NCBI GenBank assembly: GCA_026992315.1
Contig: JALXAG010000279.1
Span: 1-32,309, forward strand
Source of the DNA: Sneathiellales bacterium
GTDB lineage: Bacteria > Pseudomonadota > Alphaproteobacteria > Minwuiales > Minwuiaceae
DNA length: 32,309 nt
Direction of reading: 5' to 3'
Shown here: positions 1-32,309 of the stretch, in pieces
How the letters are laid out: every line of letters starts with the position of its first letter
Numbering within the stretch: the stretch's first letter is position 1
Position numbers and translations under genes: made by a program
Notes under the pieces: generated by a model
What the model was told of the DNA's origin: nothing
The model's database searches: none
The model's input: the letters and a program-made list of their open reading frames with translations, nothing else

Positions 1-60
1 GCGCTGAATATCCTGCGCCGGATAGGCGATCACCGGCACCCGGCGCAGGATATTCAGCGC
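1..60. repeat. Perfect 20-bp inverted repeat at the window edge
   Basis: Bases 1-20 (GCGCTGAATATCCTGCGCCG) are the exact reverse complement of bases 41-60, with a 20-base spacer. It lies inside the cobI reading frame. A 20-bp perfect hairpin within a conserved methyltransferase gene and touching the very end of the sequence looks more like a fold-back assembly or library artefact than a biological element, but the sequence alone cannot decide. Confidence 0.9.
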
Positions 61-123
61 CTTGAGTGTGATCAGATCCGGATCCCCCGGTCCGACGCCA
101 AGGCCGTAGACTGTTCCGTTCAT
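1..123 (-). CDS. cobI: CobI, precorrin-2 C20-methyltransferase (partial, N-terminus only)
   Basis: Only the first 41 codons lie in the window; the gene runs off the left edge. The protein starts [20 protein letters not shown], which carries the glycine-rich GVGPGDP motif near the N-terminus of tetrapyrrole SAM methyltransferases, and continues with LKALNILRR and VIAYPA, the form seen in CobI/CbiL. The enzyme methylates C20 of precorrin-2 in cobalamin synthesis. Its ATG overlaps the stop of cobL (ATGA at 120-123), so it is the last gene seen in the cbiX-cobH-cobL-cobI operon. The final codons fall in a perfect inverted repeat at the window edge and may not be genuine. Family placement is good from the N-terminal motif and the neighbours, but the catalytic part is not visible. 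Confidence 0.85.
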
Positions 124-1343
124 GATTTGACGATTTCCAGTTGGGTTACGGCTCGGGCGGGCTTCCAGCCATGATAGGCGCCGATCGTCGCGCCATGGCT
201 GACCGACAGCCGGCACAGTTTCCCGCCATGATGCCGGTAAAAGGCGCTCAGCGCCGCCTCTCCCTCCAGCGTCACGGCATTGGCGACCAGCCGCCCGCCC
301 TGTTTCAGGCATTCATACAAATGTTCCAGCAATCCGGGGCGGCTGCAACCGCCGCCGAGGAAAACGGCATCGGGCCGGCGCAGCCCCTGAAGGGCCGTTG
401 GCGCCTCCCCTTCCACCACCTCCACCTGCGGGGCGCCCAGCGCCAGGCGGTTTTCATCGATCAGCGCACAGCGCCGGGCCTGCCGTTCGATGGCCGTCGC
501 GGTGAAATGCTGACCCAGCCGCGCCCATTCGATGGCGACCGAACCGCAGCCGGCCCCCACATCCCACAAATGCTGCCCGATCGCGGGGGCCAGCTTCGCC
601 AGCGTCACGGCGCGGATTTCCCGTTTGGTCAACTGCCCGTCATGGGCGAAGGCATCGTCCGGCAGACCCGGCAGCGGCGGCAGATAGGGGCGGGAGGGAT
701 CGGCCACGCATTCGACGGCGACGATGTTCAGATCGGCACAATCCGCCGCTTCCTTCCAGTCGTCGGCGATACCGGCACGGATATGTTCCTTCTCGCCGCC
801 CAGATGTTCCAGCACCCCCATGAAGGCCCGTTCCTGCCCGGTACGGCACAGCAGCGCCGCCAGCTTGCGCGGGGTGGTGCCGTCGCTGGTCAATATCAGC
901 AGCCGCAATCCCGGTGCCAGCGCCGGCACGATCGCCTCCACCGGGCGCCCATGGGCCGACAGGCAGCGCGTATCGGCCTGATTCCAACCGAGACGGGCAC
1001 AGGCCAGGGCAAAGACCGACGGCGCGGGCAGGATGCGCATCTCATGCAGCGGAAAATCCCGCACCAGCTTCGAACCGATGCCGAAATACATCGGATTGCC
1101 CGTGGCCAGCACCGCCACCTTGTGCCCGCGCCAGGCGGCAATCTGGCCGACCGCCTCGCGAAAGGGCGTGGTCCAGGGAACCAGCCTGCAATCCGGGCCT
1201 TGCAGCGGTTCCGCCTTCAGCATGTTCAGATGACGTTCCGCCCCGAACAGAATTTCCGCCGAGGCGATGGCCTCGCGCGCCGCCCGCCCCAGGCCGGGGA
1301 CGCCATCCTCGCCGATACCGACGATGCTCAGCCAGCGTTCCAT
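120..1343 (-). CDS. cobL: CobL, precorrin-6Y C5,15-methyltransferase (decarboxylating)
   Basis: This 407-residue protein is the usual fusion of a CbiE-like methyltransferase half (about residues 1-205, starting [10 protein letters not shown]) and a CbiT-like half (about 225-400) with the SAM-binding stretch [14 protein letters not shown] near residues 260-273. The fused enzyme methylates C5 and C15 of precorrin-6Y and decarboxylates the C12 acetate, giving precorrin-8X. That is the substrate of CobH, whose gene lies immediately upstream with the two reading frames abutting. Its stop overlaps the start of cobI. Length and domain order are normal for the aerobic pathway. Confidence 0.95.
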
Positions 1344-1964
1344 TCACCCCTCCCCGCCCGTGGCCAGCGCGTTGAGTGCCGCCGCCGCCATGGCACTGCC
1401 GCCGCGGCGCCCGCGCACGACGATGCAGGGCAGACCGCTATCGATCAGGGCCTGCTTGGCCTCCGCCGCGCCGACAAAGCCCACGGCCATGCCAATGATC
1501 AGCGCCGGGGGCGGGGCGCCCTCCTCGACAATCTCCAGCAGGCGGAACAGGGCTGTCGGCGCATTGCCGATCACCGCGACCGCCCCGCCCAAATGGGGGC
1601 GCCAGGCCTCCACCGCCATGGCCGAACGCGTCGTTCCCGCCTTTTTCGCGGCTTCGGCCATGCCGTCGTCGTTGAGGGTGCAGATCACCGCATTCGCAGC
1701 GGGCAGGCGGGAACGGATGATCCCTTCGGCCACCATGCGGCAATCGGCCAGCACCGGCGCGCCGCGACTGAGCGCCGCCTGCCCGCCTTCGGCCGCGCCG
1801 GGGCTCTGATACAGATCGTCGGCGATATCGATCATGCCGCAGGCATGGATGACCCGCATGGCCACCGCCCGCGCGGGCCCCTCCAGCCCCGGCAACGGAG
1901 CCTCCGCCCCGATCCGGGCGAAGGATTCCCGATAGATGGCGGCCGGATCGCGCAGGTAATCCAT
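1344..1964 (-). CDS. cobH: CobH, precorrin-8X methylmutase
   Basis: This 206-residue protein matches the CobH/CbiC family. It moves the methyl group from C11 to C12 of precorrin-8X to give hydrogenobyrinate. The active-site histidine sits in the stretch VIHACGM at about residue 40, and glycine-rich motifs such as GNAPTALFRLLE and PALIIGMAVGFVGA, typical of the family, follow later. Length is as expected (about 205-215). It begins two bases after the cbiX stop and its own stop abuts the cobL start, which places it in the same operon. Confidence 0.95.
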   Translation of the reverse strand: MDYLRDPAAIYRESFARIGAEAPLPGLEGPARAVAMRVIHACGMIDIADDLYQSPGAAEGGQAALSRGAPVLADCRMVAEGIIRSRLPAANAVICTLNDDGMAEAAKKAGTTRSAMAVEAWRPHLGGAVAVIGNAPTALFRLLEIVEEGAPPPALIIGMAVGFVGAAEAKQALIDSGLPCIVVRGRRGGSAMAAAALNALATGGEG

Positions 1965-1966
1965 GA

Positions 1967-3001
1967 TCAGGAACCGTCCTGCAGCTTCTTCAGCGTCACC
2001 GGCCCCAGCGGGTGATCGGCATGGGGATAGGGGTGATGGTGGTGATCATGCCCGTGATGATGGTCGTGGTGGTGATCGTGACCGTGGTGGTCATGGCCGT
2101 GATGGTGACCGCCGCCCTGCCCTTCGCGCGCGGCCAGCCCTTCCACGTGATGGTGGTGGCTTTCCTGCGGCAGGCCGATCTCGGCCTCGAAGCCGAGTAT
2201 CTGTTCGCGGTATTTGCACATCTGACAATTCATCAGATTGCGCCCTTCCTCGATCTCGCGAATGCGCTCCAGCACCGTTTCGATCACCTGGGGATGATCG
2301 TTCAGATAGCCGGCCTTGACGAATTCGATATCGGGATGACGGGCGGCGACGATATCGGTGTGATCGTAGATGCGCTGCACCAGAATGCCGTTGAAGAGGA
2401 AATAGGGGAAAACGACAATCCGCCGGAAACCGAGACGGGCGGCCCGCTCCAGCCCCGGCTCGACCAGCGGGAAGGTCACGCCCGAATACAGCGTTTCCCC
2501 CCAGCCGAAACCGAAACCTTCCCACAGAAGGCGCATGACCTTGGCGACATTGGAATTGGCATCCGGGTCCGAGGCGCCGCGGCCCACCACCGCCAGCAAC
2601 GTATCGGCGGCGGGGATGTCGCCCCCGGCGGCATCGAGCGCTTCTTCGATCCGCGCCCCGGCGGCCTTGACCATGCGCGGATCGATCGCCAGCTCCCGCC
2701 CGTAATGAATCTCCACACCCTCATGCGAAGCCTGATAGGTGTTCAGCACCGAGGGGATATCGTTCTTGGCATGGCCGGCGGCGAACAACATGCCCGGCAC
2801 GGCGAGGATACGCTCACAGCCCTGTTCGCGCAGACGGTCCAGCCCGTCGCGAATGATCGGGGTGGCGAATTCCAGATAGCCGTATTCGACCGGCTGCGGC
2901 GCCAGACGTTCGCGCAGCAGCGCCGCCAGGCGGGCAAATTCCGCCACCGCCCGTTCATCGCGGCTGCCGTGGCCGCATAGCATAATTCCGGTCTTGCTCA
3001 T
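1967..3001 (-). CDS. cbiX: CbiX-type sirohydrochlorin cobaltochelatase with Fe-S motif and His-rich tail
   Basis: This 344-residue protein is a long-form CbiX. The first half has the chelatase motif GHGSRDERA with metal-binding His at residue 11, and a second conserved His in AAGHAKND (residue 77). A second chelatase-like half runs from about 130 to 250. After it comes MNCQMC (residues 257-262), which fits the MXCXXC motif known to hold a 4Fe-4S centre in Bacillus megaterium CbiXL, and then a C-terminal tail with 20 histidines between residues 299 and 330. The family inserts cobalt, or sometimes other divalent metals, into sirohydrochlorin. It is the first gene of the cobH-cobL-cobI operon, with an AAAGGCAGG-type ribosome site before the ATG. 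Because the second cobalamin operon encodes CobN, this protein may instead serve siroheme synthesis or early cobalt insertion; the sequence does not say which. Confidence 0.9.
   Translation of the reverse strand: MSKTGIMLCGHGSRDERAVAEFARLAALLRERLAPQPVEYGYLEFATPIIRDGLDRLREQGCERILAVPGMLFAAGHAKNDIPSVLNTYQASHEGVEIHYGRELAIDPRMVKAAGARIEEALDAAGGDIPAADTLLAVVGRGASDPDANSNVAKVMRLLWEGFGFGWGETLYSGVTFPLVEPGLERAARLGFRRIVVFPYFLFNGILVQRIYDHTDIVAARHPDIEFVKAGYLNDHPQVIETVLERIREIEEGRNLMNCQMCKYREQILGFEAEIGLPQESHHHHVEGLAAREGQGGGHHHGHDHHGHDHHHDHHHGHDHHHHPYPHADHPLGPVTLKKLQDGS
2012..2107 (-). repeat. Histidine-codon repeat tract in cbiX
   Basis: Low-complexity repeats of CAT/CAC with GAT and GGC codons encode alternating HHD, HGHDHH and similar units in the cbiX C-terminus. 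The tract is likely a cobalt or nickel store or delivery tail. Being repetitive, it is also a place where copy number could vary between strains or be misassembled. Confidence 0.85.
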
Positions 3002-3094
3002 CTCTGCCTGCCTTTCCCTGCAAACTCATAACCCGCGAATACGCCGGCAACAATGCCCTTGCACATGTGTCGTAATTTTGAATGATCGGCACCC

Positions 3095-4105
3095 ATGATC
3101 CATGGGCCTGTCATAACCGATCCCCTTGCCCGGGCGCTGCTGGTCGCCCTTGCGGCGCTGGCCTTCGATGCGGCGATCGGCGATCCGCCCGCCCTTTACC
3201 GCCGCCTGCCGCATCCGGTGGTGCTGATCGGCCGGCTGATCGGCTGGGCGGATACCCGTTTCAACCGTCCGGACCGCCGCCCCGTCATGAACCGCGCGGC
3301 CGGGCTTGCCGTCGCCCTGTTCGTCGTCCTGACCGCCGTATTGGGCGGTGCGGCCATTGCCCGGCTCGGCGGCTGGCTGGACGAACGGGCCGGTGCCGGC
3401 TGGCTGATCGAGGGGCTGACGGCCTCCGCCCTTCTGGCCGGACGCAGCCTCAAGGAACATGTCATCGCCGTCGCCGCCGGGCTGGAACGCAGCCTGGCGG
3501 ACGGACGTCGCGCCGTTTCGGCGATTGTCGGCCGCGATCCCGACAGCCTCGACGAGGCCGCGGTGGCCCGGGCCGCGGTGGAATCGGCGGCGGAAAACTT
3601 CTCCGACGGGCTGGCGGCACCGCTGTTCTGGCTGCTGATCGGCGGCCTGCCGGGGTTGTGCGCCTATAAGGCCGTCAACACCCTGGACAGCATGATCGGC
3701 CATCTCAGCCCCCGTTACCGTCATTTCGGCTGGGCGGCGGCGCGCATCGACGATGCCGCCAATTTCATCCCCGCCCGTCTCAGCGCCCTGTTGCTGGCCG
3801 CTGCCGGCGCCTTGCTCGGCCGGGGCCGGGCGGCTCTGGCCGCCGCGTTGCGCGATGCCGGTCACCATCGCTCCCCCAATGCCGGCTGGCCCGAAGCGGC
3901 CATGGGCGGGGCGCTGGATCTGGCCCTGGCCGGCCCGCGCCGCTATGGCGAACGGGTGGTGGAGGATCCCTTCATCGGCGGCAGCGGCCCGGCCGATGCC
4001 GGCGCCATCCGCCGCGCCGTCTCGCTGCTCGATTCCGCCCGTCTGCTGATTGCCGCGGCGCTGACCGTCGCGCTGGCGCTGCGCCTGCTGTCGATAACCC
4101 TGTAA
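3095..4105 (+). CDS. cobD: CobD/CbiB, adenosylcobinamide-phosphate synthase (membrane protein)
   Basis: This 336-residue, strongly hydrophobic protein attaches aminopropanol (phosphate) to adenosylcobyric acid. Family motifs are clear: AFDAAIGDPPALYRRLPHPV near the N-terminus, ESAAENFSDGLAAPLFW in the middle, YKAVNTLDSMIGH after it, and an APNAGWPEAAMGG-like segment (SPNAGWPEAAMGGALDL). It is the only plus-strand gene in the cobalamin region. It is divergent from cbiX across a 93-bp gap and convergent with cobQ across 8 bp. No good ribosome-binding site precedes the ATG; an in-frame stop 10-12 bases upstream (3083-3085) excludes an earlier start. Its product feeds cobinamide-phosphate to nucleotide-loop assembly genes that are not in the window. 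Confidence 0.93.
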   Translation: MIHGPVITDPLARALLVALAALAFDAAIGDPPALYRRLPHPVVLIGRLIGWADTRFNRPDRRPVMNRAAGLAVALFVVLTAVLGGAAIARLGGWLDERAGAGWLIEGLTASALLAGRSLKEHVIAVAAGLERSLADGRRAVSAIVGRDPDSLDEAAVARAAVESAAENFSDGLAAPLFWLLIGGLPGLCAYKAVNTLDSMIGHLSPRYRHFGWAAARIDDAANFIPARLSALLLAAAGALLGRGRAALAAALRDAGHHRSPNAGWPEAAMGGALDLALAGPRRYGERVVEDPFIGGSGPADAGAIRRAVSLLDSARLLIAAALTVALALRLLSITL

Positions 4106-4113
4106 GCCGGCGA

Positions 4114-5592
4114 TCATCGGGCCAGCCCCGCCACGGCCAGCAGCCGTTTCATATCGATATGGCGGATCAGGTGATCGGCCAGATCGTCGAGTACCCGCTC
4201 GATCCCCTCCTCATATGCCCCTGTGGCCTGAAAACCGCCATTGAGACGGCGCAGAAAATCCCGCCGCCAGTCATCGGCGGCAAACAAGCCGTGAAGATAA
4301 CAGCCCATGATGCGCCCGTCGGCGCTGACGACACCGGCAGGGGCGCCGTTCTCGTCACGAAACGGCGCTTCGGCTTCCCTCGCCTGGCTGCGGCCGACAT
4401 GCATTTCATACCCATGCAGGACATGGCCACTGCGCACACAGCGCAAGCGAGCCTCCCGCAGGACCTTTTCGCCCGTCAGCACCGTATCCACGGGCAGAAG
4501 ATCCAGCCCATCCGCCGTGCCGGAGATCCCCTCGATACCGTCGGGATCGGCGATCCGCCGCCCGAGCATCTGCAGACCCGCACAAATGCCCAGCACATGA
4601 CCGCCGCGACGCCAGTGGGCGCGGATATCCACATCCCAGCCCTGGGCGCGCAGAAAGGCCAGATCGGCCAGCGTCGCCTTGGAACCGGGCAGGACGACCA
4701 GATCCGCATCGCCGGGCAGGGCCTCGCCCGGCTGCAGGAAAATCAGCTCCACATCCGCCTCGGCCCGCAGCGGATCGAAATCGTCGAAATTGGCGATATG
4801 CGGCAGGCGGGGAATGCAGATCTTCACCCGGCGATGTGCGGACGCGGGGGGGGACGGATTTCCGCCCGCGCCCAGGGCCATGCTGTCTTCCGCCGGCAGG
4901 CGGGCGGCATCGGCGAACCAGGGCACCAGCCCCAGCCCCGGCCAGCCGCTGTGTTCCTCGATCATCCGCATGCCGGTTTCGAACAGGGCCGGATCGCCGC
5001 GAAACTTGTTGACGATAAAACCGCAAATCCGCGCGCGATCCTCTTCCGCCAGCACCGCGCCGGTACCGACGATCTGGGCGATCACCCCGCCACGGTCGAT
5101 ATCGCCGATCAGCACCACCGGCAGATTGGCGGCGGCGGCAAATCCCATATTGGCGATGTCGCGTCCGCGCAGATTGATTTCCGCCGGGCTGCCCGCCCCT
5201 TCGACCAGCACGATATCGGCGGAAGCCGCCAGACGGCGATAGGCCGCCAGCGCCTCTTCCAGCAGCGCCGGCTTATGGCGGTGATAGTCACGGGCCGAGA
5301 AACTGCCCCGGACCCGCCCGTTCACGACAAGCTGGCTTTGCCGTTCCCCCTGCGGTTTCAGCAGAACCGGATTCATATCGACATGCGCGGCCACGGCGCA
5401 GGCGCGCGCCTGCAGGGCCTGGGCGCGGCCGATTTCGCCGCCATCGGCCACCGCGGCATTGTTCGACATATTCTGCGGCTTGAACGGGCGCACCCGCAGG
5501 CCGCGCCGATGCAGGGCCCGGCACAGCCCGGCCACCAGCAGGCTTTTGCCCACATCCGAGCCCGTGCCCTGAAACATCAGCGCCGCCGTCAT
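4114..5592 (-). CDS. cobQ: CobQ, cobyric acid synthase
   Basis: This 492-residue glutamine-dependent amidotransferase adds four amide groups to adenosylcobyrinic acid a,c-diamide. The N-terminal ATP-binding domain has a P-loop variant FQGTGSDVGKSLL (residues 8-19) and the signature KPQNMSNNAA (39-48). The C-terminal class I glutaminase domain has the nucleophile Cys337 in GICAGLQML and His434 in CYLHGLF. The region between the domains (residues 241-254) is a poorly conserved linker carrying a run of eight identical bases. Its ATG shares one base with the cobO stop (TGATG), so it is the last gene of cobW-cobN-cobO-cobQ. Confidence 0.95.
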   Translation of the reverse strand: MTAALMFQGTGSDVGKSLLVAGLCRALHRRGLRVRPFKPQNMSNNAAVADGGEIGRAQALQARACAVAAHVDMNPVLLKPQGERQSQLVVNGRVRGSFSARDYHRHKPALLEEALAAYRRLAASADIVLVEGAGSPAEINLRGRDIANMGFAAAANLPVVLIGDIDRGGVIAQIVGTGAVLAEEDRARICGFIVNKFRGDPALFETGMRMIEEHSGWPGLGLVPWFADAARLPAEDSMALGAGGNPSPPASAHRRVKICIPRLPHIANFDDFDPLRAEADVELIFLQPGEALPGDADLVVLPGSKATLADLAFLRAQGWDVDIRAHWRRGGHVLGICAGLQMLGRRIADPDGIEGISGTADGLDLLPVDTVLTGEKVLREARLRCVRSGHVLHGYEMHVGRSQAREAEAPFRDENGAPAGVVSADGRIMGCYLHGLFAADDWRRDFLRRLNGGFQATGAYEEGIERVLDDLADHLIRHIDMKRLLAVAGLAR

Positions 5593-6230
5593 CAGAATTC
5601 GATGCCCTTCTGTGCCTTCACCCCGGCGCGGAAGGGATGTTTGATCTGCGTCATCTCGGTCACCAGATCGGCGGCTTCGATCAGGCGATCCTTCGCATTG
5701 CGCCCGGTGACCACCACATGCAGGTCGCGCGGGCGACCCTCCAGAAAGGAGACCACCTCCTCCAGATCGAGATGCTCATAACGCAGCACGATGTTCAACT
5801 CGTCCAGAATGACCATGTCATAGGCCGGGTTATCGCCCCGGCAGGCATCGATCATTTCCTTCGAGACCTCCCAGGCCCGTTCGGCGGCGGCGATGTCGCG
5901 GGCGCGGTCCTGGGTTTCCCAGGTGAAGCCCTCGCCCATGGTGCGGATGGTCACCTGATCGGGAAAACGTTCGAGCACCGCCCGCTCGCCGGTTTCCCAT
6001 TTGCCCTTGACGAACTGCACGATACCGACGCGCATGCCATTGCCGATGGCCCGCGCCGCCAGGCCGAAGGCGGCCGTGGACTTGCCCTTGCCCTTGCCCG
6101 TATGGACAATCAGCAATCCCTTTTCGATGGTCTTGGTCGCGAGTATCTTGTCGCGCGCCGCCTTTTTCTTGCGCGCCTTTTCATTGGCGCGGGCGAATGC
6201 ATCCTCCTGGCGGTCGCCGGTTTCGCTCAT
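5592..6230 (-). CDS. cobO: CobO, cob(I)yrinic acid a,c-diamide adenosyltransferase
   Basis: This 212-residue protein of the CobA/CobO/BtuR family transfers the 5'-deoxyadenosyl group from ATP to the cobalt of cobyrinate diamide. The P-loop is VHTGKGKGKSTAAFGLA, with the core GKGKGKST at residues 45-52. The later stretch DMVILDELNIVLRY fits the Walker B-like segment. I chose the start MSETGDRQE at 6230 because it overlaps the cobN stop as ATGA and is preceded by GGGGAG on the sense strand. A further 20 codons upstream are open but lie within cobN. Basic residues after the start (KARKKKAARDK) are typical of the family N-terminus. Confidence 0.95.
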   Translation of the reverse strand: MSETGDRQEDAFARANEKARKKKAARDKILATKTIEKGLLIVHTGKGKGKSTAAFGLAARAIGNGMRVGIVQFVKGKWETGERAVLERFPDQVTIRTMGEGFTWETQDRARDIAAAERAWEVSKEMIDACRGDNPAYDMVILDELNIVLRYEHLDLEEVVSFLEGRPRDLHVVVTGRNAKDRLIEAADLVTEMTQIKHPFRAGVKAQKGIEF

Positions 6231-9200
6231 GCTGTCTCTCCCCTGATTTCGTCGATGATGGCGCGGGCATGGTTCAGCCGTGGCCGCCACAGGCCCCGTT
6301 CCAGCGCTTCATTGAACTTTTCGGCCATTTCCCGGCGGGCATCGGGATTGTGCTCGCGCAGGAACCGCTCCACCGCCGCATCGCCCAGATAGGCATCGAA
6401 AAGCAGATCGAAATGATGATCCTCGACCACCCTGGCGGTGGCGGCAAAGGCGAAGAGATAATCCACCGTCGCCGCCATTTCGAAAGCCCCCTTATAGCCG
6501 TGGCGCATGGCGGCGCGGATCCATTTGGGATTGGCCGCGCGGGCACGGACGATGCGCCCCACTTCCTCGCGCAGGGTGGCGATGCGCGGCCGTTCGGGGC
6601 GGGAATGATCGTTATGATAGATGGCAGGCTGCCGCCCCGACAGATGGCGCACCGCCGCGGCCATGCCGCCCTCGAACTGATAGTAATCGTCGGAATCGAG
6701 AATGTCGTGTTCGCGGTTGTCCTGATTCTGCACCACCGCCTCGGCCTCGCCGAGACGGCGGGAGAATTGCTTATGGGCAGGGCGCCCCTGCTGCCCGCCG
6801 CCATAGACATAACCGCCCCAGGCCAGATAAACCCCGGCCAGATCGGCATCGTCCTGCCAGCCGCCTTCGTCGATCATCGCCTGCAGCCCGGCCCCGTATG
6901 CCCCGGGTTTGGAGCCGAATACCCGGCTGCCGGCAAGCCGTTCGGCCTGCACCGCCTCCATGCCCGATGCCGCAAGCTCCCGCGCCTCGCGGCGGATGCG
7001 GGCGGCGATGGGATTGATCTCTTCCGGCTCATCGAGCCTTGCCAGGGCGCGCACGGCACTGTCGAACAGATCGATCTGTGCCGGAAAGGCATCGCGGAAA
7101 AAGCCGGATATGCGCAGCGTCACATCGATGCGCGGGCGATCGAGGATATCGGGCGGCAGGATCTCGAAACCGTTGACCCGGCCCGAGCCCTGATCCCATT
7201 GCGGACGCACCCCGATCAGCGCCATGGCCTGGGCGATATCGTCGCCGCCGGTGCGCATATTCGCCGTGCCCCAGGCCGAAAGTGCCAGGGCTCGGGGCCA
7301 GTCGCCATGCTCCTGACGGTGACGCTCCAGCAGCAGGGAGGCGCTTTTCCATCCCAACGCCCAGGCCGCCGGGGTCGGGACGGTGCGGCTGTCGACGGAA
7401 TAGAAATTGCGCCCCGTGGGCAGCACATCGGGGCGGGCACGGGACGGCGCGCCCGAAGGGCCGGGTTCGAGAAACCGCCCCTCCAGCGCCCGAAGCAGCC
7501 CGGCGATTTCCCGCTCGCCGCAGGATTGCAGCAGCGGGCGCAGTTCGTCATCGATGTAACCGAGCACGGCACGGCTCTGTCCCCAGCCATCCTCCGGCCG
7601 CCGCCGCCCGGCGACCAGCTCCAGGGCCAGTATTTCCAGCCGCTCCACCGTATCGCCATGGCTGCGCCAGGCGCCGCACGGAAGATCGCCGAGGACCGGG
7701 GGGCGGGAGCCGGTCCAGGGATCGGCAAAGACACAGTCGAGCGGATCGAACCCTTCGCCCAGCTGCAGATCCGCCGCCAGAGCCCGGATCAGGGACGCAT
7801 TGCGCCCATGCCCGTCATGACGCGGCAGGCGGGTCAGCGCCACCAAAAGCCCGGCAAGCTGTTCGCCCTCCGGTGCCTGGCCGAATACATGCAGCCCGTC
7901 GCGGATCTGCAGTTCCTTCAGTTCGCAAAGATAGTTGTCGATCTTGCTCAGCGCATCCTCGGCGGAGGCATCCTCGCCGATTCCGGCATCGCGGCCCAGA
8001 CCGCTGATGCGCGCCAGCGACAGGATCTCATCGGCCAGATGGGCCAGGCGGCGCGGATCGACCCCGGCGGCATCGTAATATTCATCGACCAGCCGTTCGA
8101 GATCGGCCAGCGGACCGTAGGTTTCCGCCCGCGCCAGCGGCGGCGTCAGATGATCGACGATAACGGCGGCAGCCCGGCGCTTGGCCTGGGTGCCTTCGCC
8201 CGGATCGTTGACGATGAAGGGATAGATATGCGGCAGCGGCCCCAGCACCGCTTCCGGCAGACAGGCGGCGGACAGGGCCACGGCCTTGCCCGGCAGCCAT
8301 TCGAGATTGCCGTGCTTGCCCATGTGAATAACGGCCTGCACGCCGGCGCGGGAGCGCAGATAAAAATAGAAGGCCAGATAACCATGCGGCGGCACCAGAT
8401 CGGGATCGTGATAGGTGCGGACCGGATCGATGTTATAGCCGCGCGCCGGCTGGATGCCGATCCAGACATTGCCGAAACGGTGCAGGGGTAGCACGAAACC
8501 GCCACGGTCCTCATCGAAGAACGGATCCGCCCCGAACGCCCCCCATTGCCCTTCGATCGCCCGGCGCACTTCTGCGGGCAGGGTCTGCCATTGTCGCCTG
8601 TAGTCCTCCGCCGTCATGACGATGCCGCCGTGGCGCCGCCCCGGGGCATTGGTCGGCCCGGCGCGCAGCACATCCATCAGCGCCGCCGCATCCTCCAGAC
8701 CGGCACCGGTATCGTAACCCGCCGCCGCCAGTGCCCGCAGCACCGTCACCGTTCCCGCCGGCGTATCCAGCCCGACGCCATTGGCCAGACGGCCGTCGCG
8801 GTTGGGATAATTGGCCAAAATCAGCGCCACGCGTCTTTCCCCCGCAGGGCTATGGCGCAGCCGCGCCCAAGCGGCCGCCAGCCGGGCGGTAAAACCGATC
8901 CGGTCGGCCACGGGCACATAGCCCGCCAGCGATATCTGACAGCGTTCGTCCCGCTCGGCCTCTCCCTTGAAGGAAACGGCCCGGGCAAGGATGCGCCCAT
9001 CCACTTCGGGCAGGGAAACGTTCATGGCGATATCGCGCGCGCCGAGACCGTTTTTCCCCTGCCGCCACAACGCTTCGCCACTGGCGGAAAAAATCACCTG
9101 CAGAACCGGACAGTCCGCCACATCGAAGGGCCCCTGCCGCCTGCCCGCGCCCGGGGCGGAGACGGCGAAGGATGTGGCATTCAGAATGATGTCGGGGGGA

Positions 9201-9958
9201 TTCCTGCGCAGGAGATCCGAGACGATTCCTGCCGATACCGGTTCTTTCAGGCTCTGGGCGAAAATGGGCAGAACATTCATCCCCTGCCCCTTCAGCGCCG
9301 CGATCAGGGCATCCACCGCCGCCACATTGCCCGCCAGCGCCAGTGCCCGGTAGAAGACCAGCGCCGCCAGCGGCGCCCCGTCCCGCCAGCCCGCGCGCAG
9401 GGCCTCGATATCCTCCGCCCCGTAAATGCCTGCATTCAGTACCGGCACCGGTTCGCGCCACGATCCGCCGCGCCCCAGCAGATGGGCGGCGAAGTCGAGG
9501 AAGGCGGCGGCATTTCCGGCACCGCCATGAACCAGATACTGCCACAGACGATGACAATCGCCCGCGGGCAGCGTGCTATGGGCGCTCAGCACCGGGTCGG
9601 GCTGATCGTCCCCCGGCAGCATGGCCAGCGGAATGGCGTTTTCAGCACAGATCCTGGTTATTTCCTCGACCCCGTAGCGCCAGTAATCGACACCGCCGAG
9701 CAGACGGACGATCACCAGCTTCGCATGGGCGATGATATCCTCGGCATAGATATCGACCGACAGATTGTGCCCCAGTTGCAGAATGCTGGCCAGGCGCAGG
9801 CTCGGCGCATCCTCGGGGCGATGGCGCTGTGCCGCGGCCAGCAGGGCAAGCTCTGTATCCGCCGCCGAAAGGAAAACGATATCGCCGGGGCTCTGGCCGA
9901 GATCGACGGCCTCGCTGCCATCGTCGACCTGTCCCGGTTTCGCCGCCAGAAGATGCAT
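6227..9958 (-). CDS. cobN: CobN, large subunit of aerobic cobaltochelatase
   Basis: At 1243 residues this is the large subunit of the ATP-dependent CobNST cobaltochelatase, which inserts cobalt into hydrogenobyrinate a,c-diamide. Recognisable family blocks include LANYPNRDGRLANGVGLDTP, HMGKHGNLEWLPGK, KLxDDYY-like VDEYYDAAGVDPRR and ALSAWGTANMRTGGDD. Length is in the normal range (about 1100-1300). It starts two bases after the cobW stop and overlaps cobO by ATGA. The partner subunits CobS and CobT are not in the window and must be encoded elsewhere. The reading frame is intact. Confidence 0.96.
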   Translation of the reverse strand: MHLLAAKPGQVDDGSEAVDLGQSPGDIVFLSAADTELALLAAAQRHRPEDAPSLRLASILQLGHNLSVDIYAEDIIAHAKLVIVRLLGGVDYWRYGVEEITRICAENAIPLAMLPGDDQPDPVLSAHSTLPAGDCHRLWQYLVHGGAGNAAAFLDFAAHLLGRGGSWREPVPVLNAGIYGAEDIEALRAGWRDGAPLAALVFYRALALAGNVAAVDALIAALKGQGMNVLPIFAQSLKEPVSAGIVSDLLRRNPPDIILNATSFAVSAPGAGRRQGPFDVADCPVLQVIFSASGEALWRQGKNGLGARDIAMNVSLPEVDGRILARAVSFKGEAERDERCQISLAGYVPVADRIGFTARLAAAWARLRHSPAGERRVALILANYPNRDGRLANGVGLDTPAGTVTVLRALAAAGYDTGAGLEDAAALMDVLRAGPTNAPGRRHGGIVMTAEDYRRQWQTLPAEVRRAIEGQWGAFGADPFFDEDRGGFVLPLHRFGNVWIGIQPARGYNIDPVRTYHDPDLVPPHGYLAFYFYLRSRAGVQAVIHMGKHGNLEWLPGKAVALSAACLPEAVLGPLPHIYPFIVNDPGEGTQAKRRAAAVIVDHLTPPLARAETYGPLADLERLVDEYYDAAGVDPRRLAHLADEILSLARISGLGRDAGIGEDASAEDALSKIDNYLCELKELQIRDGLHVFGQAPEGEQLAGLLVALTRLPRHDGHGRNASLIRALAADLQLGEGFDPLDCVFADPWTGSRPPVLGDLPCGAWRSHGDTVERLEILALELVAGRRRPEDGWGQSRAVLGYIDDELRPLLQSCGEREIAGLLRALEGRFLEPGPSGAPSRARPDVLPTGRNFYSVDSRTVPTPAAWALGWKSASLLLERHRQEHGDWPRALALSAWGTANMRTGGDDIAQAMALIGVRPQWDQGSGRVNGFEILPPDILDRPRIDVTLRISGFFRDAFPAQIDLFDSAVRALARLDEPEEINPIAARIRREARELAASGMEAVQAERLAGSRVFGSKPGAYGAGLQAMIDEGGWQDDADLAGVYLAWGGYVYGGGQQGRPAHKQFSRRLGEAEAVVQNQDNREHDILDSDDYYQFEGGMAAAVRHLSGRQPAIYHNDHSRPERPRIATLREEVGRIVRARAANPKWIRAAMRHGYKGAFEMAATVDYLFAFAATARVVEDHHFDLLFDAYLGDAAVERFLREHNPDARREMAEKFNEALERGLWRPRLNHARAIIDEIRGETA

Positions 9959-9960
9959 GT

Positions 9961-11016
9961 TCAGGCCGCCGCCCGTGCTGCGGCATCGGTAATGGCCTCG
10001 TGAACCGCCTGGCGGTCGATCCCGTGCAGCCCGATGACCACCAGACGGCCGCGCCGGGCCTCGCCGGCCTGCCAGTCACGGTCGAAATAATGCTGGAAAC
10101 GGCTGCCGACCCCCTGCAGCAGCAGGCGCATGGGCTTGCCCCGCACGGCGAGAAATCCCTTGATGCGCAGGATATCGTGGCTGACGGCCAGATCCTTCAG
10201 CCGGGCGGTCAGCGGTTCGATGGCGGCGATCTCCGCCAGTTCGACCACGAAACTGTCGAAATCATCGTGTTCGTGATCGTCCTCTCCGTCATGATGGGAG
10301 GGACGGGAATGCAAATCCTCCTCCACCGCCGCGTCGAGGCCGATCAGCGCCGTCATGTCGATATCGCCATGGCGGGCCGGCAGCACCCGCACGCCGGGCC
10401 GGGCCCGCCTGCCGAGATCGGCCGTCAACGCTTCGAGCGTGTCCCGGTCGATCATATCCGCCTTGTTCAGGACGATCAGATCGGCACAGGCAATCTGATC
10501 CTCGAACAATTCCTCAAGCGGGCTGACATGATCGAGCATCGGATCGGCCCGGCGCTGTGCCTCCACCGCAGCCGGATCGGCGGCGAACAGACCATCGGCA
10601 AAAGCAGGCCCGTCGATGACCGCGATCACCCCGTCCACCGTTACCCGGGTGCGGATCTGCGGCCAGTTGAAGGCGCGCACAAGCGGCTTGGGCAGGGCCA
10701 GACCGGATGTTTCGATAATGATATGATCGGGCTTTTCTTCCCGGTTCAGAATATTCTCCATCACCGGCAGGAAATCGTCGGCCACGGTGCAGCAGATGCA
10801 GCCATTGGCCAGTTCGTAGACATCCTCCCCGGTGCAGCCGGGATCGCCGCAGCCCTTGAGGATTTCCCCATCGACACCGAGATCGCCGAATTCATTGATG
10901 ATGAAGGCCAGACGCCGCCCCTCTGCCTGATCGATCAGGCGGCGGATCAGCGTCGTCTTTCCGGCGCCGAGAAATCCGGTGATGATGGTTGCGGGAATTT
11001 TCCTGTATTCCGGCAT
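9961..11016 (-). CDS. cobW: CobW, G3E-family GTPase / metallochaperone
   Basis: This 351-residue COG0523 GTPase has the P-loop GFLGAGKTTL (residues 14-23), the metal-binding NGCICCTV with CXCC at 73-76, a NKAD guanine motif (VLNKADMID), and a histidine/aspartate-rich stretch (SHHDGEDDHEHDD) before a CobW C-terminal domain. CobW is thought to deliver cobalt to CobNST, and cobN follows directly. I chose the ATG at 11016 because TTGAGGAGG lies just upstream and the protein then begins four residues before a typical family N-terminus. An in-frame extension to 11190 would begin inside the riboswitch B12 box and is rejected. Expression is likely controlled by the cobalamin riboswitch. Confidence 0.95.
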   Translation of the reverse strand: MPEYRKIPATIITGFLGAGKTTLIRRLIDQAEGRRLAFIINEFGDLGVDGEILKGCGDPGCTGEDVYELANGCICCTVADDFLPVMENILNREEKPDHIIIETSGLALPKPLVRAFNWPQIRTRVTVDGVIAVIDGPAFADGLFAADPAAVEAQRRADPMLDHVSPLEELFEDQIACADLIVLNKADMIDRDTLEALTADLGRRARPGVRVLPARHGDIDMTALIGLDAAVEEDLHSRPSHHDGEDDHEHDDFDSFVVELAEIAAIEPLTARLKDLAVSHDILRIKGFLAVRGKPMRLLLQGVGSRFQHYFDRDWQAGEARRGRLVVIGLHGIDRQAVHEAITDAAARAAA

Positions 11017-11085
11017 GCGCGCCTCCTCAATCGTTGCGGCATCGTTGCGGCCCGACCCTTCACTGCACTGCAGCGACGGCATTTC

Positions 11086-11166
11086 CTGGCCGCGGGATCC
11101 GGCATGCCGGTCCGCCTGGGCGCATCCTGCGCACGGAACGTCTCCCACCGAGGGTTCCGCGGCCAG
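11086..11166 (-). promoter_or_regulatory. Structured leader (candidate riboswitch expression platform)
   Basis: Between the B12 box and cobW, CTGGCCGCGG (sense, complement of 11157-11166) and CCGCGGCCAG (complement of 11086-11095) form a perfect 10-bp GC-only-rich stem enclosing about 60 nt. Inside lie two more palindromic pieces, GCGCATCCTGCGC (plus-strand reading) and CCGGCATGCCGG. No U-run follows the outer stem, so it is not a classical intrinsic terminator. It begins only a few bases after the riboswitch core, the normal place for an expression platform. Confidence 0.55.
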
Positions 11167-11169
11167 CCC

Positions 11170-11395
11170 CGAGGAGGTCTCCTGGCTCATATCCCGGCAA
11201 CGGGCCCCTTCCCGGTTTCACCTGTACGGATCGTCCAGTGGGTTTCGCCCGTCCCCTGGCCGTCTGGCGGCTGCGCCTTCCGGCCGGATATTCACAGTTG
11301 CGGGGGCAGCGCCGGTCTTGGCCGCACCGGATCCTGCAAAAACAGCGATCGCACGGCCGCACCGGACTTCCCTCTTCTCGGGAGAGGCAACCTAA
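11170..11395 (-). promoter_or_regulatory. Cobalamin (B12) riboswitch upstream of cobW
   Basis: Read on the minus strand, the conserved elements appear in order: GGTTGCC (11386-11392), GGGAAGTCCGGTG, the core GCTGCCCCCGCAACTGTGA (11291-11310), CCACTGG (11235-11241, loop element), CCGGGAAGG (11207-11215), and the B12 box AGCCAGGAGACCTCC (11173-11187). This matches the cobalamin riboswitch consensus closely. It lies about 150 nt before the cobW ATG and should repress the cobW-cobN-cobO-cobQ operon when cobalamin is plentiful. Unusually, a 12-bp segment (TCCGGTGCGGCC) is present twice, 35 nt apart. Removing one repeat unit would restore a canonical spacing to the core. Confidence 0.93.
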
Positions 11396-11417
11396 CACGG
11401 AAAGAACGCCGCCGCCA

Positions 11418-11437
11418 ATATCCCATGCCGGGGATAT
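11418..11437 (-). terminator. Short hairpin between the GNAT gene and the riboswitch
   Basis: ATATCCC (11418-11424) and GGGATAT (11431-11437) form a 7-bp perfect stem with a 6-base loop. It sits just past the acetyltransferase stop and before the cobalamin riboswitch. No T-tract follows on either strand, so termination is only a possibility. I cannot tell whether it separates the cassette transcript from the cobW operon. Confidence 0.3.
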
Positions 11438-11459
11438 GCCGCCGATACGATCCCGGCCC

Positions 11460-12170
11460 TCAGAAGCGTGAAAAACGCACCCGCATCTGCCCGGCATCGT
11501 CCTGATGCCAGCCCGTGCCGGTCCAGCCATCGCCAAGAAGCCGTGCAATCCCGTCAAGATCCTCTGCTGCGACCAGGCGTTCCTGCCCCGCCGGCCGGGG
11601 CTGCGCCGCCACCATGTCCGCCGCCATGTCCCGGTAGAGGACGAAGCGGGCCAGCCCGCCGTATTTACGCGCCAGGCCGCTGATATGCAGACCGCATTTC
11701 ATCAGGCTGCGCCAACTGGCGTAATTGCGCGGATCGACCGTCGAGACGACATGGCGGCGGCCCAGTGCCAGCGCCTGTTCCATGCGGAAGCGGGTCAGGA
11801 AATACTGAATGCGCCGGCCGCGGCAGGCGTGATCGACGGTGGCGCCTGCCAGATGGGCCACTTCGGGCCAGTCCTTTTCCGCCAGCCCGGCATCGGGGCC
11901 GAGATTATAGCCCCCGGGACGCGGCAGGCCGAGCACCGCATAGGCCATCATCGCCCCCTTTTCGTCGAACAGGCCCCATATCCGCCCGCGAAAACCGAGA
12001 TGCTCGCGAAAGAAATCGTCCGTGTCGGGCTTGACCAGACCGGCAACGGGGGCCGTTCTGAGCGCCGCCTTGTGCAGGGCGACGATCGCGGCGAGATCGT
12101 CCTCGCCGAGGCGATCCAGGTAGAGACCCTGCGCTTCCCCCTCCGTCAGCAATTCACCCCGGCAGGCCAT
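11460..12170 (-). CDS. GNAT-family N-acetyltransferase
   Basis: This 236-residue protein resembles GCN5-related acetyltransferases. It has a central strand AYAVLGLP, then HLAGATVDHACRGRRIQYFL with an acetyl-CoA-loop-like RGRRIQ segment, followed by VVSTVDPRNYASWRSLMKCGL, the usual C-terminal asparagine/serine region (NxxSxxxxxKxGF form). The substrate cannot be inferred. It is the last gene of a four-gene cassette and begins two bases after the stop of the substrate-binding protein gene (TGA TC ATG), with AGGATTG as a modest ribosome site. A TTG two codons upstream could also initiate. Its stop lies about 65 bases before the cobalamin riboswitch. A role in modifying a small ligand handled by the cassette is inference only. 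Confidence 0.8.
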   Translation of the reverse strand: MACRGELLTEGEAQGLYLDRLGEDDLAAIVALHKAALRTAPVAGLVKPDTDDFFREHLGFRGRIWGLFDEKGAMMAYAVLGLPRPGGYNLGPDAGLAEKDWPEVAHLAGATVDHACRGRRIQYFLTRFRMEQALALGRRHVVSTVDPRNYASWRSLMKCGLHISGLARKYGGLARFVLYRDMAADMVAAQPRPAGQERLVAAEDLDGIARLLGDGWTGTGWHQDDAGQMRVRFSRF

Positions 12171-12172
12171 GA

Positions 12173-13183
12173 TCAATCCTCGATCACTTCGGCATAGTTG
12201 AGCAGATTGACCGGCGGATAGATGCCGAGGCGACGGGCCACCTTCATACGGATAATCAGGCTGAAGCGTTTCAGGGTTTCGATCGGCATGTCCGCCGGAT
12301 TGCGCCCTTCCACCAGAATCTGCTGTGCCTTGAAGGCGGTCAGCCGCCCGACATTGTAATAGCGCGACACCAGCCCCATCAGCGCATCGGCGCTGCGGAT
12401 CGACAGTTCGGCCGCGGCAAAGGTCGGCAGCCCCGCCTCCAGCGCCAGCCGGGTATAACGGCGGCGGTGAACGCCGATAAACGTATCCGGACCGATATAG
12501 AGCATATCGACCCTGGCCTGCGCCGCCTTGTTCACCAGCCCCGGCAGGGCATCCGGATCCGGCTTGCCATCGCCATCGAGGGGAACCGGCAGGTCGAGCA
12601 CGGAAAACCCCATTTTCCGGCCGAGATCGATCAGCCGGCCGGTAATGGCGACGGAATTTTCCTCAAGCGGATTGTAGATCGAGCCCAGCGTCTTCAGCGT
12701 CACATAGGATTGAATGGCCTTGATCTGCGTCGGCAGGGGCACGATGTGGGTCACACCGGTGACATTGCGCCTGGAGGAGGAAAAATCAGGCACCACCCTG
12801 GCGCCGTCGGGCGAGGAGACCATGGTGAACAACACCGGGATATCGGTAATGTGGCGGGCGGGATCGACGGCATCGTAAGGCCCCACCACCCCCAGTGTCG
12901 TCGGCGTCCCCCAGGTGTAGACGAGATCCGGCTTCAGCCGGCGGATCTCGGCCACGAAGCCGGGGATGCGGCTGCGTTCCCGCTCCAGGCTGCGCACGGT
13001 AAGCTCCACGGGAATATTGTGCTCGGCCAGATAATCCTTGAATCCGGTCTCCACCTCGGTCGGACCGCGCCATAACAGCATATAGATGCGATAAGGCGGT
13101 GCCGCCCCCGCCAGGGATCCGAACCCCGCCGCCGCGGCCGTCGTGGCCATGGCGGACAACAGGCTGCGCCGGCTCACCTTCAT
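12173..13183 (-). CDS. Orphan periplasmic substrate-binding protein (PF04392-like), Tat signal
   Basis: This 336-residue protein starts MKVSRRSLLSAMATTAAAAG, a twin-arginine-type signal ending near AGAAPP (residues 25-30). The mature part fits the ABC_sub_bind family (TrpX-like, PF04392): a first lobe with ELTVRSLER and LKPDLVYTWGTPTTL, then PVLFTMVSSPDGARVV, NVTGVTHIVP, and a second lobe with VDMLYIGPDTFIG, GLPTFAAAELSIRSADALMGLV and a C-terminal YNVGRLTAFKAQQILVEG. The ligand is unknown; characterised relatives bind tryptophan or other amino acids. No ABC permease or ATPase adjoins it. Its start overlaps the stop of the sensor-MFS gene (ATGA at 13180-13183), with GGGAGGTG as ribosome site. 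An upstream in-frame extension lies wholly within the MFS gene and is rejected. Confidence 0.85.
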   Translation of the reverse strand: MKVSRRSLLSAMATTAAAAGFGSLAGAAPPYRIYMLLWRGPTEVETGFKDYLAEHNIPVELTVRSLERERSRIPGFVAEIRRLKPDLVYTWGTPTTLGVVGPYDAVDPARHITDIPVLFTMVSSPDGARVVPDFSSSRRNVTGVTHIVPLPTQIKAIQSYVTLKTLGSIYNPLEENSVAITGRLIDLGRKMGFSVLDLPVPLDGDGKPDPDALPGLVNKAAQARVDMLYIGPDTFIGVHRRRYTRLALEAGLPTFAAAELSIRSADALMGLVSRYYNVGRLTAFKAQQILVEGRNPADMPIETLKRFSLIIRMKVARRLGIYPPVNLLNYAEVIED

Positions 13184-15132
13184 TTCTGCACCTCCCGTCC
13201 TGTCCGGGCCGGAAAAAACGCAAACACCAGCGCCAGCAGGATGCCTGCCATGGCTACGATGCTTCCGATACCGGCCATCGCCCAGGCATAGCCCCATTGC
13301 TTGAGCATGGCGGCAACGGCGAACGGCCCCAAAGCCGCCCCCATCCGTTCGAGAAGACGGAAAACGCCGAAAACCGTTCCCTGGCCGATCCTTTGGCATT
13401 CAGCGGCGCAAACCTCCGACACCAGGGCCAGTTGCGGGGCGATGCTGACCGACTGGCCGATGCCCAGACCGACCACCGCCCACAGGATCATCCAGAAGTT
13501 TTCCTCGCGCAGAATACCCGCCATGGCAAGGCCCGATATCAGGCCGCCGAGCGCGACGAACAGGACCCGGTGCCCATACAGATCCGCCAGCCGCGCCGCC
13601 AGGGGCGACAGAACGATCATGGCGATGCCATACACCATCATGACCCGGCCGATCTCGGACTGGCTGCTGTCGAGCAGCGTCAGATAGAGCGGGGCCAGAT
13701 AGAAAAGAAAACCGGTCAGGATCATCTTCGCCGGAATGGCGCCGAAAACCACCAGGGCCAGAAAGCGGAAATTGCCGAGCACGCTGAGCGCATCCGCCCA
13801 TGTGATGCGCCTGACGGAATGTTCGCGGTGCCGGTCGGGGCCGAGAAACTGCAGCACGAACAGAACGGAAAGCAGCGCCAGCCCGGCGCCGACGATAAAG
13901 GTGGCCCTGAAACCGATGCGGTCGGCGAGAACGCCGCCAATAGCCGGCCCGGCAATGGCCGCGGCCATAATGCCGCCGACGAAAATCGCCATGCCCTGGG
14001 CACGGCTGCGGGTATCCGTATTGTCGATCACATAGCCCTGACAGGCGACAAACACGATGCCATAGCCTGCCGCCACCATGATGCGCCACAGCAGCAACTG
14101 ATAGAGATCGCCGGCGAAACCGGTCATCGCCAGCCCGATACAGGAGAGCGCCGCCCCGGTGATGAAGGTGGTGCGCCGCCCGACCCGTTCGGACCAATAC
14201 CCTGCCGGAGGCTGGATCAGGGCCACCACCGCCATGAAAACGGCAATCGGCAGGCCGAGCACGGCTTCTTCGCTCAATCCCGGTACCGGACGGTAGAGAT
14301 CGCGCATATAGACCGGCAGAAAGGGCCGGGACAGTTCCTCGGCAATGGCAAACAAAAACAGCGGCGTGCGGATAAACACAAGGGAACGTCGCGGCGACGC
14401 CGGGGAAAGCGACCGGTCATCGCCGTCCGTTGCCACGGGGGGATGCATGGCCCCGAAATAGGCATTGGAAAATTTTCCCCACAACCAGCTCAGCGGTGCC
14501 CTTCTGCCCCCGCCCTGATCGACACGGGCAAAAAACCCGTGCAGCGTGTGCACGGGCCCCGACACGCTGGTCGTGATCAGAAACAACAGCAGTTCGAAGG
14601 CGATCAGCACAGAAACGATGAAGACGATAAAGACATCGAAAAACATGCTCTCCAGCGCCCGCGAGATGAAGGCGCGATCCACCCCGACATGCAGAAAGCC
14701 TGCCACGCCATCCGGCCCCCTTACAGGCAACTGTGTATCGTAATAGGCGGCACCGGCCAATGCCCCGCCACTGCCCGCGCGAACCGTGCCTTCCCGCCAG
14801 TTTTCGGGCAGATTACCGTAGGAATAGAGGATTTTGCCCTGCCTGTCGGTCGCGGCGATATAGCGCAGTTCGCCGTTATCGCGCATGGCGGCGGCAAAAA
14901 GATCATCGACCCCACGCAGCTTTTCATAGGGAATTCTGTAGCCCAGCGCCTTTTCGATGGGGGCGAGAACGGATCGGCCGATCGTCTGTGCCTTGCTTTC
15001 CAGTTCGGGAACCAGATTGCGCTCGAACAGACGCAGGGCGATAACCGATACGGCCAGGGATGCCACAAGCAACGCGACGATGGTGATGGCGAACAGCCTG
15101 GCATTGAGCCCGCTGCCGGTTGCAGCCTTCAT
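13180..15132 (-). CDS. Periplasmic sensor domain fused to an MFS transporter
   Basis: This 650-residue protein has two parts. Residues 1-250 look like a receptor: membrane segment 12-34, a periplasmic domain of about 135 residues with RYIAATDRQGKILYS (sCache/PAS-like), a second membrane segment 173-197, and a short HAMP-like linker (TTSVSGPVHTLHGFFARVD). Residues 260-645 are a complete 12-helix major facilitator transporter, with motif A in GYWSERVGRR (321-330) and a second copy-like segment in ARLADLYGHR. No kinase, cyclase or chemotaxis output domain is present, so the transporter itself takes the place of the output. Substrate and direction are unknown. Both ends overlap neighbouring genes by ATGA, suggesting coupled translation with the sensor protein before it and the binding protein after it. 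Confidence 0.88.
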   Translation of the reverse strand: MKAATGSGLNARLFAITIVALLVASLAVSVIALRLFERNLVPELESKAQTIGRSVLAPIEKALGYRIPYEKLRGVDDLFAAAMRDNGELRYIAATDRQGKILYSYGNLPENWREGTVRAGSGGALAGAAYYDTQLPVRGPDGVAGFLHVGVDRAFISRALESMFFDVFIVFIVSVLIAFELLLFLITTSVSGPVHTLHGFFARVDQGGGRRAPLSWLWGKFSNAYFGAMHPPVATDGDDRSLSPASPRRSLVFIRTPLFLFAIAEELSRPFLPVYMRDLYRPVPGLSEEAVLGLPIAVFMAVVALIQPPAGYWSERVGRRTTFITGAALSCIGLAMTGFAGDLYQLLLWRIMVAAGYGIVFVACQGYVIDNTDTRSRAQGMAIFVGGIMAAAIAGPAIGGVLADRIGFRATFIVGAGLALLSVLFVLQFLGPDRHREHSVRRITWADALSVLGNFRFLALVVFGAIPAKMILTGFLFYLAPLYLTLLDSSQSEIGRVMMVYGIAMIVLSPLAARLADLYGHRVLFVALGGLISGLAMAGILREENFWMILWAVVGLGIGQSVSIAPQLALVSEVCAAECQRIGQGTVFGVFRLLERMGAALGPFAVAAMLKQWGYAWAMAGIGSIVAMAGILLALVFAFFPARTGREVQK

Positions 15133-15944
15133 GAACGCTCCCTTTCCTTGCCGACCAGCAGGGGCACGACGTTCGATCCCCCGGCATGCACATCCTCTCC
15201 CTTGCCGTCATGGCTGCCATCCCCGGTCGGATCGGCCGTTGCATCCTCCGCTGCGCCCTGCCCGGCATCGGCGGCATCCCCACCTTCCCCGGTCGCGGTT
15301 TCATCGCTTTCCGTTTCAGAGATGGCAGTGCCGGTCTGCCCGTAAGGATTCATGCCCCGGGTCAGCAGCAATACGGCCAGGGCGGCGGCAAAAACCGAAA
15401 TGCCGAAAACGATGGCTGAATATTCGGCCAGCTCGCGGCCGATTCGTTGTAATTCGGCATCGAAATAGGATTTTGCATAGCGAATGGCCAACCCGCCGGA
15501 TAGCCTGCCGAAATTATTGCTGATCGGCACGCCGACCAGAAAACTGTCCTTGTCGTTCAGCTCCCAGGCCTTGCCTTTGGCATGGCGCAGGGCATCCAGC
15601 AGCTTCGGCGACACCTTCGCACCGGCCCCGCCCGGGCGGGTGCTGTAAAGCACCGTGCCGTCCGTATCGAAAATCTCGATGCTCAGAATCTGTTCGTCCC
15701 GCCGCCTTTCGCGCGTGATCAGATCCTGCATGTTCTTCAGGGCCGGCAGCGGAAGGCCGATATTCATGCCTGTTTCCGCCGCCGCCTTCAGATCCCGGGC
15801 GATGACCTCGAATTTGGAACGCTGCAGGGCGCTGAATGTTTTTTCATACTTGAAATAATTCAGCAGGGAAATCAGCACCAGGGAAAACCCCAATACCAAA
15901 ACAATGGCAGCAAAGGCTTTGGCGGCAACGCCAAATCTCGCCAT
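15129..15944 (-). CDS. Two-helix membrane sensor protein without output domain
   Basis: This 271-residue protein has a membrane segment at 9-31, a periplasmic domain at about 32-175, a second membrane segment at 176-195, and an acidic, glycine-rich, probably disordered cytoplasmic tail (205-255). The periplasmic domain is related to that of the downstream sensor-MFS protein: IARDLKAAAETGMNIGLP, LSIEIFDTDGTVLYST and a final GGLAIRYAKSYFDAEL can be aligned by eye with the corresponding stretches there. It has no kinase, HAMP or methyl-accepting module. I chose the ATG at 15944 because GGAGGGG precedes it. An upstream in-frame extension of 27 codons lacks such a site. It is the first gene of the cassette. 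It may be a co-receptor for the MFS fusion, which is inference. Confidence 0.82.
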   Translation of the reverse strand: MARFGVAAKAFAAIVLVLGFSLVLISLLNYFKYEKTFSALQRSKFEVIARDLKAAAETGMNIGLPLPALKNMQDLITRERRRDEQILSIEIFDTDGTVLYSTRPGGAGAKVSPKLLDALRHAKGKAWELNDKDSFLVGVPISNNFGRLSGGLAIRYAKSYFDAELQRIGRELAEYSAIVFGISVFAAALAVLLLTRGMNPYGQTGTAISETESDETATGEGGDAADAGQGAAEDATADPTGDGSHDGKGEDVHAGGSNVVPLLVGKERERS

Positions 15945-16359
15945 TGACCCCTCCGCTACGTTAAAATCGGCACCACGCAAAATCCTGCAATTCCGGGAAA
16001 ACAGATTACCGGCGCTTGCCCCCAAAGTCAGCCTTTAGAATTTTTTTTGCATATTCATATGTCTTATTGTATACATGTCATGTCATAGCACACAACGTAA
16101 GGAATATGCTTTTCCGGAAGGATCACTTCGTTAGCCATATACAGATCGGCAAAGGAATAATGTCCTGATTCTGAGTGTCGCATCCCGAAGGCGAACAAGC
16201 GGCTCGAACCATATCCGGAATAATCGCGGTTTTCGTCAGTGTGCGCCGGATCAAATCAGAATGACCGGTACGACGGGTGAATTAAGGGGAATCTGCGCCC
16301 GACAACTATAACTTATGTTTCATGTGCAAAGATTGTCACAAGGGGAACGGGAGGAAAAG
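15945..16359. other. Divergent intergenic region, AT-richer, no gene recognised
   Basis: About 415 bases separate the cassette from alr, the longest gene-free stretch apart from the riboswitch leader. It has lower GC than its surroundings, a T8 run near 16041, and repeated CATGTCATGTCAT around 16074. No tRNA, riboswitch or small gene could be supported. Promoters for both flanking genes should lie here. A weak candidate for alr is TATAAC at 16307-16312, with no convincing -35. Confidence 0.6.
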
Positions 16360-17637
16360 ATGATCAAGCAGGCTGTGGAAAGAGGGGGATATTTTCCGGC
16401 CGCGGACGTGGTTTCACGGCACCGCCCGTCCCACCCCCAGCGCACGATCCGGCTTGAACGGGCTCCCGAACACCCGCCGCAGCCGACGAATGAAAAGCGC
16501 CCGACTACGCCGCCCATGCCGGGGCGCGGCATAACCGCCTCCTTCCATGCCATTTCCGGCCCGGTGATCGATGTCAATCTCAGCGCCCTGTCCAGCAACT
16601 ATCATTTCCTCAGAACGATGCTGGGCAGGACGGAGCTTGCCGCCGTCATCAAGGCCGATGCCTATGGGCTGGGCATGGTGCATATCGCCGAAACCCTTTA
16701 TCGCCAGGGCTGTCGCATTTTCATGGTCGCCCAGCCCGAGGAAGGGGCCTGCCTGCGCAGGGCCATGGGCAAGCGCCGTGCCGCCATCTATGTCCTGAAC
16801 GGTCTTTCCCTGTGTTCGCCGGCCGATTTCGCCGCCTACGACCTGATTCCGGTCATCAGCAACCGTCGCGATGCCGAAATCTGGGCCGGGCACGACCGTC
16901 GCATCCGCCCGGCTGCGATTCAGCTCGAAACCGGGCTCAACCGCCTCGGCTTCAAGCCCGAGGAAGCATTGCGCCTGATCGAGGATGCGGATATCCGCAA
17001 CGGTCTGGATGTGCGTTTCTGGATGAGCCATCTTGCCTGTGCCGAAGTACCGGGATCCGATTTCAACCTGATGCAGTTGCAGAATTTCCGCCAGGCGCTG
17101 GCATCGCTGCCGGACGCCGCGGCCAGCCTTGCCAACTCGGCCGGCACCTTTCTGGGCCGGGATTATCATTTCGATCTCGTACGCACCGGCAGCGCCCTGT
17201 ATGGGGTCAATCCCCGGCCCGGTCAGGCCAATCCGATGCGTGAAGTGGTGCGCATGCGCGCGCCGATTCTGCAGGTGAACGACACCCCCGCAGGGGCGGG
17301 CATCGGCTATGGACTGACCGTGCGCCTCGAACGGCCCTCGCGCATTGCCGTCATCGCCGCCGGTTATGCCGACGGCTATATGCGCAGCCTCTCCAACCGC
17401 GCCGAAGTCGCCATCGGCCGCCACCGCGCCCCTGTCGTCGGACGGGTATCGATGGATGTCATCATGGCCGATGTTACCGATATTCCCGACCATCTGCTCC
17501 GCCCCGGAAAGATGGCCGATCTGATCGGCGGCAATGTCCCGCTGGAAGAAGTGGCCGACTGGGCGGATACCGCACCGTTTGAAATCCTCACCGGAATCGG
17601 CAAACGTTCACGAATTATTTACACTGGCGAAGGCTAA
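16360..17637 (+). CDS. alr: Alanine racemase with N-terminal extension
   Basis: This PLP enzyme interconverts L- and D-alanine for peptidoglycan. The PLP lysine is in AAVIKADAYGLG (K98); the second active-site motif AGIGYGLTVRL carries the catalytic tyrosine; RTGSALYGVNP and GYADGYMRSLSNRAEV are family signatures. The length of 425 residues exceeds the usual 360-390 because about 65 proline- and arginine-rich residues precede the first conserved segment (VIDVNLSALSSNY). I chose the ATG at 16360 because GGGAGGAAAAG lies directly upstream. The ATG at 16315 lacks a ribosome site. A shorter start at Met53 (16516) is possible and would give a typical length. Confidence 0.92.
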   Translation: MIKQAVERGGYFPAADVVSRHRPSHPQRTIRLERAPEHPPQPTNEKRPTTPPMPGRGITASFHAISGPVIDVNLSALSSNYHFLRTMLGRTELAAVIKADAYGLGMVHIAETLYRQGCRIFMVAQPEEGACLRRAMGKRRAAIYVLNGLSLCSPADFAAYDLIPVISNRRDAEIWAGHDRRIRPAAIQLETGLNRLGFKPEEALRLIEDADIRNGLDVRFWMSHLACAEVPGSDFNLMQLQNFRQALASLPDAAASLANSAGTFLGRDYHFDLVRTGSALYGVNPRPGQANPMREVVRMRAPILQVNDTPAGAGIGYGLTVRLERPSRIAVIAAGYADGYMRSLSNRAEVAIGRHRAPVVGRVSMDVIMADVTDIPDHLLRPGKMADLIGGNVPLEEVADWADTAPFEILTGIGKRSRIIYTGEG

Positions 17638-17667
17638 CTGATGTTCCTGTATTCGGGAAAACATCAG
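17638..17667 (+). terminator. Hairpin between alr and the PilZ gene
   Basis: CTGATGTT (17638-17645) pairs with AACATCAG (17660-17667), and the stem can extend by further C-G pairs with a small bulge. It begins immediately after the alr stop and ends 17 bases before the PilZ ATG. No T-run follows, so it may attenuate rather than end transcription, or affect access to the PilZ start, which has no clear ribosome site. Confidence 0.4.
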
Positions 17668-17684
17668 GATCAGGGCCTTCGTTC

Positions 17685-18029
17685 ATGCCTTCGAAAATCA
17701 TTGGCATCCTGGACCACCGCAAGCGCCGCCGGGACAAACGCCGCACATCGCCACGGCTGCACATCCGGCTGCAGGGCGCGGAATATCTGACTGAAAACTG
17801 GTCCCTCGGCGGTTTCCTGATCGATGGTTATGCGGGGCCGCTGAAACCGGGCCAGGAATGCAGCGTGGAAATCTCGAGCGAAGTCCGCGGCAAGGCAGTG
17901 ACCGTTCAGGCCGATATCGAAGTCATGCGCATCGACAGGGATGCCGGCGAGCTGGCCGCCCATTTCATCCGTTTCCCGCCAGGACAATTCGAGCTTCTCG
18001 AAAAAATTTCCACCCGCGGGCTGCTGTAA
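17685..18029 (+). CDS. PilZ-domain protein (probable c-di-GMP receptor)
   Basis: This 114-residue protein is essentially one PilZ domain after a basic N-terminus (HRKRRRDKRR). The c-di-GMP-binding pattern is present: arginines in RRTSPR (residues 19-24, RxxxR form), followed by the (D/N)xSxxG motif as NWSLGG (38-43). Such single-domain proteins act as c-di-GMP adaptors in motility, polysaccharide or surface behaviour. The target is unknown. It lies downstream of alr on the same strand and may be co-transcribed. It converges with add across 16 bases. Confidence 0.85.
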   Translation: MPSKIIGILDHRKRRRDKRRTSPRLHIRLQGAEYLTENWSLGGFLIDGYAGPLKPGQECSVEISSEVRGKAVTVQADIEVMRIDRDAGELAAHFIRFPPGQFELLEKISTRGLL

Positions 18030-18045
18030 AGTCATCCGTCAGGGA

Positions 18046-19026
18046 TCACAACCGTTTGCGCAGGGCTTCCTTCACCCGCTCATCGGCAAAGGCAGCATCG
18101 ATCGCCATGGCCGTGATCCTGCGAAGCGCCGTTTCATCGAGCGCGAAATGCTCCGCCGCCCGGGCATATTCCCGCCCGATGCTGGTATGGAAATAGGGCG
18201 GATCGTCCGAGTTTAGCGACACCCGACACCCCGCCTGCAACAGCTGCGGCAGCGGGTGGCTGTCATAATCATCGTAAACACCTGTTGCGATGTTGCTGCC
18301 GGGGCAGACCTCCAGCATGATGCCACGGGCGGCAATCTCCTCGATCAGGGCCGGATCCTCCACCGCCCGCACGCCATGCCCCAGCCGCGACACCGGCAGG
18401 CTGTCGAGTGCGGCGCGCACGCTTTCGGCACCGCAGACCTCGCCCGCATGCACGGTACAGGACAGACCGTTGTCATGGACCAGACGGAATGCCGGGGCGA
18501 AATCGGCGGGAGAGAATTGCGCCTCGTCCCCGCCCATGCCGAAACCGACCACATAGTCATGGGGATGGGTCACCACCTGCCGGGCCACCTCCATTGCCCG
18601 CTCGGGGCCGAAATGGCGTACACAGGTGACGATCAGCCGCCCGGTTATGGCGAAATCCCGTGCGGCATCCTCGATGCCTGCGGCAATACCGTCAAGATGC
18701 GCACCATAGCTCATGCCATTGGCGGCGGCATGATCGGGCGAGGACATCACCTCGACATAGATCGCCCCTTCCGCCGCACAGGCGCCGAGATATTCATAGA
18801 CCACATCGCGATAATCCCGCGGCGTCCGGATGACGGCGGAGGCTAGATCGTAAGCTTTCAGGAAATGCCGGAAATCGCTCCACAGGAAACCGCCGCGATC
18901 GTCGAACAGCCCCTCCGGCAGCGTCATGCCGTTGCGCCTTGCCAGACGGCGCACCAGACCGGGGCCGGCGGCGCCTTCCAGATGGCAATGCAATTCCGCT
19001 TTCGGCACGTCCCGGGCCGCCGTCAT
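18046..19026 (-). CDS. add: Adenosine deaminase
   Basis: This 326-residue metal-dependent amidohydrolase has the zinc-binding HxH in LHCHLEG (residues 13 and 15), the HAGE motif ([12 protein letters not shown]), LGHGVRA, and [10 protein letters not shown] with the zinc-ligand aspartates. It deaminates adenosine, and possibly deoxyadenosine, to inosine, which is a substrate of the phosphorylase encoded two genes upstream. Adenine deaminase is a close family member and cannot be fully excluded, but the nucleoside operon favours adenosine. Its start overlaps the deoB stop (ATGA at 19023-19026). It is the last gene of the operon. Confidence 0.9.
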
Positions 19027-20222
19027 ATCATCGCTTTTCCGTGATCGAGCGGCGCGATCCCCAGATGGGCCGCGATCGTCTGGCCGATATCGGCAAAGCT
19101 GTCGCGCCGCCCCGCCGGACCGGGCGGCACCGCCGGCCCGAAGAGGATCGCCGGCACATATTCGCGCGTATGATCCGTACCGGCGAAACAGGGATCGCAG
19201 CCATGATCGGCGGTAATCACAACCATATCCCTGTCGCCGAGCAAGGCCTGCAGTTCCGGCAGGCGGGCATCGAAGGCCTCCAGCGCCCGGGCATAGCCTT
19301 CCGCATCGCGGCGATGGCCGTAGAGCATGTCGAAATCGACGAAATTGGTAAATATCAGTGCCCCGTCAGGGGCCTCCGCCACGGCGGTCAGGGTTGCATC
19401 GAACAACGCCTCGTTGCCATCGGCCTTGATGCTGCGCGTTATGCCGCGATGGGCATAGATGTCGGAGATCTTGCCGATGGCGATCACCTCATGCCCGGCC
19501 TCCTGCAACCGATCCAGCAATGTCGGGGCGGGCGGCGGCACCGCATAATCGCGCCGATTGCCGGTCCTTTGAAAATCCGCCGCGCTCTTGCCGATAAAGG
19601 GCCGCGCGATCACCCGGCCGATATTGTATGCATCGACCAGCCTGCGGGCGATCAGGCAGGTTTCATACAACCGCCCGAGGCCGAAATGCGCCTCATGGGC
19701 CGCGATCTGAAATACACTGTCGGCTGAGGTATAGACGATGGGCTTGCCGGTCCGGATATGTTCCTCTCCCAGCCGGGCAATGATCTCCGTGCCCGAAGCA
19801 TGGCAGCAGCCCAGCACGCCGGGCAGCCCCGCCCGCTCGATCAGCTCCTCGATCAGTTCCGGGGGAAAACTGTTTTCCGGATCGGGGAAATAGCCCCATT
19901 CGAACAGCACCGGCACGCCGGCCATCTCCCAATGGCCGCTTGGCGTATCCTTGCCCCGGCTACGCTCCGCCGCCCAGCCCCAGCGCGCTTTTGGACCGGC
20001 GGATCCGGGCATCAGCGTTGGTACATGCACGCCGCTGGCCCCTTCCAGCGCCGCGCCGAGACCCAGCCGGGACAAATGCGGCAGATGCAGCTTCCCCCCG
20101 TTGCGGGCACGATGGGAGGCGATGGAGCCCAGCGTATTGGCCCCGTCATCGCCGAAGGCCATGGCATCGGGTGCCGCGCCGATACCGAGGGAATCGAGCA
20201 TCAGCACGATGGCGCGGCTCAT
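19023..20222 (-). CDS. deoB: Phosphopentomutase
   Basis: This 399-residue enzyme of the alkaline phosphatase superfamily converts (deoxy)ribose 1-phosphate to the 5-phosphate. The N-terminal metal-binding [13 protein letters not shown] has Asp10. [12 protein letters not shown] contains the phosphorylated threonine region, and [17 protein letters not shown] and [20 protein letters not shown] give the C-terminal metal ligands. Length is normal. I chose the ATG at 20222 because it overlaps the stop of the phosphorylase gene as ATGA. The 60 upstream in-frame codons lie within that gene. It processes the sugar phosphate released by the neighbouring phosphorylase. Confidence 0.95.
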
Positions 20223-21046
20223 TGCCCGTCTCCCAATTGCGCAAGAAAGCGCCGGAGCAGCCTTTCCAGCCGGGATGCCGCCTCGGCGCTTTCGCTCAGC
20301 GTTTCCGCATGGCTCAGGGCATTTCCGGTCATGCCGGCCGCCAGATTGGTGATCGTCGAGACCGCCGCCACCCGCATGCCGCAATGCACCGCCGCCAGAC
20401 ATTCGGGCACGGTGGACATGCCGACCGCATCGCCCCCCAAAACACGTATGGCGCGGATCTCCGCCGGGGTCTCGAAATTCGGCCCCAGACAGAAGAAATA
20501 CACCCCTTCATGCAGATCGATCCCCTCCCCTGCCGCGGCATCGCGCAACAGGGCCTGCAGTTCGGGATCGTAGGCGCGGGTCATGTCGAAGAAGCGGGGG
20601 CCCACCGCCGCGTCATTGGCACCGGCCAGCGGGCTGATGCCTGTGAAATTGATATGATCGGTGATCATCATCAGGCTGCCCGGCGGCATATCCTCATGCA
20701 GGGAGCCGGCGGCATTGGTCAGCAGCAGCGTCCTGCAGCCGATGCCATGCAGCAGGCGTACGGGTATGGCCAGATCGCGGGGATCGTGGCCTTCATACAG
20801 ATGCATGCGCCCCTGCATGCAGGCAACGGTGCAACCGCCAAGATCGCCGATGACCAGCCGCCCGGCATGGCCCTGAATGGTGGGCACGGGGAAGCCCGGC
20901 AATTGATCGTAGGGAACGATCAGCGGGTTTTCGATCTTTTCGGCCAGGGCACCGAGGCCGCTGCCCAGAACCAGGGCCACGGCCGGCCTTCGACCGCCGA
21001 GGCGGGAGAGAACCGTTGCAACGGCCGCATCGTGGGACGATGCCAT
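20219..21046 (-). CDS. punA: Purine-nucleoside phosphorylase (trimeric type)
   Basis: This 275-residue protein cleaves purine nucleosides with phosphate to free base and (deoxy)ribose 1-phosphate. It has the phosphate-binding LGSGLG (27-32), QGHAGR with His60, TNAAGSL (110-115), [11 protein letters not shown] with Glu192 corresponding to human PNP Glu201, GMSTVPE (209-215) and STITNLAAG with Asn234. The Glu and Asn pair indicates the 6-oxopurine (inosine/guanosine) trimeric class rather than the hexameric DeoD class. It starts one base after the permease gene and overlaps deoB. Confidence 0.93.
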
Positions 21047-21047
21047 T

Positions 21048-22019
21048 TCAGCGTTCCTTCACATAGGGCACGCCAATGGCCTTGGGGGCCACCGCCTTGC
21101 CGATGAAGCCCGCCAGCAGCACCACCGTCAGCACATAGGGCAGAGCCTGGATGAACTGCACGGGAATTTCGCCGATCAGCGGCAGGGACACCCCCTGCAG
21201 GCGGATGGCGACGGCATCGAGAAAGCCGAACAACAATGCCGAAAGCATCGCGGGCACCGGACGCCACTTGCCGAAAATCAGCGCCGCCAGGGCGATAAAG
21301 CCCTTTCCCGCCGTCATCTCGCGGATAAAGCCCGCGCTCTGCGCCGTTGCCAGATAGGCCCCGGCAACCCCCGTCAGCACCCCGCCGCAGGCCAGGGCCA
21401 TATACCGCATTTTCGCCACGGAAATACCGGCGGTATCCACCGCTTCCGGGTTTTCGCCGACGGCGCGCAGCCTCAGGCCGAAGCGGGTACGATAGAGGAT
21501 CCACCAGACCAGAGGCACCGCCAGAAAGGCGGCATAGACGAGGATATTGTGTCCGCTGAGCAGCTCCGAATAGATGCCGCCGATCACCGGCACATCGGCC
21601 AGGGCCGCCGCCCCCGGAAATTCGAGCGACTGGAACCGGGCCGATGGCGGCAAGGGCGGTGTCTGTCCGCCACGCGAAAACCAGGCGATGCCTAGAATGA
21701 CCGTCAGCCCCGAGGCCAGAATATTGATGGCGACACCGGAGACGATCTGATTGCCGTTATGGGTGACACAGGCGAAGCCGTGCACCATCGCCAGGGCCAT
21801 CGACACGCCGACCCCCGCCAGCAGGCCGATCCAGACCGATCCCGTCACATAGGCTGCGGCGGCGGAAGCGAAGGCTGCCGCCAGCATCTTGCCCTCCAGC
21901 CCGATATCGACAACGCCGGAGCGTTCGGAAAACAAACCCGCCAGCGATGCCAGCACCAAAGGCACCGAAACCCGCAGCGTCGAATCCAGTATCAGAATGA
22001 ACAAGGTGAAATAATCCAT
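21048..22019 (-). CDS. Nucleoside ABC transporter permease (NupQ-like)
   Basis: This 323-residue integral membrane protein belongs to the branched-chain-type permease family (BPD_transp_2). It carries the characteristic ERSGVVDIGLEGKML (residues 32-46) and a cytoplasmic coupling region RAVGENPEAVDTAGISVAKMRY. With the other permease and the double-ATPase it would form the inner-membrane channel of a BMP-type nucleoside importer. Its ATG lies one base past the stop of the other permease gene. The final residues KAIGVPYVKER are short and cytoplasmic. Assignment to nucleosides rests on the BMP protein and the salvage enzymes in the same operon. Confidence 0.9.
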   Translation of the reverse strand: MDYFTLFILILDSTLRVSVPLVLASLAGLFSERSGVVDIGLEGKMLAAAFASAAAAYVTGSVWIGLLAGVGVSMALAMVHGFACVTHNGNQIVSGVAINILASGLTVILGIAWFSRGGQTPPLPPSARFQSLEFPGAAALADVPVIGGIYSELLSGHNILVYAAFLAVPLVWWILYRTRFGLRLRAVGENPEAVDTAGISVAKMRYMALACGGVLTGVAGAYLATAQSAGFIREMTAGKGFIALAALIFGKWRPVPAMLSALLFGFLDAVAIRLQGVSLPLIGEIPVQFIQALPYVLTVVLLAGFIGKAVAPKAIGVPYVKER

Positions 22020-22020
22020 C

Positions 22021-23148
22021 TCAACCCCCGGCCCGCATCAGGGCAATCCGCCGGAATATCGCCAGCAATTGCGGCTTGAACAGATATTCGAGCGCGCCGG
22101 CGAACAAAATGACCAGCCCCTGGATCACCACCACCAGATCGCGTGTGATCCTGGGAAATTCGAACGACAATTCCGCCCCGCCCTGATAGAGCGCGCCGAA
22201 CAACAGCGCCGCCAGCAGAATGCCGACCGGATGGCTGCGCCCCATCAGCGCCACGGCAATGCCGACGAAACCGTAACCGGCGGTGAAGTTCAGCAGCAGG
22301 CGGTGCTGCACGCCGAGGATTTCATTGAGGCCGAGAAACCCGGCCAGCGCGCCGGAAATCAGCATGGAAATGATGATGTTGCGCACCGGGGAAATGCCGG
22401 CGTAACGGGCGGCATTCTCGTTCTGACCGACCGTGCGCAGCTCATATCCCCAGCGGGTATGCCAGATGAACAGCCACACCAGCACCAACAGCGCCAGCGC
22501 CCACAGAAAGGACATGTTCAGCGGCGAGGGCTCGAAGGATATCCCGAACCAGCCGAGCATCTCGTGGATGAAGGGCAGCCAGGCGTTCTCGGCAAATTCA
22601 CGGCTTTCCGGCGACATCTGCCCCGGCTTGATAAAGATATTGACCAGCAGATACACCATCAGGGTCGAGGCGATGAAATTGAACATGATGGTGGTGATGA
22701 CGATATGGCTGCCGCGTTTGGCCTGCAGATAGGCGGGAATAAAGGCCCAGGCCGCGCCGAACAGGCCCGCCGCGATCATCGCCAGCGGCAGGATGACGTA
22801 GAAGGGCTGCCCGTCGAAGGCCAGCACCACCAGCCCGACCCCCAGCCCGCCAAGATAGGCCTGGCCTTCGCCGCCGATGTTGAACAGGCCGCAATGAAAG
22901 GCCACTGCCACCGCCAGGCCGGTGAAGATGAAATTGGTGGTGTAGTAGAGGGTATAACCGATCGCTTCCTGAAAACCGAAAGCGCCCCAGAGCAGCACCT
23001 TCACCACTTCAAGGGGGTTTTCGCCGATCAGCACCACGACCAGCCCGCCGACCAGCAGCGCCACGATCACATTGATCGCAGGCAGCAGGGCGATTTCCGC
23101 CCATCGCGGCAGGCGCCCTTCCTTCAGAACACTCGATGCGGTACTCAC
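22021..23148 (-). CDS. Nucleoside ABC transporter permease (NupP-like)
   Basis: This 375-residue, multi-helix permease has the family stretch HCGLFNIGGEGQAYLG (about 85-100) and the coupling segment RTVGQNENAARYAGISPVRN. The start is GTG at 23148, overlapping the ATPase stop as GTGA, and the first residues MSTASSVLKEG are cytoplasmic. It pairs with the shorter permease downstream, as in the nupOPQ and yufOPQ type systems. Confidence 0.9.
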   Translation of the reverse strand: MSTASSVLKEGRLPRWAEIALLPAINVIVALLVGGLVVVLIGENPLEVVKVLLWGAFGFQEAIGYTLYYTTNFIFTGLAVAVAFHCGLFNIGGEGQAYLGGLGVGLVVLAFDGQPFYVILPLAMIAAGLFGAAWAFIPAYLQAKRGSHIVITTIMFNFIASTLMVYLLVNIFIKPGQMSPESREFAENAWLPFIHEMLGWFGISFEPSPLNMSFLWALALLVLVWLFIWHTRWGYELRTVGQNENAARYAGISPVRNIIISMLISGALAGFLGLNEILGVQHRLLLNFTAGYGFVGIAVALMGRSHPVGILLAALLFGALYQGGAELSFEFPRITRDLVVVIQGLVILFAGALEYLFKPQLLAIFRRIALMRAGG

Positions 23149-24770
23149 GCCTGCGCCCCTTCCCTTGACGGCCCGTCCCGGCGGGGATCGACCCCCGCCA
23201 TCATCAGACCCAGCAGTTTTTCATCGGCCTCCGCCGGATCGACCTCACCGACGATGATTCCGTCGAACATCACCAGAATACGGTCGGACAACGACATGAT
23301 TTCATCCAGTTCCACCGACACCAGCAGCACCGCCTTGCCGGCATCGCGCATCTCGATGATCCGCCGGTGAATGAATTCGATGGCGCCGATATCGACACCC
23401 CGTGTCGGCTGTCCGACCAGCAGCAGGTCCGGATCGCGTTCGATTTCGCGCGCCAGTACGATCTTCTGCTGATTGCCGCCGGAAAAATTCGCCGCCGGCA
23501 AGGCCGGATCGACCGGGCGGACATCGTATTTTTCCATCAGGTGCAGGCAGTTCTCCCGGATGCGCCGTTCATCCATCAAGATGAGCCCGTTGAAGAGCGG
23601 ATCGTCCTGACGGCCGAGAATCGCCGCCTCCGCCGCCGAAAAGCTGCTGACCAGCCCCAAGCGGTTGCGGTCTTCCGGCACATGGCCGAGCCCCTGGGCA
23701 CGAATCCCGCGGGCGTCGGCCGGATGAGCGGCATCGTATGCATGACCGTTGAAGACAAAGCGCCCGCCCGAAGGCGGCTGCATCCCGGCCAGAACCTCCA
23801 GCAATTCACTCTGCCCGTTCCCGGCGACGCCGGCAATGCCGACGATCTCCCCGGCGCGGACGGAAAAACTCACCCCCTTGAGACGCTGCACCCCGTTGGC
23901 ATCGGTCATCGCCAGATTGTCGGTTTCCAGCACCGTGGCGGCCGGATGGGCCGGTGTCTTGTCGACGCGCAGCAGAACCTTGCGCCCGACCATCAGTTCC
24001 GCCAGTTCCTCGGGCGAGGTTTCCGCCGTTACCCGATGCGCGACCATTTCACCATGGCGCATGACCGACACGTAATCGGTGATTGCCATGATCTCGCGCA
24101 GCTTGTGGGTGATGAAGACGATGGTTTTTCCCTGAGCCTTCAGCGCCGCCAGAATACGGAACAGATGATCGGCCTCCTGCGGGGTCAGCACGCCGGTAGG
24201 TTCGTCAAGAACCAGAATATCGGCGCCGCGGTACAGCGCCTTGAGAATCTCGACCCGCTGCAGCAACCCCACGGAGAGATCGCCGACCACGGCATCGATA
24301 TCGACCTGCAGTTCGTATTCCCGCTCCAGCCGCTGCAGGGCGGCCCGGGCGGCGCGCACCCCTTCGGCCAGCAGAAAGCCGCCTTCGGCACCGAGAACGA
24401 TGTTCTCCAGCACCGTGAAGGTATCCACCAGTTTGAAATGCTGGAAAACCATGCCGATGCCGGCGGCAATGGCCGCTTGCGGATCGCGGATCTTCGTTTC
24501 GCGGCCATTGATGAAAATGGTCCCGGAACTGGCCTGGTAATAGCCGTAGAGAATGCTCATCAACGTCGATTTTCCGGCACCGTTCTCGCCGATGATGCCG
24601 TGCACGCTGCCCTTGCGCACGCGCAGGCACACATCCTTGTTGGCGTGAACCGGTCCGAAATGCTTGTTGATATCGCGCAGCTCTATGGCGAAGTCGTGCC
24701 CCTGCGCAGGTTGCGCCGCGCAGGGGGCGTCCCCGGCGGTACTACCGCCGGGAATGTTCTGTCCGGTCAT
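23145..24770 (-). CDS. Nucleoside ABC transporter ATP-binding protein (double ABC, NupO-like)
   Basis: This 541-residue protein has two ABC cassettes. The first has Walker A GENGAGKSTLM (61-71), signature LSVGLLQRVEIL and Walker B ILVLDEPTGVLTP. The second has a degenerate Walker A (GVAGNGQSELLE), signature FSGGNQQKIVLAREI and the DLLLVGQPTRGVD Walker B variant usual in sugar/nucleoside-type ATPases of this class. It powers nucleoside uptake with the two permeases. It starts 11 bases after the stop of the binding-protein gene. The first 25 residues (rich in G, A, P) are not conserved, so a later start is possible. Confidence 0.93.
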   Translation of the reverse strand: MTGQNIPGGSTAGDAPCAAQPAQGHDFAIELRDINKHFGPVHANKDVCLRVRKGSVHGIIGENGAGKSTLMSILYGYYQASSGTIFINGRETKIRDPQAAIAAGIGMVFQHFKLVDTFTVLENIVLGAEGGFLLAEGVRAARAALQRLEREYELQVDIDAVVGDLSVGLLQRVEILKALYRGADILVLDEPTGVLTPQEADHLFRILAALKAQGKTIVFITHKLREIMAITDYVSVMRHGEMVAHRVTAETSPEELAELMVGRKVLLRVDKTPAHPAATVLETDNLAMTDANGVQRLKGVSFSVRAGEIVGIAGVAGNGQSELLEVLAGMQPPSGGRFVFNGHAYDAAHPADARGIRAQGLGHVPEDRNRLGLVSSFSAAEAAILGRQDDPLFNGLILMDERRIRENCLHLMEKYDVRPVDPALPAANFSGGNQQKIVLAREIERDPDLLLVGQPTRGVDIGAIEFIHRRIIEMRDAGKAVLLVSVELDEIMSLSDRILVMFDGIIVGEVDPAEADEKLLGLMMAGVDPRRDGPSREGAQA

Positions 24771-24781
24771 TACGGCCTACT

Positions 24782-25774
24782 TCAGAAGTCGCACTTATTG
24801 TCGGACATATAGTCATGAACCTTGATCTTGCCGGCAATGATATCCGCTTCGATCTGGTCCATGCGTGCCTTCATTTCCGGCGTGATCAGGCTTTTGTTGT
24901 ATTGATCGAGCGCCCAGCCGACACCGCCTTCCTTCAGGCCGAGAACCTGAATGCCCGGCTTCCAGGTGCCGTCCATCGCCGATTTGAACACGTTATAGGC
25001 GGCGATATCGACCCTTTTCAGCATCGACGTCAGAACCGAGCCCGGATGCAGATAATTCTGGTTCGAATCGACGCCGATCGACAGCTTTCCGGCATCCGCC
25101 GCCGCCTGCAGAACGCCGAGCCCGGTACCGCCCGCGGCAGCATAAACCACATCGGCGCCCCGGTCGAACTGCGATTTGGCCAGCTCGCCGCCCTTGACGG
25201 GATCGTTCCAGGCCGCCGGCGTCGTGCCGGTCATGTTCTGAAATACTTCGGCCTTGGGATTGATGTATTTCACCCCCTGCACATAACCGCAGGCAAATTT
25301 GCGAATCAGCGGAATATCCATGCCGCCGACGAAACCGACCTTGCCGGTCTTGGAGGCCATGGCCGCCAGCGCCCCGACAAGGAACGAACCTTCATGCTCC
25401 TTGAAGACGATCGACTGCACATTGGGCAGATCCACCACCATGTCGATGATCGCAAAACGCTGCTTGGGGAATTTCTTGGCGACCTTCTCCATGGCCGGGG
25501 CCTGGCCGAAACCGACGCCGAGAATCGGATCGCCGCCGCGCCGGGCAAAATTCATCAGCGCCTGTTCGCGCTGGGATTCATTGGTAATCTCGAATTCCCG
25601 GTATTTGATGCCGGTTTCCTTGCGGAATTTTTCGACTCCGTTGAAAACCCCTTCATTGAAGGATTTGTCGAACTTGCCGCCCATATCGAACAGAACGGCA
25701 GGTTTGATTTCCCCTGCCTGGGCAGCGCCACCGGCCAGCAACAATGCCGCGGCGGCAAGAAATATTTTTTTCAT
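24782..25774 (-). CDS. BMP-family nucleoside-binding protein
   Basis: This 330-residue periplasmic protein starts MKKIFLAAAALLLAGGAAQA, a Sec signal with predicted cleavage after AQA at residue 20. No lipobox cysteine is present, so it should be soluble. The mature protein opens PAVLFDMGGKFDKSFNEG, the BMP/PnrA/Med signature of purine nucleoside-binding proteins, followed by GVGFGQAPAME, GKVGFVGGMDIPLI and VDSNQNYLHPGSVLTSML. It is the first gene of the nucleoside operon. I chose the ATG at 25774 because GGGGAG lies 8-13 bases upstream; an upstream in-frame ATG at 25816 would spoil the signal peptide. Confidence 0.92.
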   Translation of the reverse strand: MKKIFLAAAALLLAGGAAQAGEIKPAVLFDMGGKFDKSFNEGVFNGVEKFRKETGIKYREFEITNESQREQALMNFARRGGDPILGVGFGQAPAMEKVAKKFPKQRFAIIDMVVDLPNVQSIVFKEHEGSFLVGALAAMASKTGKVGFVGGMDIPLIRKFACGYVQGVKYINPKAEVFQNMTGTTPAAWNDPVKGGELAKSQFDRGADVVYAAAGGTGLGVLQAAADAGKLSIGVDSNQNYLHPGSVLTSMLKRVDIAAYNVFKSAMDGTWKPGIQVLGLKEGGVGWALDQYNKSLITPEMKARMDQIEADIIAGKIKVHDYMSDNKCDF

Positions 25775-25902
25775 TTGTGCACTCCCCGAATTGGTGATGG
25801 GGATATCTTGACGCATTGACAGGCCAGATCAAGTGCGGAAATGAACTTCTTCCCTTCCCTTTCGCACAAAACAGCGCTGCAGGGGCCGGGGTGTTCAGGC
25901 GC

Positions 25903-25932
25903 TTGACAAAAGAGTTCCGCGATGCCTATAAA
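25903..25932 (+). promoter_or_regulatory. Sigma70-like promoter of znuA
   Basis: TTGACA at 25903-25908 and TATAAA at 25927-25932 are separated by 18 bases. The match to the housekeeping consensus is very good for a GC-rich genome. Transcription would start near 25939, at the edge of the Zur-like palindrome, so Zur binding should block it. Confidence 0.7.
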
Positions 25933-25939
25933 TCAAAAA

Positions 25940-25956
25940 ATGTTATGTTATAACAT
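25940..25956 (+). promoter_or_regulatory. Zur-like operator (ATGTTATGTTATAACAT)
   Basis: The 17-base site differs at one position from the dyad ATGTTATANTATAACAT known for proteobacterial Zur boxes. It contains a perfect 16-bp palindrome (TTATGTTATAACATAA, 25943-25958). It lies just downstream of the -10 of the promoter for a ZnuA-like gene, as expected of zinc-responsive repression. Confidence 0.8.
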
Positions 25957-25972
25957 AATAGAGACTGCGCAG

Positions 25973-26935
25973 ATGATCCGCCTTCCGGTCGCCACCGCAA
26001 AAAACCCGCCTTTTCGTTGCCGGATCGGGTGCCTTAAGGCCGCTTTCATCATATTGACGGGTCTGCTTTTTTACCCGCAGGCCGCTTTGGCCGCCGCCGA
26101 AGGGCCAAGGGTCATCGTCACCATCCGCCCGCTGCACAGCATTGCCGCCGCGATGATGGCGGGAACGGGCGCTGCCCCCGCCCTGCTGATCGCCGGCAAC
26201 ACATCGCCCCATGATTACCGGCTGAAACCGTCGGATCACCGCCGTCTTGCCACAGCCGGACTGATCGTCCGCATCGGTGGCGAGGCCGACGGATTCGTCC
26301 GCCCCCGCGCCGGACAGGCGGTGCTGGTTTTGGCCGATCTGCCCGGGATCGTCCGCCTGCGGCGGCGCCAGGCCGGATTGTGGGACGGAAAGACAGCAGG
26401 ACCCGCCGCCCCGGGCGAACCCTTCGATCCGCATCTGTGGCTGGATCCGCGCAACATGATGTTGCTGGCGGCTGCGTTGTATCAACAGCTAAGCACCCTC
26501 GATCCTGCCCATGGTGCGATTTACAGACGCAATCGCGACCGGGTGCGGGCCTCGCTTGTCTCGCTCGATTCCGAGCTGCGCCGCCTGCTGGCCCCGGTCT
26601 CGAAGACCCCCTATATTCTGTTTCACGATGCCTTTCAGTATCTTGAGCGGGCTTATGATCTGCATCCCCTGGGCGCCCTGCGCGATGTGGAGGCAACGCC
26701 CCCCTCGCCAAGACGCCTCAGCGCGCTGTACCGCGCCGCCGGCAAAAGCGGCAGCCAATGCGTCTTTACCGAGCCGCAATTCGGTGAAGACGCCGTGCAA
26801 AGCATCGCGCGGCGGCTCGGCCTGCGTATCGGTATTCTCGATCCTCTCGGCACCCCGCCCGATGACGGCAGCGCTTATGCACGCATGATGCGCGCCAATG
26901 CCCTCGCCATTTCCGCCTGCCTGAAAAACGAATAA
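25973..26935 (+). CDS. znuA: ZnuA-like periplasmic zinc-binding protein (orphan)
   Basis: This 320-residue protein is a cluster A-I substrate-binding protein. Residues 1-40 are a signal peptide ending in ALA. Zinc-ligand positions of the family are present: SPHDY (His80), DPHLWLDP (His154), FHDAFQY (His218) and ILDPLG (Asp290); PLHS (His55) and CVFTEPQF are also typical. There is no long histidine-rich loop between His80 and His154. I chose the ATG at 25973 since the earlier ATG at 25922 overlaps the -10 box. No ATPase (ZnuC) or membrane (ZnuB) gene adjoins, so the remaining subunits must be elsewhere. Zinc specificity is supported mainly by the operator. Confidence 0.88.
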   Translation: MIRLPVATAKNPPFRCRIGCLKAAFIILTGLLFYPQAALAAAEGPRVIVTIRPLHSIAAAMMAGTGAAPALLIAGNTSPHDYRLKPSDHRRLATAGLIVRIGGEADGFVRPRAGQAVLVLADLPGIVRLRRRQAGLWDGKTAGPAAPGEPFDPHLWLDPRNMMLLAAALYQQLSTLDPAHGAIYRRNRDRVRASLVSLDSELRRLLAPVSKTPYILFHDAFQYLERAYDLHPLGALRDVEATPPSPRRLSALYRAAGKSGSQCVFTEPQFGEDAVQSIARRLGLRIGILDPLGTPPDDGSAYARMMRANALAISACLKNE

Positions 26936-27068
26936 TCCCGGCCGCGGGCATCGAAAATTTTGGGACTACGGTCTCATAATTTAGGGTTCGATTAAACAAT
27001 TTGCCCCATCCTGTGCCTATTGATCGCACCACGCAAAACGATCCTCGAAATCGGAAATCGGGCAAGAA

Positions 27069-27506
27069 ATGAGCACCGCAATATTCAAGCTGCAGGTCTG
27101 GGAAGGCGACGACTGGGCGGAACAGGCCGAATACGAAGACCCTGAACTGGCGATGAAGGAAGCGCTTGAGCTTAAGAACAGCGGCAAGGAATGCCAGCTG
27201 GTCAAGACCGAAGCCGATTTCGAAAGCGGTGCAATCAGTGAAATCGTCATTCCCGTCAGTGAGGAATCGCTTGCCGCCATGCGCGAAGAGCGGGTGTCGC
27301 TGGCGGAACAGAAACGCCGCCAACTGCTGGAGGAAAAGCGCAAGGCGGAGGAAAAAGCCAGGGAGGCCGAGGAATACGCCCGCAAGGTACAGGTTTTCGA
27401 GCAGGTCATGCGGGCCCTTGCCATACGCCTGCCGCTGGCGATCATCCTGGGCCTGTTCCTGTGGATCGGCGTCGAGATCGGCCTGAAGGTCTGGGCCAAC
27501 AGCTAA
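27069..27506 (+). CDS. Coiled-coil protein with C-terminal membrane anchor (unknown function)
   Basis: This 145-residue protein is not recognised as a named family. A mixed N-terminal region (FKLQVWEGDDWAEQAEYEDPELAMKE, residues 6-31) is followed by a heavily charged helix of about 45 residues (68-112, rich in E, K, R, A and Q) and a single hydrophobic segment near the end (119-140). That layout suggests a tail-anchored or single-span inner-membrane protein with a cytoplasmic coiled coil. It lies 133 bases after znuA on the same strand. The gap holds a possible promoter, so co-transcription is uncertain. No clear ribosome site beyond GGGCAAG is seen. Confidence 0.75.
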   Translation: MSTAIFKLQVWEGDDWAEQAEYEDPELAMKEALELKNSGKECQLVKTEADFESGAISEIVIPVSEESLAAMREERVSLAEQKRRQLLEEKRKAEEKAREAEEYARKVQVFEQVMRALAIRLPLAIILGLFLWIGVEIGLKVWANS

Positions 27507-27615
27507 GGCCCTGGCCCTGATTCGGGGCCCTGGGATCCGACGCCGCAATGGCGGAAACCCATGCATCCGCATGCCCGCCTTGCCCGGCGGCGGCAGATGC
27601 CCTTATGCTTTCCCC

Positions 27616-28362
27616 ATGTCGTCATCCTCATCCCCAGCGATTGCATTTGTCACCGGCGCCACCGGCGGCATCGGCCGGGCCATCACCGCCAGGCTGATCG
27701 CGATGGGACATCGCGTCATCGGCACCGGGCGGCGACGGACGGCACTGGAAGAACTGGCGCAGCGGCATGGCGATGCCTTCCGGCCCCTCATCCTCGATCT
27801 CGGCATGGCGGATATTGCCGCCGTTATCGAGGAATCCCTGCCCGATGACTGGCGGGACATCGGCATCCTGATCAACAATGCCGGGCACGATCATGGCGGC
27901 CGGCGGCCCTTTGCCGAAATGAGCCAGGCCAATATCGACGATATTCTCGCCATCGACCTGCGCGCCGCCATGGCCGTGACCCATGCCCTGATCCCCGGCA
28001 TGCTGCGCCGCGGCGGCGGGCATATCGTCAATATCGGTTCCGTGGCCGGGATCCGCCCCTATGCCGGCGGCACCGCCTATGCGGCCGCCAAACACGGCCT
28101 CAGCGCCTTTACCGAGGCCCTGCGCGCCGATTACCGGGATACGGATCTGCGCATCGGCGAGATTCAGCCCGGGGCCACCCGCACCGGCTTCGCCGCCGCC
28201 CGCCATGGCGGCGATCAGGCCCGGGCCGAGGCCTTCTATGCGGAACAGCCGGAGCTGCTGGCGCCGGAGGATATCGCCGAGACCCTCGCCTTCATGCTGT
28301 CATTGCCCGCCCATGCCAATGCCGCACGGCTGCTGATCCTGCCAACCCGCGAACGCGGCTGA
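27616..28362 (+). CDS. SDR-family oxidoreductase
   Basis: This 248-residue classical short-chain dehydrogenase has the cofactor motif TGATGGIG (13-20), TGRR after the second strand (suggesting NADP preference), the structural motif NNAG, and the catalytic Ser-Tyr-Lys set in NIGSVAG and YAAAKHG. The NADP-dependent YdfG-like 3-hydroxy acid dehydrogenase group is closest by look, but the substrate is not determinable. I chose the ATG at 27616 since the fold starts a few residues later; it lacks a ribosome site. It converges directly with the DUF1330 gene, with no bases between the stops. Confidence 0.88.
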   Translation: MSSSSSPAIAFVTGATGGIGRAITARLIAMGHRVIGTGRRRTALEELAQRHGDAFRPLILDLGMADIAAVIEESLPDDWRDIGILINNAGHDHGGRRPFAEMSQANIDDILAIDLRAAMAVTHALIPGMLRRGGGHIVNIGSVAGIRPYAGGTAYAAAKHGLSAFTEALRADYRDTDLRIGEIQPGATRTGFAAARHGGDQARAEAFYAEQPELLAPEDIAETLAFMLSLPAHANAARLLILPTRERG

Positions 28363-28647
28363 TCAGACCCCTTCGATAATGGCGATGTCCCGTTCCGCCG
28401 CGCCTTTCTGCAGGGCACAGGCCGCCTGATATTCCGGCGAGTTGTAACAGGCCTCGGCCGCTTCGACATCGGGAAATTCGACAATCACATTGCGTTCGAA
28501 ACGCCGCCCTTCAAGGGTGACGGTGCGCCCGCCCCGGGCGAGAATACGCCCGCCGAATTGTTCGAGGATCGGCCCGGCCCGGCGCGCATATTCGCCATAA
28601 GCCGCCTCGTCATGCACATTCACATGCGCCACCCAATAGGCTGTCAT
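28363..28647 (-). CDS. DUF1330 family protein
   Basis: This 94-residue dimeric alpha-beta barrel-type protein begins TAYWVAHVNVHDEAAYGEY and contains GGRILARGG, RNVIVEFPDVEAAEACYNSPEYQ and a C-terminal RDIAIIEGV, all typical of DUF1330. Function is unknown for the family. I chose the ATG at 28647 because GGGGAGGAG immediately precedes it. Confidence 0.9.
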   Translation of the reverse strand: MTAYWVAHVNVHDEAAYGEYARRAGPILEQFGGRILARGGRTVTLEGRRFERNVIVEFPDVEAAEACYNSPEYQAACALQKGAAERDIAIIEGV

Positions 28648-28756
28648 ACTCTCCTCCCCATGCATATGTCATATCATGGACAAGATGTAGACCAGTTCGG
28701 CGAACAGGGCAATTTCGGATACGTATCAATCGCCGGCTCCGGCCCTGCGGATGATT

Positions 28757-31405
28757 TCAGGCCGCGCAATCGGCCAGCAATGCCCGCACCTCGTCCAGAC
28801 AACCGCCACAGCCGGTACCGACGCCAAGAGCATGTCCCAATGCCTCGACGCTGTCGAGGCGATCGCGGGCGATCGCCTCGATCACATCCTTTTCCGAAAC
28901 CTGATGACAGGCGCAGACCATGCGTCCGGAGGCGGCATCGCCATCCGGCGGCCGCCCGGCCAGCACCGCCATGCGGTCGTGAAAATCCGGACATGGCTGA
29001 CCGAGACGTCCTTCCAGCCAGGCACAGATCTGCGGGCGGACCGTAAGGCCGACATGCAGCAGGGCCACCAGCCGGTCTTCCTCGAAACGGGCATAACGGC
29101 CATATCCCGCCCCCGCATCCTCGCAGGCCAGCCATTGCCCTTCATCGCCGCGCAGTAGCGCCCGGGCGAGCGAGCGCATCTCCGCCACCGCCGCAAACCC
29201 GGCCAGTTCGAAGGCATAACCGCCGCCAATCCGCCGCCGCGCCCAGTAATCGCCCACGGATGGCACATCGCCGCTTTCATGCAGCAGCACCGCCTGCCAT
29301 TGCGGCCACAGGGGATAGAGGGCCGCCGGGGTCATCTTCACCCCCGGCTGGCCGGAAAGAGGATCCGCCTCGCCTTCCGTCAGGCGGCCGATGACGGCAC
29401 GGGCCGCATTGACATCCGACCAGTGGATGGGGGCGAAGACCTCACCGCGGCGCTGACCGGAATCGCAGCGCACCCGCAGCAAGGCATCGCCATGGCGGCT
29501 TTCCAGCCGCGCCAGCCCGCCATCGGCCAGGCCGAGCGCGCGGGCATCCTCGGGATGAACGGCGACAAACGGTTCCGGATCGTGACCGCCAAGACGCGCC
29601 GCCCGGCCCGTGCGCGTCATCGTGTGCCACTGATCGCGCAGCCGTCCCGTGTTCAGCAGCAGGGGGTAGGCATCGTTGCAGCGGGCAGCGGGCCGGCGCA
29701 GCCCGACCGCCGCCATGCGCGCCCGCCCGTCCCGGGTGGCAAAGCGGCCGTCGGCGAACAGGCGCTTCGATGAAACTTCCCGCTCCTTCGGTCTGGGCCA
29801 CTGGAAAGGCGTCATCCGTTCGTAATCGTCATCGCCGATATCGGCCATGGCGCCGATATCGAACAGGCGGCGGCCATGATTTTCAAAGGCAGAGAGGGCG
29901 GCATGCTCGCGAAAGATATCCGCCGGGCCGCGATAGGAAAAAGCCCAGCCATGGCCCATGGCGGCGGCGACATCGGAAATAATGCGCCAATCGGGCCGGG
30001 CTTCCCCCAATGGCGGCCGGAAGGCCCGCTGGCGGGAAATGCACCGTTCCGAATTGGTCACGGTACCGCTGCGCTCCCCCCAGGGGGCGGCGGGCAGGAG
30101 TATATGGGCAAGGTCCGCCGTATCCGTGCGCCTTTCGCAATCGGAGACGACGAGAAACTCCGCCCCGGCCAGGGCACGGCGTACCAGATCCGCTTCCGGC
30201 AGGCTGACGGCCGGGTTGGTTCCCATCACCCAAAGGGCGCGAATCCGCCCCTCATCCAGTGCCCGAAACAGATCGAGCGCCTTCAGCCCCGGGCCGGCCG
30301 CCACGGCATCGGTCTGCCAGAACCGGCCCAATAGCTGCCTTTCCTCCTGCGAAAATCCCATATGGGCCGCCAGGGTCGAGGCCATCCCGCCAACCTCGCG
30401 CCCGCCCATGGCGTTCGGCTGGCCGGTCAGGGAAAAAGGGCCCATGCCGGGCCGCCCGATACGCCCTGTCAGCAGATGAACGTTGAAAATGGCGCGGGCC
30501 TTATCCACCCCCTGAACCGATTGATTGATCCCCTGCGAATACAGGGTCAGCGTCTTCTCGTGGCTGGCGAACCATTCATAGAAACGGCGCACATCCACTG
30601 CCGCAAGCCCGGTGCGGGCCGCCACGGTGTGAATATCCGCAGCCTCTGCCCGGGCCGCCGCCAGCGCCTCCGCCGCGTTATCGACATGGCGGGCGAGAAA
30701 ACCGTCATCGCGCACACCCTGATTGTGCAGAAAGACCAGAAGACCGTTGAACAGCACCGTATCGCTGCCCGGGCGCAGGGGCAGGAACAGATCCGCTTCC
30801 TCGGCGCTGGCCGTGTGCCGCGGGTCGATCACCACCAGCTTCTGCCCCCTCTCCCGCCGGGCGCGGCGCAGACGGGAAAACAGAACGGGATGACACAGGG
30901 CCGCATTCGAACCGGCCAGCACCGCCAGATCGGCCAGGTCGAGATCCTCGTAACAGCCGGGCATGGCGTCCTCGCCGAAAGCGGCCGTCTGCGCCGCCCC
31001 GGCCGCGGCCATGCACAGGCGCGAATTGGTATCGATATTGGCGGCACCGATGAACCCTTTCATCAGCTTGTTGGCGACGTAGTAATCCTCGCTCAGCAAC
31101 TGGCCCGAAACATAGAAAGCCACTGCTTCAGGCCCCGATTCCTCGATAACGCGCCGGAAGGTTTGCGCCACTTCGCCAATCGCCTCGTCCCAGCCGATGC
31201 GCGCCCCGCCCCTTTCGGGATAGAGCAGACGGCCTTCCGCCCCCAGGGTATCGCCAAGGGCCATGCCCTTGGTGCATAAGGCCCCGCGATTGGCCGGATG
31301 ATCGGGATCGCCGGAAATCCCGACGCCGCCATCCTTATCCGGCGCGGCGATCACGCCGCAGCCGACCCCGCAATAGGGGCAGGTGGTCCGCACCGTCTCA
31401 GCCAT
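28757..31405 (-). CDS. nasA: Assimilatory nitrate reductase catalytic subunit with C-terminal BFD-like [2Fe-2S] domain
   Basis: This 882-residue molybdopterin oxidoreductase reduces nitrate to nitrite in the cytoplasm. The N-terminal 4Fe-4S cluster is bound by Cys9, Cys12, Cys16 and Cys44. Cys131 in NSRLCMA is the expected molybdenum ligand. GINQSVQGVDKARA and the C-terminal substrate-binding domain (about 600-720) are typical. The last about 50 residues are a bacterioferritin-associated-ferredoxin-like domain with CxC (831, 833) and CxxC (866, 869), as in the Klebsiella-type NasA. No signal peptide is present. It lies five bases past the nirD stop, in a nirB-nirD-nasA operon. Confidence 0.95.
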   Translation of the reverse strand: MAETVRTTCPYCGVGCGVIAAPDKDGGVGISGDPDHPANRGALCTKGMALGDTLGAEGRLLYPERGGARIGWDEAIGEVAQTFRRVIEESGPEAVAFYVSGQLLSEDYYVANKLMKGFIGAANIDTNSRLCMAAAGAAQTAAFGEDAMPGCYEDLDLADLAVLAGSNAALCHPVLFSRLRRARRERGQKLVVIDPRHTASAEEADLFLPLRPGSDTVLFNGLLVFLHNQGVRDDGFLARHVDNAAEALAAARAEAADIHTVAARTGLAAVDVRRFYEWFASHEKTLTLYSQGINQSVQGVDKARAIFNVHLLTGRIGRPGMGPFSLTGQPNAMGGREVGGMASTLAAHMGFSQEERQLLGRFWQTDAVAAGPGLKALDLFRALDEGRIRALWVMGTNPAVSLPEADLVRRALAGAEFLVVSDCERRTDTADLAHILLPAAPWGERSGTVTNSERCISRQRAFRPPLGEARPDWRIISDVAAAMGHGWAFSYRGPADIFREHAALSAFENHGRRLFDIGAMADIGDDDYERMTPFQWPRPKEREVSSKRLFADGRFATRDGRARMAAVGLRRPAARCNDAYPLLLNTGRLRDQWHTMTRTGRAARLGGHDPEPFVAVHPEDARALGLADGGLARLESRHGDALLRVRCDSGQRRGEVFAPIHWSDVNAARAVIGRLTEGEADPLSGQPGVKMTPAALYPLWPQWQAVLLHESGDVPSVGDYWARRRIGGGYAFELAGFAAVAEMRSLARALLRGDEGQWLACEDAGAGYGRYARFEEDRLVALLHVGLTVRPQICAWLEGRLGQPCPDFHDRMAVLAGRPPDGDAASGRMVCACHQVSEKDVIEAIARDRLDSVEALGHALGVGTGCGGCLDEVRALLADCAA

Positions 31406-31410
31406 CTCGC

Positions 31411-31749
31411 TCAGCCATCGGTGCCGGTGGCCGTACTGGCGATGTAAATGCGCACGACCCCTTCCTTGACGGCCACGGGCAGGGTGCGGGCGCAGCCCTC
31501 ATCGGGGCCGAGCACGTCGCCGCTCTTCAGATCGATGCGCCAGTTGTGCAAGGGGCAGGTGACCGTATGGCCATGCACGATCCCCTCCGACAGCGGCCCG
31601 CCCTGATGGGGACAACGGTCATAGACGGCGAAAACCTCGTCATTGCTGCCGCGAAAAATGGCGATATCACCCTCGGCGGAGGACACCACCCGCGCCCCCA
31701 GTTGGGGAATATCCCCGATCCAGCCCACCGTGATCCATCTTCCGGCCAT
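31411..31749 (-). CDS. nirD: NirD, small subunit of NADH-dependent nitrite reductase (Rieske)
   Basis: This 112-residue protein is a single Rieske-like domain. Unlike the Escherichia coli subunit, which lacks them, it retains the full ligand set as CPHQGG and CPLHNW (CxH and CxxH), so it can probably hold a [2Fe-2S] cluster. It works with NirB in ammonia formation from nitrite. I chose the ATG at 31749 (MAGRWITV) because AAGGAGG lies directly upstream. An alternative ATG at 31767 overlaps the nirB stop as ATGA and adds six residues (MKKEDR). Confidence 0.92.
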   Translation of the reverse strand: MAGRWITVGWIGDIPQLGARVVSSAEGDIAIFRGSNDEVFAVYDRCPHQGGPLSEGIVHGHTVTCPLHNWRIDLKSGDVLGPDEGCARTLPVAVKEGVVRIYIASTATGTDG

Positions 31750-31763
31750 CCGATCCTCCTTTT

Positions 31764-32309
31764 TCATGCCACCACCGCCAGTTTGACGAATTCCTTCCAT
31801 TCGCGCCCATGGGCGCGGGCCGCCCAGGGATCCTTCTGCATGAATTTCTGTGAATGCAGAAACCGCCGATGCAGGGCCGCGCGCTTCTCTTCGTCCTCCG
31901 CTACCGCCGATTTGACGAAATCGAGGCCGACCCGCTCTATCCAGGCGGCGGTGCGTTCCAGATAATGGGCCTGCTCGCGATAAAGCTGCAGGAAGGCGCC
32001 GCAATATTCCTTCACCTCTTCCGGGGTTTCGACCTTGCACAGCAATTCGGCGCCGCGCAGCTTCATTCCCCCGTTGCCGCCGACATAGAGCTCCCAGCCG
32101 CTGTCCACGGCGATGACGCCGAAATCCTTGATCGTCGCTTCCGCACAATTGCGCGGGCAGCCGGACACCGCCAGCTTGACCTTATGCGGCGTCCAGCTTC
32201 CCCAGCACATCCGCTCCAGCGTAACGCCCATGCTCATCGACATCTGGGTGCCGAAACGGCACCATTCCTTGCCAACACAGGTTTTTACCGTGCGCAGGGA
32301 TTTGCCATA
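31764..32309 (-). CDS. nirB: NirB, large subunit of NADH-dependent nitrite reductase (C-terminal part)
   Basis: The last 181 residues are visible; the gene continues beyond the right edge. The fragment holds the siroheme and 4Fe-4S ligands of the sulphite/nitrite reductase fold: TCVGKEWCRFG at the start, and VSGCPRNCAEATIKDFG further on. It then runs through YVGGNGG to the family C-terminus ending KLAVVA. NirB makes ammonium from nitrite with NADH and needs siroheme. It is the first gene seen of the nirB-nirD-nasA operon. Confidence 0.95.
   Translation of the reverse strand, partial: YGKSLRTVKTCVGKEWCRFGTQMSMSMGVTLERMCWGSWTPHKVKLAVSGCPRNCAEATIKDFGVIAVDSGWELYVGGNGGMKLRGAELLCKVETPEEVKEYCGAFLQLYREQAHYLERTAAWIERVGLDFVKSAVAEDEEKRAALHRRFLHSQKFMQKDPWAARAHGREWKEFVKLAVVA

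What the first reader, a model, noticed from the sequence alone, without database searches (positions are those of the whole stretch)
11460..15944. Four-gene cassette: sensor, sensor-MFS fusion, orphan Tat substrate-binding protein, GNAT
A tightly overlapped operon couples two paralogous periplasmic sensor domains, one ending in a disordered tail and one fused to a full 12-helix MFS transporter, with a PF04392-type binding protein that has no ABC permease or ATPase, and an acetyltransferase. The overlaps are ATGA at 15129-15132 and 13180-13183 and a 2-base gap at 12171. A transporter in place of the usual kinase or chemotaxis output of a two-helix sensor suggests ligand-gated transport: the binding protein could load the periplasmic domains and so control MFS flux, with the GNAT acting on the ligand or an intermediate. 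I know of no described system of this form, but have not searched. Ligand and direction are unknown.
Basis: partly seen in the sequence, partly recalled or inferred. Interest (0 to 1): 0.8.

Follow-up and report, generated by a model that had tools for sequence, protein, structure and literature searches.

The report
Paired sensors fused to antiporter-type transporter
Four overlapping genes encode two paired membrane sensors, one of them welded to a pump-like transporter, plus a periplasmic binding protein and an acetyltransferase; the first three recur as a unit across Alpha-, Beta- and Gammaproteobacteria, often beside signalling switches and sometimes at the head of a type VI secretion operon, so this looks like an undescribed receptor-transporter module.

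Summary
On the - strand: SEN (TM-Cache-TM plus disordered tail), Cache-MFS fusion, PF04392 binding protein (SBP) and GNAT, with two ATGA overlaps and a 2-base gap. It is not chance: SEN, Cache-MFS and SBP lie together in 22 further loci from Alpha-, Beta- and Gammaproteobacteria, and two more fuse SEN into Cache-MFS. The GNAT is an optional fourth gene (10 other loci). The genes co-diverge (r = 0.75-0.89). No TrpY-type ABC permease lies near any of them.

Best reading: a receptor-transporter complex in which the SBP presents an amino-acid-like ligand to the SEN/Cache pair, which gates, or reads flux through, the MFS. Ligand, direction and physical contacts are untested. I found no description in the open-access papers searched.

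The parts
15129..15944 (-). SEN: TM (residues 10-28) - periplasmic Cache domain - TM (177-195) - disordered cytoplasmic tail (198-271); no output domain
   Evidence: translation; AlphaFold model and Foldseek hits to WalK/CitA/DcuS/DctB Cache domains; TM helices; homologues in the same place in about 25 loci
13180..15132 (-). Cache-MFS fusion, 650 aa: TM1 - sCache - TM2 - degenerate HAMP-like linker - 12-helix DHA1-type MFS domain
   Evidence: Pfam; AlphaFold and Foldseek; homologues with weak HAMP matches
14632..15039 (-). Cache domain of the fusion protein (about residues 32-167)
   Evidence: Pfam sCache_3_2, 37-163; model
13213..14382 (-). MFS domain of the fusion protein (residues 251-640), with conserved E266 (TM1), R350 (TM4), R377, G399, R592, E595
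   Evidence: conservation across 31 loci; nearest solved structures VMAT2/NorA/MdfA/EmrB
12173..13183 (-). SBP: PF04392 (ABC_sub_bind) periplasmic binding protein with Tat-like signal; orphan (no ABC permease or ATPase beside it)
11460..12170 (-). GNAT-like acetyltransferase; optional fourth gene of the cassette, with homologues in 10 other cassette loci
15129..15132 (-). ATGA start/stop overlap SEN/Cache-MFS (overlap conserved in many relatives)
13180..13183 (-). ATGA start/stop overlap Cache-MFS/SBP (overlap conserved in many relatives)

Best explanation
A membrane receptor-transporter complex. SEN and the N-terminal half of Cache-MFS form a paired (probably heterodimeric) periplasmic Cache receptor. 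The exported PF04392 binding protein, whose solved relatives bind aromatic amino acids, captures an amino-acid-like ligand and presents it to that receptor. The conformational change passes through TM2 and the HAMP-like linker to the attached DHA1-type MFS domain and switches its proton-coupled flux, probably efflux; conversely the MFS state may be read back by the receptor. In many relatives the same receptor pair also, or instead, drives SpoIIE phosphatase/STAS/RsbW partner switching or an adenylate cyclase, or sits in the T6SS operon; in this genome, which has no T6SS and no SpoIIE phosphatase above threshold, the transporter is the only output in the cassette and the GNAT probably modifies the transported compound. 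Shown: gene order, domain content, conservation, fusions, neighbourhoods, folds. Inferred: pairing of SEN with Cache, SBP docking, ligand class, gating, direction.
For: Conserved unit: 22 further loci with SEN, Cache-MFS and SBP together and 2 with SEN fused to Cache-MFS beside SBP, with stop/start overlaps. Co-divergence SEN-Cache r=0.89, MFS-SBP 0.78, Mantel p about 0.001. Gene fusions SEN-Cache-MFS in L076, L077, L032 (14 predicted TMs). Output swaps: SEN plus Cache-HAMP-SpoIIE in L062/L064, SEN plus diverged Cache-MFS' next to SpoIIE or adenylate cyclase in L027, L057, L058, L063. STAS and RsbW-like genes alongside. SEN is a Cache fold; MFS is VMAT/NorA/MdfA-like with conserved motif residues. 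SBP relatives bind Tyr/Phe/Trp (PMC6816091). No TrpY-type permease in any cassette locus. T6SS-operon position.
Against: No ligand, interaction or transport datum exists. SEN-Cache heterodimer and SBP docking could not be modelled here (single-chain predictions only). The HAMP-like linker is degenerate in the window protein. Signal flow from a Cache/HAMP rod into an MFS has no precedent I know of. Co-divergence is partly shared ancestry of the genomes. The Cache-MFS model rests on 4 sequences (mean pLDDT 67).
Confidence: 0.45

Rival explanations
1. SBP-dependent MFS importer: the binding protein delivers ligand to the MFS for uptake, and the Cache domains merely serve as docking platforms, making it an MFS counterpart of TRAP and TTT transporters.
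For: SBP is orphan and closely linked to the MFS; L079 has a stand-alone MFS next to two PF04392 proteins.
Against: MFS is closest to DHA1 antiporters (VMAT, NorA, MdfA, EmrB), mostly exporters; L023, L025 and L029 keep SEN/Cache and SBP without an MFS in the set, so the SBP-sensor link does not need the transporter; neighbours are signalling genes, not catabolic ones.
Confidence: 0.15
2. Pseudo-transporter receptor: the MFS domain no longer transports and acts only as a membrane sensor, as UhpC does for UhpB.
For: Twin Cache-MFS' proteins beside SpoIIE or adenylate cyclase have decayed MFS domains, and output swaps show the receptor occurs without an MFS.
Against: In the SBP-linked copies MFS motif residues are nearly invariant over 31 loci (R350 30/31, R377 31/31, R592 30/31, E595 29/31); in the window genome no other output gene is in the cassette.
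Confidence: 0.15
3. Autocrine or quorum-type circuit: GNAT and/or ATP-grasp/GCS2 ligases make an amino-acid-derived compound, the MFS exports it, and the SBP with the Cache pair senses it outside and feeds back on export, SpoIIE/cyclase pathways or the T6SS.
For: Three different carboxylate-amine ligase types recur next to the cassette: ATP-grasp_4 in L057, L058, L080, L083; D-Ala-D-Ala-ligase type in L030, L062, L064; GCS2 in L032; GNAT homologues in 10 other loci; amino-acid type SBP family; exporter-type MFS.
Against: Most loci have no ligase; the window has only the GNAT; no product is known; ligases could modify proteins.
Confidence: 0.17
4. Plain drug/metabolite efflux operon with unrelated passengers, the Cache domains being vestigial.
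For: DHA1-type MFS and a GNAT are common in resistance loci; stand-alone close MFS relatives exist (L082, 44% identity).
Against: Three-gene unit, fusions, co-divergence and T6SS/SpoIIE contexts in many genera are not expected of passengers.
Confidence: 0.08

Closest known systems
UhpB/UhpC sugar-phosphate sensing (MFS protein as receptor with a sensor kinase)
   Same: An MFS protein works together with a membrane sensor
   Different: There the MFS is a separate protein without Cache, no SBP, output is a kinase; here Cache and MFS are one chain, an SBP is linked and no kinase is in the core. From general knowledge, not tested here
DcuS/DctA and DcuS/DcuB (Cache-type sensor kinase coupled to a transporter)
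   Same: Cache sensor physically paired with a transporter that co-senses; the SEN model's Foldseek hits include DcuS
   Different: Transporter is not MFS and not fused; sensor is a histidine kinase; no binding protein
Binding-protein-dependent sensors (LuxPQ, TorT/TorS, ChvE/VirA)
   Same: Periplasmic binding protein feeds a membrane sensor
   Different: Output is a kinase; binding proteins are of other families; no MFS
TRAP and TTT transporters (SBP-dependent secondary transporters)
   Same: SBP plus a secondary transporter with no ATPase
   Different: Membrane parts are DctQM or TctAB, not MFS; no Cache receptor pair
TrpXYZ / PF04392 ABC systems (SP1069, VC_1101, CD0873)
   Same: Same binding-protein family
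   Different: Here no permease or ATPase; the genome's own TrpXYZ-like set is elsewhere (L033); cassette SBPs carry their own motifs (TWGT, GxDxF, E259)
SpoIIE/STAS/RsbW partner-switching modules and TagQRST-PpkA sensing of T6SS
   Same: The cassette sits beside such regulators or inside T6SS operons as a candidate upstream sensor
   Different: Neither has a Cache-MFS protein or PF04392 binding protein in the described forms known to me

Membership tests
DHA1-type MFS antiporters | 12-TM MFS fold closest to DHA1 members; motifs A, B, C | tested here: met
   Foldseek VMAT2/NorA/MdfA, TM-score to target about 0.8-0.87; sequence hits VMAT2, NorA, EmrB; motif B R350 and motif C GPxxGG present in the window protein, motif C variable among relatives
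DHA1-type MFS antiporters | Proton-coupled substrate antiport | not testable with these tools
   needs transport assay
PF04392 ABC-type binding proteins | Sequence and fold of the family | tested here: met
   84 bits against cut-off 25.9; 6hni, 3lkv, 3lft
PF04392 ABC transport system (TrpXYZ type) | Cognate permease and ATPase next to the binding protein | tested here: not met
   none in the cassette, and no TrpY-like permease in any cassette locus
Cache-domain receptors | Periplasmic Cache fold between two TM helices | tested here: met
   sCache_3_2 at 1e-5, below the Pfam cut-off, for gene 2
Cache-domain receptors (kinase, chemotaxis, cyclase or phosphatase output) | Cytoplasmic signalling output domain | tested here: not met
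   none in SEN or Cache-MFS of the window; present in paralogous pairs elsewhere (L062, L064 SpoIIE)
TRAP/TTT SBP-dependent transporters | DctQM or TctAB membrane subunits | tested here: not met
   membrane part is MFS_1
Type VI secretion sensory genes | Encoded in a T6SS cluster | tested here: not met
   own genome has no TssC; met in 9 other genomes of 7 genera

The most novel reading that the evidence does not exclude
A new class of self-contained chemical signalling system: a cell-made amino-acid-derived compound (GNAT or ATP-grasp/GCS2 product) is pumped out by an MFS whose own Cache domain, together with SEN and a PF04392 binding protein, measures the compound outside and feeds back on export and, in other bacteria, on partner-switching, cyclic-nucleotide or type VI secretion outputs.
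Probability: 0.17. Interest if true: 0.88.

Novelty: new variant of a known kind. Interest (0 to 1): 0.62.

Why it matters
A receptor domain welded to a transporter and tied to a binding protein would be a direct, kinase-free way to make flux obey a periplasmic signal. Because the module heads a T6SS operon in one Vibrio and lies beside SpoIIE/STAS switches in many Alphaproteobacteria, it also gives a concrete, testable candidate for an upstream sensor of those systems, whose inputs are mostly unknown.

Tried and rejected
Chance clustering: rejected. Hidden ABC partner: no TrpY-like permease near any cassette; the Bmp ABC system in the window (21051-25816) is complete with its own binding protein. 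Cassette as part of the cobalamin genes next door: rejected, a cobalamin riboswitch at 11155-11396 (-) separates cobW-cobN from it. T6SS as the general function: the cassette does not follow T6SS presence across Alphaproteobacteria (6 of 22 against 63 of 363, Fisher p=0.25), and the window genome has none. Anti-phage defence: no PADLOC match; SEN has no phage match. Tree of the MFS: the window's branch has no well-supported sister, so the origin of the window copy is unresolved. Promoter/terminator scan: no better than shuffles. Literature: ten searches on MFS+Cache/HAMP, PF04392 orphans, T6SS+SpoIIE/MFS, partner switching and related terms found no description; only open-access papers are held.
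Full report
WHAT IS THERE. SEN (15944-15129, 271 aa) is TM-Cache-TM with a disordered tail: AlphaFold from a 4-sequence alignment gives block-mean pLDDT of about 80-93 over most of the Cache domain and under 50 for 198-271, and Foldseek returns the extracellular Cache domains of WalK, CitA, DcuS and DctB. Cache-MFS (15132-13180, 650 aa) has a Cache domain between TM1 and TM2, a poorly conserved HAMP-like stretch (recognised weakly in relatives) and a 12-helix MFS domain. The SBP (13183-12173) is PF04392, nearest in the PDB to 6hni/CD0873, 3lkv/VC_1101 and 3lft/SP1069, which hold tyrosine, phenylalanine and tryptophan (PMC6816091). The GNAT (12170-11460) is a weak GNAT match by Pfam, supported by a homologue in Azospirillum that passes the cut-off.

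IS IT MORE THAN CHANCE. Profiles made from the first homologues were run over neighbourhoods fetched by SEN or Cache-MFS searches in other genomes. SEN, Cache-MFS and SBP lie together in 22 loci besides the window: L019, L020, L024, L026, L027, L031, L055-L061, L063, L065, L066, L074, L075, L078, L080, L081, L083. In L061 the order is altered (SBP before SEN). In L062 and L064 the SBP is divergent and one ATP-grasp gene away. In L076 and L077 SEN, Cache and MFS are one protein next to the SBP; L032 has the same fusion with a more distant SBP, and L030 a much diverged fusion. Contig ends cut L018, L022, L067 and L068. The hosts are Alphaproteobacteria, three betaproteobacterial MAGs (Burkholderiales), and Gammaproteobacteria including Vibrio. 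GNAT homologues occur in L019, L020, L027, L057, L058, L061, L065, L078, L080 and L083. Short overlaps between consecutive genes recur widely. Pairwise divergences of the parts correlate (SEN-Cache 0.89, Cache-MFS 0.85, MFS-SBP 0.78, SEN-SBP 0.76, MFS-GNAT 0.86; Mantel p about 0.001), although shared genome history contributes. Prevalence is modest and patchy: 22 of 385 sampled Alphaproteobacteria have a strong match (two or three of these lack a recognisable Cache half in the match) and 8 of 399 across the phylum. None of the eight other genomes of the window's own family that were searched has a SEN homologue, which suggests horizontal spread.

WHAT THE MFS IS. By sequence (VMAT2, NorA, EmrB) and fold (VMAT2, NorA, MdfA; TM-score to target about 0.8-0.87) the MFS half is DHA1-like. 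Residues expected of a working transporter are kept across 31 loci: a TM1 acid (E266 24/31, E265 22/31), R350 in TM4 30/31, R377 31/31, G399 31/31, R592 30/31, E595 29/31. DHA1 proteins are proton antiporters, mostly exporters (established knowledge), so export is the better guess for direction.

THE NEIGHBOURS. SpoIIE phosphatases lie beside the cassette in 11 loci (L027, L032, L055, L056, L059-L065; Pfam, similarity to those for L059 and L063). STAS antagonists are near 6, RsbW-like ATPases near 6, adenylate cyclase-type proteins near 5. A second SEN gene is often paired with another Cache protein: one that ends in HAMP-SpoIIE (L062, L064), or one with a decayed MFS domain next to SpoIIE or cyclase (L027, L057, L058, L063). 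So the SEN/Cache pair is a receptor that has been joined to different outputs, one of them the MFS. Three further loci (L023, L025, L029) have SEN and SBP without an MFS in the set. Ligase genes recur: ATP-grasp (L030, L057, L058, L062, L064, L080, L083) and GCS2 (L032).

THE TYPE VI LINK. Of 13 genomes or replicons that carry both the cassette and the sheath gene TssC, 9 (7 genera) have them within 25 kb, where roughly 1-3% per genome would be expected at random; a rough genus-level binomial gives about 2e-9. L074, L075 and L081 continue from the SBP straight into VgrG, DUF6931 and TssA. L076 and L077 lie between ClpV and an FHA gene. L026 has Hcp genes next to it. In Vibrio sp. THAF190c the order on one strand is SEN, Cache-MFS, SBP, VgrG, DUF6931, PAAR, TssA, Hcp, sheath, TssF, ClpV, SBP_bac_3, FHA, TssK, TssM, with a receiver-DUF3369-HD-GYP protein and a kinase divergent. 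T6SS presence as such does not track the cassette across Alphaproteobacteria (p=0.25) and the window's genome lacks T6SS and any SpoIIE protein above threshold, so T6SS is one use of the module, not its definition.

HOW IT MOST LIKELY WORKS. Shown: parts, order, fusions, folds, neighbourhoods. Inferred: SBP binds an amino-acid-like ligand in the periplasm; the SBP docks on a SEN/Cache heterodimer; the signal crosses TM2 and the HAMP-like linker; the MFS domain changes flux (probably export); elsewhere the same receptor steers phosphatase, cyclase or T6SS. The weakest links are docking and the direction of information between Cache and MFS. In the SBP family paper two residues set specificity (CD0873 Glu-263 and Tyr-279); by my reading of the alignment the window SBP has Ala and Tyr there, as in the phenylalanine-binding VC_1101, but other parts of the pocket differ (DN to DT), so the ligand need not be a plain aromatic amino acid.

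NOVELTY. Every part belongs to a known family. Coupling a receptor to a transporter, and a binding protein to a receptor, are both known separately. The fused Cache-MFS with an orphan PF04392 protein, conserved across classes and plugged into partner switching and T6SS, was not found in ten literature searches limited to open-access papers. I rate it a new variant of a known kind; the autocrine reading would be a new kind.

Noticed in passing
window 11155-11396 (-): Cobalamin riboswitch (53 bits) ahead of cobW (9964-11190) and cobN (6230-9958), directly downstream of the GNAT gene.
   Followed up: partly
window 18049-25816 (-): Nucleoside uptake and salvage run: Bmp-type ABC binding protein, ATPase, two permeases, PNP-type phosphorylase, then ORFs whose sequence looks like phosphopentomutase and adenosine deaminase.
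   Followed up: partly
L033 9069-11946 (own genome, contig C262): A second PF04392 protein followed by an ABC ATPase and a permease: a complete TrpXYZ-like set, which contrasts with the orphan SBP of the cassette.
   Followed up: partly
L062 6637-9549 (-), L064 14218-17130 (-): SEN gene paired with a 971-aa Cache-HAMP ... HAMP-SpoIIE protein: the same sensor pair with a phosphatase in place of the MFS.
   Followed up: partly
L057 4451-6343 (-), L058 12081-13970 (+), L063 12137-14161 (+): Twin Cache proteins with decayed MFS-like domains next to adenylate cyclase or SpoIIE proteins; possibly transporters turned receptors.
   Followed up: partly
L018 3-2696, L020 4053-7160, L066 4719-6890: Secretin-family genes directly upstream (betaproteobacteria) or downstream (L066) of the cassette; unexplained.
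   Followed up: no
L056 5677-6663 (-), L059 6949-7914 (+): A ketopantoate hydroxymethyltransferase-like protein between SBP and the SpoIIE phosphatase in two genera.
   Followed up: no
L085 9718-10488 (-), L076 6584-7306 (-): A second periplasmic binding protein (SBP_bac_3) inside the same T6SS clusters, beside ClpV or the cassette SBP.
   Followed up: no
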